Of a stretch of DNA of 64,000 bases, positions 1 through 64,000 are shown one piece after another. The notes below the pieces were generated by a model, which saw only the letters and a program-made list of their open reading frames with translations, searched no databases and was not told where the DNA came from. The DNA comes from Prorocentrum cordatum (lineage: Eukaryota > Sar > Dinophyceae > Prorocentrales > Prorocentraceae), in contig CAUYUJ010019072.1 of the NCBI GenBank assembly GCA_963575745.1, forward strand, positions 1 to 64,000, given 5' to 3'. The position numbers and the translations under genes are program-made. Within the stretch, counting starts at the first letter, position 1. Each line of letters opens with the position of its first letter.

Positions 1-64
1 GTGCGAGTGGGCCTCGGCGCGAGGGCGCGAGGCTGGAGACGCCTCCAGCTGGGTCTCCGCGCTC

Positions 65-680
65 GTGCTCCTCGACCTGTTCAAGGCGAACGAGCAGGTG
101 GAGCACGGCCACCTGATCCGCGCGGCGGTGAAGACGGGCTTCCCGCCGTGGCAGCTCAAGCTGCAGATCAGCCTGTACAGGTCCCTGAGATGGCCGGTGC
201 TCGACGAGGCGGCGGGCAACCCTATCGGCACCGAGCAGGCGGTGCTACCTGGCGAAAGGCTCGCCACGCTCATGCTCAAGATGTTGCTGCTCGAGCCCCT
301 CGACCGGTTGCAGGTGCTGGTGCCCTCGGTATCCCTGTCGGTGGTGGTGGGCGACATCATCCTGAAGAGGGTCGAGGGCCTGCGGCGCACGGTGGCCGAG
401 GTAGCAGCGGCGGCGAGGCGCGTTCAGGAGCTTCTTGGCAACGCGGACCTGCACGTCGCCACCAAGAAGTCCACAGCCCTCGCCAACAACCCCGAGGCGC
501 GGCAGGAGCTGGAGAGGAGATTGAGGAAGCCGCTGAGCGTGCAGGCCACGGGGCAGGAGCACGACCTGGGCGTCGACTTCAGCGGAGGCAAGAGGCTGGG
601 CCGAGGAGTACGCGCGGGGCGGCTGCAGCAGGCCCAGCAGCGGCTGAGGAGGGTGAGGATCGTCAAGATGACGAAGGCCA
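65..680 (+). pseudogene. LINE reverse transcriptase fragment
   Basis: The frame beginning at 65 reads as the palm of a LINE reverse transcriptase: a motif-A-like stretch (LLDLFKANEQVEHGHLI), the helix region GFPPWQLKL, and a degraded motif C (SVVVGDIIL) where an active enzyme would have xDD. Loss of the catalytic aspartates means it cannot polymerise DNA. The connection region continues to roughly 680, after which the meaningful frame shifts. The assignment rests on similarity of pattern to the RT at 36500-36900 of this window. Confidence 0.65.
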
Positions 681-917
681 GGAAGCAGGCGGCCAGGAGG
701 ATCGTGAAGACCGCCCTGCACCCGAGCATCGGCTACGGCACGGCCATCACGGGATGCGCCAGGACCGAGCTGGATCGGGCCAGGTCTCTCACCTTCGTGG
801 CGGCTTCCACCACCACCGCGGGCAAGTCGAGGACCCTCGCGCTGATGCTCCAGCCAGGGCCTGGCCCGGTCGTGGAGGCCACTTGCAAGCCTGTGCAGAG
901 CGGTCTGGGAGGGCTGG

Positions 918-1868
918 GTGCCGCGCCACATGGTCGTCTTCTGCCTGCAGGACGCACGCGCGGTCACGTGGGCACACGTCCAGGGCCCTTGCGCCGCGAC
1001 GGTGCTCTCGCTGCGCAGGATCGGCTGGGACGTCGTCTCCGCCAACAGCTGGAGGATGGATGACGGCGTCTTCCTCGCGCCGTTCGACACCTCCCCGTGG
1101 GTCGTCCTCAAGCTGGTGCGGCGCGCCATTGAGCGGTGGCAATGGAGGCAGGTAGGCAAGGCACTAGGCTGTGCCCATTTGGCTGGAGGAGGTGTGCTGG
1201 AGCCGCTCGTCAGACTCACCTCGACGGGCTGCGTCGCCAGCGTGGCGGACAGGAGGGCTGGAGCTGCCGTCGGTACCAAGGTCAGGCTCACCCTGCGCGA
1301 GCGGGCGAACCTGCACTCGCTGGTCGTCAACGGGCAGTGGCCCCAGGCGCGCAAGGAGGAGAAGGGACTCGCGACCAGCGCAGGTTGCCTGCGGTGCGGC
1401 GCCAGAGGCACGCTGCTCCACCGCCATTGCGATTGCAGCAGCTGGCGCGACGTGCTGACGCTCCCGAGGGACATCGCGGAGCTCAGGACGAGGAGCCACC
1501 AGCCCGAGGTCAGGCTGCTGCTTGAAAGGTGCCTGTGGCCCACGGCGCCAGGGCTGCGCAGGCCGCAGGCCAGTGACCAGGTCTGCTGGCGCGGCAACCA
1601 CGGAGGAGGGGTGCTCCCTGGCGGCGAGCTCTTCTTGGACGGCCCCGCGTTCGAGGCCGACTTCGACGGCTTCACCTCGGTTGGCTGGAGTGTGGTCGCC
1701 CTCCAGGCTGACGCCGACCGCTACCTGGCCTCCGTCGCGGGGCAGCTGGGCGGCGGCTACGTCGACGTCAACCGGGGCGAGCTCATGGCGGTCATCATGG
1801 CGCTGAGGTTCAGCCTGGGCGGCGTCGCCCTCGTCGTCGACTCCAAGTACGTGCGCGACGGCTTCTAA
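918..1868 (+). pseudogene. LINE ORF2 segment: connection, zinc knuckle, RNase H first half
   Basis: The frame contains LRRIGWDV, a motif also present in the LINEs at 26640 and 33179, then a zinc-knuckle-like CLRCGARGTLLHRHCDC, then the first half of an RNase HI domain. Three of its acidic positions are visible: LDG, GELMAVI and VVDSKYV. The frame ends at TAA 1866-1868 inside the domain, and the rest continues in another frame from about 1931. Confidence 0.7.
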
Positions 1869-1930
1869 AAGGCAGGGCTCTCGACCACCACCGCGCACGG
1901 GTACTCCTGGGCGTACTTGGGGCGGCAGGC

Positions 1931-2600
1931 GTGGGTACTCATGGACGAGATCGCCGTGCGAGGCGGCAGGTCACGGACGGCGCCATCAGCCACCGCGACT
2001 GGCTGGGCAACCACTACGCGGACTTGGCCGCCAAGGCCGCGGCCGCCCAAGGCCGCGCGCCTGCAGAGGACCGCAGCAGGCTCAATTTCGGGAGGAAGCA
2101 GCTCCAGCTCGTCGCCATGTGGTGCACCGCTTTTGGCACGTGGGTTGACGGAGGCGACGCCGTCCACGGCAAGGAGCGACCGCAGAGGACGGCGCACGAG
2201 CGACGTGAACCAGCCGCGCGGATGGCCTGCAGCTGGCGCGCGCGGCCTGGGGAAGCCCGATGGTGCGAGGTCTGCAGGTGGACCAACCGCGCTGGGGAGT
2301 GCCCTGGCAACATCATCGGCGACGCGGTGCGGGCCAACATCCTGCTCGCGCAGCGCGGCCTCGCCGCGCACGACCTCGTCGTCATTCACCCCGTGCGCGA
2401 CGACGACCTGGAGAGGCGCCTGCCGCTCGTGGCCTGCACCAGGTGCGGCTACACGGGCGCCGCGCGGGCTTGCAGCTTCAGTTTGGAGCGCAAGTCGCCT
2501 CCTTCGGCTGCGGGCAGCGCAGCCATCGCGCGCATGCGGGCTGGCCTGGCGCCGAAGATCGCGAATGGCGCGGCAGTCGTCATGCGACGCCTCGGCAGCG
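1931..2600 (+). pseudogene. LINE ORF2 segment: RNase H end and two zinc fingers
   Basis: SHRDWLGNHYADLAAKAA is the last RNase HI motif (conserved His, then N..AD). It is followed by two zinc-finger-like clusters: WCEVCRWTNRAGEC, then LVACTRCGYTGAARAC with the ending ARMRAGLAPK. The same pair of fingers with a closing GLxPK-like motif follows RNase H in the other LINEs here, so it seems a constant tail module of the family. Function is unknown; nucleic-acid binding is the usual guess for such fingers. Confidence 0.65.
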
Positions 2601-3670
2601 ACGCGGACGCGGCCGAGGACATGAGGTGTCGAGGAGGAGGCAGCACCGGCGGCGGAGGCGGCGGCGCCGACGGCTCCGACGCGGCGGCGGACGACGCCTT
2701 CTCGGACGCGGAGGCGGCAGCTGGCGTGGGGGGCAGCCTGGGGGGCCCAGTCCCGCTGGGAGCGGGCCCCCAAGGCACAAGGACGGAATCCGCCAGTTGG
2801 CCGCAGCCTGGGAGAAATTGCGGTGGCCCTGCTGCCTCGATGGATGGCGCGGAGGCCGCTGGCGAAAGCGCGCGCCCCACGGGCCGTTAGCACGGGCAGC
2901 CGCAGCAGCAGCTGGCTCGAGAGGATCGAGGGCGCGACCAGCCGCAGCAGCAGCAGCAGGCTCGCGGGCGGCGCGGCGGGGAGGACGAGGCAGGAGCAGC
3001 CGCGGCGGCCAGGGGCAGAGCTGGCAGCAGCAGCGGCGGCGATCCAGGCCAAAATTCCCACGGCGACCCACGCCGAGATCCAGGCCAAAATTCCCACGGC
3101 GACCCGCGCCGAGATCCAGGCCATAATTCCCGCGGCGACACACGCCGAGATCCACGCAGAGCTTGCCGCGGTCCAGGGCGCGCTCAGCCGCAGCAGCAGC
3201 AGCAGCAGGCTCGCGTGCAGGGTGGCGGCGTGGACGAGGCAGGAGCAGCCGCGGAGCCCTGGGGCGCGGCTGCGACCGCGGCGTCGGCCACCAGCCTGGA
3301 CCTGGACGCGCTGGTGCACGGCGCTGGCGGCGCCGCCAGGAGGGAGCGCTCCCGCTCCCCGCGCGGCGGCCTCGCCGCCAAGGTGGCATACCTCCTTGCC
3401 GCCTGCCGCGGCGCTGGGGAGCGCGAGGGCGACCCGCGGCAGCGCGCGGCGGCGCGCCTGGCGCTGGAGGGGCCTGGCCGTGAGCAGGCCGAGACCGCGG
3501 GCGACGGCGCGCGCGCGGAGCGTGGGAGAGCGCAGGTGGAGAGGGCCCAGGTCGGGCCTGATCGATCCGCCCGCGCCGCTGGGTCCCCCTCGAAATCTGG
3601 TGTGGGCGGCCCTGGGCGGCCTGCCCCTCGGTCTTCCTGGGGTGCCGTGCCGCCTGGCCCGCGGGCCTGA
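2600..3670 (+). pseudogene. Probable low-complexity C-terminal extension of the LINE
   Basis: Downstream of the zinc tail all frames are rich in Ala, Gly, Ser and Arg. One frame (about 3215-3670) has a non-repetitive stretch with a serine/arginine-like patch (RRERSRSPRGG). The better preserved LINE at 33179 also carries a long C-terminal extension with in-frame repeats, so this may be the equivalent region. I see no recognised domain. Confidence 0.3.
3041..3160 (+). repeat. 36-bp tandem repeat, over 3 copies
   Basis: GATCCAGGCCAAAATTCCCA-type units start at 3041, 3077 and 3113 with a fourth partial unit at 3149, an exact 36-bp period. The period is a multiple of three, so a 12-residue peptide (AKIPTATHAEIQ) repeats in one frame. 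Confidence 0.85.
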
Positions 3671-3820
3671 GCGGGGTGGGCGCGCCCTCTTTGGATCCCT
3701 GCGTGGCTCCAAGGAGGTCGTGCGGGCGTCGGGTCCTGGGCCTCGTCGCCACGGCCGCGCGCGGGGCGCGCGGGCGTCTGGGAGCGGGTGGACGGACGTC
3801 CGCTCCCTATGCCGCGCTGA

Positions 3821-3889
3821 TCCTCCTCCTCCTCCTCCTCCTCCTCCTCCTCCTCCTCCTCCTCCTCCTCCTCCTCCCCCTCCTCCTCT
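3821..3889 (+). repeat. (CCT)n microsatellite at LINE 3' end
   Basis: An almost pure CCT run follows immediately after the LINE remnant. It parallels the trinucleotide arrays that border the other LINEs of the window. Confidence 0.95.
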
Positions 3890-4232
3890 TTCCAAGCTTA
3901 GTCTTGCATTCTTCCCCTTCGGCCCATCCTTGGCCGCTTTCGCTGGCCGCGCCCCGCTCGCACTTATTGTACGGGTTGGCTGTATCGGAGCAGCTGCGCG
4001 CTGTCCGACAAGAGGGGTCTGGCCTGAGTAGTGGGGGTCCTCTCCAGCGCTCAGGTTTCCCCTCCCTGGCCGGTTCTCGTTGGCAGCTCTCTCGATCGTC
4101 CAGCATGACCCCTCCCGGTGAGCGTTTTTGTTTCCCCCCCCACGGTCACGCTCGTTGCCCGGGCCACCCCGCCCCCCCGGTGAACGCTGACGATCGTGTT
4201 TCGTGCTGGGGGGTGCCTGGACCCCCCCCCTA

Positions 4233-4375
4233 CACGTTGTGGCGCACACGGGCGATTGATGCGCTGGTGGCGCAGACGCACCCTGGCGGGTGCACGCCGC
4301 GGCCGTCGCTACCCCCCTCCCGCACGACCCCCGCCCTTGGCTAAAGACCGCTACCCGGGAAAGAGAAAACGATCA
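4233..4375 (+). repeat. Dispersed repeat, copy 1
   Basis: About 140 bp around GGGCGATTGATGCGCTGGTG and GCAGACGCACCCTG, closing with a CCCGGGAAAGA motif, recurs at 11216-11355 with point changes. No coding sense or terminal repeats are evident. Confidence 0.65.
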
Positions 4376-4744
4376 CCCTCCATCTTTCTAATCATCCCCA
4401 TCCTCCTTTCTCTGAGGTGTCTCTGAGCCTTATCGCGGCAGTTGTCCGCGGATGTCAACGACAAGTCTCATGCGCCTTTGCCTCCCCCTCCTCGAGCCTC
4501 GTCCTCCTCCTCTGCCTCCCTCCCTCCGACCCTGTGAAGCTGTGACTTCTGCCTGCTCCTCCCTCTTCTCCCCCTCCTCCCTCTCAGCAGCAGCCTGAGC
4601 TCTGAGGACGCCGAGCGGTCCGCGCCGAAATCCCCACAGAATCGCTAGGCTGTCCGTCGTGGTGCGCGCACGGCGCCTGAGGCCGCTGCACCCCCCACCC
4701 CCTTGTCTAGAGATCAAGAAGATCGAAGGAGAAGCAGCTGCACA

Positions 4745-4870
4745 AACATACATTGTCGGAGCTCCGCGCGGATTTCTGGGATCGGCGTCGGACCCACGTT
4801 GCGGCGCCTCCGGCGCCGCCCCTGGCGCGTTCCGCGCGCTACGGAGGGGGCTCCAGCGCCGGGCTCAAGA
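4745..4870 (+). repeat. Dispersed fold-back repeat, copy 1
   Basis: The segment with GCGCGGATTTCTGGGATCGG and GGCGCCTCCGGCGCC is related to 44555-44666, where the ends form a near-perfect 19-bp inverted repeat. In this copy the inverted repeat is degraded (GCGGATTTCT against AGAAACTGCGC). Confidence 0.6.
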
Positions 4871-4989
4871 AACTGCGCGGAACTCCGAAAGTTTATGTGC
4901 GTATATTCCTCTTCCTATATTTTTATAAGCCCGGGCGGGGGGAAAACCCGTCCCCCCCCCCAAAACCGGACTCCCGGGACCCGGGGCTT

Positions 4990-7690
4990 TGGGGCCCTCC
5001 GGACGGGCCTCGAAGCGGCCACTGAGCATCGCAAGGCGTTTTGCCAGGCCTTCCCAGCACACTTAGGGCGATCAGGGGGGTCATCGGAGACGTCCCAGAG
5101 ACCCCCAAGACAGCACAAGAGCGCTCCAAGAGTGACCGACGTGACCTCAAGATGGCCCAATAGGCCTCCAGGACGGCCCCAAAGAGGCCTCCAAGAGCAC
5201 TTCCAAGAAGGCCCCCCCCGAGGCAAAAATCATTGATTTTCTATTGGTTTTTGGCGAATTTTGGGGTTCTCCTCTTTTCGGCTTCCCGACGCTCCAAGAC
5301 GGCGGTCTTCCGAGCGTCCGAAGCCGCCTGGGAGGCTCCCAAATCGCCCCACAACCATCCGAAAGGGCTTCCAAGCAGTCCAAGAGAGCCCCAAAATGGC
5401 ACAACACGGGTCCAAGATGGCCCTCAGAGAGCCCCATGGCGGCCAAAGATGGCCCAAAGACACCCTCCGAAGAATTCCAAAACGTGATTCGGTCGTTCAG
5501 GGAGACGGCGGTTGGAGGCACGGTGGCCCGAGGAAGCCCCCGGAGGCCCCCAGAATACGCCCAGGAGGCCTCCAGAAGGCCGTAAGAAAGCCCGAAACAA
5601 CTTTTGTGAGGCCCCTAGAGGCTCTCCAAGGAGGGACCTCCGCAAAAAAGAGCTGAGGAGGATGGGGAGAATGCGCAGGGTATGGCGAAAATAAGAAACA
5701 ATAAGCGTGGAGGAAAGATAATGAATAACATCATTATAGCGGCGATGCCGGAAAAGGCACCAGGAGTTAATCGGCAATTGGTCGGCTTGACTTTCGCGCC
5801 ATTTCCGCCTGCATTCCAAGCTTCAAGAACCAAGGTTCATGGCGCGAAGCGCACTGATTCTTAGATATATTATATATATATATATATATCGATATTGTGG
5901 GTACAGGGCTGGGTGGTGCCTTCTTTCAGCTGCCCTCTGGTTGCCTGGGGGTCCCCTGGCTCCCCGGGGACCCTCTCCAGCGAATTCAGAGCCGCCCATA
6001 CGGGGCCTTAAGTGGTGTCACAGAGACACCAGAAGGCTTCATAATGTCCCGCGGGGCTTCCGGGAAACCCGAGATAGCTTCAAGACGGCCTTAGATGATT
6101 CGACTTTCGCTCCCCAGAGGGCCCTAAGAGACAAACACTATTGGTTAACAATGGTTATTCCATGTTTTTGGGGATTCTCGCCTTTCGAGCTTCCGACGCT
6201 CCACGGCGTCCCAAGAGGCCTCCAAGACCGCCCCAAGACGCCCAAGAGACCTCCAAGACCGCCCCAAGACGGGCCACGAGGGTCCCAAGACGGCCCCAAG
6301 AGGGCCCTAAGATGGCCCAAGAGAGCCGTCCAAGCCAGCTCTTGATTGGCGTCACAGTACACCCAGAAGGCTGGCGAGACTGTCCGCGGGCTTCCCTGCC
6401 GCCCAAGATAGCTTTCAAGGCGGCCCAAGAGGATATCGACTTTCGCTCTCTCCCAGAGGGCCCCTAGATGCAAAGACCATCGATTGACCATTGGTTTTCA
6501 ATGTTTCTGGGATTCTCGACTTTCGAGCTTCCGACGCTCCACGACGTCCCAAGAGACCTCCTAGACCGCCCCAAGACGGCACAAGAGACCCCCAGGACCG
6601 CCCCAAGACGGGCCAAGAGGGTCCCAAGACAGCCCCAAGAGGGGCCCAAGAGGGCCACACGACAACTCCAGGAGGGGCCTACGAGCAGGAGACCGAAAGG
6701 ACAATTCGACCCTTCCGTCCCAAGATGCCCCCCGACAGCCCAAGAGGGCTCTCCGAGCGCTCCCCAGTGGGCCCCAAGAGGCAAAAATCATTGATTTGCC
6801 AAAGTTGTTCAATGCTTTCGGGCGTCTCGACTTTCCCAGCTACGACGTCCCTAGAGGCCCCCGAGACCGTCCCGAGACGGAACGCCAAGAGGCCCCCAAG
6901 AGCGTCCACAGACGGACCAAGTAGGCCCCGAGCGGCTCTAGACGCGCCCAAGACGCCCCAAGACGGTCCCAAGAGGGGCCCGAGCGCAGAGCCCGAAGCG
7001 ATACCTCGAGTCTTCCGTCCCAGATGCCCCCAAATGGCCTCAGAGGACTCGAGCAGCGCTCCCCAGATGGCCTCAAGAGGCAAAAACAAACGACGTCCCT
7101 TGGGTTTTAATGTGATTTCGAAGTTCTCCACTTTTCGAGCTTCCGGCGCTCCACGACGTCTAAAGAGGCCCCTAAGACCGCCCCGAGATGGCCCAAGAGG
7201 CCCCAACGACGGTCCCAAGACGGCCTAAGAGAACCCGTAGACGCGCCCACGACACCCAAGAGAGCTCCGAGACGGGCCCGAGAGGGCCCTTACATCCAAC
7301 ACGAATTGAACACGAACCGTTTCTTCGTCAAGGACAGTGTTGTGTTAAATGTGTGTTGAATTGTGGGGGTTCGGGGAGCGCTGTGGGAGCTCCCTTGGCG
7401 CCCCTTTGGGGGCTCCTTGGAGGCCCTGTTTGAGCCTGTCGCGGTGGCTTTTGTGGGCCTCTCCGTGGTCCTGACGTCCAGGTCCATCGGGGGTCGTCGT
7501 TGGAAGTCTTGTGGCCCTCGTCGGTCCTCTCGAGGGCGTCTTGAGCCGTCTTGAAGCCCTCCTGAGTTTCTTGTGGGAGTTTCTTGCAGGCCCGGGACAG
7601 CGGCACCAGAGATGGCCCAGGATGGCCCACATCAGCGGGGGGGCAGGGCGCTCGGGACGGAGAAGAAAGGACGAAGCCAACGGACCACGA
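4990..7690 (+). repeat. Tandem block of a ~300-bp repeat family with a 3' module
   Basis: Units begin near 5224, 6128, 6470, 6778 and 7078 with a junction motif close to GAGGCAAAAATCATTGATT, then TTTCGAGCTTCCGACGCTCC, then many short CCCAAGACGGCC-like subrepeats. Spacing is about 300-340 bp (the first gap is roughly three units). A distinct 3' module of about 330 bp starts near 7270. The same unit plus the same 3' module recurs at 12060-12740. No coding function is apparent. Confidence 0.7.
5858..5890. repeat. AT-rich (TA)n microsatellite
   Basis: A short TATATA run stands out in GC-rich surroundings inside the 4990-7690 repeat block. Confidence 0.9.
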
Positions 7691-8178
7691 AAAGCTTAAG
7701 GTAGGAGTCAGGGAATGACGAAAGCGGAGAGTCAGGAGGAACAGAAAGGGAGCGCCAAGGGAAGACGGGAGGGAGGAGCAGCAGCTGAGTAGGGCTACGT
7801 TATCACTTCTCGTCCCCCGCCTCCTGCTTCCCCCCCATGACCCCCCTCGATGTCGTTATTTTCTGTCCTGCCTCAGCCCGCCTCCCCTCTTCCTGCGTCT
7901 CCTACTCCTCCTCTTGTCGATGGAGGCGGCACTCATGTTCCCGGGCCCCCTGTGAGGCCCCAGAGTGACCTTGCAGAGGGCAGCGCCTCGGTCCAGTCCA
8001 AACTCGTCAGCTCCGAGCCTTCCAAGTAGGGCCCATAGACGAGGCAAGAAACAAGGAAACCATGGCCAGGATGTCGCGGTATTTCCCCATATCCTAAGAT
8101 GGGGTTCTTGTTATTACTTGGACGCCTCCTACTCCCTCTCCCTCCTCCTCTTTCCTCCTCCCCTCCTCCTCTTTCCTC
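7690..8178. other. Unassigned spacer before minisatellite
   Basis: No gene is supported. The stretch has pyrimidine-rich runs and, at 8080-8112, a motif (TATTTCCCCATATCCTAAGA, then GGGGTTCTTGTT) that is shared with 13639-13670, also just upstream of a minisatellite. Confidence 0.6.
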
Positions 8179-8532
8179 ATACTCAGACCTACTCATACAC
8201 AGACTTACTCATACTCAGACTTACTCATACTCAGACCTACTCATACTCAGACTTACTCACACTCAGACATACTCATACACAGACTTACTCATACACAGAC
8301 TTACTCACACCCAGCCGTACTCATACACAGACTCACTCATACCCAGACTTACTCATACACAGTATTAGTCATACTCGGACTTACTCATACCCAGACGTAC
8401 ACATACACAGACTTTCTCATACACAGACCTACTCATACCCAGACTTACTCATACACAGACTTACTCATACACAGACTTACTCATACTCAGACATACTCAT
8501 ACTCAGACCTACTCATACTCAGACTTACTCAA
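8178..8532 (+). repeat. 15-bp minisatellite, about 23 copies
   Basis: The unit TACTCATACACAGAC and one-base variants repeat with a 15-bp period. The period keeps frames open and yields an artefactual HTQTY/SYSDL-like peptide; there is no other coding evidence. Confidence 0.95.
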
Positions 8533-8538
8533 CACACA

Positions 8539-10213
8539 TCAGATTTGGAGGATGTCTCAAGCGGGGCGCTGGTTTCAGCACCCCTAAGGGGAGCCGCCAA
8601 GGGTGGTTGCACGGGCTCGTTCGCGGCCATTTTGTGGGGATGTCTCAAGCGGTTTGCCTGTTTCTGGGCTCAACATCCTTCGCTTGGAGAGCAGATTGTG
8701 AGGATGTACAGGCGGGGCGCTGGTTTCAGCACCCCTAAGGGGAGCCGCCAGGGGTGGTTGCACGGGCTCGTTCGCGGCCATTTTGTGGGGATGTCTCAGG
8801 CGGTTTGCCTGTTGCTGGGCTCAACATCCTTCGCTTGGAGAGCAGATTGTGAGGATTTCTCAGGCGGGGCGCTGGTTTCAGCACCCCTAAGGGGAGCCGC
8901 CAGGGGTGGTTGCACGGGCTCGTTCGCGGCCATTTTGTGGGGATGTCTCAGGCGGTTTGCTTGTTTCTGGGCTCAACATCCTTCGCTTGGAGAGCAGATT
9001 GTGAGGATGTCTCAGGCGGGGCGCTGGTTTCAGCAACCCTAAGGGGAGCCGCCAGGGGTGTTTGCACGGGCTCGTTCGCGGCCATTTTGTGGGGATGTCT
9101 CAGGCGGTTTGCTTGTTTCTGGGCTCAACATCCTTCGCTCGGAGAGCAGATTGTGAGGATGTCTCAGGCGGGGCGCTGGTTTCAGCAGCCATAAGGGGGG
9201 CCGCCAGGGGTGTTTGCACGGGCTCGTTCGCGGCCATTTTGTTGGGATGTCTCAGGCGGTTTGCCTGTTTCTGGGCTCAACATCCTTCGCTTGGAGAGCA
9301 GATTGTGAGGATGTCTCAGGCGGGGCGCTGGTTTCAGCACCCCTAAGGGGTGCCGCCAGGGGTGTTTGCACGGGCTCGTTCGCGGCCATTTTGTGGGGAT
9401 GTCTCAGGCGGTTTGCTTGTTTCTGGGCTCAACATCCTTCGCTTGGAGAGCAGATTGTGAGGATGTCTCAGGCGGGGCGCTGGTTTCAGCACCCCTAAGG
9501 GGAGCCGCCAGGGTGGTTGCACGGGCTCGTTCGCGGCCATTTTGTGGGGATGTCTCAGGCGGTTTGCTTGTTTCTGGGCCCAACATCCTTCGCTTGGAGA
9601 GCAGATTGGGAGGATGTCGCAGGCGGGGCGCTGGTTTCAGCACCCCTAAGGGGAGCCGCCAGGGGTGGTTGCACGGCCTCGTTCGCGGCCATTTTGTGGG
9701 GATGTCTCATAGCGGTTCGCTTGTTTCTTAAACCCAAACATCCTTCAGTTTGAGAGCAAGATTGTGAGCGATGGTCTCAGCGGGCGCTGTTTCAGCGCCC
9801 TAAGGGGAGCCGCCCAGGTGTATTGCACGGCTCGTTCGCGGGCCATTTTTGAGGGGATGTCCAGGCGGTTGCTTTGTTTTCTGGGCTCAACTCCTTCGCT
9901 TGGAGAGCCAGATTGTGAGGATGTCCTCAGGCGGGCGCTGGTTTCAGCACACCCTAAGGGGAGCCGCCAGGGGTGGTTGCACGGGCTCGTTCGCGGCCAT
10001 TTTGTGGATGTCTCAGGGGTGGGGAGACTAGCGGGCGGTTTGTGTTGTTCTCTGGCTCAACACATCCTTCGCTTGAGAGCAGATTGTGACTAATTCTCAG
10101 CGGGGCGCTGGTTGCAGCACCCCTATAGGGAGCCGCCAGGGGTGGTTGCACGGGCACGTTCGCGGCCATATTGTGGGGATGTCTCAGGCGGTTCGCTTGT
10201 TTCTGGGCTCAAC
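8539..10213 (+). repeat. 152-bp tandem satellite, about 11 copies
   Basis: The repeat contains GCGGGGCGCTGGTTTCAGCA, a CCCCTAAGGGG near-palindrome, CGCGGCCATTTTGTGGGGAT and CTCAACATCCTTCGCTTGGA. Equivalent points occur at 8910, 9062, 9214, 9366 and 9517, giving periods of 152, 152, 152 and 151. Copies after about 9700 carry many small insertions and deletions. The 152-bp period is not a multiple of three, so translations are not conserved in frame along the array; I treat it as a non-coding satellite. Confidence 0.9.
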
Positions 10214-10223
10214 AGCGAGGGAA

Positions 10224-10420
10224 ATGACAGGAACGAGGATGAGGAGGAGGAACAGGAGGAGGAGGAGGAGGAGGCGGGGGATCGTGAGGAAGGGCATGGG
10301 GGTGCGGAGGGGGAGGGGGAGCAGGAGGATGAGGAGGAGGAGCAGGAGCAGGAGAAGGGAGGGGGCGGAGGAACAGGAGGAGGAGGAGGAGGAGGAGGAG
10401 GAGGAGGCGGAGGGCGCTTT
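10224..10420 (+). repeat. (GGA)n-rich array
   Basis: Purine-rich GAGGAGGAA and GGAGGA runs start directly after the last 152-bp satellite copy. Confidence 0.9.
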
Positions 10421-11215
10421 GCTCGGTGAACGGCGCGGGCGTTGACTTTTTGCAAAACATGTTTGCGCCCGAGGTTGAGACCCGATGCGAAGTGCGGACG
10501 GTTAAAGCTGGGGTGCAGGTCGCGAGGTGCCGCTTGAAGCACTTGTCACTCGTGCTCCCCATGGTGCTTCGGACGCGGCGCCGAGGGAATTCTTTGCTTT
10601 GGCAAAAAAGATGCGCGGGCATATGCACGTGAATGAATGCATGCACGCGGTGGATGTGCAGCCGCGCTGCGCGCGCGTGTGCTCGCCGCTCACACGGACG
10701 CGCTCGTGGAGCAAACATCTACCATAGATAAATGCTCACCGTGGCACTACCCTCCAACATGACATGCACTTATGGCCTTGTGTGGCTAAACGCTCGTCTT
10801 ACATATCCCACTGCCAACTATCCTAAAACATATGCACATATGGGAAGCTCCAAAGCTACCACGGGCTGACAAGGGGAAGGCCTGGCAGCTGAGGAGGGGG
10901 GATGAAGAGGAAGAGGCTCGCATTCAACCATACTCAAAGCTCACTCTGACTCATACGCAATCGCTCGCATTAGGGGTCACTCGTCTTCGTCGGCCCTGTC
11001 GCCCACGTGGACGCGCTATTGTAGTCGACCGCTCATGAACAGACGCTCACCACGGCATGACATAAAACATGAGATGCACATATGGGGAGCTCCACGCAGT
11101 GAGTAATTGTTGATGCCGACCTTGGTCATGGCCCATGCCAGCCGCTGCGGGGGGCTAGGTTCTGGGGGGGGGGCCGCCATTGAGGGGAGGTGGCCTCGAC
11201 CCCCATCCACATGAT

Positions 11216-11355
11216 GGGGGTGCACAGGCGATTGATGCGTTGGTGGCGCGGACGCACCCTGACGGGGCTACGCTGCGGCCGCCTTTACCCTGAACCCACC
11301 CGCCCGACCCACGCGCCCCGGGTAACGACCGTTGCCCGGGAAAGAAGTAAAAGGT
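11216..11355 (+). repeat. Dispersed repeat, copy 2
   Basis: Related to 4233-4375, sharing GGCGATTGATGCG, TGGTGGCGC, GACGCACCCTG and the closing CCCGGGAAAGAA motif. Confidence 0.65.
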
Positions 11356-11576
11356 CACACAAGAACCCTGAGCTCCGGCGTTGCGACAATATTGCGACAC
11401 GAAAAGTCACGATTGGAGCCTCAGGCCCCACTTTTCTGCGCCACGTCTTGAGACGGATCGATCCGTGATGGTCCCGAGCCCCTAGGCTGGGCGAAAACGC
11501 ACAGTGTGAAACAAATGCGACGCCCGGATCGCAGGGTCGTCCGAAATCTGGGTCTTGGGCCGAACAAGAATAAATG

Positions 11577-11726
11577 GGGTCGGAGGATTGCGCCGCGCCG
11601 CCGAAACATCGCCGATGCGGTTCGACGTGGATCCCGATGTTCTCCACACCGACGGCGCCGACGCATCGCCGATACATCTGAGATGCATATGAGATGCATT
11701 GGCGATGCGGCGCCATCCTCCGACCC
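11577..11726. repeat. 150-bp fold-back (inverted-repeat) sequence
   Basis: GGGTCGGAGGATTGCGCCGC at 11577-11596 pairs with 11707-11726 in 19 of 20 positions. Additional imperfect pairing (CGCCGATGCGG with CCGCATCGCC-like sequence) continues inward. No transposase or target duplication is visible. Confidence 0.7.
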
Positions 11727-11984
11727 GATCAACAACAGCGAAAAATTGCAACCGGAGCCCCTGACTCCATTGTTCCGCGCCGTTCTTCGAGCTGGATCGA
11801 TCCGCCAGGGTCCCAACCCCGAAACCGGGCGACGGCGACAATGCCCAGACATGTCACGTCCTGATTTTTGTCCAATGCGGGGTCCCTGGAATTCCGAATT
11901 CTTTCCCCAGGGCCAGCGTTTCATCCCGGGCTGCTCTTTGACGTTCCGGGGGCACGGCGAGGGCCCCCAGGGGCCGAAAACAGC

Positions 11985-12011
11985 CACACACACACACACA
12001 CACACACACAC
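11985..12011. repeat. (CA)n microsatellite
   Basis: Uninterrupted CACACA run of about 27 bases. Confidence 0.95.
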
Positions 12012-12059
12012 CTCCCGCCCTGATTTCGCAACGACGCGAGCATGTGTGGGTCGGGGATT

Positions 12060-12740
12060 GCTCAAGGGGCCCCTGGCTCAAGGTGCCCCCAGTTTTTCGC
12101 CCAATTTTGGAGCCCCTGGGGCCCTCTAGGCCTCGTGAGGGGCGTTCTGGAGGCGGGGGGGGCCCCCGTTGAAATCTTGGGGGCGCCTTCGGCCAGACGC
12201 CCCCAGATGCCCCGAGATGCCCCCAGACGGCCCAATAGGTCTCCATGAGCGCTCCCCAGATGGGCGCAAGAGGCAAAAACCAATGATATTCCGTAGGTTT
12301 TTCTGTGTTCTGGAAGGTCTCGCTTTTTCGAGCTTCCAGCGGTCAACAAACCCCCAAGACCGCCCCGAAACGGCCCAAGAGCACCCCAAGAGGGTCCCAA
12401 GACTGTCCAAGAGAACCCCAAGATGGCCCTAGAGGCGCCCAAGACGCCCCAAGAGAGCTCCGAGACGGTCACAAAGAGGGCCCAACATGTAACACAAATT
12501 TAACACAAACCGCTTCCTCGTCAAGGACGGCGGCGTGTCGAATTTGTTTGAAATTGTTGGGGCTTTGGGGCCTCCCTGGGAGTTCCCGTGGCGCCCATGT
12601 GGGCCCTCCCAGGCTATCCTCAAAAGCTCTCGTGGGGGCCTGTGGGAGTTTCAGGAGAGCCCCAGGAGGTTTCTGGAGGCCGTTGAGGCCCCACGGATCT
12701 TCAGAGTCTGGAGGCCCCAGAAAAACAAAACACGCCCCAG
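12060..12740 (+). repeat. Second locus of the ~300-bp repeat family
   Basis: The junction motif AGAGGCAAAAACCAATGATA at about 12268 and the CCCAAGACGGCC-like subrepeats match the 4990-7690 block. From about 12475 the 3' module (AACACAAATTTAACACAAAC, then CGTCAAGGACGG) matches 7290-7600. The order of unit and 3' module is the same at both loci. Confidence 0.7.
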
Positions 12741-12766
12741 AACGTGCAATCGTCCGTTCACGTCCA

Positions 12767-12860
12767 CAGACGACGACGACGACCACCACCACAACCACCA
12801 CCACCACCACTACGACGACCACCGCGACGATCATCGCGACGGCGGCGGCGGCGACGGCCT
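12767..12860 (+). repeat. (CGA)/(CCA) trinucleotide array
   Basis: ACGACGACGACCACCACCAC-type runs, about 95 bp. Confidence 0.9.
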
Positions 12861-13167
12861 GGCGGCCCAGAGTTTCTGGGGCCCTCCTCGGCCACCGTGG
12901 CAGACACGGCACTTGCGCAGCTGGGAAACATTCGGATCTTTCCGACGCGTCGCACGTCGATCATCGCACGGCTCCGCGACCGCTCACCGAGCCCTACGCC
13001 CCCCCAGAAGGCCCAGCACCTCCACGCAAGGGCGGCCCTTGCCTGGGGAACGTCTCTCTGGGTGCTTTGGGTTTCGTGGATCAGCGCAAGGCCGCAAGGT
13101 CTATTAACAACGACTGCGCTATCGGCTGGAACCTAAGGGCGCGCGTAGCGCGCGCGTGGTTCTAGTA

Positions 13168-13174
13168 TATTTGT

Positions 13175-13213
<39 letters not shown>

Positions 13214-13275
13214 TATATATATATATGTATATATATATATATCGAGAGAGAGAGACATATATATATATATACAAT
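13168..13275. repeat. AT-rich (TA)n tract
   Basis: Interrupted TATATA runs of about 100 bp, including a GAGAGAGAGA insert near 13246. Confidence 0.95.
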
Positions 13276-13715
13276 GAAGAGCGAAGCATGCCAGTGAGGG
13301 TTGTTTCCGCGAGCTCTGTTCGTGGGGCGGCAGGTTTCGGACAGCAGAGCATGCAAGTGAATGATTACACGCTCCAACCGAACGATCTGCCGCTTGGCAA
13401 TGTGTACGTAGGGGCCTGGTCAGAAGAGGGCCATATGTGCCCAGCCCCCATCTCGTGTGCAATTCGTTCGTGGGGAACTTGGTCAGTAGAAGGTTCTTCC
13501 AGTGCATTGCTAGCTCGGTGTTGCTTCGCTGGTTTGGGCGCGGCTTGCCCGCCTCACCGGGCGAGGCACAACAGTCTCGCTTGAGCACCAGATTCGGACG
13601 GGATGTTAGTGTTGCCCCAATGTTGTCCCTTAATTTTATATTTCCCCACATCCTGAGTGGGGTTCTTGTTTTCCCAGAATATCATCTCCTTCTCCCTCCC
13701 GCCTCCCGCCTCCCA

Positions 13716-14905
13716 CCCCTCCAGGGAGGCCCCGTCTGAGCGAGGAGGGTATCGGAAGCCCAAACTATCTACATGGTTTCGTGCCCCTCCCTCCCCTCCA
13801 GGGAGGCCCCGCCTGAGCGAGGAGGGTATCGGAAACCCGTATTATTTACATGGTTTCGTACCCCTTCCCACCCCTCCAGGGAGGCCCCGCCTGAGCGAGG
13901 AGGGTATCGGAAACCGTACTATTTACATTTTCGTGCCGCTTCCCACCTCTCGAGGAGGCCCCCGCTTGAGCGAAGGGTATCGGAAACACCATATTAACAA
14001 TTTACATGGTTTCGTGCCCCTCCCATCCCTTCCGGGAGGCCCCGCCTGAGCGGAGGAGGGTATCGGAAACTCCTACTAATATACATGTTTCGTGGCCCCT
14101 CCCACCCCTCCAGGGAGGCCCCGCCTGAGCGAGGAGGGTATTGGAAACCCGTACTATTTACATGGTTTCGTGCCCCTCCCACCCCTCCAGGGAAGCCCCG
14201 CCTGAGCGAGGAGGGCATCGGAAACCCGTACCATTTACATGGTTGCGTGCCCTTCCGACCTCTCCAGGGAGGCCCCGCCTGAGCGAGGAGGGTATCGGAA
14301 ACCCAAACTATTTACATGGTGTCGTGCCCTTCCCACCTCTCCAGGGAGGCCCCGCCTGAGCGAGGAGGGTATCGGAAACCCATACTATTTACATGGTTTC
14401 GTGACCCTTCCCACCCCTCCAGGGAGGCCCCGCCTGAGCGAGGAGGGTATCGGAAACCAATACTATTTACATGGTGTCGTGCTCCCCCAACTCCTCCAGG
14501 GAGGCCCCGCCTGAGCGAGGAGGGTATCGGAAACCCATACTATTTACATGGTGTCGTGCCCCTCCCTCCCCTCCAGGGAGGCCCCGCCTAAGCGAGGAGG
14601 GCATCGGAAACCCGTACCATTTACATGGTTGCGTGCCCCTTCCACCCCTCCAGGGAGGCCCCGCCTGAGCGAGGAGGGTATCGGAAACCAATACTATTTA
14701 CATGGTTTCGTGCTCCTCCCACCCCTCCAGGGAGGCCCCGCCTGAGCGAGGAGGGTATCGGAAAGCAATACTATTTACATGGTTTCGTGCCCCTCCCATC
14801 CCTCCAGGGAGGCCCCGCCTGAGCGAGGAGGGCATCGGAAACCCATACTATTTTCATGGTTTCGTGCCCTTCCCACCTCTCCAGGGAGGCCCCACCTCTC
14901 CAGCT
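13716..14905 (+). repeat. 77-bp minisatellite, about 15 copies
   Basis: The unit contains CCTCCAGGGAGGCCCCGCCT, GAGCGAGGAGGGTATCGGAA and CTATTTACATGGTTTCGTGC. Equivalent points at 14471, 14548, 14625, 14702 and 14779 give an exact 77-bp period. CCTCC-AG-GGAGG in every unit can form a short hairpin. It is preceded by the motif at 13639-13670. Translation shifts frame at each copy, so it is not a repeat protein. Confidence 0.95.
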
Positions 14906-15089
14906 TCTCCTTCGTGTTGATGTTGTCGTACCCCATGGGTCCCACGAAACCGTTAATATCTTTATGTGGGGAATTCCGTTAGCATAATCCCACCTCTGTC
15001 GTTTTGTTCGGGATGCTAGTCACGATTTACACTCTCGTGTTACTTCCTGGGTGCTGTAAAGCTTCGTTTCACACCTTCCTACCTCTAGT

Positions 15090-15187
15090 TTCCTCCTCCT
15101 CCTCCTCCTTCTCCTTCTCCTCCTCCTCCTCCTCCTCCTCCTCCTCCTCCTCTTCCTCCTCCCCCTCGTCCTCCTCATCCTCCTCCT
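15090..15187 (+). repeat. (CTC)n array
   Basis: Pure to slightly interrupted CTC/TCC run. Confidence 0.95.
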
Positions 15188-15189
15188 GA

Positions 15190-15840
15190 TCAGGGACGGC
15201 ATGGGGGTGGAAGCGTCCAGAATCATCGGCCTGGGCGAGCTCCCACCAAAATGCGACGACATCTGCGACGGCCAGGTGCACGTTGTGAACCAGCCAAGCG
15301 GCCAACTGGTGGATCCGCCGAGTTTCCAGCTGAAGCAGCAGTTGCAACAGCCTGCAGCCCCAGCCGCTGCAAGCCCCCGAGGGTGGAGTCGGGCTGCCCC
15401 CCAGGGCCCCAGGCACAGCGGCGCGTCACCGCCCAGCCTCGGCGGGTCCCGCGGCCGCGGCGTTCTCGCGGGCCCAGGAGCCAATGGCGGCCCTCCCGCC
15501 ATGGCAACGCCACCTCCTCCGAGCGGCACCCGTCCGACGAGGCCAGGAGGGCGGACCAGTCCGCGGTGAACAAGCTCTTGTATTGATTGCGCTGCTTAGG
15601 CTGTGCTTCAGAGAAAGAAAGAGAAACAGAAACAGAAACAGAAACAGAAAGAAAAACAGAGAGAAAAGGAAAGAAGTAAAGAAAGGAAGGAGTGAAACAA
15701 ATCACAAAAAAGGGGCGGTGCCTGGCCGAAGCGTGCCCGCTGGCCCCCACCTGCGAGCGCACCAGCTGCGCAATCGCAATGCAAGTTTGTCTGTGCGACT
15801 CCACCCTGAGAAAGGGAAAGGATACCCTGGGTGCCCTCGC
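15190..15840. other. Spacer with a possible coding fragment
   Basis: The frame 15201-15569 begins with a varied peptide (MGVEASRIIGLGELPPKCDD) before turning Pro/Ala-rich. It could be an exon or retroelement fragment, but I recognise no domain. A GAAA/GAAACA purine tract occupies about 15612-15690. Confidence 0.3.
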
Positions 15841-15843
15841 CCC

Positions 15844-15999
15844 CCCTCCTCCTCCTCCTCCTCCTCCTCCTCCTCCTCTTCCTCCTCCTCCTCCTCCTCC
15901 TCCTCCTCCCTCCCTCTCCTCCTCCTCCCCCCTCCTCCTCCTCCTCCTCCTCCTCCTCCTCCTCCTCCTCCTCCTCCTCCTCCTCCTCCTCCTCCTCTG
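15844..15999 (+). repeat. (CTC)n array
   Basis: CTC/CCT run of about 155 bp with few interruptions. Confidence 0.95.
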
Positions 16000-16920
16000 G
16001 CCAGGTGGAGGAGTTCTGGGCGGGGCAGTCTGATGGGCCTTCGGCCGCTCTGGAGACATCGGGCCCCGAGGGCCCCCCGCGGACGGGCCTCGGCAGGCCC
16101 ATCCTGTCCCGTGTGTTCGCCCCCATTCGGGTGTACACCGGCTGAGGCCCAGGCGTTGGGGTCCCAGGCGGCAGAGGCCAGCGCCACGAGCGAGCAGGAG
16201 CCTCAGGGCCCGCCCGAGCAGGACCAGACGCAGGACGCCATCTTGGCAGGGTCGGGCCGCTTCCTTCGGCTCTTCCTTCATCCCGTGTTCATTTCGGAAG
16301 GGGCTCGCTGCCAGTCGCTCAACGAACACCGCTCGTTGAACTGCAAGGGTCGTCCGCCTCGCAGCGGCCGTCGCCGATCTCGGACAGCACACGCTGGGCC
16401 GAATCGCCCCCCTCGTTTGGCTCCAGCCCCCGTTTGTCGAGTGAGCGCGGCTTGGCCCAGGACTTGACGTCATCGGCGCTTCGCTCCGATGACACCCCTG
16501 CGCACGCCCGGACTTGAGCTCCATCACGACTGATTGGTCCAGTTGTGTCAACGTTATTTTGCCCCGCCCCGGTCGGCTACCGTGGGGCAGTCGCTTCACG
16601 GCCACAGGGAAGCGTCCGTTGGCAGGTCTGGACAGCCGTAGCCCGTGTAACATTGTCACGAAGTTGCGATTCCAGGGCGTTGTTGGGTTCCTCGTGTTCC
16701 TCCTCCTCCCTCCCTTTGTCCTCCTCCCCATCCATACCCTTTTTTTCGTCATTATGTATCACCTTCGTCCTCCTCATCTGCCTCATCCCAGAATATTATT
16801 ACACATTCGACGAAGGTCAAAGTGGTAGCATGCCGCATGCCACATACCGACCTCAGCACCCACCCACGGCCGCACCCAAACCCACATCAGGTCAGCAAAC
16901 CTGGCCCCAAGCGGGTTGGA
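16000..16920. other. Unassigned stretch between arrays
   Basis: No gene is supported. Open frames lack domain pattern on both strands. Confidence 0.5.
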
Positions 16921-16957
16921 AGAGGAGGTGGGGAGGAGGAGGAGGAGGAGGAGGAGG

Positions 16958-17051
<94 letters not shown>

Positions 17052-17055
17052 GCAA
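16921..17055 (+). repeat. (GGA)/(GCAGGA)/(GCA) compound array
   Basis: GGAGGA passes into GCAGGAGCAGGA and then AGCAGCAGCA, a graded compound microsatellite. Confidence 0.95.
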
Positions 17056-17199
17056 GAGCCAGGGAGTGCTTGGGGGGGAAGAGGAGAGGAAAACGAGCCA
17101 TGGTGAGGGGGTAGGGGGGGGCGTGGCGTGGCTTCGCTGCGCGGCGAGGTTCGTAATTGTGTTGTTGCTGCTGCTCTGGATTCCCTGGCGGACCTGAGG

Positions 17200-17540
17200 A
17201 AGAGGAGCAAATATGGGGCGACGGGAATGGGAGGGGCAGGGGGGAGGTGGAGAGGGGAAAGAAGAGGGGAGGAGACGGAGGTCGCTGGGAGGAGGGCAGG
17301 GAGGAGAGGGGGAGGGGGGGGAGGGCAAGGGTGCGGATGGCGGGGAGGCGGGAAATGGAGGGGGGGCGCGGCGGCGGGGGGGAGAGCGGAGCGGAGGGGG
17401 GGGGTGGGGGGGGGGGGGGGGGGGTGGGGGGGGGGGGGAACGGGGGAGGGGGGGGGCGAAGGAAGGGGCAGAGGGGTGGCGGAGCGGAGGAGAGAGACGA
17501 GGGGGGGTTGCGGTGGGAGGGGGGGGGGGAGGCAAACGCC
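17200..17540 (+). repeat. G-rich purine tract
   Basis: Long runs of G with GGA and GAGG units, including about 50 bases that are nearly all G near 17395-17445. Such a tract could adopt G-quadruplex structure (inference). It is followed at 17564 by GCCACCATG, a good start context, but the short ORF after it has no recognisable domain. Confidence 0.8.
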
Positions 17541-17810
17541 CACAGGCCCCTCCTCGCCGCCACCATGTTGAGCGCCACGGAGGCCCTCGCATTCGAGCCC
17601 CTGGTGGACGTCACGCGGTTGCTGCTGCCTGGGGAGCGCCCGCAGGACCCCACGAGGGGCGCGCAGCGGTTTCGCGCCGCGTCGACGCGGCGGCGACGCC
17701 AGCCAACGATGGCGTTCGCGCCCTCCTCCTCCTCCTGGTCGTCGTCCTGTTCCCCCTGATACCTTGGGATCCTGAAGGCAAAAAGTCTGTCAGGCGTTGC
17801 CCTCCCCTGT

Positions 17811-18003
17811 CCCCCCCCCTCCTCCTCCTCCTCCTTTCCTCCTCCTCCTCCTCCTCCCCCTCCTCCTCCTCCTCCTCCTCCTCCTCCTCCTCCTCCTCTC
17901 CTCCTCCTCCTCCCTCCTCCTCCTCCTCTCCTCCCTCCTCCTCCTCCTCCTCCTCCTCCTCCTCTCCTCCTCCTCCTCCTCCTCCTCCTCCTCCTCCTCC
18001 TCA
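17811..18003 (+). repeat. (CTC)n array directly upstream of a LINE fragment
   Basis: CTC/CCTCCT runs end about 40 bp before the first LINE-like coding sequence of 18040-19790. Confidence 0.95.
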
Positions 18004-18039
18004 TCAAGCCCATGATGGCACAGGCGCACGGCTGACCAG

Positions 18040-19790
18040 GGCCGGTCTGGCCTCGGTATTGAAACCCCGTTTCGATCCAGTTCGCCTTGTCTCGTCACGC
18101 GCTCGGATGGGTGTCGGTGTGGTTGTTTTCATGTCGACATTCCTTCGGACCCCGGGCTACAACCCCATGTTTGCTTTGGCGATCGGCTTTTGGACGAAGG
18201 GAGGGACTCCGCTGCGCGGCGCCCAGTCGCTGCGGGTGCGAAGCGGCGGCAGGTTGGCCTTCGAGGCCCCCTCCCAGGCCACGACCCTTCTCTCCACCCA
18301 TCATTGCGGTACCCTGATAGCGTTGGGCCCCCACTACATCGAGAATGGTATCGGAAGAATTTGGGGGAGTCCTGCAGCAGTGGCTGGCCGCGCGTTCGCT
18401 GTCCGTGTTAAGCATGGCCCTCCTAATTTCTGTGTTATTAGTGCTTATGTCCCGCCAGTGCTTGCGAAGGGAACCAAGGCCGCTCGTTATTACTATCGTA
18501 AGACAGTCTCGGTGCTGATAGAATGGCTGAACTCGGTGCTATGTGATCTACTCGCCCGCTGTGTCCCGATTCAGTATTCCGATGTAAATGATAGGATGGG
18601 TGGAAGGTATAGACAAGGAGTGTATGAGACGATTCCTACGAGGGTGGTGATCGCCGATACGCTCGAACGTATTCCTGGTGGGGCGGGTGAACGATTCCGC
18701 GTTCTTCTAGAGAAGCACCATACGATCGCGGGCAATGTGCAACACGTGGCCGAGTACATTTTCTTCGGTTGTATCTCATCAAGCTGTATTTACTGTGTAT
18801 GTTACCCCAAGGTTTAGCACATATGGCTCGTCATGTTCATCCAGAACGTCGTTTAGGAGCAAAGTTGCAGCCTATAAGGGGAGCCCCTTCCACGGGATCA
18901 TCTACCAGTCGGCCTCAGTTTGGAGGTCAACAAAGGTGGTTTGCCTCGTCCTGCTGACGATCGGGTTCGGTGGGACTATGACGGCATGGTGGAAGGGCTT
19001 CGGTCCGGGAAGGGGAGATGGGAGTTCATTAGTTCTGTACGAAATGAGCTCGTGGGGATTGGAGTGCGTTACCTACGTGATTACGCGTCTCCAGGTGAGG
19101 TTTTCGAGACTTTGGAAGGTGCTTTGGTTCGGGCGGGGCAGGCGCACTTCTCGGGGGCTACACAACGTCGAGCAGGGCACGGGGAAGATTGCGAGCGCCG
19201 CCGAAACTTGCTTCGCCAGCGAGTCGAATTACGAGGTCGAAAGGAGGAGGGGGATGCGGAGGGGGCCGAGGCGATCGATGCTCAGTCGAAGGCTCTTTCG
19301 TCTCAGCTCCTTAAAAGAACGTCGGCGACACCTGCGTCCGTTTCGTGCCAGATTGCTTCATGAAGCCAGCGAATGCTGGGCCAAGAGGCGCACTGCGGAG
19401 GCAATGAAAGCCTCCCACCGTGCCGCTCGTTGTCGGCATGGGCCGAACCGTCGAGATGCACGATGGGCCACCGGTGCGCCTCCAGATGCCGACGACTGGC
19501 TCCGCGCGCGGCAGAAACCTGGCCTTGCGGGCGGCATGCAGGTTGAACCGATTGTCTGGGAGGAGTGGAGAGACGAGACAGAGGGCGAGACGTACGACTA
19601 CGCGGCGGGGGACTCTGAGCTCACCTCCTTGGCGCAGCAAGACCTCCAAGACTTTCGATCTCATCCTAGGGGTGCGCCCAAGAGGCGCGCGGTCCCTGTC
19701 TGCACGGCCCCTCTCGAGCCCTGGCATACGCAGCCTTTTTCCACGGTGGAGGGCGCAGCAGAACTTAGGCGCGGGCGCGAGTGAGGGCCC
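18040..19790 (+). pseudogene. Frameshifted LINE fragment with APE-type endonuclease
   Basis: Three frames together give the endonuclease and following region of a LINE. About 18050-18815 holds FCVISAYVPPVL and a decayed catalytic DFN motif (QYSDVNDRMGG). About 18769-18880 continues in another frame. The frame from about 18877 reads RDHLPVGLSLEV, the terminal Asp-His motif of the endonuclease, then RWDYDGMVEGLRSG and VFETLEGALVRAGQAHF, the linker usually found before RT. Reverse transcriptase itself is not visible downstream. The DFN-RMG pattern differs from that of the LINEs at 33179 and 56109, so this is a separate lineage. Confidence 0.7.
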
Positions 19791-20165
19791 CCCCGAAAAC
19801 AAGGTTTTGCGGTTCCTCTTCCGCGTTGGACTCCTGAAGATTCGCAGGCGTTGCATTACCCCCGTGCCCTGGCACCGTAGTCAGGCCGCGGCGCCCCCGA
19901 AGTCGTTGGCGGTCGGCCCTTCAGGCGAGCGGGTCGCGCGCGCGCCGCCGACGGCGGGGGAAGGGGCATTGCTCGAAGAAGTCGAGACCACCATCCTCTG
20001 ATCCGGATCATGGGTCTGCACGAGGACGACGACGAGAGAACGCTGTAGTTATATCGAACCGCAAGGAGGGAAGGTTGCAATAAACGAAAGCGGCGAGGCG
20101 AGTGTCCAAATCTGCCCCGCCAATCTGACACGCGGAACGCAGCGCCTCAGTTTTGGGGGCCTCCA
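19790..20165. other. Unassigned stretch
   Basis: I see no supported gene or repeat. Confidence 0.5.
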
Positions 20166-20525
20166 GGGCCAGGGCACAATGCAAATTCACACCGCGGGGA
20201 AAAACCAAATATGAATTCACAGCTTGGGGGGGGGAACATGTGAATTCATATTTTGGAAGAAGAAAAAAACAAAAAAAAAAAAAAAAAAAAAAATGTGAAA
20301 ACATGTTGTTGAATTTTGCATGGGAGTGGTCACGAAGGGGCCAGGATCTGAAATCACAGTTTGGGAAGAAGGAAAATGTGAAGAAGGGAAATTTGAATGC
20401 ACACTATTGAATTTGTATTGGAATATATATGAAGGGGCAAGAATGTTAATTCACAGTTTGGAAGAAGGAAAATATGAATTCACGCGTTCGGAAAAGGAAA
20501 ATGTGAGTTCACATGTTGAGACTCG
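20165..20525 (+). repeat. AT-rich degenerate ~40-bp repeats with poly(A) run
   Basis: Variants of TATGAATTCACAGTTTGGAA and GAAGGAAAATGTGAA recur five or more times. A run of about 24 A lies near 20270-20293. The composition is strikingly AT-rich compared with the surroundings. Confidence 0.75.
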
Positions 20526-21059
20526 CGGGGCCCATTTCAAATGTGTCCTAGAGGTAGACAGGTCATCGTTTGGGAACACGCGCGACGACCAATCGCACAA
20601 TCAAGACACACCTGCACTCAACTTCGCCGCCCCACGCGCGACGCGCAAGAACGCCCGCACGCAAGAACGATAGTTAATGAATGGACGGCGCGTTTCCCCG
20701 CGCGAGCAACGCGCGGGCACGAACGACTGGCCCTCCACGGCCGCCAACATTGGGCGCCAGTCATACCCGGACACATTCATGAGCGATATATGGAGCATAC
20801 ATGGGCCACTCAGCCCCCAGTGCAGACCCCTCATTGCAGACCCCTTCTTGCACCCTCAAACTGGGCGACTACGCTGAGGACGCCAACCTGAAGGAGGTCA
20901 TCGCGGAGGAGGAGCAGCTCGAGGTGAGGAACCTGAAGGAGGGGACGAAGCCACTGCCGATTGCAGGCAAGCGCACCTCTATCGTTGTCAACAAGAGCGG
21001 CATCCGGCCGCGCCAGGCCAACCAGGCCCTGGTCGCCGACATGGCCAGGTCCACTACGA

Positions 21060-21360
21060 GATCCGATCCGAGGCGATCAACACCACGAGCGACACCGTGC
21101 TCTACGAGTGGCGCCGCCAACCGAACAGCAAGCCCAGCGCCATCTGGACGATGAACGGAGGAGCAGCCGTCAGGGGCGAGCTACCTGCCTACGATCCGTC
21201 GCGACGGTTCACGGTCAACAAACTCGAGAGCAAGATCAGGCCGGCCCCCGCCCGCGGCAAAAGCGTCCGAGTCCACGCAGCGTTTCCGTGCCAGCCATGG
21301 ACTTCTTGGCACCCGTCCAACGACTCGCTGGCCAGGGCTATCCGAGTCACAGACGGATCG
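21060..21360 (+). pseudogene. Methyltransferase-like motif before integrase (decayed)
   Basis: One frame reads VHAAFPCQPWTSWHPSND. FPCQ resembles the catalytic Pro-Cys motif IV of cytosine-5 DNA methyltransferases. The intact copia element carries FPCTAHS in the same relative position. A short preceding stretch near 20940-21040 (LPIAGKRTSIVVNKSGIRPR) also looks polyprotein-like. Too little remains to assign a complete domain. Confidence 0.4.
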
Positions 21361-21439
21361 CAGAGTGGTCGAGATGGCCCCCAACCTCCATTGGGAGGTC
21401 TGCGCCGCACATCTGCGACCACTACCCCACTTACCTGGA

Positions 21440-21990
21440 AGGACCAAGCTGGACCGCGATTTCAACGGCTCCATCGGGGTGGACCTCTTCGCCCTGGCCG
21501 AGCATGCCGGTTACCAGTTGGTCCTCCCCAGCGCGGTCGACCTGGCTTCAGGTTTTACCCTTTGCGGCACCGTTCCCTCGAGGCACCCCCCGGGTGTCCT
21601 CGCGCGACTGCCGCGGATCTGAATTGCACCATCTGGCGCGCCTCAACGCGCCGTCTTCGATGGGGGAGGCGAGTTCGAGCGAGACTTCTCCAAGAGGCTC
21701 GAGGACACGGGCCGCCGACCGACGATTACCGCCGCGGCTACGCCGCAGCAAAACGCCAACGCGGAGCGACACGGAGGCTCGTGGAAGGCCCATGCCGGGA
21801 AGCTGACCGACCAGTTCAGCATCGAGTTCGGCCAGCCCGAGACAGCTCACCGCGTTCAGTGGTTGATCGCATCGGTGCGCTGGCCCGTGAATCGCCGGGT
21901 CAACGCATCCGGCTACTCGACCTCTCGATTTGCATTCGAGCGAGGACTTCAACTACCATGCGTTTTGCTGGGCAACGCCAGCAGACTTCC
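21440..21990 (+). pseudogene. Copia integrase core (decayed)
   Basis: DFNGSIGVDLFAL and SAVDLASGFTLC give the first catalytic aspartate region. After a frameshift near 21640 another frame reads GGEFERDFSKRLEDTG and TAAATPQQNANAERHGGSWK, the second aspartate region and the catalytic glutamate of the DDE core. A relic CxxC of the N-terminal zinc finger is near 21400 (WEVCAAHLRPLPH). Confidence 0.75.
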
Positions 21991-21999
21991 CCTGCGCGG

Positions 22000-23011
22000 G
22001 CGCATCGCATCCGACAAGCCGTTCCCCGAAAGAGTTGCCATCGCGAAGGCCGCCCAGACTTCCGCCCGGCAGCTTCGGTCTAACCAACCCCTTCCAAGGG
22101 CGCTGCTGGCCCGGCCCCGGGCAGACGGAGCACAACATGCCACCGACGGTTACCAGACGGACGACCAGGTGCACCACTGGAGAGGCAACGGCAAGCCCAA
22201 GCGTGAACTGGCATTGCAGCGGCACGGACCCGGCGTAATCATCGATTTTGATGGCGCCACCAACGTCTGGGCCAGCTACCGCTCCACGACCGCGACGGTC
22301 AATCGTGGACACCCACGCCGCGCAACGGCTTCAGAGCTCGCGCCGCGGGGACAAGTGCTGAACGCCCCGAATGGCCATCCGTCGCCAGGGCCGCCGCGGG
22401 GCTCACCTCCCAGCGGGCCGCCAGGAGACCAACCACCACCACCTCCAGGTACTGGAGGACGAGGAGGAGGAGGCGGAGGAAGTGGACCAGCACCACCCGA
22501 CACGGGCGGAGATACCTTCCTCGACCTCACGGGCGCCCCTCCGCAGAAGCGACCCGGCACTGGCGATTTACCTGAACCGTTTCAACAACAAGCACCGCCC
22601 GAACAACGAGCCCTACCAGCACTGACTCAAGAACAAGCCCTGCCCGCGCATAAATCTGGCACTATCGAGGACACAGCCGCGAATGGCAAGGCACACGCAT
22701 TTGCTGAATGGCTTAGACGCAAGCACGGCGATACTGAGTTCTGTACCAGTGGAGGCGCCAGCGGCTGTAGCGGCCCGCCTAGCGCCCCGGGAGGAAACGT
22801 GGCTGCTGGCGCAGAGCCGCCGCCTGCACCACCCGCCCAAGTCGATGACTCGGGCACTGCTGCTACAGCCGCCGATCCTGCCGCCGCGGAGCCCGCGGTG
22901 CCAGAACAACGCGGACATGATCCAGGAGTGGGCCACGTTCGCGGGCGAGCAAGTTCCGCAAGATGCGGTGGCTCGGCGACCAATGGACACCGAGAACCAG
23001 CGCGGGGCTAA
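22000..23011 (+). pseudogene. Proline-rich linker of the decayed copia polyprotein
   Basis: The frame ending at 23011 reads through a PPGSPPSGPPGDQPPPPPG segment and further low-complexity sequence between integrase and RT. The intact copia element has a comparable Pro/acidic linker in the same place. A frame change to the RT frame occurs around 22900-23010. Confidence 0.5.
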
Positions 23012-23199
23012 GACCAAGCGCCAGCTGCGCCAGGAGGACGCCCCACACGCACTCCAACGTGATCGCCAGGAAGACCGCGACCCGCGCGAGCGAGCCAACA
23101 AGCGCAAGGAGCTCTTGGACGACTTGCCCGAGTGCTTCAAGAGGCCGAAGGACAACTGCAAGGTCGACCTCTTCCTGAACAACGATTGCCAGACTCACC

Positions 23200-23930
23200 C
23201 GGACGAGATCTCCTCGCCCATTCGACTCCGCGAGGTGATGTTCACGGGCAGCGCGACCTCGAAGGAGCTGAAGTACGATGACCTCGGCGTCATGGAGGAG
23301 AAGAACGCGGACGTCGCCATAAAGACCGAGTGGTCTATGTGGACGGAGTTCGGCGCCTACACGCAGCTCCCTGCCAAGGAGCTGAGGGAGTTTTTGCGTC
23401 GCAACCCTAGCATGCATCCTGCGGGGACACACTGGGTGCTGACCAGGAAGGGCCAAGACGTCATGAAGGCCCGGCTGGTTGTCCAGGGCTGCCAGGAAGA
23501 TAAGTCGCAGATCAGGACAGACGCGCCTACAGGATCGAGGGACGCCTTGTACCTGGCCCTCGCCGCTGCGGCTCAGAAGGGTTGGAACCTCAAGTCCTAC
23601 GACGCGATGACAGCCTACCTGCAGTCAGGGAACATCGAGAGGCCGCTGCTTCTGCGCATGCCAGCCAAGAACCCACTGCCAGAGATGCAACCCGGCGAGA
23701 TCGCGATGGTCACCAGCGCAATCTACGGGGCGCCCGACGCGGGCCGGCAGCGGCACCTCTACGCGCAGAAGGTCTTCGCCGAGCACGGCCTCATCGAGAG
23801 CAGGCTCGAGAAGGGCCCCGACTACTTCTACGACGAGAAGGGGCTCGCCGCCATAATCCACTCGCACGTGGACGACTTCCCGATCGCTCAGCGCACAACT
23901 CCAGCCGTTGGAGATCCACGATCGTCTTGC
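23200..23930 (+). pseudogene. Copia reverse transcriptase (decayed)
   Basis: The frame reads THWVLTRKGQDVMKARLVVQ, then motif A (NLKSYDAMTAYLQSG) and motif C (IHSHVDDFPIA), all typical of Ty1/copia RT. The catalytic aspartates are still present, but the frame breaks just after motif C, near 23900, so the enzyme would not be complete. Confidence 0.8.
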
Positions 23931-24850
23931 TGGAGAAGGAGCTGCTCCTCAAAAGGGGGTCATCAAGTACTGCGGACGAACCATTACCAAGCTCGACGAC
24001 GAGTTCAGGGTGACCCAGGCCACCGCCGCCGCGCTGGTGGACTTCATAGACTCCAAGGCCGAACGAGGTCGAGGTGCAGAGGATCGACTCACCACCTCGG
24101 AATTGTCAGGACATCGACGCACGCTCGGGCAACTGCTTTGGCTAGCAGCCCAGACCCGGGTTGACATCGCCTGTCCGGTGAGCTTCGCTGTTCGCCGCGC
24201 GGACGCCGCTTCTGTGGCCGACGCAAAGACGTTGAATGAGACCGTCGCCTACGTGCACTCTACCGCGGACTTCGCGATCGTGCTCAAACAGAACCTCGTC
24301 GATCTGATGACGCGCGCCACCGCGTGCTTCAGCGACGCCGCGTTCGCCAACGTAGACGGGGTCAAGAGCCAACGGGGCATGGTGATGGAGCCAACGCACC
24401 AGCCCCGAGATGTCATCGGAGGCTGGTTTGACCCGTGCTTGCCCGTGGCCTGGCACTCAGGCACAGCAAAGAGGTCGGTCAAATCGACCCTCGCTGCTGA
24501 AGGCCATGCAACCGTCGAGGGAGCGGAGACCAACACCTGTCTCCGCCAGTTGCTCACCGAGGCGAACCCCCATCAAGCCGCCCAAGATGATCGACGAGCT
24601 CGCGGATAAGCGACCCGGGGAGATTTACAGCGACAGCAAGGGCCTCGCGACGCACATCCAGTCTGACGTGGGCCAGTCCACGGACATGCGGTTCCGCATC
24701 GCCGCCTCCATGATCAAGGAGGCCATGCATCCGAATTGCGCCCTGCGGCTCAACCGGATTCCTACTTGGGCCATGGTCGCAGACGCCTTGACGAAGACGA
24801 TGGAGGCCGGCGCGCTGCTCTGTCTTCGGGGCCCGCAGACAGACCTACGG
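23930..24850 (+). pseudogene. Copia RNase H (decayed)
   Basis: After the frameshift: GVIKYCGRTITKL, TRVDIACPVSFAVRRADA, then RNase H motifs TACFSDAAFANVDG, KSTLAAEGHATVEGAE, and after another shift EIYSDSKGLATHIQ and WAMVADALTKTME. The DSK and ADALTK signatures are hallmarks of the copia RNase H C-terminal part. Frame changes near 24570-24600 split it. Confidence 0.8.
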
Positions 24851-24952
24851 CATGCGACAGCCGCGCGCCGACATGCTCGCCTCGGTTATGTTTACCTGCT
24901 CGGCAGGGCCATGGGGTAGCCTGCGCCATCGCCTACTCCGCCCAACGATATC

Positions 24953-25162
24953 ATGCTCTACTGCTACACGTGCTACACGACCTGCTTTGCTTTCTTCCTC
25001 GGCATCATCATCGGGCGTGGCATGTTCGTAAGCCTGTGGGCGACCCTGAGGCAGAACCATATGCTCTCGCTGCGCGAACCTCCGCCAGCATCGGAGCTTA
25101 AGGCAGCAGACGACGAACATCTGCGTTGGGACGGACGACGTCTGGACAGGCGCAACCATTAA
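24953..25162 (+). CDS. Small ORF with membrane segment, downstream of copia RNase H
   Basis: A 69-aa ORF starts MLYCYTCYTTCFAFFLGIII, strongly hydrophobic with three early cysteines, and continues to a charged tail. The hydrophobic stretch of about 25 residues could span a membrane. It follows copia RNase H by about 100 bp and may be part of the element's 3' coding region. Its frame relation to the polyprotein is broken here, so whether it was ever a separate protein is unclear. It could also be a chance ORF. Confidence 0.35.
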   Translation: MLYCYTCYTTCFAFFLGIIIGRGMFVSLWATLRQNHMLSLREPPPASELKAADDEHLRWDGRRLDRRNH

Positions 25163-25213
25163 ACGAGACAGCCGACCATCCCAGAAGAGCAGGATCAAGA
25201 TGGTGACATCTAC

Positions 25214-25620
25214 ATGCCCTCCGCGGACGGTCACGACAACGGCCGGGCATCGAGCTCGTCGGCAGCCAGCGCCAGCGCCAGCGCGCTGCCCCCGCCGCCC
25301 CCGCCACCTGCACCGGCGGAGCCACAGCTTTCGAGCTCGCAGCCTACACCGCCGCCAGGGATTGGATCGTCAGCGCCAGCATCGCCGGGCGTGGTCTCAT
25401 TCACCAGCTCGTCGAGTGCCAGCCTGACTTCGTGGAACAGATCGACGCCTATGGTCGCACCGCTGGAGATGAACCCTTGCGCGGTGGCAGCGCACAACCT
25501 TCGAGTCGGACACCAACCACCACAGCGTCTACGTCACCTGCAGGACCTGTCGGAAGCACGCATCCTGGCTCCTACGCAACTATCGAGATCATGAGCCTGC
25601 TTTCTCGCCTATGCACTATA
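25214..25620 (+). pseudogene. Copia C-terminal region with zinc ribbon
   Basis: Ser/Pro-rich sequence is followed, with a frame change, by a C....H cluster and then HHSVYVTCRTCRKHASWLLR (about 25520-25580). The intact copia element ends with an equivalent C-x-H ... N.Y ... CxxC cluster after RNase H, so this is probably its homologue. The zinc-binding role is inferred from the spacing only. Confidence 0.45.
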
Positions 25621-25834
25621 CGCCGAGGTGGGAGTTGAACCATCACTGGAGGCAGCTCACAGGCCACTACCCGACTACGATGGGAAGCGAGGCTGCAAAG
25701 GTTGAGGGGATGATTTCCCCCGCCGCTGCGTCTTTCATATTTCGTGACGGTCGCAAGACGACCCAGTTTTTACGTAAGTCCGCATTGCGCAATTTTGCCG
25801 TGTTGCTTGCTGGGCCTTCCGTGACTACCCCAAT

Positions 25835-26005
25835 GGTCATCGACGTGCATTCCGATGGGGGGAGATCGGGTGCTGGGACATCTCGCATTTTTCCCATGGC
25901 CATCGAGGTGCATTCCGACGGGGGGAGATCGTGTGATGGGCCTCCCTTACTGTTCCCATGGCCATCGATGTGCATTCCGATTGGGGGAGCCTGTGCGCTG
26001 GGGTA
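25835..26005 (+). repeat. 62-63-bp tandem repeat, 3 copies
   Basis: Copies start at 25835, 25898 and 25960 with GGYCATCGANGTGCATTCCG followed by GGGGGAGATCG; the third is partial. Confidence 0.9.
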
Positions 26006-26640
26006 GGCTTGGCCCGTTCGTCAGTAGTGGTTGGGACTGGCGGTCTGTCATCGAGCCAAGCGTCCGCGCGCAAACGAGGCAATGCTGTTCATGATGGAGT
26101 GGCTGAAGATGCAGACGTGAAGCCCCCCGACCCTGCCAACGCGACTGCGGGGGGTGCAGGGCAAACGGCTGCCCCAGCACTCGCGGCCCCGCCTCGCCCG
26201 GGGGCCTCGGCCGCGGCACAGGAGCCGAGGACGAGCGCCCAGGCGCGGCCCGGGGCAGCCAAGGCGGCCGCGTCGCAGCACCCGAGGCGAGGCGGCGAGG
26301 CAGCCAGGGGGACCGTGGGGGAGCAGTTCTTTGAGCACCTCACGCACCTCCCCGAGCCAGGGGCAGATGTTCGACCACTCCATGGCGAACATGGAGGGCA
26401 TGCGACGCGCGCCCCCGCGCGCCACGGGGGCCCCCTGGGCGACGGCGATGCCGTGGATGGGGCTGTCCACGTGAAGAAGTATGCGGCGGCCAGCGAAGTC
26501 GTTGGAGTCAGAGTCGGGGCGCAGCATGCGACTCCGAGGAACAGCCGACTCGCCCAGACGGGTGCCCATGCAGGGACTGGCAGCTCTGCACCTAGCCAGC
26601 CAACCATATGCAATCGTGGGGCAGGTCCGTTGGTATTGGT
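26005..26640. other. Unassigned stretch upstream of LINE fragment
   Basis: Long frames are open on both strands because of GC richness, but none shows a domain I can name. It may contain the decayed endonuclease-to-RT linker of the LINE that becomes recognisable near 26640. Confidence 0.4.
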
Positions 26641-29417
26641 ACTAAGTGCCACGCTACCGACGGCGCTTCGAGGTGGCCGCCGAGCAGGTGGCGGACCAGG
26701 CCATGAACGAGCGGGAGGGCCTTTGGGAAGCGCATGGAGCTCCCTGGACGGCCACCCCAGGCGATGCTGCAATATGGCCTGCGCCCCCCCCCCCCCCCCG
26801 ATCAGCGGCAGCGACATCAGGAGGGCGGCGGGCACCTTCTCATGGAAGACAGCGGTGGGCCAGTCTCGACTACACCCGCGGCAGCTCTGGTTCGTGCCGC
26901 ATGATGCCATGGAGGTGCTCGCGGCCCTGTTCACCCTTTGCGAGGAGCTCTTGTGCTGGCCGCCGGAGCGGATCATCAACGTGATGGTCCGCTTGCCGAA
27001 GCCCGACGGCGAGGGCTGCCGCCGGATCACCTTGGCTAAAACGCCCATTCGAGTGCGGGCGAGGGTACGCAAGCCACTCTCGCAACAGTGAATCAGGGAC
27101 AACCCCGATGACGCAATCTTCGGCATGAAGCGCGGGGCGACGGCCACGGCGTCGGCGCACCGCCACAACGTCCAAACCGAGATCGCCCAGCTGCTGGGGG
27201 AGGCCAGCTGGACTGTGATCATGGATACGCACAAGGACTTCGATAGCGTGCTCATAGGCCCCCATCCTCGAGCAGGCTAGGGCCCTCGGTTTCCCTACGC
27301 GGCTGGTATGGATGTGTGTGAGCTATTTCAGGATGCCGAGGGTGCTGCAGGCGCACGGCTGCTGGAGCCGCATGGTGGTGACCAACAGCAGCATCCTGGC
27401 GGGGTGCACCCACAGCGCAGCCCTGCCGACGGGGCCGCCCTTCCAGGCCGTCACGCGCCTTCTCAACATCGCGCACCAGCTGGCCCCGAGATCCCTCATG
27501 GACGGCCTCACCACCCAGTGGATCGGCCAGGTTGGCGACGGCGGCGCCAGCATGTTGCGAAGGGCGGTCCGCGAGCTCACGGAGCAGATGCGGCCGCTGG
27601 GCATGCAGATCAACAAGTTGGCCAAGTCAGGTTGGCTCGCCACATCGCAGGACGCCAAGATGGAGTTTCGGCCCGCTGCCAGAGCCCCGGCGCTGCCCGA
27701 GAGGCAGGGCCCCCGCAGCTTCGGCCACGACACGCACGGCACGGCGGCGCGGAGGCCTGTGGCGAGGGCTAGACTGGAGAAGCTCCAGGCGCGTCAACCT
27801 CGAATAGATGCGCTGGCGAGGATTCGCGGGCCCTTGCCGCGCTCAGGCACCGCGCTATGCTGCTGTGCTGCTGTGCGGCCTCGATCACGGCGTACCTGGC
27901 CACCCAGCGCGGCCCTTTCCTCGACCCGGTGCACGAGGCCACGGCGGCGCCGCTGGTGGCCCACGCTGCGCAGATTCGGGACGGCCACCCCCCGCTGGCC
28001 AAGCCGCAGCAGGCCCGGGGCGCCCTCGAGCAGCGGCGGAGCGAGACGGCGCCCTTCTGGCAGACGGCGAGGGGCCCGATCGCCGATCGCCGCCCTGTGG
28101 CTGAGCGCGCGCCGCATTGGATGGGACATGCACACCAGCCTAGCCCTCGTCGGCGGCGAGGGACGCCCGATCGAGCTCCTCAGGCAGCACCCGCAGGAGA
28201 TGCGCAAGCTCGCGCGGGAGGGCGTGGCGTGGTGGCATGGACGCCAGATCCCCAGTCACCACCAGTCGAATACATCGCTCATGGGCGCCAGGCTCTGGCG
28301 CAGGGCAGCCAGGCACGTGCCGGCGCCGCCGCGCGCCAAGATCCGAGGAGCGAGGGCAGGCCACCCGCGGAAGCTCTGGGCAGGAGGTGCATGGGATGCT
28401 GTGCGGCGGCACGCAGCGCGCTACATCAGCAGCCCCGACTGCCCGTTCTGCGCAGCGCCCACACCTGGCACGCGAGGCCACTGGACGCACGAGCGCGAGC
28501 GCGTCGCTGCCACGGGCGGGGAGGGCGAGACGGGCGCGGCGCTGGAGGAGCTGACGGACCAGCAGCAGCGGACCAAGAAGAGGATGCGGGAGCGGTGCCG
28601 CATCGGAGTTGCCGACGCCGACTACGACCGCTCCGACCTCACGGCTGGCCCCCCGCCCATCCCTTACTAGGCCCCCCCCCCCCGCAGCAGGACGGCGGAC
28701 ATCCACCTCTGGGGGGGCTGGTCCAGCAGCGGCGAGGGCGCCACCGCGGCGGTCTACTTGGACGGTTCAGGGTACGAACCCGCGACGCCTGAGCTCACCA
28801 GGCGCGGCCGGGCGTCTGCGCAGCTGGACAACATGGGCTGGCCCTGGCGGGCGGCGCACGGAGCACTCCCAGGCCACCGCCAGACGGTGGGGAGGGCAGA
28901 GAGACGGGCGTTCTTGCAGGCGCTGCAGTTGGCGCCCGACATGGAGCTCCTCATCACCGACCCGGCAGGCCTGAGGAGCGAGGTCGCCGATTGGGACCCT
29001 TGGTTGGCGATCGCGGCTGGGCAGTACGCAGATATCTGGCGACAGATCTTCGAGGTGCAGAGGGGCCGTGAGCCGCCTGAGGCGCTGTGGTGCCCTGCTC
29101 ACCTCACGTTTGTGGAATTCGCGTTCGACCCAGAGCGAGATGCGATGGACGTCCTCGGCAACGCCTGGGCGGACTGGTTCGCCAAGGCGGGGGCCAGGGA
29201 GCATCGGTTGCCTGCTCTGCTGGCGGATCCCCTGAGGACCCGGCTCTCCGACGCAGTGGAGGAGGCGCCCGTGCCGGCGTGGCACCAGGCCGCGATCGGA
29301 GGCTTCGCGGAGGAGCTGAGGGTGAGCAGGAGGCGTATGAGTTTGCCGCCAGTGCTTGTCGCCCCTGCACAGTCGGGGCGTGGCCGCCACTTGTTCGTCA
29401 AGCGGCCAGCGGGCTGA
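26640..29417 (+). pseudogene. Decayed LINE: RT, zinc knuckle, RNase H
   Basis: Pre-RT linker (YRRRFEVAAEQVADQAMNER) is followed by RT fingers (FSWKTAVGQSRLHPRQLWF, VMVRLPKPDGEGCRRITL). An in-frame TGA at 27089-27091 precedes motif A (WTVIMDTHKDFDSVLI). After a +1 shift near 27260 come motif B (ILAGCTHS) and a ruined motif C (SLMDGLTTQW, expected DD). The connection holds RRIGWDMHTSLALV, the family motif also in the LINEs at 918 and 37510. A zinc cluster (CPFCAAPTPGTRGHWTHE) precedes a stop at 28668-28670 beside a C-rich homopolymer. RNase H follows in a new frame. No 5' end, SL or target duplication is visible. Confidence 0.75.
28700..29417 (+). pseudogene. LINE RNase HI domain, catalytic residues retained
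   Basis: In one frame: LDGSGY (first Asp), GRAERRAFLQAL (Glu), LLITDPAGL (Asp), WCPAHLTF (His) and LGNAWADWFAKAGA (last Asp). All catalytic positions are conserved although the parent element is broken. The pattern is very close to the RNase H at 38150-38600 (GRAERHALLQAL, NMWADWFARQGA), supporting one family. Confidence 0.75.
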
Positions 29418-29419
29418 GC

Positions 29420-30350
29420 GAGTACAGCATGCACGGCCACCGCCACGACGGACGAGGCGAGGCGGAGGCTCGAGCGCGAGGATTGCGCGCCTTCCTCGCT
29501 CCAGGCCTTCATGGCGCGTGCCCGCGCCCGCCTCCCTCCTTCCGCCTCCGCCTCGTTGGCCGCGGCCGCGGAGCCGCTCCCCTCGGCGCGCGAGGAGGCC
29601 ATGGCCATCACACTGAGAGCGGCGGATCGCATCCTCGGTGGTGGCGAGCCGACCGTGGCCCAGATATGGTCCTCCTCGGCCCACGGCTGCGAGAAACTGG
29701 ATTCCTGTGCCGCCCGCGCGGGGAAGGGACCGATCCAGGTCCCCGCGGCGGGGCCCCGACGGGGGACCCAGCGTCACCTCGGCTCGTGCCTGGAGGGAGT
29801 CCCATCCTTCGGACGGGAGACCCTGGATTCGAAGTGTGGACGTGCCGAGGGGCCGTCGGGCTTAGGCGGGGCCCCATGCGGGCCCGAGGGTGGGGACGGG
29901 GCGGCGGCCGCCTTGCCTGTGTCCCCTGGAGCCCGTTGTACAGGGGGGTCCCCGCCCAGGGCCCTAGGGCCCGTGGAGCCTTTGACCGAGGTCATCAGGG
30001 GCCATCAGATGGCCTCCTGTGGCCCCTTCGTGCTTTGTCGAGTTCGCGGTGGATGAGCATCCCGTCTTGATGACCCCACGTAAGGGGCTCGTCAGCTGGG
30101 AGAGTAGTCGTCTCAGGACGACCGCCTTGAGACACCTCGAGGTGGGTCGGCACCCTCGGACGGGGATCCCCCTACAGAGCGGGTTCCACAACGCTTAGCG
30201 GTGATCTGTCCTCGAAGCGCCCTGGTTTTTCCCTACCTAGGCTCTGCCTAGAGGGTTCTTACCCTGTATCTTAAAGGGGCCGGGCAGTGGAACGCGCCCC
30301 GGGCGGTTCCCCCGGCATCCGCCCCGCGGTTCCCCCAGTTACGTCCGTCT
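29420..30350. other. Probable decayed LINE tail and spacer
   Basis: No clean domain is visible after the RNase H stop. Directly repeated sequence CCTACCTAGGCTCTGCCTAG with AGGGTT at about 30231 recurs with changes at about 30551, bracketing the start of the pentanucleotide array. Confidence 0.4.
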
Positions 30351-30880
30351 CCTTAGCTTAGCGTTGCTTATATCATCTTGCTTATATGATTTCGGATTAG
30401 CTTAGCTTTGATTAATCTTAGTTCAGGTTTATCCTAGCTTAGCTTACCTTCGCCTTAGCTTCGCTGAGCTTTAGCATAGCAGAGCACAGCATAGCATATC
30501 ATAGCGTAGCATTGCATAGCGCAGCATAGCATTAACATGGGTGTACTTCCCTACCTTGGTTATGCCTAGAGGGTTAGCTTAGCTTTGCATAGTATAGCGC
30601 AGCGCTGCATTAGCATAGCATAGCATAGCATAACATAGCCAAGCGTAGCCTAGCATAGCATAGCGCAGCATAGCATAGCATAGCATAGCAAAACATAACA
30701 TAACATAGCATGGCGCAGCTTAGCATAGCATAGCATAGCTCAGCATAGCACAGCGCAGCATGACATAGCATAGCATTGCATTGCATAGCATAGCGCAGCA
30801 TAGCATAGCATAGCATAGCATAGCATAGCGCAGCATAGCATGGCATAGCATAGCGTAGCATAGCATAGCATAGCAACTAA
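30350..30880. repeat. (TTAGC/TAGCA)n pentanucleotide array
   Basis: TTAGCTTAGC-like units grade into AGCATAGCATAGCATAGCAT over about 500 bp, with GCGCAGCAT variants. The reverse strand reads as an artefactual MLCYAMLCYA peptide. Confidence 0.95.
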
Positions 30881-32575
30881 TGCTGCTTTCCTAGGGGCTC
30901 CAACTTCTAGGTAGGGTCGCACTGGGGTAATTATATCCGTGGCGACCCTCTCGAGCCTCGGGTCCTCCTCCTCGTCCTCCCCCTCCCCCTCCTCGTCATC
31001 CTCATCCCCCCTGTTCTGGAGGGGTGCGCACGGGACCGCATGGGTCCTGATGCGAGGCCCGCGCACGCCTGACCGCGTCGGGGCAGCGCCGAGCGCCACA
31101 GCCCCGCCTGTTCTCAGAGGAACGTCCTCGATATCCTCGACCCTGCCCGCTCCAGGCAGGCCTGAGCGCGGCGCGAGCACCACCGCAAGCTGGCGCCGCT
31201 CGGCGAGTTTAGGCAGCTCGTGCCCGGCCGCTGCGCCGAGCACAGGCTTCTGCCACCCGGCGGCGGCCGGTGCGGTCGCCGCCAGGCTGTCTCCGCTTCT
31301 CTTTGTTATCGGGTGAGCGGTGGGCGGTGAGAAAAGTCGATCGATACGCTCGATAACCGATCCCCAGCTCCTCTCCCCCCTCGCCTTGCCACGCAGGCGC
31401 CTTGACCCCGAGCGCGCCACACGGGAGGAGTGGAGTGGTTTTCGTTTTCCGTCTCCTTCAAAGAGGGCGTGCCCCTGACTGGATGCACATCCGTCGCCCG
31501 ACCCAGGAGGGGGTGGCTGGAATCTGGGAGAAGGTGGGAGCAGCAAGAGGGGGAGGAGAAGAAGTGGAGGGGGGAGGGGGAGGAGGCACCTGGCATTTGC
31601 TAATCACGCAGCGCAGCCATCGCATGAGCATTCAGAGATTAACCCGCAAGGTCGAATTTCACCAGCTGCCTGAACTCGGCCAGTGCCAAGCGATTCCCAG
31701 TATCGGGCAGGGCGATGGTTAAAGCTCCAGCTCGCAGCTCGTTCTTCCTGATCAGGCAGTGCAGCCGCCGCACTTGAACTCCAAATTTAAACCCCATGTC
31801 CGCGAATTGATGGAGGGGTAGAGGCGAGGCAGCATCATGATCATGTGAGGGCCATGGCATGATAGTAGCACAGGTTAGTGTGTCAAGGTATTGCTCCACA
31901 TGCGCTCTTACCTGCTCACTGTAGCAGTCTAAGCGAAGAGAAGAGGCGATGGGAGAGGACACGTTTGTCCTAAGGACCTCACGACCATGCATCCGCCCGA
32001 CCTGCTGCGCCGGTGGTTCACCCTGCAGATCGACGCCAGCGAGCCGTGGAAGTACGACACTACGATGACGACCACGGGCGAGGAGGGGCGCTGCACTCGG
32101 CCCAGCCCTGCCCACCACAGCCACTTCATAAGATGGGCGTCGACCAAAGCTTCGATCGATTGAGACCACATAGGGGATGCCGTGGTTGTCGTTTTGGTTG
32201 AACGCGCCGGTTTCGGCCAGATCCGGGCCCTCGCAGGGGCCCAGCACCCTCGTGTTCCCCGCTCTCGACTCTGCGAACAGCGCCGATGTCGAGATTTCCT
32301 GCCCGCGCGCGTGTCTACCTCACCCTGCAGCCGTCGCTGCTCTTCACCGCTGCTCCTCATCCTCCTGTGCCCGGAGCAACCAAGCGGCATGGAGCAGGCA
32401 CACGCGAAATTGCAACTCTCTACGAGGAGCAGCGGCACTGGCCGTGAAGCGCGAGTGGCACACGAGCCACGGCGGACGGCCCGGGAAGCCGCTGCGGGGA
32501 CTCCGTCTGGCGGAACGGCAGACGAGACCGTGCCAGTCTGCCCTTTCTTCTGCCTCCTCCTCCTTCTTCACTCCT
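30880..32575. other. Unassigned stretch upstream of the intact LINE
   Basis: No gene is firmly supported. A minus-strand frame 32247-31639 ends with fairly natural-looking sequence (MGFKFGVQVRRLHCLIRKNE) and could be a relic exon, but I recognise no family. Confidence 0.4.
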
Positions 32576-32576
32576 C

Positions 32577-33178
32577 ACCCCTCCTCCTCCTCCTCCACCT
32601 CATCCTCCTCCTCCTCCTCCTCCTCCTCCGCCTCCTCCGCCTACTCCGCCTCCTCCTCCTCCTCCTCCTCCTCCTCCTCTCCTCCTCCTCACCCCTCCTC
32701 CTCCTCACCCCTCCCTCCTCCCCCTCCTCCTCCTCCTCCTCCTCCTCTCTCCCCTCCTCCCTCCTCCTCTCCTCCTCCTCCTCCTCCTCCTCCTCCTCCT
32801 CCTCCTCCTCCTCCTCCTCCTCCTCCTCCTCTCCTCATCACCCTCACTTCTCACTCCTCACTCCTCACTCTTCACTCCTCCTCACTCCTCACTGTTCATT
32901 CTTCACTCCACGCCCCTTCTCCTCCTTCCTCCTCCTCCTCCTCTCTCCTCCCCCCCTCCTCCTCCTCCTCCTCCTCCTCCTCCTCCTCCTCCTCCTCCTC
33001 CTCCTCCTCCTCCTCCTCCTCCTCCTCCTCCTCCGTCCTCCTCCGTCCTCCTCCGTCCTCCTCCGTCCTCCTCCTCCTCCTCTCCCTCCTCCTCCTCCTC
33101 CTCCTCCTCCTCCTCCTCCTCCTCCTCCTCCTCCGTCCTCCTCCTCCTCCTCCTCCTCCTCCTCCTCCTCCCCTCCTC
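32577..33178 (+). repeat. (CTC)n composite array at LINE 5' end
   Basis: About 600 bp of CTC/TCC units with internal CACTCCTCACTCCTCACTCT interruptions near 32850-32900 and CCGTCCTCCTCCGTCCTC variants near 33030-33070. The array runs directly into the spliced-leader copy at 33179. Similar TCACTCC interruptions occur in the array on the LINE's 3' side (about 41435-41520). Confidence 0.95.
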
Positions 33179-33200
33179 TCCGTAGCCATTTTGGCTCAAG
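33179..33200 (+). other. Genomic copy of the dinoflagellate spliced leader
   Basis: T followed by C and then CGTAGCCATTTTGGCTCAAG equals the 22-nt conserved dinoflagellate SL (first base variable) with no mismatch. It is not followed by the GT of an SL RNA gene intron but by ATG, so it is a relic incorporated through reverse transcription of a trans-spliced mRNA rather than an SL gene. Confidence 0.95.
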
Positions 33201-33307
33201 ATGCCCAGTTCCACAGGGGAACAAGTGGATACCGCTAGTCCGCGGCCAGTGCCAGGGCTCTCGGGCCCGACAGCCCTTTCTCTTTCCCAAGTGCAGACTG
33301 CAGCACC

Positions 33308-34489
33308 ATGGCTGGCGCCGGCCGAAAGGAGCGCCAGGATTGGGTATGCAGGAGCTGTACGACAAAGCGCGGCAGGCAGCTCATCAACTACGGGACCGCG
33401 CTCAAGTGCCAAGGGTGCAGGCTCCACAAGAAGGATGTGTACGGCGGGCCCGTGCCGCCGAAGGAGCCCTCGACGCGGGTTGCTGCCAAGGGCAAGAAGC
33501 GGGCCCCGTGGACAGCTGAGGGCAAGCTCGAGAGCGAGCTCGCGGCCGTCAGGGCGGAGCTCGACGCTGCCAAGAAGAAGCTGCGCACGCAGGAGTCCGA
33601 CCAGGGCGGGGCCGCGCCCATGCACGTGGACGAAGGCAAGGTGGGCGAGGACGCCTCGGCTGCCGACGAGATCAAGGTGTGCGAGGCAGGCCTGGCCACG
33701 CTCAAGGACGTGCAGCACGACTGGGCCATTGGCCCGCGAGATGATCTCAAGCGCAGGCTCGCCGCCGCCAAGGACAGGCTCTTCGCCGCCAAGCCGCTCC
33801 ACGCGCGGGTGCAGGCGCTGGCCCACAGGCAGAAGAACCTTGCGGACAAGCTCTGCAAGATGGAGCGGGCCGAGCGCGAGGCGGAGGACCGCGTCAAGGA
33901 GGCGCAGGACGAGCTGGAGCTCAAGCGGCAGGGCGTCAGGGAGCTCAAGGCGCAGCAGGTGGCCCTCCAGGCGGAGCAGGCGGCACTACAGCAGCAGGTC
34001 CCTGCCGCGCCAGAGGATCGTCCGCCTGGGCAGTCCATGGAGAACGACGTCATCAAGAACACGGGCGGCATCACCCTCGGCGACCTGGAGCGGGCTCTCA
34101 GTGGGGCCCTGGCCGCTCATCCCGACGGCACCGTGCCGGCCGCGGGCGATCTGCCGCAGCGGCTGGCCACGGCGCTATGGGGGCCCCTCCAGGAGCTCAC
34201 ACTGCGGCGGCAGCGCCAGCGGGCCGACGCTGCGGAGGCAGCTAGCGCTCCTCGCACCCCTGCAGCGCCCGCAGATGGAGACGACGACGACGCCGCCGAG
34301 CTTGGCGCAGGCAGCGCAGGCGGCGCCCCCCCCGCAGCCGCTGCGCCGCGTTGGGATCCCGCCGCGATGGAGCCCGAGAAGCTACGGCAAACCATGGCTG
34401 AGTTCGCACCAGGGCCAGCAGAAGAGTCCAGCGACGCCGTGCTGGCGCGGGCCAAGGAGCTGGCCGTCAGGGGCTTCAATCCTTACTAA
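33308..34489 (+). CDS. LINE ORF1 protein: zinc finger and coiled coil
   Basis: A 393-aa protein starting at an ATG in excellent context (CACCATGG), 107 nt after the SL. Residues 12-37 form a four-cysteine finger (W12, C14, C17, C34, C37; WVCRSC ... LKCQGC). Residues of about 75-230 are rich in Glu, Lys, Ala and Leu with heptad-like spacing (HRQKNLADKLCKMERAEREA), a predicted coiled coil. The C-terminal third is Ala/Pro-rich. Finger plus coiled coil is the usual make-up of LINE ORF1 proteins, which bind the element RNA in a ribonucleoprotein particle. It ends 13 nt before the ORF2 ATG. The ORF1 proteins at 42347 and 62213 share the layout but little sequence. Confidence 0.8.
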   Translation: MAGAGRKERQDWVCRSCTTKRGRQLINYGTALKCQGCRLHKKDVYGGPVPPKEPSTRVAAKGKKRAPWTAEGKLESELAAVRAELDAAKKKLRTQESDQGGAAPMHVDEGKVGEDASAADEIKVCEAGLATLKDVQHDWAIGPRDDLKRRLAAAKDRLFAAKPLHARVQALAHRQKNLADKLCKMERAEREAEDRVKEAQDELELKRQGVRELKAQQVALQAEQAALQQQVPAAPEDRPPGQSMENDVIKNTGGITLGDLERALSGALAAHPDGTVPAAGDLPQRLATALWGPLQELTLRRQRQRADAAEAASAPRTPAAPADGDDDDAAELGAGSAGGAPPAAAAPRWDPAAMEPEKLRQTMAEFAPGPAEESSDAVLARAKELAVRGFNPY

Positions 34490-34502
34490 GCTCATCATCG
34501 CG

Positions 34503-37500
34503 ATGTCCTGCGCACAAGCGATGGCAAAAGGTACTATCACTACCAGCAACGTGACTTCCTGGGGTTCTTTGGCGCCGTGCCTTGAGACCCTCCAGTCGCA
34601 TGTCGTTCTCGTTCAGGAGCATCACCGACGGGACGAGGCGAAGCTCGCCGACCTGCAGCACGAGGTGCTGGACCACGGGTTCGCGGGCATCTGGGCGCCA
34701 GCGGTGGCAGGCCCCACCTCCGCGGAGGGCACGACGGGCGGGGTCGCTGTCCTGGCCCGCAAGAACATCCCCGTCACGGCCCCGCCGCTGCTGCCCTCGG
34801 CGACGCTCTGGCCAGGGCGACTGCTGGCCGCCCACGTGCATTGGGGAGTACGTGGTGGCATTGTCTTCGTGTCGGCCTACCTGGTCGACAGCGTCGGTAT
34901 GAACGAGGTGAACCGTAGCATCTTCGGCGCGCTCACCCGCTACCTCACGAAGCTCACGGCTTCTGGCATCGACTGGATAGTCGGCGGCGACTTCAATGGG
35001 CCTCCCAGCTTCCTGCCTCTTGCGCAGTTGGAGAAGGCGGGGGGCCTTTGGCTAGCGCCGTCGGCCGACACCTGTCGCCCGCAGGTGGGCAGCGGATCGG
35101 TGCTGGACTACTTTCTGGTCGGTGCAAACCTGGCCAGCCGCATCTCGGCTCCGAGAGTGGACGAGTTGGGCATCACCTCCCCGCACCTCCCTGTCAACAT
35201 GGAGCTGCGGGCCGCTGACCTGGACATGCGCGTGAGGGTCCCGATCGCCCCCAGGGCGATCCCAGCGGTGCCGCCCATCGGATGCAGCCGAGGTGTCGAG
35301 GACTGGGCGCCCGCTCTGGCCCAGGTGCGCGCCACGGCCAGCGCCGAGGAGCTGCCAGCAGCCTGGGACGCTGTCGTCAGCACCCTGGAGCAGGAGTTGC
35401 TGGACCGCTACGACCAGGTGGGCGCAGCGCGCAGGCGGTTCGAAGGGCGCGCGGGGCCCATTGCAACTAAGATGGCGCCAGTCAAGTGGAAGCCGCAAGG
35501 GCAGCGTGTCCGACTGGGGCCTGACGTCATCGCGGCCAAGATAGCGGGCCGATGGGCGCGTCACTTCATGGGGGTCAGTGCGTTCCTCGCGAAGGCCAGC
35601 AGGAGGCTGCACTCCGCCAGCCCGCAGTGCGCCCTCCCCCCCGAGCAGTACCATGAGCTTGCGGACTTCGTCGCGAGGGCGCTGGAGTATGGGCGAGTGG
35701 TCATGGACAGCAAGAAGACGCTGGCGCTGCTCCCGCATTGGGTGAGGGCCTTCTTCGAGCAGGGCTTTCGCGTCATCGGCAACACCGACTTCCTGGAGCA
35801 GGCGGGCCGCATCGTCCAGTTCGCCAAGGACGCCTACGCGGACGCGCTCAAGGTCAGGCAGCAGAGCTGGGTCCAGTGGGCCAACGACAGCCTGCGGAAC
35901 GGCGCTGGCAAGGCGCACCGCTTCACCAAGCTGCGTGCGATGCAGGAGGTGCTGGCGCAATGGCAGGGCACTCACACCGAGCTCACCACTGGACGTCCCG
36001 CACAGGCCTCCGTCCAGCAGCAGCAGGTCGCCAGCCAGCACCTGATTTGCGATCGGGAGATGAAGGCCTGGGAGGACGTCTGGTCGTGCCACAAGCTCGA
36101 GGCGCTGGAGAGGCCAGCTGACTTCGACGAATGGGACGACCTAGAGGACCTCACCGTGGAAACGCTGCAGCGGGCCGCCTGCAGCTTCCCCACCACCACG
36201 GCGCTGGGCCCGGCGCAGATCGGCATGCGCGCGCTCACCTTTCTCACGGACGAGGGCGTGTACACCTGCGGCCAGCTCTTTATGAAGTGCGAGGCGCTGG
36301 GGGCCTGGCCTAGCGATAGGCTGTGGCATGCTATGTGCCGCATCCCCAAGGCCTCTGGTGGCTGCAGGCTGATCACGTTGATGCATTCTCTAATCCGATG
36401 GTGGTCGAGGGCTCGTGCTGCGACGTCCAAGGCGTGGCTCACTGCGCACCCCAATGCCAGTATTTGGGGCATGGGCGGCGGCAGATCCTCCTCCGACTCC
36501 GCCTTCGACCTCAACCTCGAGACGGAGATATCGGACTGCCTGGACGAGCACGTGGTAATCGTCATGCTGGACGCGTGGAAGTTCTTTGAGACGATCAAGC
36601 CCGAGTGGCTACTTATCGAGGCGCGGCTGCTGGGCATGCCGCTGCGATTGGTATGGATGCTGATTGAGTTATACAGGCAGCCGAGGCGGCTGCAAGCTTT
36701 CGGCTCGGTGTCCTACGCGGTCGTGTCGCATCAGGGCGTGCTCGCAGGGTGCACTCACGCCTGTGCTATGGTCACCCTGCTCATGTTCAGGCTGCTCGAG
36801 CAAGTACGAGATGCAGGCGTCACCCCGAGGGCCCTCATCGACGACGTCACCTTGCAGTGGCGAGGGAGGCGGCTTTCGCAACTGGGTGTGCTGTGGGCGG
36901 CCACCACCAGGTTCCGCGAGGGCGCCCAGGAGCGAGGCATTGTCGTGCAGCCTACCAAGTCGGGCTACTTGGTCTCATCGGACGCAGCTGCTCGTGAGTG
37001 TGCCCGACACGCGGCGGCCCGCAAGCTGACCAAGATGCGCTGGGCCCGCAACCTGGGGCATGATCTGGGCGGGCGAAGAATCGCGAGGCTCCAGACGGCT
37101 AAGAGGGTGCGGCAGCTCAAGGAGCGGCGCGGCAAGCTGGCAGCCTTCAAAGGGGCAGTGGGCAGGCGCGCCACCTGCTTGTGGAAGACGGGCCTCATGC
37201 CGAGCGCGGCGCACGGGGCTGGGGTGTCTGGGCTCACCGATGATACGTTGCAGGTGCTGAGGGCCGAGGCTGGCAGGCTTGCAGGGGCTCGGCCTGGTGC
37301 GTCGAGCGTCACGGTGTACCTAGCCACACAGAAGGCACGCGAGTACGACCCCATCTACGGCGCCACCTGCGACATTGTGTGCCGATACGCCAGCTGGATC
37401 TGGGAACAACGCACCTCCCTGGCTAGGCTCCACAGGGCCTGGGCCAAAGTCACGGAGCGGCTCGTGGGGCGTCCGTCATGGGCAGAGGCTCGCGGGCCCA

Positions 37501-40500
37501 TCGCATCCGTCACGCTCACGCTGTGGCGCATCGGATGGCACATGTACTCCAGCACGACCCTGGTTACCGACCAGGACATGGCGATCAACCTCCTCACCAC
37601 GTGCCCGAAGGACGTCAGGATGCATCTGGCCGACGGCGTGCAGCGATGGCAGGCTAGGCAGATCGCGGCGCACCATCGCCAGCACGGAGAGGTCAAGCCG
37701 TGGGTACGGGCTATGCGGCTCTGCGTGGGCGACGGGCGCGCGGCGATGGCGGAGGGCCCGTCGGCCACCAGCCTGCGCCACCACTGGGCTGCGGTGGCAT
37801 GGACGCAGCAGGCCCAGCACGACCTTGGGCTGGCGGCGGCGCCGAACTGCAGGGCCTGTGGACATCCATCCGATTCGCCTGGCCACCGCTTCTTCGGCTG
37901 CGAGGTACTGGTGCAGCCGCTCACAGAGGAGGAGCAGGACCAGCAGCTGCCGCCCGAGCCGATGCAGGCCGTCCGCACCTTCATGTGCAACAAAGGCCTG
38001 CAGGAGGGCGGCAGCTTCGAGAGCGCCGACTTCCAAATGTGCCTGCCCTGCATGCCGCCCTTCGCGCCGCCAGCCGCGGAGCAGGCCGAGGTGAAGTTCT
38101 GGGGCCGCTGGCCTAGCCAAGGGGAGGACATGGCCTCTTGCAGCAACGTCGTCTTCACCGATGGCTCTGGCTTCGCGTCCAGCATACCCGAACTGAGGCG
38201 TTGCGGTTGGGCCGTAGTGCAGCTATCCCTCCAGGGATTGCCTGTGCGGGCGGCCTTCGGGGCGCTGCCAGGGCCGCTCCAGACGGTCGGGCGCGCGGAG
38301 AGGCACGCGCTGCTGCAGGCATTGCGGCTCTTGGGGCCGCAGCTTGAGTTCGTCTTCACCGACCTGCTGTCGCTGGAGAAGGAGTGCAGCCACTGGGGGC
38401 AAGAGCTGGAGGAGGCGCGAGCTGCACACGCCACAGTGTGGCGACGGATTCGTGCCCAGCCAGCTCGGCCTGAAGTTAGGTGGATTCCTGCGCATCAGGA
38501 CATGGATGCATACTTGAACCGAGGCCTCCACCCGCTGCTGTACTCCGGCAACATGTGGGCTGACTGGTTCGCGCGGCAAGGAGCCATGCAGCACACCGTG
38601 TCGAAGGTGCACGAGGAGCTCTACAAGTTCGAGCTGCAGCACCACAAGAGCCTGGCTAAGTACGTCGGCTGGGCCATGCAGAGGACCATGCACGCAGGAC
38701 GATGGGATGCGCCCGAGCAGGCAGCCCGCCCGCCAAAGGTGCCTAAGGTGCAGGCGGCCACCGTGGTCAGCCATTCCCTGGTCCGACTGAACGGGACGGC
38801 GACGGTGCTGTGTCGAGCCTGCTGCAGGCAGACCAGCGGGCAGACGGGTCCCACATGGGCGCAGTTCGCGCGCTCAGCCTGCGAGGCCAGCCAGTACACC
38901 GCGCTGCGGGCCGAGGCCATCATCGAGCACGTCGGTGCGCAGCCCATAGTGGTCTCGGAGGCGGGCGAGTTCGCTATGCAGGCGATCGAGCGTGCGGCGT
39001 GCCCTGAAGACTCGGGTCCCAGGCCAGCCGAGCCTGCCCCCTGGGGCTCAGGGGACGTCACCATTGAGATGCAGGGGCACAGGCTGAGGCGCGCTGGGCC
39101 CACCATCTACTGCGAGGTTTGCGTGGCTTGGGCGGCGACAGGCTCCTCTATGGCCCTCGCCCTGCCCTGCGCTGGCCCGCCCAGCGCCGAGGGCAAGAAC
39201 CAGCGGACCTACCTGTCCAACCTCAGGGCGCGGCTCAAGAAGCTGAGCCAAGGGCTGCACCCCAAGACGGGGAAGGTGCTCACCTGGGGAGGTGCAGGCG
39301 AGGCTCCAGACCGCCCCAGAGCACGGGCCACTGCAGCGGCCAGCGCGGCCGCGGGCGACATGGCCTCTGAGGGCGACGGCGCTGCAGAGCGGCCAAGCGG
39401 CAAGCACGTGCAGACGGTGCAGGGCGAGGCGACCTGGCCCAGCCAGGACCACGAGACGTGCGAGGTGCCTGCAGGTGCTGCTGGCTCCAACGAGGCTCAG
39501 ACCAAGAAGCCTGCTCGGCGTGTTCGACGGCAGGAGCTTCTGGAACGGATGCAGCAAAGGCAGCAGCACCTGCTCGTCCAACGTTCTGATATGGCCAGCA
39601 CCAGGGGTGGCAGGGGACCTGCAAAGTGCGGTCCTGAATGCGGCCCCGCCCTGAGTGCTGGCAGGCTTGACAACCCGCAGCGCTCGCGGCCAGGCATGGC
39701 CAGTGACGAGGCTGGCAGGAGGCCTGCGAGCTGCGACCCCGTGAGCGGCCCCAGCACGGGCACTGACGGCGACGGCAGCCTGGCCAACATTGTTCGGCGT
39801 AGTGCTACGGCCTGGGCCAGGGGTGGCAGGGGACCTGCAATGTGCGTGCGTGAGCGCGGCCCCGCCCTGAGCCCAGGATGCGACGAGGACCTCGACGGCA
39901 AGGGCATGGCCAGTGCCAGGGTTGGCAGGGGACCTGCAAAGTGCAGTCCTGAGTGCGGCCCCGCCCTGGGCACTGGCGGCAGTGGACCCATGGGAGCGGC
40001 TTCGCATGTGGAGGACCAGGGGCAGCTGCCGCTGGCTTCTGGGGAGTTGAGCGGCCCCAGCACGGGCACTGGCAGCGACGGCAGACAGACCAACTGTGTT
40101 CTGCGTAGTGCTACGGCCTGGGCCAGGGGTGGCAGGGGACCTGCAATGTGCGCGCGTGAGTGCGGCCCCGCCCTGAGCCCAGGATGCGACGAGGATCTCG
40201 ACGGCAAGGGCATGGCCAGTGCCAGGGTTGGCAGGGGACCTGCAAAGTGCAGTCCCGAGTGCGGCCCCGCCCTGGGCACTGGCAGTGGCCCCCTGGGAGC
40301 GGCTTCGTCTGCGGAGGACCAATGGCAGCCGCCGATGGCGTCGGGGGAGGTGTGCTTACGTGCAACTACGGCTGGTGCCAGGGGTGGCAGGGGACCTGCA
40401 TTGTGCGGTCCTGAGTGCGGCCCCGCCCTGAGCACCAGCACCCACCCTGTTCGGCGACGGAGTACGGCCTGGGCCAGGGGTGGCAGGGGACCTGCAATGT

Positions 40501-41117
40501 GCGATCGTGAGTGCGGCCCCGCCCTGAGCCCAGGAAGCGACGCGGTCACCGACGGCATGTGCGTGGACAGCACCAAGGGCGGCAGGGGACCTGCAAGCGC
40601 CGATCTGGTGGGTGGCCCTGCCCCGTCTGCTGGCAGCGCCGCGGTGGCTCGGCCTGAGCCTGCGCAGCCGAGGCGCAGCGTCGCGCCCAGGCCCGAGCGG
40701 CAGGTCGCTGGATGGGCGAGGTACTGGACCCAAGCACCAGAGGTCGGCGAGGCGATGGAGTGCTACAGCGAGTGGCTCGACCACTGCGTCGGCTACGTCA
40801 CGCAGTTCCTGTCCCAGCCGCGCTTCGCCACCAGGCTGCGTGCGCGTGGGATGACGGCCGAGCAGATGGCCGAGGAGATCTGCGAGCGTGCTTGGGGCAC
40901 TGGCATGCCCGCGAGGCGGGCCTACTACAGGTGGCGCAACACGTTGACGCCGTCGCAGAGGATCGTGTCCGACTGCATGCGGCGCTACGACTACGTGTGC
41001 CTGCGGTCGTGGCTCGCCGAGCTGCAGCGGGCTGGGCAGCCGCCGCCCATTGGCCCGCTCAGAACGTCGTCGGTGCCATGGACTGCGGGGCGCAGGAGAC
41101 GACGGAGGAGTGGTTGA
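34503..41117 (+). CDS. LINE ORF2 polyprotein: endonuclease, reverse transcriptase, RNase H, cysteine-repeat tail
   Basis: A 2204-aa protein from the first ATG after ORF1; the same frame is open further upstream to 33201. APE endonuclease (about 10-235): NVTSWGSL, QEH, ISxYLVDS-type FVSAYLVDS, GGDFN with D163 and N165, and SPHLPV with H228. Reverse transcriptase (about 550-850): CRIPKASGGCRLITL, motif A IVMLDAWKFFE (D690), motif B VLAGCTHA, motif C LIDDVTL (D780-D781). Connection with WRIGWHMYSS and a zinc knuckle at C1116/C1119. RNase HI (about 1210-1360): D1220, E1266, D1287, H1331, D1354, all present. Then two CxxC fingers, a basic GLHPKTGK motif, a tandem Cys-rich repeat domain (1697-2046) and a unique end (WARYWTQAPEVGEAMECYSE). 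All visible catalytic residues are intact, so it could support target-primed reverse transcription. Confidence 0.85.
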   Translation: MSCAQAMAKGTITTSNVTSWGSLAPCLETLQSHVVLVQEHHRRDEAKLADLQHEVLDHGFAGIWAPAVAGPTSAEGTTGGVAVLARKNIPVTAPPLLPSATLWPGRLLAAHVHWGVRGGIVFVSAYLVDSVGMNEVNRSIFGALTRYLTKLTASGIDWIVGGDFNGPPSFLPLAQLEKAGGLWLAPSADTCRPQVGSGSVLDYFLVGANLASRISAPRVDELGITSPHLPVNMELRAADLDMRVRVPIAPRAIPAVPPIGCSRGVEDWAPALAQVRATASAEELPAAWDAVVSTLEQELLDRYDQVGAARRRFEGRAGPIATKMAPVKWKPQGQRVRLGPDVIAAKIAGRWARHFMGVSAFLAKASRRLHSASPQCALPPEQYHELADFVARALEYGRVVMDSKKTLALLPHWVRAFFEQGFRVIGNTDFLEQAGRIVQFAKDAYADALKVRQQSWVQWANDSLRNGAGKAHRFTKLRAMQEVLAQWQGTHTELTTGRPAQASVQQQQVASQHLICDREMKAWEDVWSCHKLEALERPADFDEWDDLEDLTVETLQRAACSFPTTTALGPAQIGMRALTFLTDEGVYTCGQLFMKCEALGAWPSDRLWHAMCRIPKASGGCRLITLMHSLIRWWSRARAATSKAWLTAHPNASIWGMGGGRSSSDSAFDLNLETEISDCLDEHVVIVMLDAWKFFETIKPEWLLIEARLLGMPLRLVWMLIELYRQPRRLQAFGSVSYAVVSHQGVLAGCTHACAMVTLLMFRLLEQVRDAGVTPRALIDDVTLQWRGRRLSQLGVLWAATTRFREGAQERGIVVQPTKSGYLVSSDAAARECARHAAARKLTKMRWARNLGHDLGGRRIARLQTAKRVRQLKERRGKLAAFKGAVGRRATCLWKTGLMPSAAHGAGVSGLTDDTLQVLRAEAGRLAGARPGASSVTVYLATQKAREYDPIYGATCDIVCRYASWIWEQRTSLARLHRAWAKVTERLVGRPSWAEARGPIASVTLTLWRIGWHMYSSTTLVTDQDMAINLLTTCPKDVRMHLADGVQRWQARQIAAHHRQHGEVKPWVRAMRLCVGDGRAAMAEGPSATSLRHHWAAVAWTQQAQHDLGLAAAPNCRACGHPSDSPGHRFFGCEVLVQPLTEEEQDQQLPPEPMQAVRTFMCNKGLQEGGSFESADFQMCLPCMPPFAPPAAEQAEVKFWGRWPSQGEDMASCSNVVFTDGSGFASSIPELRRCGWAVVQLSLQGLPVRAAFGALPGPLQTVGRAERHALLQALRLLGPQLEFVFTDLLSLEKECSHWGQELEEARAAHATVWRRIRAQPARPEVRWIPAHQDMDAYLNRGLHPLLYSGNMWADWFARQGAMQHTVSKVHEELYKFELQHHKSLAKYVGWAMQRTMHAGRWDAPEQAARPPKVPKVQAATVVSHSLVRLNGTATVLCRACCRQTSGQTGPTWAQFARSACEASQYTALRAEAIIEHVGAQPIVVSEAGEFAMQAIERAACPEDSGPRPAEPAPWGSGDVTIEMQGHRLRRAGPTIYCEVCVAWAATGSSMALALPCAGPPSAEGKNQRTYLSNLRARLKKLSQGLHPKTGKVLTWGGAGEAPDRPRARATAAASAAAGDMASEGDGAAERPSGKHVQTVQGEATWPSQDHETCEVPAGAAGSNEAQTKKPARRVRRQELLERMQQRQQHLLVQRSDMASTRGGRGPAKCGPECGPALSAGRLDNPQRSRPGMASDEAGRRPASCDPVSGPSTGTDGDGSLANIVRRSATAWARGGRGPAMCVRERGPALSPGCDEDLDGKGMASARVGRGPAKCSPECGPALGTGGSGPMGAASHVEDQGQLPLASGELSGPSTGTGSDGRQTNCVLRSATAWARGGRGPAMCARECGPALSPGCDEDLDGKGMASARVGRGPAKCSPECGPALGTGSGPLGAASSAEDQWQPPMASGEVCLRATTAGARGGRGPALCGPECGPALSTSTHPVRRRSTAWARGGRGPAMCDRECGPALSPGSDAVTDGMCVDSTKGGRGPASADLVGGPAPSAGSAAVARPEPAQPRRSVAPRPERQVAGWARYWTQAPEVGEAMECYSEWLDHCVGYVTQFLSQPRFATRLRARGMTAEQMAEEICERAWGTGMPARRAYYRWRNTLTPSQRIVSDCMRRYDYVCLRSWLAELQRAGQPPPIGPLRTSSVPWTAGRRRRRRSG
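39591..40640 (+). repeat. In-frame tandem Cys-repeat region of LINE ORF2
   Basis: About ten copies of a peptide close to ARGGRGPAMCARECGPALSP lie in ORF2 residues 1697-2046. Most keep two cysteines four residues apart (C-x3-C); three copies lose one or both. A 306-bp higher-order unit is duplicated: sequence from 39801 recurs from 40107. All lengths are multiples of three, so the frame is kept. No known domain matches by eye. Confidence 0.85.
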
Positions 41118-41338
41118 AGATCGGCCGCTCCCTGCTCGGCCAGCCGCGGCGGGGCGTCTTGCCCCAGCGGCTCGCCGTACGGCGCCGCGGGGCGGCCTGG
41201 CCCCAGCGCGCCGCCCTTCGCGCTCGACGTGATCGGCTTCACTGGCCTCCCCTGAGGCTGCGGCCCCCTGGCCGCTCGTGCTGCGTCTAGTTGGCCTGTG
41301 CCGACGCGACGCCCTGCCGCTGCTCTCCGCTGCTCTCC

Positions 41339-41343
41339 TCCTC

Positions 41344-41437
<94 letters not shown>

Positions 41438-41890
41438 CTCCCCACTCCCCATTCCTCACTCCTCACTCCTCAACCCTCCTCCTCCTCACTCCTCACGCCT
41501 CACCCCTCATCCCTCACCCCTCCTCCTCCTCCTCCTCCTCCTCCTCCTCCTCCTGCTCCTTCTCCTCCTCCTCCGTCCTCTCCTCTTCCTCCTCTCCTCC
41601 TCCTCCTCCTCCTCCTCCTCTTCTCCTCCTCCTCCTCCTCCTCCTCATCATCATCATCATCATCATCATCAGCCTCATCCTCATCCTCATCCTCATCCTC
41701 CTTCTCCGCTTCCTCGTCACCTCGCCTCCTCCCCCTCCTCCTCCTCCTCCTCCTCCTCGTCCCTCCTCCTCCTCCTCCTCCTCTTCCTGCTCCTCCTCTT
41801 CCTCCTCCTCCTCATCCGACCTCCGTCCTCCTCCTCCTCCACCTCCGCCTCCTCCGCTTCCCTTCTCATCATCATCATCATCATCATCAG

Positions 41891-41923
<33 letters not shown>

Positions 41924-42200
41924 TCCTCATCCACCCTCATCACCATCATCATCATCAGCAGCATCATCATCAGCATCATCCCGCTCCTCCTCCTCCTCCT
42001 CCTCCTCCTCCTCCTCATCATCATCATCATCATCTCCCCTCCTCCTCCTCCTCCGCTCATCCTCTTCCTCCTCCTCCTCCTCCTCCTGATCCGCATCCTC
42101 CTCCTCCTCCTCCTCCTCCTCCTCCTCCTCCTCCTCCTCCTCCCTTCCTCCTCATCATCCTCCTCCTCCTCTTCCTCGTCATCCTCCTCCTCCGTCCTCC
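41339..42200 (+). repeat. Composite (CTA)n/(CTC)n/(CAT)n array between two LINEs
   Basis: A pure CTA run (about 41345-41433) is followed by CACTCCTCACTCC-like units, then long CTC and CAT/ATC runs up to the second SL copy. It separates the intact LINE from its deletion derivative. Confidence 0.95.
42184..42200 (+). repeat. Target-site duplication, left copy
   Basis: CTCCTCCTCCGTCCTCC, identical to 44161-44177. The CCG interruption makes a chance match from a plain CTC array less likely. The last base or two may be shared with the start of the SL. Confidence 0.75.
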
Positions 42201-42220
42201 CGTAGCCATTTTGGCTCAAG
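42200..42220 (+). other. Genomic copy of the dinoflagellate spliced leader
   Basis: C followed by CGTAGCCATTTTGGCTCAAG matches 21 of the 22 SL positions, the variable first base being C here. It is preceded by the CTC array and followed by GGGGCTTGCTCC. Confidence 0.95.
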
Positions 42221-42346
42221 GGGCTTGCTCCTGAACTTCCCAACCTCGCCCGAGTGCGGCCATAGGGGCCATTTTGCAGTCACGGCACCCTTGCAACAGG
42301 TGCTAATCCGTCCCCCTTTCGGTTTCCATTCCTGCGCAGGGCTGCC

Positions 42347-43619
42347 ATGGCCTGGCGCGACCTTGCCCCATGGCGCAACGGCGGCGGCGGCTGGCGCGGC
42401 CGCGGTGGCGCCAAAGGGGGTGGTGGCAAGAAGAAGCAGTATGATGTCTGCTCCGCCTGTCGGCACTGGGAGTACAAGGCCTACGGCAACTGGTGTTGCT
42501 CGAAGTGCGGTGGCCTCTACATCGGAGACGCTGCTGGAGCCCCTGGTCGTCGTCCTGGCGGGGGCGGGGGAGCCCAAGCCCAAGGTGCTCAAGGAGGAGG
42601 TGGTGACGGCGCTGACCTACGTGCAGCAGCGCAGGTTCTCTTGGCTGCTCGCCCTGAGTTGCAAGGGCAGCTTGGCGAGTTCGTGCAGCCCCCTCCGCAA
42701 AAAGTTGTCGAGTGGACTCAGGCGCAGCTCAATTACGGTGCCTGTACTGAACGCACACGCCTCACCCGTGAAGTGGAGAATCAAGCTCGTGGTGTTCGTC
42801 TTGCTTCCCAGGACCTGCACCAGCGCAGCTCGAAGGTCCAGCGCTTGCAGGAGCAGTTGGACGAGGCGCAGGCTGCCATGCGCACGGTCCAGGTCGAGGA
42901 AGGAGGCGCAGGCGAGGAAGAAGGCTGCGGACGACGCCGTGGCCGCCTTCCGCGAGGCGGACTGGATCGCCACCAAGCGGCAGGAGCTGGCCGCTGCTGC
43001 TGCCGCGGACTCCGCCACAGGAGTTTGGGGGATTGACGGATCGGGGGGGAGGTTTGCTAAGGATGCCAGACTAAGGAGGTGCGGGTGGGCGTGCGTACGC
43101 CTGTCCACCACCCTCGATGGCATCGACGGTGGCTTTGCAGGCACCCTCTCAGGCCCTGACCAGTCGTCCCCGCGCGCGGGGCTCCTGGCGCTGATTTTCG
43201 TACTCAGGTATACGGTGGGCATAGTTTTGGCTTTCTGCGGTTATCTTCCTGTGGTGCGAGGTTTCCGTAGGCCGCGTGCGGCCCTATGTGGATGTGATAC
43301 GATTGATCTGCGGGTGGTTCTCTGGCAAGTTTTGGATCAGCGTGAAGGTGAGGTTGACCTCAGATGGACCAAGAGCCACCCCACGGAAGCCCAAGTCAGC
43401 GCCCTTTACATCACTCGAGTCGAGCGCCTTTTGAATGGTGCTGCTGATGCATGTGCAATCGAGGCCGCTAAGAGGGCCGAAGTTCCTGACGCGTGCTCGG
43501 CACGCACCCTTTTGCAAGATGATATGCAGGTTTCTATTCTCAGGCGGTTTTTCACCATACAGCGTGATGTTTTTCACGACGTGTGCACGGGACAACGTGT
43601 ACGCGCGCGTAGGGCGTGA
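42347..43619 (+). pseudogene. ORF1-RNase H fusion of the deleted LINE
   Basis: An ATG in good context (GCCATGG) opens a frame with a Gly-rich start, a four-cysteine finger (DVCSACRHWEYKAYGNWCCS, then KCG) and a long coiled coil (SKVQRLQEQLDEAQAAMRTV). Near 42900 a +1 shift is needed; the coil then continues (ARKKAADDAVAAFREADWIA) and passes directly into RNase H: VWGIDGSGG, RWTKSHPTEAQ, LNGAADACAIEAAKRA. The catalytic Glu is Gly here (PRAGLLAL against AERHALLQAL), so RNase H is probably inactive. The stop is at 43617-43619. Confidence 0.7.
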
Positions 43620-44100
43620 TGAGGGTCCCCAGCACGTGCGACGGAGGGGCGGGCGGTCCTTTGCGCAGGAGCGTGTTGCGCGTGTACGTGCGCAGGGACA
43701 CTGCCCCGTTGTGCTCCGCACGCTGATCAAGTGCAACCTGTGCCATTGCAAGTTTAGCACACGTGGAACGCTGGCTTCTTTCTGGCCTGATCAGTGCCAG
43801 GGCAGCCGCTTCGCTCGCTTCGCCGCGCCTCATAGTGAGGGTGAGGATGAGGTTTCGGCCCCTGGCCCTGTTTTGGAGGGTGCTGCTGCTCACCCATTGG
43901 CCATCCACTGCCACGAGACCCATCCCCTGTCCGTGCTGAATGGAATGTTGCATTGCTCCACCTGCGGGCGTTTCGCGGCCCAAAGTGCCCGAGGCCTGCG
44001 GGGGCCCCGCGCGCCTCCCACCCGCACGGGGTTGGAGGTGCTTGATCGGCTTGCGCGAGGGCTCCCGCCGAAGTCGGGAATGTCATTCCCTCGTGAGTGA
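43620..44100 (+). pseudogene. Zinc-finger tail of the deleted LINE
   Basis: Another frame continues to TGA at 44098-44100 with LIKCNLCHCKF and HPLSVLNGMLHCSTCGRFAA and the closing LDRLARGLPPKSG. The layout H....L..NG...C..CG with GLxPK at the end matches the post-RNase H tails of the LINEs at 1931 and 33179. Confidence 0.65.
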
Positions 44101-44160
44101 TGTGGCTGGTGCGGCCGAGCCAGCACTCGGGATCCGCGCGTTCGCCATAGCGCCATAGCG

Positions 44161-44177
44161 CTCCTCCTCCGTCCTCC
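44161..44177 (+). repeat. Target-site duplication, right copy
   Basis: CTCCTCCTCCGTCCTCC, identical to 42184-42200, directly after the CGCCATAG repeats. Confidence 0.75.
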
Positions 44178-44520
44178 TCATTATTCTCCATCCTTCTCCT
44201 CCTCATCCGCCTCCTCCTCATCATCATCAGCAGCATCAGCATCATGTTTAGCATCAGCATCAGCAGCAGCAGCGGCATCATCATCATCGTCAGCAGCATC
44301 ATCATCATAATGGCATCATCAGTGTCAGCATCAGCATCAGCATCATCACCCTCAGCAGCAGCAACAGTATCCTCGCCATATTCATCCGCAACAGCAGCAT
44401 CATAAGCATCTTGATCAGTATCAGCAGCATCCGCATCAGCATCAGCACCATCATCATCATCCGCTTGCTCCTCTTCCTTCTCTTCTACTACTCCTTCTCC
44501 TAAAGCTACTCCTCCCACTC
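44178..44520 (+). repeat. (CTC)/(CAT)/(CATCAG)n composite array
   Basis: CTCCTC grades into CATCAT and then CATCAGCATCAGCAT units; it is the right-hand remainder of the array into which the deleted LINE inserted. Confidence 0.9.
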
Positions 44521-44578
44521 CTCCTGCCTCTCTTCTCGAGGAACAAAAGCGGCATAAACACACAGTCTCGGAGGTCCA

Positions 44579-44666
44579 CGCGGATTTCTTGGGTCGGCGT
44601 TGGGCCCCCCTGGCGGCGCCTCCAGCGCCGCGGGCGGGGGTCAAGTTCCGATCCAAGAAATCCGCG
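44579..44666. repeat. 88-bp fold-back hairpin, dispersed repeat copy 2
   Basis: CGCGGATTTCTTGGGTCGG (44579-44597) pairs with CCGATCCAAGAAATCCGCG (44648-44666): 18 Watson-Crick pairs and one G-T. The loop contains a second small hairpin (GGCGCCTCCAGCGCC). A diverged copy is at 4745-4870. It could be a MITE-like element or encode a structured RNA; nothing in the sequence decides. Confidence 0.7.
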
Positions 44667-44669
44667 CCT

Positions 44670-45498
44670 TCTCCTCCTCCGCCTCCTCCTCCTCCGCCTC
44701 CGTCTCCCTCGTCCTCCTGTTTGCTCGACATCGACGAAACGCACCCGACGCGCGCGCTCGCGCGCGCGGAGGAACAAGCACGGCCAGGGCAATGGCCCCG
44801 ATGCCCCAGAGATAGCCGCACCCGCCCATGAACAACCACGCAGGGCCAGACGGCGCCAAAAGATCTCAAGGCGCATCGTTTTCCTTGTTCGGGCTGGCCG
44901 AGCAAACAGCGCCTTCGCACGCACGCATGCGCACGCAAGCACCAGTCGCGCATCATGGTTTGGGCGTTCTGCGTCGTTTTTTCGGTCTGCGTGCCCTCCT
45001 TCGATGTGCAAGTGCCGTGCTACCTGCGCTGCGATCTGCGCGGGCGACGGTAGTGCGCGCACGCATCCAGGTCTGAGCAGCCCGCGTGTGCGCGACAGAA
45101 CCATTGAACAGGAATTATTAGTGCGTGTGGAAAGAGAAATACAAGTCCGAGGAAGAATTGCACCTACCAGTTAGAAAGGGACAACAGGGGAGCCAAGGCC
45201 AGGACCCGACGGGCAACCACTGCATGACTGCCGCACATATCAGTGAAGGTCACGACCCTATGGGCAGAACTTGTTGGGCATTATCTACAATCCTGGCACC
45301 ATTCGCAACTCAGGCCTGGACTTTGCGGACAGAACCCCCATTGGCAACCACTGCAGGCCTGGAGCGCAGAGACAAGCAAGGCCGGGACCCAACAGGTGGG
45401 ACTTCACGTGTTACCCGCAATTGTTGGGATTTGGGGCCATATGGCTAGCAACCAACTTTGGCGGGGACTCTGTGGCTTGGCACGTGGGGGCAATTAGG
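44670..45498. other. Non-coding stretch with degenerate minisatellite
   Basis: From about 45180 units with CAGGACCCGACGGGCAACCA, GGCAGAACTTGTTGGGCA and CAGAACCCCCATTGGCAACC recur irregularly. Similar units continue on the far side of the copia element (54134-54330), which therefore inserted into this repeat. No gene is supported. Confidence 0.5.
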
Positions 45499-45503
45499 GG
45501 CGG
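45499..45503 (+). repeat. 5-bp target-site duplication of copia, left
   Basis: GGCGG immediately before the 5' LTR, repeated at 54129-54133 after the 3' LTR. Five bases is the usual duplication of Ty1/copia integrases. Confidence 0.85.
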
Positions 45504-45615
45504 TGTAGATTCTGTGTGTTGAACATATTGACACGCGTGCGTGCAGCGCCGGCGCTTGGGCTCGAGCAAAAGTGTGCGCCTCCCTCCCACGGCAGTTGCA
45601 TCGGGGCGGGGGCGG

Positions 45616-45640
45616 CGATAGTGGCTATCGGGCACTATCG
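45616..45640 (+). promoter_or_regulatory. Perfect 8-bp inverted repeat in the LTR
   Basis: CGATAGTG and CACTATCG are separated by 9 bases. It is present in both LTRs. Role unknown: binding site or RNA hairpin. Confidence 0.5.
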
Positions 45641-45663
45641 ATCGAGTTCGAGTGAGTGACGAA

Positions 45664-45692
45664 CCCCAGTGTCCAGGAGGAGACGCCTGGGG
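45664..45692 (+). promoter_or_regulatory. Stem-loop near the LTR 3' end
   Basis: CCCCAG and CTGGGG enclose an inner GTC/GAC pairing, giving an interrupted stem with a CAGGAGGA loop. The same sequence is in the 3' LTR. Possible structured leader or polyadenylation-related element (inference). Confidence 0.4.
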
Positions 45693-45715
45693 ATAAGTTC
45701 TGACGAGAACGAGGT

Positions 45716-45733
45716 TGGCAGCGGAGCGAGTGG
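45716..45733 (+). promoter_or_regulatory. Probable primer binding site
   Basis: TGGCAGCGGAGCGAGTGG begins one base after the LTR. TGGYAGCRGAGC resembles the complement of an initiator methionine tRNA 3' end, the primer of most copia elements. The dinoflagellate tRNA sequence would be needed to confirm it. Confidence 0.45.
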
Positions 45734-45801
45734 TTGGCCCCACTGACTCCAGCAGAGACGACGAGCGGGACTAGCCATCCCATCGAGAGAAGTTTGTGGC
45801 C

Positions 45802-48800
45802 ATGGCAAGTGACTACCACAACGCGGTGGATCCCAAGATACCGGTGCTGAAGGGTGAGACTCTGAAGGATTTCACCCGGTACAAGCGTGCTGTGCAGGCC
45901 GCGGAGCTGAGCTGCGAGAGCGCAGAGCAGAAGAGATCGCTCGGACCGAAGCTGTACCGCAACCTGCTGGGCGCGGACAACTCGATCAGTGTGCTGATCG
46001 AGCAGTCGGATCCTGTAGACTACGCGACGGAGGACGGCGCTCGAGTGCTGCTGAAGTTCCTAGAGGACCAGCGCTTCGCCAAGAGTAGCTTCAGGGAGCT
46101 GCCGAAAGCGTTCGATCAGTTCTTCGACCAGACGCACTTCGAGCGCAAGGGTGAAGAACCTATGGCAGCGTTCTGCACGGCGATGGAGGTAGCCAAGCGG
46201 AACCTCGAGGAGGTCGACCCGGACACGAAGATCAGTGCCAACGAGCTGGGCTACCACACGCTGAAGCGCAGCGGTCTGGACAGGGACGAGCGCAATTTAG
46301 TGATCGCCCGGGCGGAGGAGACATTCGACTTCCAGAAGATCAGCACGACTTTGAAGAATCTCTTCCCCCGGGGTGGAGGCAAGCACCGAGAACGACAGGC
46401 TCGCGCCGGATGGCGCTGGGCGAACTACGCAGACGGCGATCCCACCGCGGACGAAGACGACACGGTCGACGAGTACTGGGTCCAGGACGACGACGGGTAC
46501 TGGTACGAGTGGGACGAGGAGCGCGGCATCTACGCGGCCCTCGAGGACGACGATGACGAGTGGGACAACAGCGACCTGTTCTACATCGAGGACGGCGCGG
46601 ACGCGTACCTCGCGAATGAGGACGACGACTACCACCAGGCCCTCGTCACGCTGCGCGAGAGCCGCTTCAAGATGAACAAGATCAGGGCGGCGCGCGGCTT
46701 CTTCAAAGGCAAGATCGACGGAATCGTGGACGAGAGTGCTGCGGCCGGCGGCAAGGCGGCCGGGAAGGGAAGCAAAGGCGGCGGCAAAGGCAAGGACAAA
46801 GGAAAGTCAAAGGATAAGAAGTGCGGCAACTGCGGCAGGATGGATCACGCTACGCAGGACTGCACGACGCCAAGAGCTTCCGGCCGACCGGCGAGCAAGG
46901 GCTTCAAGGGCCGCGGCAAGACGAGCAAGGCAGGACGTCCACGACGGCTGGGCTTCTGGGCCATGACGACGCTGGTGTGCGTCATGCCGGACCTGTTCAG
47001 CAACGGGAGTGTCGAGAGCCAGGAGGTCGCGATGGTGAAGGTCGAGGAGTCCACCGAGCACGACATCATGATGACCGACACCGAGAGCGACTACCACCTG
47101 CCCGACGTTCCCGAGGTCGACGTGATGATCTCGAGCGAGATCGTCTCGGCCTCCCTGCTGGACAGCGGGGCCACTGTGGCGGTGGCCGGGCGCGGCTGGC
47201 TGGACAAGCAGAAGACGGAGCTGGCGAAGTACGGCCTCGAGCCGATCATCGTGGACGCCGTCCAGAAGTTCAAGGGACTCGGCGGCGCACGACGTGAGGC
47301 CAAGAAGAAGTGGATCATGCCGATCGGGATCGGCAAGGTGCACGTGATCCAGGAGTACTTCGAGATCCCTGGCGACATGATCGGCTTGACGAGCAAGAAG
47401 AACCTGGCGGACTGGAAGACGAACCTCTACTTACGCGAGGACGGCCAGTGGGCCGACCCCGAGGAGCTGGGCCTGTACGACATGGAGCTGATGAAGCTGC
47501 CCGGAGGTCACGCGGGGATCGACATCCTCGACTTCGACCTGGAGTCGTACGAGGCGGACCCCTTGTTCGAGCAGTTCCGCATCAGGACCGAGAGCGTCCA
47601 GCACAGCGAGCCGGAGGTGTTCCTGGTGGCGGAGACGCTGCAGTCGGGGCCCGACTTCAAGCACCAGGACGACGCCGACCGGTGGGTCCAGGAGGCCATC
47701 AGGAACGGCAACAAGGGTATATTCAAGAAGAATACGCTCAAGAGGATCGACAGACTAATGAAGGAGTATGCGGTCATATTCGATGTGCTGCGCGACAACA
47801 ACGAGACGTTTCTCTGGGAGCTGTTTGCGAAGGAGGCGCGTTTTACTCGTGTAGCTTCGAAGGGAGGTCACGCGAATGCGACCCCCTCGGATTTAACGAC
47901 AGGTGTGAACTTCAACGACCCGAAGGTGCGATCGGATTTTCTGTTTTTGATCAGGATCTTTAAGCCCTGGATGGTTTCGGTCGCATTCCCGTGCACCGCC
48001 CACTCGAATATGCAAGAGTTTCAACGCGCTCAGGGCATGGGCGACCGGGTGGACGACCTGATCCAGGAGTTTGAGCCGCTGATCAGCTTCTCAGCGGAGG
48101 TGCTCCAGATACAAGCTGAAGGTGGACGCATCGGCATCGGCGAGAATCCTCTCACCAGCCGGGCGTGGCGGGAAGCACCGATCGTGAACCTGCTCAGCTG
48201 GCACGGTGACAAGCCACCGCTCTACGAGACGGTCACGCTGCACCAGTGCATGTACGGGCTCACGGACAACTACGGCGACCCGATCCGCAAGCCGACGCGC
48301 ATGATGGTGCCCAACGGCTCGTGCTTTTCCGACTGGCTCGAGCGCAAGTGCGACGGGAGCCACAAGCACGCCGACATGGTTGGGCGCAGCGCGGAGCTGG
48401 CACAGGCTAGCGCCTGGCCGGACGACCTGGGCAAGACCTTGGTGGCTGCGGGCACTCACGAGCTGGCGCGACGGACCAGCCCGAAGGAGATGCGCATCGG
48501 GAACAATACGACGAAGTCCCCGAGCAAGCAGGTGGTGAACGCTGTGGCTAAGGCGTTCAAGCTGAGGAAGGAGCTGATCGACGTGCGCGTACTGACGGGC
48601 ACCGAGGAGATTACACCACCCCGTGGAGCTATACGGAGGATCTACGCGATGTACTCCGGCGAGGGCGTGCTGGCGGACTACAGCGACGCCTACGCGGGCG
48701 ACCAGGACTTCGCGACGGTCAAGACGGCTAAGCGGTTCCCGACGGACACGGTGATCGCGATCTACGTGAACGAGCCGAAGGTGCAGACGTCATACCCTGC

Positions 48801-51800
48801 GACGGTGCACATCTATGGGAGCAAGCCGAAGGCTTTCACTCCAGACGACCGCGAAGCTGACGAGGCACATCGAGACCTACAGCGAGAAGGCGAAGGCTTC
48901 GGAGACAAACCTTCGGACATCACCACGGCCCAGTGGGGCGCGCTCAAGAAGCTCCACCTGAACCTGAGCCACCCTTCGGCTCACGCACTGAAGCGACGCC
49001 TGAAGTCCTACGGGGTGTCGCAGAAGGTTCTGGACGCGGTGGACAAGCTGGACTGCGTCGTGTGCAAGGAGCTCGGCAGACCGACGACGACACGGAGCTC
49101 CAACCTGAAGCTCTCGACGGAGTTCAATCAGAACGTATTCTTGGACGAGGCCGAGGTGATCCTCTCGGACGGGACCAGGCCGATGGTCATGGTGATCCTG
49201 GACGATGCCTCGGGTTTCAGGGTCATCATCCCTACAAAGGCGGTGAGGTCCATCACCGGAGAGGAGAGCTTGCGATGCTTTTCGCAAGGCTGGTTGTCGT
49301 GGGCTGGTGCGCCTAAGGTGCTCTACTACGACGCGGCCAAGGGCCACATCACGAAGCGGTTCGTGGAGGTCGGCGACAAGTACAACATCCTGATGAGGCC
49401 GGTCCCAGCAGAGGCGCCACAGCTGAAAGGTCGAGTGGAGCGAGCGATCGACTTCTTCAAGGACCACTTCCAGCGCCTCAACCGCGACGTGCAGCTCACT
49501 AAGGACGACGACCCGCACGTGTGGACAGCGGTGATCGCTAGCACGTGCAACGATCATATTCGGCGGAACGGCTTCACACCAAACCAGTACGTGCTGGGCA
49601 AGTCGCCCGGGGTTCCGGCCTCGCTGATCGAGGCGATGGAGGGCGACCAGCGGCAACTGGCAGCACAGAGTGCAGCGCTCTTCGAGGACGGACCGAGAAG
49701 GGCAGAACAGATACGCGCTGCGGCGAACCGGGCGTTCTTCGAGCTGGATAGCGACGACGCCGTCAGGAGGGCCATGGTCGGCCGCGTTCGCCCGCCGCGC
49801 GGGCCGTTCGTACCGGGCCAGCTGGTATACTACTGGCGCGAGGTGAAGCACGTGAAGTCGAAGAGGCTCCAGGGCGAGCACGGCTGGCGTGGACCCGCGA
49901 TCGTGTTGGCCACCGAGGGCCACACGAGGCTGCATCTCAGCTATCGCGGCGTGCCAGTGCTCGTGACGCCGGAGCAGGTACGACACGCCTCGCGGAACGA
50001 GGCGGAGATGGTGGAGAACGAGGACCTGGTCAGGCAGCTATCCCACTGGCGTGGAGGACCGACTCTACAGAAGGGGTTCATCGATGAGCGTGGACCTGGG
50101 CCTGACGGGAGCGACAAGACGGGCGTGCGCCGCGAGAGGGACGAGAAGGACTCGGACCACGAGGACGACGCGGGCGACCCGCCTGTGGCTAAGGCGCCGC
50201 GCGCCGAGCCAGCACCACCACCACCGAAGCCGGTGATCGAGGCGACGCCGAAGAAGCAGCCCAAGGAGGAGGACGTACCTGCACCTGGAGACCTACCCGA
50301 AGTACCACCACTACCGGGAGGAGGACCTGCTCCTCCGGATCAACCTGCAGACCCACCTGCTGAGGCAGCTGGGCCGGGGCAATCTATGGACCTGGACGCG
50401 ACTACTGCGCCAGGCACTCCGCATCAACATCAACAGCAACAACAACCAGATCGAGCTGAGCAGCCAGAGCCTGCACCACGACTTAGCTTCAAGCGGACGC
50501 TTCCAGACGATCAGGATGCAGATCGCGAACGCATGCGACTACGACGCGAAGCTCTAAAGAACAGCTCCATGCGGCTGCCGAAGACCAAGGACGACCCGAC
50601 GGACCAGGACGCCCTGCTCATCAAGGTCAAGAACCGCACGAGGGACGCGTTCCTAGCTCGGAGGACCGACACGCAGAAGAAGCAGGTCACGCCCAAGAAG
50701 GGCCGGGAGCTACGTAGCATCCCACCTGAGTGGAAGGCGGCCTTCGACGCGAGCGACCTGGAAGAGTGGCGCAAGTGGGTCGAGTACGACGCCGTGGAGT
50801 GGCCTACTGACGAGGAGCTCGCGGGAGTCGACCAGTCGGCGATCCTGCCCATGAGGCGCGTCCGCACGGACAAGAACGAGGCGACGAGAGGCAGCTTGTC
50901 GTACGAGCAGCATCCGCTCAAGGCGAAGTCCAGGAACATCGTCCCGGGCTACAAGGACAAGCAGCTGCTCGCGGGGGAGTTGAAGACCAACGCTCCAACG
51001 CTGACGGACGTGGCCACGGCGGTGATCGTGCAGGAGGCGGCCAGCCAGGAGGGCTGGAGGCTGGAGCAAGGCGACGTCGACTCGGCATTTCTGAACGGGA
51101 AGTACCTCGACGACTCTCGGCGCGTGTACTTTCGTGCGCCGAAAGGCGGACTGCCGGCGGTGCCCGAGTTGGGCTGGCCAGCGGTTCCCGAGGGGACGGT
51201 GCTGAAAGCGAAGAAGGGCATCTACGGGCTGAACGACGCACCACTGCTGTGGTACGAGGAGCATCGAGATACCATACTGTCCCTGCCCGGCGCATCAAGG
51301 TCGAAGCTATGCCCGGCTCTCTTCATCTTCCACGACGAACACGGGAAGCTGATCGGCCTGATCGGGACGCATGTGGACGACGATTTGGTAGCGGGCTCGC
51401 CCGAGTTCTTCGCTAACCAGGTGGCCAAGCTGAGGAAGATTCACTGTTACGGCAAGTGGCAGACGGCGAAGGCCGGCTTCCATCATTGCGGGCGCTTCCT
51501 CAAGCAGAACGACGATGGCACCATCACCTGCAGCCAGAAGGAGTACACCGAGAGCATCGAGAAGATACCGATCTCGAGCGAGCGTCGCAAGGACAAGGAG
51601 GCGAAGGCTACTGCTGAAGAGAGGGCGATGCTCCACAGCGGCAATGGCCAGATCCAGTGGTTGGTGCGGTCGACCCGCATGGACTTGGCGTTCCGGCTGG
51701 TGGAAAGCCAGGCAAGGGCTCACGACAGCGACCTGAAGGTTCAGGACCTGCTGGATTTCAACAAGCTGGTGAGCGACGCCAAGACGGACCACGTGGACAT

Positions 51801-53766
51801 CACCTTCCAGAAGATCAACATAGACGACGCGATCGTGGTTGCAGTTGGAGATTCTAGCCATGGCAACGTGGGCAAGACGAAGACCGCTAGCCAGGCGGGC
51901 TTGGTCATCCTGCTCGCGGACAACAAGGACGACAAGTTCCTGCAGGGGAGACCGGCCAAGGTCACACCCATGCTGTGGCGATCACACCGCATCAAGCGAG
52001 TGGTCCGCAGCACCCTCTCTGCCGAGACGATGGCGGCGCTGGAGGCGGTCGAGAGCGGGGACATGCTGAGGCAGCACCTGGTGGAGCTGCACTACGGACT
52101 CGGCTACCGGACTCACATGGAGGACGTGAAGGCCATCAAGATGGTGGAGGTCACGGACTGCAAGTCGCTCTACGACCTACTCCAGAAGCGAGGGACGGTA
52201 CCCTCCGAGAGGCGGCTGCTGATCGACATCGAGGCGCTCAGGAATGACTTGGAGTTCAACAACGTGGTGAGCAAGTGGGTGAACACGAAGCAGATGCTCG
52301 CCGACTGCCTCACCAAGAACGACGTGCGCGCTGGCGACTACATGAGGTACGTGCTCCAGACCGGCGAGTACCGGCTCACCGAGGACCTCATGGCCGACCA
52401 GATCATAGCCAAGCAGAGGATGGAGCTCAAGGGACGCAGGGGCGAGTACTACCGCGCGAAGTACCCCAAGAGACTGCGACCTGCCGAACAACACTACGTT
52501 CACGAAGGCTACACTTACTTCGAGGAGTGCATCGCGGACGTTCGGTACAACGCGCGCGTGCTACAGCCTGCTCCGAAGCCATACCTCCGATGGCGTATGA
52601 CACTCGGCCAGCGCGAGGACGACGTCTACTACGAGAAGCTTGAGGAGATGGTCGACTGGTCTGGCCTGGACCAGGTGTCGAAGCGCAGGAGGATTCCCAC
52701 GCAGATACGGAAGCTGCTGACGATCTATGCGCCGACCAAGGCCGCCCTCGAGCGCTACGAGAAGGACTTCACGGAGAAGCACGTGATCAAGAAGCCGAAG
52801 GTGACCGACGAGGGCGACATGCAGGACAAGCCGGATGTTACCGAGGATCTTGGTGCGATCGTGGAGTCGGCCGAGACGGTGAAGGTGGACGGCACCAACG
52901 AGGTCGCGGAGATCTACATGATGGACGCTGCGGGTGCCGAGACCGAGGAGGTCAAGTCAGGCGCCGCCGCGGCCGCGACGGTGGTTGTGTGCGCAGTGTG
53001 CCGCATGGTGGTGGATCAGTGCGAGTGTGGACCGCGAACCCGCAAGAAGGCCAACCAGCGATCATCGTGCTCAACACATCCAGGAGAGCTACCGCCAGTA
53101 CCAGGTGACGACGATGAAGGCGGAGATGACGCCGGTGACTGGGAAAAGCTACCACACCGACTTTACCAGGAGCGGCAGAAGTCTACGACACCGACGAAGA
53201 AGGCCATGATGAAGGCACGCGCGTTGCACGAGAAGACCAAGCACGCATCCTACATGCAGATCGAGGAGGACTTCGGCGATGTGCTGGAGGAAGGTGTCCT
53301 GGAGGCGTACGAGGTGGTCGTCAATAACTGCAACGTGTGCCGGAAGGACAAGAAGATCTACGCCACGGTGCAACGCGGAATCAATAACAAGGAGTTCTGG
53401 ATGGACGGGTCCGGCAGCAGCCACAAAGGGAAGAGCCAGGGCAAGACCGACCCCAGCTCAGACCACTGCGAGCACCCGAAGGAGAAGCTCACGACCCGAG
53501 GGAGCAACCAGTACAAGGACAAGCTGAGGTGCATGCAGTGTGGCTCACTGCTGGTGGACACCGACACCGACTGGTGGCGACAGGAGAAGGAGTATCGTGC
53601 CCAGGAGAAGCTCCTCCGTGCGGAGAAGGAGAAGCAGGTGCAAGCTGAGATGAAGGCCATCCGCTTGCGTGATATGTACCAGAAGGCCTCTGGCGAGACC
53701 AGGGCGACCTCTGGCGAGACCAGGGCGACATCCGCCCAGGGCACGAGCTCGACCTCTCCGACGTGA
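45802..53766 (+). CDS. Copia gag-pol polyprotein with methyltransferase-like and extra zinc domains
   Basis: A 2654-aa protein; ATG 45802 in GCCATGGC context is preferred to the GTG at 45796. Gag core about 1-210; acidic/aromatic stretch 210-300; zinc knuckle CGNCGRMDHATQDC at 341. Aspartic protease LLDSGATVA with D454. Methyltransferase-like segment about 660-880 (WELFAKEARFTRVASKGGHA; FPCTAHS with C731). Integrase: H1052, H1057, C1085, C1088, then D1115, D1177, E1213 (DD35E). Pro/acidic linker about 1390-1590. RT: QGDVDSAFLNG (D1758, D1760), HVDDDLVAG (1857-1860). RNase H: D2017, E2075, D2119, then QMLADCLTK. C-terminal extension: CAVCRMVVDQCEC (2397-2409), a second HHCC module (H2476, H2481, C2510, C2513), a CEH ... 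CMQC cluster and a charged coil. All catalytic residues I can name are present. Confidence 0.92.
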   Translation: MASDYHNAVDPKIPVLKGETLKDFTRYKRAVQAAELSCESAEQKRSLGPKLYRNLLGADNSISVLIEQSDPVDYATEDGARVLLKFLEDQRFAKSSFRELPKAFDQFFDQTHFERKGEEPMAAFCTAMEVAKRNLEEVDPDTKISANELGYHTLKRSGLDRDERNLVIARAEETFDFQKISTTLKNLFPRGGGKHRERQARAGWRWANYADGDPTADEDDTVDEYWVQDDDGYWYEWDEERGIYAALEDDDDEWDNSDLFYIEDGADAYLANEDDDYHQALVTLRESRFKMNKIRAARGFFKGKIDGIVDESAAAGGKAAGKGSKGGGKGKDKGKSKDKKCGNCGRMDHATQDCTTPRASGRPASKGFKGRGKTSKAGRPRRLGFWAMTTLVCVMPDLFSNGSVESQEVAMVKVEESTEHDIMMTDTESDYHLPDVPEVDVMISSEIVSASLLDSGATVAVAGRGWLDKQKTELAKYGLEPIIVDAVQKFKGLGGARREAKKKWIMPIGIGKVHVIQEYFEIPGDMIGLTSKKNLADWKTNLYLREDGQWADPEELGLYDMELMKLPGGHAGIDILDFDLESYEADPLFEQFRIRTESVQHSEPEVFLVAETLQSGPDFKHQDDADRWVQEAIRNGNKGIFKKNTLKRIDRLMKEYAVIFDVLRDNNETFLWELFAKEARFTRVASKGGHANATPSDLTTGVNFNDPKVRSDFLFLIRIFKPWMVSVAFPCTAHSNMQEFQRAQGMGDRVDDLIQEFEPLISFSAEVLQIQAEGGRIGIGENPLTSRAWREAPIVNLLSWHGDKPPLYETVTLHQCMYGLTDNYGDPIRKPTRMMVPNGSCFSDWLERKCDGSHKHADMVGRSAELAQASAWPDDLGKTLVAAGTHELARRTSPKEMRIGNNTTKSPSKQVVNAVAKAFKLRKELIDVRVLTGTEEITPPRGAIRRIYAMYSGEGVLADYSDAYAGDQDFATVKTAKRFPTDTVIAIYVNEPKVQTSYPATVHIYGSKPKAFTPDDREADEAHRDLQREGEGFGDKPSDITTAQWGALKKLHLNLSHPSAHALKRRLKSYGVSQKVLDAVDKLDCVVCKELGRPTTTRSSNLKLSTEFNQNVFLDEAEVILSDGTRPMVMVILDDASGFRVIIPTKAVRSITGEESLRCFSQGWLSWAGAPKVLYYDAAKGHITKRFVEVGDKYNILMRPVPAEAPQLKGRVERAIDFFKDHFQRLNRDVQLTKDDDPHVWTAVIASTCNDHIRRNGFTPNQYVLGKSPGVPASLIEAMEGDQRQLAAQSAALFEDGPRRAEQIRAAANRAFFELDSDDAVRRAMVGRVRPPRGPFVPGQLVYYWREVKHVKSKRLQGEHGWRGPAIVLATEGHTRLHLSYRGVPVLVTPEQVRHASRNEAEMVENEDLVRQLSHWRGGPTLQKGFIDERGPGPDGSDKTGVRRERDEKDSDHEDDAGDPPVAKAPRAEPAPPPPKPVIEATPKKQPKEEDVPAPGDLPEVPPLPGGGPAPPDQPADPPAEAAGPGQSMDLDATTAPGTPHQHQQQQQPDRAEQPEPAPRLSFKRTLPDDQDADRERMRLRREALKNSSMRLPKTKDDPTDQDALLIKVKNRTRDAFLARRTDTQKKQVTPKKGRELRSIPPEWKAAFDASDLEEWRKWVEYDAVEWPTDEELAGVDQSAILPMRRVRTDKNEATRGSLSYEQHPLKAKSRNIVPGYKDKQLLAGELKTNAPTLTDVATAVIVQEAASQEGWRLEQGDVDSAFLNGKYLDDSRRVYFRAPKGGLPAVPELGWPAVPEGTVLKAKKGIYGLNDAPLLWYEEHRDTILSLPGASRSKLCPALFIFHDEHGKLIGLIGTHVDDDLVAGSPEFFANQVAKLRKIHCYGKWQTAKAGFHHCGRFLKQNDDGTITCSQKEYTESIEKIPISSERRKDKEAKATAEERAMLHSGNGQIQWLVRSTRMDLAFRLVESQARAHDSDLKVQDLLDFNKLVSDAKTDHVDITFQKINIDDAIVVAVGDSSHGNVGKTKTASQAGLVILLADNKDDKFLQGRPAKVTPMLWRSHRIKRVVRSTLSAETMAALEAVESGDMLRQHLVELHYGLGYRTHMEDVKAIKMVEVTDCKSLYDLLQKRGTVPSERRLLIDIEALRNDLEFNNVVSKWVNTKQMLADCLTKNDVRAGDYMRYVLQTGEYRLTEDLMADQIIAKQRMELKGRRGEYYRAKYPKRLRPAEQHYVHEGYTYFEECIADVRYNARVLQPAPKPYLRWRMTLGQREDDVYYEKLEEMVDWSGLDQVSKRRRIPTQIRKLLTIYAPTKAALERYEKDFTEKHVIKKPKVTDEGDMQDKPDVTEDLGAIVESAETVKVDGTNEVAEIYMMDAAGAETEEVKSGAAAAATVVVCAVCRMVVDQCECGPRTRKKANQRSSCSTHPGELPPVPGDDDEGGDDAGDWEKLPHRLYQERQKSTTPTKKAMMKARALHEKTKHASYMQIEEDFGDVLEEGVLEAYEVVVNNCNVCRKDKKIYATVQRGINNKEFWMDGSGSSHKGKSQGKTDPSSDHCEHPKEKLTTRGSNQYKDKLRCMQCGSLLVDTDTDWWRQEKEYRAQEKLLRAEKEKQVQAEMKAIRLRDMYQKASGETRATSGETRATSAQGTSSTSPT

Positions 53767-53917
53767 GCCACCACGTGGAGGACTACTACACTGCCATTTT
53801 GGCAAGCACGGGCATCCTCGCGGTTTGCGACGACGCCTGCCTTTTGCTGTTGAACTGAGGGCTATGCCCGGCGCCCGCCTGCCGCGAGCCACGCTTAGTC
53901 AAAGAAAATAACACGAG

Positions 53918-54128
53918 TGTAGATTCTGTGTGTTGAACATATTGACACGCGTGCGTGCAGCGCCGGCGCTTGGGCTCGAGCAAAAGTGTGCGCCTCCCTC
54001 CCACGGCAGTTGCATCGGGGCGGGGGCGGCGATAGTGGCTATCGGGCACTATCGATCGAGTTCGAGTGAGTGACGAACCCCAGTGTCCAGGAGGAGACGC
54101 CTGGGGATAAGTTCTGACGAGAACGAGG
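53918..54128 (+). repeat. 3' LTR, 211 bp
   Basis: Same sequence as 45504-45714 as far as I can compare by eye. Directly upstream is AAAGAAAATAACACGAG, a weak polypurine tract candidate for plus-strand priming. Confidence 0.9.
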
Positions 54129-54133
54129 GGCGG
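54129..54133 (+). repeat. 5-bp target-site duplication of copia, right
   Basis: GGCGG, identical to 45499-45503. Confidence 0.85.
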
Positions 54134-55717
54134 GATCCTCTGGGCAGGACCTTTGGTCAACCACCAGCCACCGCACGAGCCCAATCCTCCATGGCACAGC
54201 ACGGCAGCCGAGGTCAGCTTTCCATGGGCAGGACCCTCTAGGCAAACCTGGCGAAAGGCACCACACAAATGCAACCAACATGTGCAGAACCCTGGTGCCT
54301 ATCACCGCGAACCCAGACACACAGGGGCCACTCTTTACAATACCAGCCATGCAGCAGCGCAACTTGCTTAGAGGGACCAGGGGAAAGGAGAGAGGGAGTT
54401 TGAAAGAACGGGGATTGAGCAAGAGATGTGTATTGCATGCATGAATTAAACATAACATGCATATCTATACGTACACATATACAGATACAAATGTACATCT
54501 ATATATATATATATATATGTACACACATATATGCGCACAATATTCAGGATATACCGTGGTGGGGAAGGGGGAGAGAAGGTAGAGAAGGGAAGGGAGGGAG
54601 GGCCGAAAAGAGGAGGTGCCAGAGGGGGTGGAGGAAGCAGCGGAGGGGGAAGGAGGGCGGCGAACGGCAGGATGGTGGCGGGCCTTCCACAGTTTACTCG
54701 GCACGAGTACGATTCCCCTCTCTCCCCCGAGGATGGCCAGGGAGCGGCCCGCCTCCCCTCCGCGAATTGTGCTGTTTAAGAGCATGTATATGAAAAAGGC
54801 GCTGTGCAGACTCTGGGGCGCCCCCAGACTCTAGGGGGCTGCATCTCCCCAGACTCTAGGGGGTTGCTCCAACTGCATCTCGTCGGCATCATCCATCACT
54901 CACTCCTGATTGTCAGAACTTCGTCCATCCGATGGCTGTGCTTACAATCCGGCAGCCTTTGGGCCTTCCAAGTCTTGTTGCCGCTGCGGCGTGGGCCCCA
55001 TGTTGGGATCGGGGCTCTGCTCCCGTCGTTCGGAGTGGCACGCTCTCGGCCCAGCGCGGGCCACGTTTCTGGATTCGAGGCCTTTCTCGTCGTTGTCGCC
55101 CCCCTCTTTTCCCCTCCTCCGACTTCCACGTTCTTCCTGATCCTCCCCCTCCTTCTACTCCATATCCTGTTGATGTTGATGTTCGTCCTCGTCCTTCTCC
55201 TTCCTCCTCCTTCCTTATCCTCCCCTTCCTCCTGCTCATTCTCCTGCTCATCCGCCAACTTCTCCAAAGCACGCAGCTCCCCATTTCCGATTGCGCATAA
55301 CACGATGGGGTCCGTTTGGGAATGCCAGGTCCGCTATGACACGCGTCGGCGGACAGAGAAAAAACAGCGCAATGGGAAGGGATGGGTGGGAAGGTTTGGA
55401 TGTCACGTATGGCGCGAGCGCACCTAGCTTGCCCACCCCCTCTCCCCTCTCCCCTCCCCTCCTTTCCCCCCCACCGCCCGTTCCCTTCGTGGGCGAAAAA
55501 CCGACCCGTATCCGCGGCCTCGCGGGCCGGGCCCCTGGGCCGCGAGGCGCTTTTTCCGCAGATGCCACGCGCGGGATGCATCCGTGAGACCGCGCATGCG
55601 CTTGATCGCGCCTCAGAATCCAGACCGCGAGGGCGTGGATATTGGTATATATTGGTACGTTCGAAGCTCGTGACCCCTCTCCCTCCTCCCCTGTCCCCCG
55701 CCACGCGACCGCAGAAC
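54134..55717. other. Non-coding stretch with assorted repeats
   Basis: Contents: the remainder of the degenerate minisatellite (54134-54330); an AT-rich tract with TATATATA (about 54440-54540); a purine-rich GGGA/GGAA tract (about 54555-54660); a short direct repeat of CCCCAGACTCTAGGGGG (54825 and 54855 region); pyrimidine-rich runs before 55700. No gene is supported. Confidence 0.5.
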
Positions 55718-55964
55718 ATGGCTGACTGCCACGACCTCGACCGGCTGGTGGCGAGGCTGATGCCGGACCTTGGCGCCGAGCTCGCCTCGGCGACGGAGGA
55801 GGCCCTGAGCCGCGAGGAGCGGCCGGGCAGGTCGCCAGATGGCGGAGGAGGAGTGGGAGGGGGGAGGAGGACAGGGGAGGAGACGGGGGGAGGAGGAGGA
55901 GGAAGAGGAGGAGGAGGGGGAGGAGGAGGCGTCGACGACGACGACGACGACGACGAAAACAACC

Positions 55965-56020
<56 letters not shown>

Positions 56021-56022
56021 AG

Positions 56023-56058
<36 letters not shown>

Positions 56059-56094
56059 AGATGTCGACGACGGCTGCCAGCGGCGGCTGGCGGC
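55718..56094 (+). CDS. Candidate host exon with poly-Asp tract, interrupted by LINE
   Basis: ATG 55718 opens a frame beginning MADCHDLDRLVARLMPDLGA, a natural-looking amphipathic start, then Gly-rich and poly-Asp sequence. The frame runs into the target duplication of the minus-strand LINE. If the LINE and one duplication copy are ignored, the same reading frame continues at 62331 into a further Asp/Glu/His-rich stretch. This suggests the LINE landed in the acidic-repeat part of an expressed exon. No family is recognised and a chance GC-rich ORF remains possible. Confidence 0.35.
55931..56060 (+). repeat. (GAC)n microsatellite at the LINE 3' side
   Basis: CGACGACGAC run with AACCACGAC interruption. 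The LINE inserted about 35 bp beyond its end. On the LINE sense strand it reads GTC. Confidence 0.95.
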
Positions 56095-56108
56095 GGCGGG
56101 GAGCATCG
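56095..56108 (+). repeat. 14-bp target-site duplication (LINE 3' side)
   Basis: GGCGGGGAGCATCG, identical to 62317-62330; flanking bases differ on both sides. Confidence 0.85.
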
Positions 56109-56168
56109 GTTGAACGGTTGAACGGGCATGCAGCAGTCCGCTGGACCCCAAACAGGGGCACGGGGCGC

Positions 56169-56647
56169 CTAGGCGTCCTCGTCGAGAGGCCAGGCTGAGC
56201 TAGCCTTGGCCTCACGCTTAGCTCGCCTGTATTCACGGGCCCAATCCACCGCCGATTCGGGCGACACAAAACCGTGCAGGCGAGCAACTCTACAAAGGTC
56301 CAGTACGGGGACCTCGACCCCGTACTGGCGGAAGCTGGCGGGCTCCCTCGAAGCCACAGCCACGGGGGCCCCCAGAGGCCCGCCCGACGGACCAGGACCC
56401 GCCGAGACGCCACCAAGCGACGGGTCGGACCCCACCAGCTTCCCGTGCAGCCATTCGATATCTGCTTCCTCTAGGCCACTGACGTCAGTGAGCTCGGGGG
56501 CAGGCATGAGGGCTGACGGATGCAAGAAGCGGCTCAACCTGGACCGCTGGGATTTGAGCCCGACGTGCCGAGGTCCTAAACAGGCGACCGCGAGGCTTTT
56601 TTTCGGGGTCACCCTTTGGCCCACCGAGGCCCCGCAGGACTTGCAAC

Positions 56648-56679
<32 letters not shown>

Positions 56680-59600
56680 GGTTGGCCGTCAGTCTCGAAC
56701 TTACACTTGACAACCGAGTGCCTCTGAAACTGCCACGGCCTCCCAGGGAACTCCCCCAAGTCCACCCCGTCCCCTTCACACGGCTCGGGCACGGGCACCT
56801 CGGGAGCAGACGACGCCTGCTTCCACCCACTGATCTCTCGGGCCAGCAGGGCTTCGTCCAGAAGGGCCGCGTCGGCCTCATCAGACCTATAATCCAGCTC
56901 CTAGACAACATCCGAGGTGCCTCCGACGCCTTCGGTGTCCCAGAACTCACTATCTCCCATCCAGGCGTGCAGCTGGCCTATCCACATAACTAGCTGACGG
57001 GCCCTGAGCTCACACGCCTCGATGAACAGGACTCGCTCAGACGGCACATCCCACAGCCGAGCGCCCTTTTTAGCCCACTGATCGGCCAGGTCACTGCCTC
57101 GCCGACACCAAGTGTCAAAGAAAGTCGAGTCACTCGAGGCCGCGGCGTGGCCTTTCACCTTCCTGACCGTGGCTGAGGCCCCATGCTTAGCCCACCAGTG
57201 CACCCAAAAATGGCGGCTGGGGTTCGACGGGCTGAGGGCTCTCGAGACACACGTCGCACAACCTATGGCGCCCGTGCAATCTGACATCACGGTGAGCGGC
57301 CCATCAGTCGCAGGATCGACTGAGAAGCGCGACAGCATATGAAACGCAAAGTCCTCAGCGTCCCTCGAGGACTGCTCGAGGGACCAAGCTAAGGGCACAA
57401 CTCCATACATGCCACACCTGAACGAGCCATCGTCATTGATGCAGACAGCCGCCCACCCCGCTCTGCGCAGGCCTCCATGCTGAGTATACATAGACGATCC
57501 GTCCACAAACACCTCGCCTTCGAACAGCCAGCCTTCATCCGACAAACCTGAGATGGTTGGCCTCGGGAGCTTCCTCGCATCCAAAGACGTGCACAGGCGA
57601 GGGCAGCAGCCCACGGGCAAAAAAAAATCAGCACATTGCACTCCCTCGCTCGCCACAACTCTCGCGGCCCTGAGAAGCTCAGGCGGGCAGCTTTCGCGAC
57701 GAAGGAACTGCGTGGTGGGACAATCGAACACACGATGCCACAACGTGCCTCGGTCACGGCATCTGGTACACATGCAGTGGGTGGCTTTGCCTTTATCAAA
57801 AAGCCTGCTCTGGCTCCAGTGAGCCCCACAGTTGACGGAACGAAAGGCGGCCTTATGCCTCTTAGCCCATAGCCCTGACGATTCCTGCAGAACAGCCAAA
57901 ACGGGGCCCCGGTGGACCTGCGAAACCCACGGACCCCTCAGACCTTTCAGGGCTATGACACCCGAGGCGGCCCAAGCAGCCTGCTGCACCACTTTGCAGA
58001 CGGCACCAGGCGAAAAAAAACTGCAGATCGACACGCCTCCCTCGCTGGTCAAGAATCAGGCTAGGCTCAACGAGCTGGCACCCAGCTCTCGCAAAGCACA
58101 GGACGGCGGCCTGGGCTGGGTCAGTACACTGCGTCCACGGCGACCTGGCGTCGAGCAGCTCCAGCGCGCGCGCGTGGACCACCTCGATGGCGCGCGGCAG
58201 CAGCATGCCATCCGTCACCCCAGTGGCCCAAGCTTTGGCCACCTCCATGCTGTGCACCACGAACGGGCCCCTGGCGTCGGCCCTCGGCATCGTGCGAATC
58301 CGAAAGGCCAGGCACGAACCAGCGGCCACTCGGCCTTCAGAGCGCAGCGCCGCAATTCTGAGGCCGTGGAGCTTGCCGCCGGCCAGGCCAGTGACTCCTG
58401 AGCCCCAGACCGCCGTGGCACACGGCGACCCGCGATGCAGGTGGCAGGTCTTGGCCCCAGCGGACTGCAGGAGCGCCACCTTGCTCGCCACGCGCTTGGA
58501 CTTGGCCAGGCGCTTGTTCTGCTCAGGCACACGGCGACGGCTGCCATCATTGCCATAACCTCCCAGGCACCTGAGGCCCGAGTGCCGCTGGAGGCCGAGC
58601 ACGGCCCATTGCGCGTCCAGCTCCTTGGCCAGGCTGGCATCAGTGGCGAGCCAGCCCGTCTTGCCCCAGTTGATTCTGAGGCGCCGCTTCTCCAGGCCTT
58701 CGAAAAGCTCTCGAGCCGCAAGCGGGAGCTGCTGGGCGACGAGGCGCTGCGTGCCGACCGCCTGGAGCAGGCAGTCGTCTACCAGGCTCTGGGCACGCAC
58801 CAGCGGGTAGCGCATCACCACTGCCTTGAGCAGCGCGTAGGTGAGGAGCTTGGCCACGCCCACCGCGCAAGAGCAGCCAGCAGCTGTGGCGCCGTTGGCC
58901 TCAATCACGGGCCCGACGCCATCCCCCAGCATCGCTCGCCTCTGCAGGCGGTAGCTGGAGCAGAACGCCCTGCGCAGGGCCAGGGGAAAGCTGGTCACGA
59001 TGCCCTGCTCCAGCAGCTCGTCGTGGCTGATCATCTCATAGTACTTGGTCAGGTCGACCGCCAGCGTGCTGGCACAAAGGCCTGTCCGCTTTGCAAACGC
59101 CACCATCATGTTGTGGACGAAGCCAGCCTTCTCGCACGTGCGGCCAGCCGAGCCCCAGTGGAACGACTCGTCAATCCTGCGCCCCCACTCGGCCACCAAG
59201 GGCTGGCAGATTGGACCAAACACGGGTCCACAGGCTCGCCAAGATGATGGGTCGCACACCGCCAGACGGCTTCGGCAGGAACACCACCAGCAGCAGCCAC
59301 AACGGGCATCTGGTCGGCTCCCGCTCCCAGCACTGCACGATGTCCAGGAACGCCTGGCGGTACTGGACGGGCAGCCAGCGCAGCTGACGGGGGTGGAGCC
59401 TGTCCCACCCCAGACCCGTGCCCTCCCCGTAGGAGGCCAGTACTTGGTCGAGCTCGTCCATGGTGATGGGCCGCAGCTGCTGCCAGCACCCTCGGTCCTG
59501 CTGCCAGTGCAGAGGGTCGGCGTCGCCCGCCCTGTCTGGGTGAACCCACAGGGGCTGCCACTCCGCCATCAGGACCTGCATGGCAGCATCGCCAGCGACA

Positions 59601-60988
59601 GGCAGGCCCTCATCACCGTCATCATCATCATGCTGGACCATCATGGAGGGCACGAGGGAGCCATCCCTGATGAACCTGAAGGCCTGCTGCCCCCCCGCAA
59701 GGGTAGCTGCCTGCTGAGCCCACTCTCTCCATTCAGCAGCTCGCTTGGCGCGGTCACGCGCCTGCAAGCCTCGGGCGTGGAGGTAGATGCAGTCTAGCAG
59801 CCCAAGAAACACCTCCTGCGGGCCCACCTTGAAGGCTAGCCCAATGGAGCGCGGGCCCCACTCCTGCAACTTCCCTGCCGTGGGCCACCAGTCTCCGAAC
59901 ACAAAGCTCTGGATGACCCTGACCCTCGACCCCAAGGCAGCGTGCTGCCAGGGTCTGCCCAGGCCTCGAATGCTGGCCGCGCGCCGACAGGCTGCCAGGA
60001 AGCCAGCCCACCTGCAGGTCTCGGGGCTGGTGGTGGCCTTGAGCGCGCGGGCCCACTCGAGGCGCAGGGGCACCTGCTTGACGACCAGTCCGCGCGAGCG
60101 AGGGGGTGCACGCCGCGGGCCTTCAATCCTGCGGAGGCGGGACAGGTAGTCCTCCACCATGTCCAGCCAGAACTCCGCGGCCTCCTGGACGTCCCCGACC
60201 TTGCCCCCCAGCTCCCAGGCCCAATCCCCGCTGTCAAGCTCTGGCGGCGCGGGCTGCGTCGGCGGAGGGAGCTCGAGGGGAAACCTGGCGGGGCAACTGG
60301 CCTTCGTGATGGTGGCCCTCCTGCGCAGGCCGTTCAGCTCCGTGACCATAGGCAAGTGCGGGTGCATCGGCGCCTGGCTGAGGACCTCCACCTTGCCAAC
60401 ACGGCTGGCCAACACCGTCGAGACCATTGCAAAATCATACTCACTATTGCCACAGGTGGCCTGCCACGGCCTGACAACGACCCCGTCAGCCTTGCTGGCC
60501 CAGCTGGTCAGCAAGTTAGGCTCGATGTTCCAGTCGGCCACGATGATCCACGGCCACTCGAAAGTGCCAAGCCACTCCATCAGCGCGCCCAGCAACACGA
60601 CGTTGTCACCAACGAGCCCTATGCTGTCGACGAGGTAGGCCGAGATCACAAAAATGGGGAAGCCGAGCCCCGTGTTCAGTTTGACCGCTTGTGCTCGGTG
60701 CCCTGGCAGGCCTGCTAAGCGCGCGGGTCGCTCCTCCCGCACAGCAGGGACTGAGGCCAGCACAGCGACGCCCCCTGAGCTGTCCAGCGGCCCTGGCCCC
60801 GTCGACATGGCCTCGGCCCCACTCCAGATGTACCCGGCCTGCCTAGACCACTTCTCAGCCGCGCTGAGCTTGGACTTCGTCTTCAGGCGGTGCTCCTGCA
60901 TGCACACCACGTCCCTTCCAGCACCGACGTCTTTAGCCCACTCCAGCAGCCCTCGGCAGCTCGACCACGCGTTGGCGTTGGCAGACAT
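56169..60988 (-). pseudogene. LINE ORF2: endonuclease, RT, RNase H, zinc tail (2 frameshifts, 1 stop)
   Basis: Read from ATG 60988. Endonuclease: MSANANAW, MQEHRLK, GGVAVLAS, ISAYLVDSIGL, IVADWN (Asp-Trp-Asn instead of DFN), YDFAMVS, MHPHLPM. Then GWDRLHPRQLRWLP and FLPKPSGGVRPIIL of the RT fingers; frame shift near 59250. Motif A ASTLAVDLTKYYEMI, motif C QSLVDDCLLQ. Second shift near 57950-58050. Zinc knuckle CMCTRCRDRGTLWHRVFDC, RNase H EVFVDGSS, SRDAEDFAFHML, VMSDCTG, VKGHAAASS, SDLADQWAKKGA, all catalytic positions kept. A TAG at 56903-56901 interrupts, then the same frame continues through a zinc finger containing nine Phe codons (27 T on this strand) to the stop near 56169. It is decayed but recent enough that most motifs survive. 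Confidence 0.82.
56648..56674. repeat. A27 homopolymer inside ORF2 zinc tail
   Basis: 27 consecutive A on the plus strand, read on the coding strand as nine Phe codons directly before CCKSCG. The length is a multiple of three and keeps the frame. Confidence 0.9.
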
Positions 60989-61064
60989 GAAGTGCAGCAC
61001 CTCGGGCTCGGCGGCATCACCAGCCCCAACTCCAGAGCTCCCTCCAGCGGCAAGTGGAGCGCCG

Positions 61065-62213
61065 CTAAACTCGCTGCTTCTTTGCTGCACGCTGGGCGAA
61101 GACACCCAGTGAGGAGGCCATGCATCTGATCTTGGCCTTGTCCTCGTCAGCGTTTTGCCCTTTGAAGTCGAACTTAGGTAAGGCACCTCCTCCTTCCTCG
61201 ACGGCAACTCTGACTGCCTCGACCAAGTCTTCGTCAATGTCGAAGTCGGGCACCTCAGCGTCGACGCCGCCTGGGTCGACGGCGTCAGGAGCACCACCAG
61301 CAACGCCAGCAGCCGCAGCGGCTGCGCCAGCTTCAGCCCCGCACTTGGCAGCCTCCCTGTGCTGCTCCTCGCGCATGGCAGCGGCCAGCTCGGCGAAGAA
61401 GGCGGAGACGGACTCGGCCTGCTCCTTGATCTTCTCCGCACCTGGAGCAGCCGCCTGCGCGTACGCCAGCGCCTTCTGGAAGGCCTCGATGCCGCCGACG
61501 GCGATCTGCTCCTTGCTGGTCTCAACTGCAGCCTCGACGTTCTTGACGCGCGCCAGCTCCTCCAGCTCGGCGAGCTTGGCCTCGTGCTCGCGCAGCTGGC
61601 GGACCTCGGCATCATACTGCGCCTGCGCCGCCGCGAGCTCCGCAGCCCGCTCCTCAACACGGCCCTTGGACTTCTCCACTTGACTGGCCTTGTCGGCGCG
61701 GCGCTGCGGGATCTGGGAGAGAGACTTGGAGGCCAGGTCTCCTCCTCCCTCGGGCGGCGGCGGCACAGCGACCGCGCCGAGCTGGCTCTGGGCGAGGCCA
61801 GGCTGGCCTGCCGCCACGAGCAGCTCGCCGGCGGCCGCAAGGAGCTCGGCCCCACCCGCGGGCTCTGGCTCCAGAGGCGCGGCCGCAGCAGGGCGGCGGG
61901 CGCCCTTTGCCCCCCCAGACGGCTGCGGCTTGGGCCACTCCGCCGCATCGAGGTCCCGCCCTCCGCCCTGAGGCCTGGACCACGGCGCTCGCTTGGGACC
62001 AGCGCGCCCGCCACCACCCTTGGACGAGGGCGGCCCAGCAGGCGCAGGCGCAGCGAACTGCTTGAGGAAGGCCACGATCTTGGGCGGCGCCTTGGCTCCG
62101 CACGACCTGCAGGCTGCGCGGGGCAGGTTGCTGGGGCAGCCGCCGCAGCTCCCCGAACAAATCCATTGACATTGCTTCTCGCCCGAGCCCTGGGCACCAT
62201 GCTGCGGTGCCAT
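61065..62213 (-). CDS. LINE ORF1 protein: cysteine cluster and coiled coil
   Basis: A 382-aa intact ORF from an ATG in GCCCATGG context. Residues 15-38 contain six cysteines (CQWICSGSCGGC ... ACRSCGAK). An Ala/Pro-rich middle is followed by a coiled coil at about 160-225 (AQYDAEVRQLREHEAKLAEL), and an acidic segment lies near 320-345. Like the ORF1 at 33308 it probably binds element RNA. It ends 76 nt before the ORF2 ATG. The frame of ORF2 is open through the whole ORF1 region here as well. Confidence 0.75.
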   Translation of the reverse strand: MAPQHGAQGSGEKQCQWICSGSCGGCPSNLPRAACRSCGAKAPPKIVAFLKQFAAPAPAGPPSSKGGGGRAGPKRAPWSRPQGGGRDLDAAEWPKPQPSGGAKGARRPAAAAPLEPEPAGGAELLAAAGELLVAAGQPGLAQSQLGAVAVPPPPEGGGDLASKSLSQIPQRRADKASQVEKSKGRVEERAAELAAAQAQYDAEVRQLREHEAKLAELEELARVKNVEAAVETSKEQIAVGGIEAFQKALAYAQAAAPGAEKIKEQAESVSAFFAELAAAMREEQHREAAKCGAEAGAAAAAAGVAGGAPDAVDPGGVDAEVPDFDIDEDLVEAVRVAVEEGGGALPKFDFKGQNADEDKAKIRCMASSLGVFAQRAAKKQRV

Positions 62214-62297
62214 GGGCTAGGCCCTCGTACACTCTGGCTCGCTGCTACGTGCCGCTTCGAAGTGCGCAGCAGCAAACTCAAGCGTTCACCTCAATCG

Positions 62298-62319
62298 CTC
62301 GAGCCGAAACGGCTATGGC
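62298..62319 (-). other. Variant spliced-leader copy at LINE 5' end
   Basis: Minus strand 62319-62298 reads GC followed by CATAGCCGTTTCGGCTCGAG. It differs from the SL at four positions, all transitions. Two of the changes (A to G and T to C) are at paired positions of the AGCC(A)TTT(T)GGCT mini-hairpin and preserve the pair. Confidence 0.8.
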
Positions 62320-62330
62320 GGGGAGCATCG
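62317..62330 (+). repeat. 14-bp target-site duplication (LINE 5' side)
   Basis: GGCGGGGAGCATCG, identical to 56095-56108. Its first three bases overlap the SL start (GCC on the minus strand), a microhomology. Confidence 0.85.
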
Positions 62331-62347
62331 ACGAGAACGACGAGCAT

Positions 62348-62378
<31 letters not shown>

Positions 62379-62382
62379 GCGA

Positions 62383-62429
<47 letters not shown>

Positions 62430-62483
62430 GCGGCGACGATGACGAGACGAAGGCGACGACGAGCATGACGCCGACGAGTATGT

Positions 62484-62519
<36 letters not shown>

Positions 62520-62566
62520 TGGCGACGACGGCGACGACGACGACGACGGCGCCGACGACGACGGGC

Positions 62567-62600
<34 letters not shown>

Positions 62601-62795
62601 GCATGACGACGAGCATGACGACGACGTCGACAACGGCGTGCATGACGAAAAGCATGACGGCGGCGACGACGACGACGACGACGAGCATGGCGACGACGAC
62701 GGCGATGACGATGGCGACGACGACGACGACGACGACGAGCACGACGACGACGACGAAGACCACGACGACGACGACGACGGTGACGACGACGACGG

Positions 62796-62827
<32 letters not shown>

Positions 62828-63174
62828 GCGACGACGTTGAAGATGTCGACGACGGCGACGTGGTTGACGGCGGAGACGATGGCGACGACGAAGACGACGA
62901 TGGCGGCTACGACCACAATGACTACGTCGACGACGACGACGACGACAGCAACGACGACGGCGGCGACGACGACGACGACGACGACGTGCACGACGACGAC
63001 GACGGCAACGACGACGACGGCGATGCCGACGACGACGGCGACGCTGGCGCCGACGACGACGAAGACGACGACGGCGACGGCTACGACTGCGACGACGGCG
63101 AGGTCGAGGACGACGGCGACGACGACGACAACGACGACGACGACTGACGGCGACAAGGACGACGACAAGCACGA

Positions 63175-63213
<39 letters not shown>

Positions 63214-63251
63214 CGACGGCGACGATGACGACGACGACGACGACGAAGACC

Positions 63252-63294
<43 letters not shown>

Positions 63295-63560
63295 CGACGG
63301 CGGCGACGACGACGAAGACGACGTCAACGACGACGACGGCGACGACGACGACGACGGTGACGGCGACGACGACGATCACGATGATGATCACGACGGTGAC
63401 GACGATGGCGACGACGGCCACCGGAGACGACGACGACGGCAACGACGAAGACGACGGCAACGACGACGGCGGCGACGACGACGACGAAGACGACGACGAC
63501 GACGACGATCACGACGATGATCACGACGGTGACGACGACGGCGACGACGGCGGCGACGGC
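62331..63560 (+). repeat. Long (GAC)n array with GGC and ATG variants
   Basis: About 1.2 kb of GACGAC with GGCGAC, GAAGAC and ATGACG interruptions. All forward frames stay open, giving poly-Asp, poly-Thr or poly-Arg, so the translations are not informative by themselves. Confidence 0.95.
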
Positions 63561-63599
63561 GAAGACGACGACGGAAACCGCGGGAGGCACGGGACGCAC

Positions 63600-64000
63600 T
63601 AGGAAGACTTGTTTTAGTTGGCGGCCGGTTCTGTCAGTATTCCGACACCCAGGGCCGAGGACAGAGGACTACAAGGGACGTAGTCGTCGTTTTCGTCCTG
63701 GTCATCGTCGCCGCGTCTTTGCCGTCGGCGCTGCCAACTGCCGCCGTCGACTAGGGTGGGGGTTCGAACCTCCCTCCTTGATCCGGGTGGGGTCCGGGGG
63801 GGAAGGGAGGGTGGGGGGTCCCCCTGGTTTCAGTCGACGGCGCCGAATGTTCGGGGGGGGCCCCCCCCCCAGTTCAAACGCGCCGCCGGCGTCCGTTAAA
63901 CGCGCTCTCTCGGACTTCAACACCGCGAATCAACCTAATTGTTGCGCCCTGAGAATCCTGAATCCGTTCAAAACACCAGTCTTGGTACGCTCACCATGGG
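63600..64000. other. Window end: inverted repeat and G-rich spacer
   Basis: No gene is supported. CGCCGTCGACT (63742-63752) and AGTCGACGGCG (63832-63842) form a perfect 11-bp inverted repeat around a G-rich loop. Confidence 0.5.

Follow-up and report, generated by a model that had tools for sequence, protein, structure and literature searches.

Introduction

The dinoflagellate spliced leader (SL) stands at the 5' end of LINE retrotransposons in a 64,000-nt stretch of the Prorocentrum cordatum genome (contig CAUYUJ010019072.1, positions 1 to 64,000; hereafter the window, meaning the whole stretch analysed). The question raised is whether this leader is a part of the elements inherited as DNA, or whether it comes from the host through trans-splicing of the RNA from which each copy was made. 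Genomic SL relics in dinoflagellate genes, together with the idea of mRNA recycling, are known from passages of several papers (PMC3229502, PMC6050394, PMC12014239, PMC7245778), and the type of element behind dinoflagellate retroposition is called unknown in the pertinent part of one of them, where Ty1/copia is favoured (PMC6050394). What appears to be new here is that LINEs are frequent carriers of the SL, with its apparent re-addition; in the open-licence PMC literature, no report was found of an SL at dinoflagellate LINE ends, nor of LINEs as frequent carriers with re-addition.

Results

Spliced leaders and LINE elements in the window

A perfect 22-nt SL (TCCGTAGCCATTTTGGCTCAAG) forms the 5' end of element 1 (33179..33200, + strand). 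The SL of element 2 (42199..42220, + strand) matches at 21 of 22 positions, the 21-mer being exact and the first base, C instead of D, the sole difference, while that of element 3 (62298..62319, - strand) carries four transitions. On both strands of the window exactly three places lie within five mismatches of the SL 21-mer, and these are the three SLs of the preliminary description, all of them real. A search allowing up to three mismatches returned two matches in the window against a mean of 0.00 in 100 shuffles; limited to that threshold, the shuffle test covers the SLs of elements 1 and 2, and the third copy, with its four mismatches, rests on its position and not on this test. (TCC)n tracts end directly at, or a few bases before, the SLs of elements 1 and 2, and 9 bases separate the SL of element 3 from a (TCG)n tract. 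An ORF1-like ATG follows after 107, 126 and 84 nt in elements 1, 2 and 3, in keeping with the spacing of about 85-125 nt described earlier.

Each of the SL-headed insertions proved to be a LINE, as had been proposed, with endonuclease (EN), reverse transcriptase (RT) and RNase H domains downstream on the SL strand in elements 1 and 3. Element 1 (+ strand) is preceded on the target side by a (TCC)n tract found by repeat search directly 5' of the SL (32553..33178). A 22-nt 5'-UTR motif, GATACCGCTAGTCCGCGGCCAG, begins 27 nt after the SL (33228..33249), its degenerate form having 1,098 matches genome-wide. It is followed by an ORF1-like frame of 393 aa, read as an ORF (33308..34486), with a Cys-rich N end and, by eye, a coiled-coil-like character. 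Downstream lie an EN domain (34536..35282; Pfam PF03372, E 1.2e-8, with the span taken from a local profile), an RT region of group A (35358..37415; local profile, with no Pfam RVT_1 match on its own) and an RNase H region (37470..38708; local profile). Repeat search placed a (CTA)30 run at the 3' end (41344..41435), ahead of a second (TCC)n tract (41453..42198) which is both the 3' flank of element 1 and the 5' flank of element 2.

Element 2 (42347..43559, + strand) joins an ORF1-like start to an RNase H end (42972-43559; local profile) across an internal deletion, and is considered an internally deleted copy because only these two parts are retained; the tract resumes from about 44158. Within its 5' UTR lies a probable older, decayed SL relic (42260..42284, + strand; shuffle p about 0.004). 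Element 3 (- strand) is flanked by (TCG)n tracts found by repeat search on its 5' side (62329..63573) and its 3' side (55933..56072), and comprises an ORF1-like frame from ORF reading (61065..62213), an EN domain (60278..60985; local profile), an RT region in two frames (58030..59899), part of which matches RVT_1 at E 0.00036, below the Pfam cut-off, and an RNase H region (56937..57995; local profile).

Other features were recorded in the window. Behind element 2, an open frame of 2,663 aa (45775-53766) contains a Ty1/copia-type RT (RVT_2, E 2.5e-10) and is regarded as an element of its own; a reading of element 2 as a copia carrier was rejected, its own pieces being a LINE-type ORF1 and RNase H. 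Two further LINE pieces, each with RT and RNase H, have no recognisable SL: one (8-2149) runs off the window, and the other (26765-29237), in which no EN match was found, may be a 5'-truncated copy. Satellite arrays occupy 8540-10214 (152-bp units) and 13709-14897 (77-bp units). The ORF1-like frames start with a zinc-ribbon-like CxxC...CxxC stretch in the window (33308-33430, 42347-42520) and in two of the SL-centred loci described below (L010, L023), a stretch which may resemble RanBP2-type fingers.

Genome-wide SL copies and their carriers

The assembly searched (4.13 Gb, 21,875 contigs) contains 14,218 exact SL 21-mers (7,201 and 7,017 on the two strands), part of which may be SL RNA genes. 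The reversed-SL control gave zero copies in the same 4.13 Gb, and this result, together with the window shuffles, rules out the SL as a chance match. Genome size and SL are consistent with Prorocentrum cordatum as described in passages of PMC10666404 and PMC11453091; for two Symbiodinium genomes, 496 and 244 putative SL sequences are given, by another method, in the corresponding part of PMC8045281.

Twenty loci of about 10 kb (L009-L028) were centred on the first 21 SL sites listed, one locus holding two sites. EN and/or RT domains were found on the SL strand in 15 of the 20 (L009, L011, L014, L017, L020, L025, L026, L028; L013, L015, L016, L018, L024; L021, L022), whereas L010, L012, L019, L023 and L027 gave no firm identity on reading, with some of their ORFs passed through Pfam. 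A same-strand LINE domain lies within 7.5 kb downstream of a random window point with a chance of 0.156, at which the binomial p for 15/20 is 5e-9; it is 0.0016 if the chance is set at 0.4. Two profile matches did not follow this pattern and were disregarded, both at E slightly below 0.001 (L028, on the minus strand; L014, upstream of the SL).

LINE identity and RT groups

The elements combine a LINE-related RT with an APE-type endonuclease in the same element and have no long terminal repeats. RVT_1 scored above the Pfam cut-off in L013, L015, L016, L018 and L024, and PF03372 (endonuclease/exonuclease/phosphatase) in window element 1, L013, L016 and L018. The RT of L013 matches both an R2 chain (E 6e-14) and a LINE-1 ORF2 chain (E 1.5e-13), while that of window element 1 was matched through local profiles only and that of element 3 weakly through Pfam. 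No LTR-like repeats were found in 14 of 15 elements, whose 3' ends were picked by hand, and in the remaining one (L026) a 59-nt stretch recurs within the last 1.5 kb. None of the 15 has a poly(A) tail, the longest A run being 5; as the LINE 3' UTR abuts a trinucleotide tract, tail and target tract are indistinguishable.

An RT tree of 13 elements contains one 100/100 split, which separates two groups with 10-20% identity between them; the branching is otherwise mostly open. The 5' UTRs of the two groups are mostly unalignable apart from one short motif. This 22-nt motif, GATACCGCTRGTCCGCGGCYAG, lies 27 nt after the SL in LINEs of both groups, in surroundings that mostly cannot be aligned, and was seen at window 33228-33249 and in L009, L015, L016 and L029-L040. 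At the other end, three group B LINEs terminate in TCAAGGT(T)ACGTTC just before a TCC tract (L013 6697-6710; L024 3328-3341, minus strand; L015 6811-6823, the same site as L008 1434-1446), presumably a likeness of an SL-exon end with its 5' splice site, as in SL RNA.

LINE copies picked without regard to the SL

Two samples started from the LINE and not from the leader. The first took the first 12 places, in list order, out of the 1,098 matches of the 5'-UTR motif, and every one (12/12) has an SL or relic 5' of the motif. The SL is exact at the fixed 27-nt spacing in L029, L030, L035, L036, L037 and L039, exact at a longer spacing in L040, followed by a 15-nt relic in L031 and L038, changed by one mismatch in L032 and L034, and in L033 reduced to a relic with 7 mismatches. 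L029-L031 coincide with the insertions L009, L015 and L016, in which the motif had first been noticed.

The second sample came from a protein search with the EN of L017 as query, which yielded 142 scored matches from 17,824 first-look candidates. Among the non-query copies sampled, an SL or decayed SL occupies the expected place in 8 of 9 (exact in L042-L045, L047 and L048, with one mismatch in L046 and five in L050), the sequence of the ninth (L049) being N there. More broadly, 16 of the 25 non-query EN matches with at least 85% identity have an SL or relic; the other nine had no exact SL, were not inspected, or met an N run or a contig edge. A 5'-UTR word of the L017 family occurs 19 times, directly preceded by an exact SL in 15 cases, the query copy included; L046, with its single mismatch, is the 16th with an SL, and the remaining three were not inspected. 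In these samples, then, the readable copies gave no ground for the objection that full-length elements mostly have other 5' ends.

Stacked, decayed and displaced relics

At 1,202 places genome-wide (8.5% of exact SLs) an SL runs directly into the 3'-terminal 15 nt of a second SL, and at 165 places (1.2%) into the start of a whole SL, the first base of the inner whole SL being T in 99 of 100 listed places, by eye. The former arrangement is, judged from the sequence, that of an older SL cut at its internal TAG and joined there to a new one (CCGTAG/CC, the slash marking the join). A 22-nt DCCGTAGCCATTTTGGCTCAAG at the 5' edge and an inner relic truncated at an AG inside the SL are the features of a dinoflagellate SL relic, and both are present here; in a passage of PMC3229502 the relic is defined by truncation after nucleotide 7, at an AG.

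Some inner copies are decayed beneath an intact leader. L038 has mutations in its inner relic but none in its outer SL, and decayed inner relics lie under exact outer SLs in L025 (p 0.0 as printed), L022 (p 0.003; 56 nt inside) and L028 (p 0.007), where p values come from single-base shuffles, per site, and are uncorrected for the number of sites. Stacked or displaced relics reach p<=0.01 at 7 of the 21 exact SL sites in the 20 loci, and the second site of L015 has p 0.016. No clear relation of tract class to relic stacking was seen by eye.

A displaced junction was found in L047, where the SL is joined at ...CTCGAG/GCCGATT, a point 74 nt into the 5' UTR of the sibling copies. In L042 and L044 the sequence ending at this junction AG resembles a decayed SL at p 0.006, which under stricter gap costs becomes p 0.13 and is not significant; among the other siblings, the same relic gives a weak signal in L045 (p 0.04) and a non-significant one in L041 (p 0.30). 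The L047 junction AG is probably the end of an old SL relic, and the 5' UTR of the L017 family may consist of captured flank (57 nt) plus that relic, which suggests that 5' UTR is gained and lost by acceptor choice. This proposed flank and relic lie in the first 90 nt after the SL of L041-L046, L048 and L050, and L047 lacks them. A passage of PMC2488372 describes the trans-splice acceptor of Amphidinium as an AG, the choice of which is to some degree free. The stacked and displaced junctions look trans-spliced and appear hard to explain as inherited DNA.

Reverse transcription reach and insertion tracts

By eye, the D position of 100 listed purine-tract SL sites is occupied by T in about 76, G in 11, A in 9 and C in 4. 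A purine tract is an unlikely source of a T in front of CCGTAG, so the first nucleotide of the SL was usually copied, and the idea that reverse transcription ran to the very 5' end of its template is borne out often, if not always.

SLs follow 13 pyrimidines in 4,007 of the 14,218 copies (28.2%) and 13 purines in 1,345 (9.5%), the two being taken one base apart, against a background of 1.32% for either tract at positions of the window and L009-L028; 62% of SL copies have no pure 13-nt tract upstream. Seventeen of the 20 SL-centred loci have a tract at the SL, the exceptions being L014, L018 and L019. SLs outside TCC/GGA tracts (L014, L018, L019, L034, L037) lie in AT-rich, (CA)n or plain sequence, which may represent either other targets or lost tracts. 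Where a tract was present both at the SL and downstream (16 loci plus window elements 1 and 2), the first downstream tract belonged to the same class at 15 of 18 SL sites, by hand count, with L012, L022 and L023 as exceptions.

Short target duplications would be hidden within microsatellite sequence, and the evidence for an insertion boundary is therefore the tract itself, present on both sides in most loci. The expected coincidence of the SL with a target-duplication boundary accordingly holds as a tract edge in 17/20 loci, while the duplication proper is undefinable within a microsatellite.

Tract orientation differs between the two families examined: copies with the 22-nt motif have nine pyrimidine and no purine tracts, three more being without a clear tract, and the L017 family has no pyrimidine and seven purine tracts (Fisher p 9e-5, from hand-entered counts). 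Orientation looks like a family trait in these two families. The same was not upheld at the level of RT groups, since group B is mixed, with L022 on the purine side and L013, L015, L016, L021 and L024 on the pyrimidine side.

Discussion

It is highly probable that LINEs of at least two deep RT groups were retroposed from mRNA bearing the host's trans-spliced leader. Trans-splicing as the cause of the SL junctions would account for their AGs, and a trans-spliced mRNA as template, the central proposal of the preliminary description, is the most likely reading in view of these AG junctions, the stacked and displaced relics and the samples that started from the LINE. The observations suggest that mature RNA already bearing the leader serves as the template of LINEs, and that an inserted copy, once expressed again, can receive a new leader.

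A cycle of four steps may be envisaged. A LINE copy would be transcribed from upstream of its own 5' end, since re-splicing inside an old SL needs an RNA that starts upstream of it. The host would then add an SL at an AG, as read from the junctions. This acceptor could be the AG inside the old SL (CCGTAG/CC), with a 15-nt relic left behind; the terminal AG of the old SL, probably in L047 and presumably in clean single-SL copies; or an AG in flanking sequence, which would leave a 22-nt relic or captured flank plus relic. The SL both ends in AG and contains AG, so each insertion carries possible acceptors, through which the old leader can be either replaced by a new one or overlain by it in the following cycle. 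The LINE enzyme would copy this RNA to its first nucleotide, a step supported for most listed purine-tract copies by the T at the D position, and the cDNA would enter trinucleotide tracts of TCC or GGA through nicking followed by target-primed reverse transcription, as the EN and RT domains suggest, the tract context itself being observed.

The SL might instead be a fixed part of the LINE 5' UTR, inherited as DNA, such as a promoter captured once and kept by selection. Its same-nucleotide position in most siblings fits this, and a genomic SL has been proposed, in a passage of PMC6050394, to be able to act as a promoter. However, the junction of L047 at another AG, the 1,202 truncated and 165 whole-start stacked relics and the exact SLs lying over decayed ones led to the rejection of an inherited promoter; relics cut at the internal TAG, moreover, need transcription from upstream of the SL, and the SL is shared by two RT groups with mostly unalignable 5' UTRs. 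We regard inheritance as very improbable. The main open alternative accepts trans-splicing but holds that a few source loci have an ordinary acceptor, SL-bearing insertions being mostly dead ends and relic re-splicing a rare, minority route. Exact 15-nt relics stand on only 8.5% of exact SLs, with whole-start relics adding 1.2%, so that most copies could come from few source loci, and one clean junction is common to siblings of one family. Against this, no SL-less full-length sibling was found among the readable ones (12/12; 8/8), and stacked or displaced relics were detected at a third of the exact SL sites in the 20 loci (7/21, plus the second site of L015). A few-source origin is possible, but on balance we consider it unlikely.

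Two further explanations concern the target. SLACS, CZAR and CRE of trypanosomatids are LINEs that insert into the SL exon of the SL RNA gene, and an element specific to that site would likewise have an SL directly upstream in an SL-using organism. Here, by contrast, the SL is whole and unsplit at the 5' edge, upstream lies a microsatellite in 17/20 loci, and downstream a same-class tract in 15/18; insertion into SL RNA genes was rejected on these flanks, and its probability is close to nil. The tract context could also arise from the 5' join only, through microhomology between the TCC at the cDNA end and TCC repeats, and at many listed sites the T and CC of the SL do continue (TCC)n in phase. 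Such homology is lacking in the lineage that sits in (GGA)n (7/7 non-query copies with a tract) and leaves the same-class downstream tracts unaccounted for, which makes this explanation improbable, though less so than either inheritance or SL-gene insertion.

Taken together, retroposition from leader-bearing mRNA admits a wider reading, to which we give about an even chance. The LINE 5' end would be regenerated in each cycle by the host spliceosome and not inherited, and SL relics would act as portable trans-splice acceptors. Unrelated LINE groups would all rely on one host leader to complete their 5' ends, gaining flank-derived 5' UTR via an upstream AG and shedding it via a relic AG (L041-L048), and the same machinery would be the dinoflagellate retrogene engine. 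This would be a way for a LINE to keep a complete 5' end that it does not encode, by means of the host leader and its AGs.

In a genome of 4 Gb, the SL allows LINE copies to be counted by a tag that marks their 5' ends exactly. Of the earlier suggestion that it tags full-length copies, the part that stands is that it marks a trans-spliced template; a fixed full-length end is not what it marks, as the acceptor shift of L047 and the deletion in element 2 illustrate. Genomic SL counts read as retrogene counts may largely count LINEs. The findings also bear on which enzyme made the dinoflagellate retrogenes: Ty1/copia is favoured in the passage of PMC6050394 mentioned above, yet here LINEs themselves are tagged.

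Comparison with known systems

The present elements can be set beside several others in which LINEs, simple repeats or leaders meet, and the resemblance is partial in each case. Site-specific LINEs of microsatellites, which insert into simple repeats, are known; the elements described here are likened to them by insertion context alone, the hosts being different. In flatworms, SL pieces at LTR and LINE loci likewise suggest that SL-bearing retrotransposon transcripts were integrated, although that case concerns 597 discarded loci with partial leaders, and the passage in question contains no analysis of element ends (PMC12582326). In Hydra, the SL starts about 30% of TE Iso-Seq reads according to the relevant passage (PMC12220107), an observation at the RNA level, in contrast to the genomic element ends reported here. 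The L1Tc/ingi elements of trypanosomatids are, similarly, LINEs with a fixed 5' end in a host that practises SL trans-splicing but, unlike the present ones, are described in the part of PMC8190864 concerned as giving unspliced transcripts from an internal promoter, Pr77, with a 5' ribozyme. A 5' HDV-like ribozyme of the L1Tc type was rejected for element 1, where an Rfam search of 33100-33700, covering this element only, returned no match at E<=1.

The closest parallel lies within the dinoflagellates, in whose retrogenes genomic SL relics were reportedly described by Slamovits and Keeling in 2008. As far as the passages cited in the Introduction go, those relics and the present ones are alike in the SL, in the AG-truncated relic and in the idea of mRNA recycling, but their carriers are host genes, whereas most of the carriers sampled here are LINEs. 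To that picture the present analysis adds the insertion tracts and the acceptor shift among genomic siblings.
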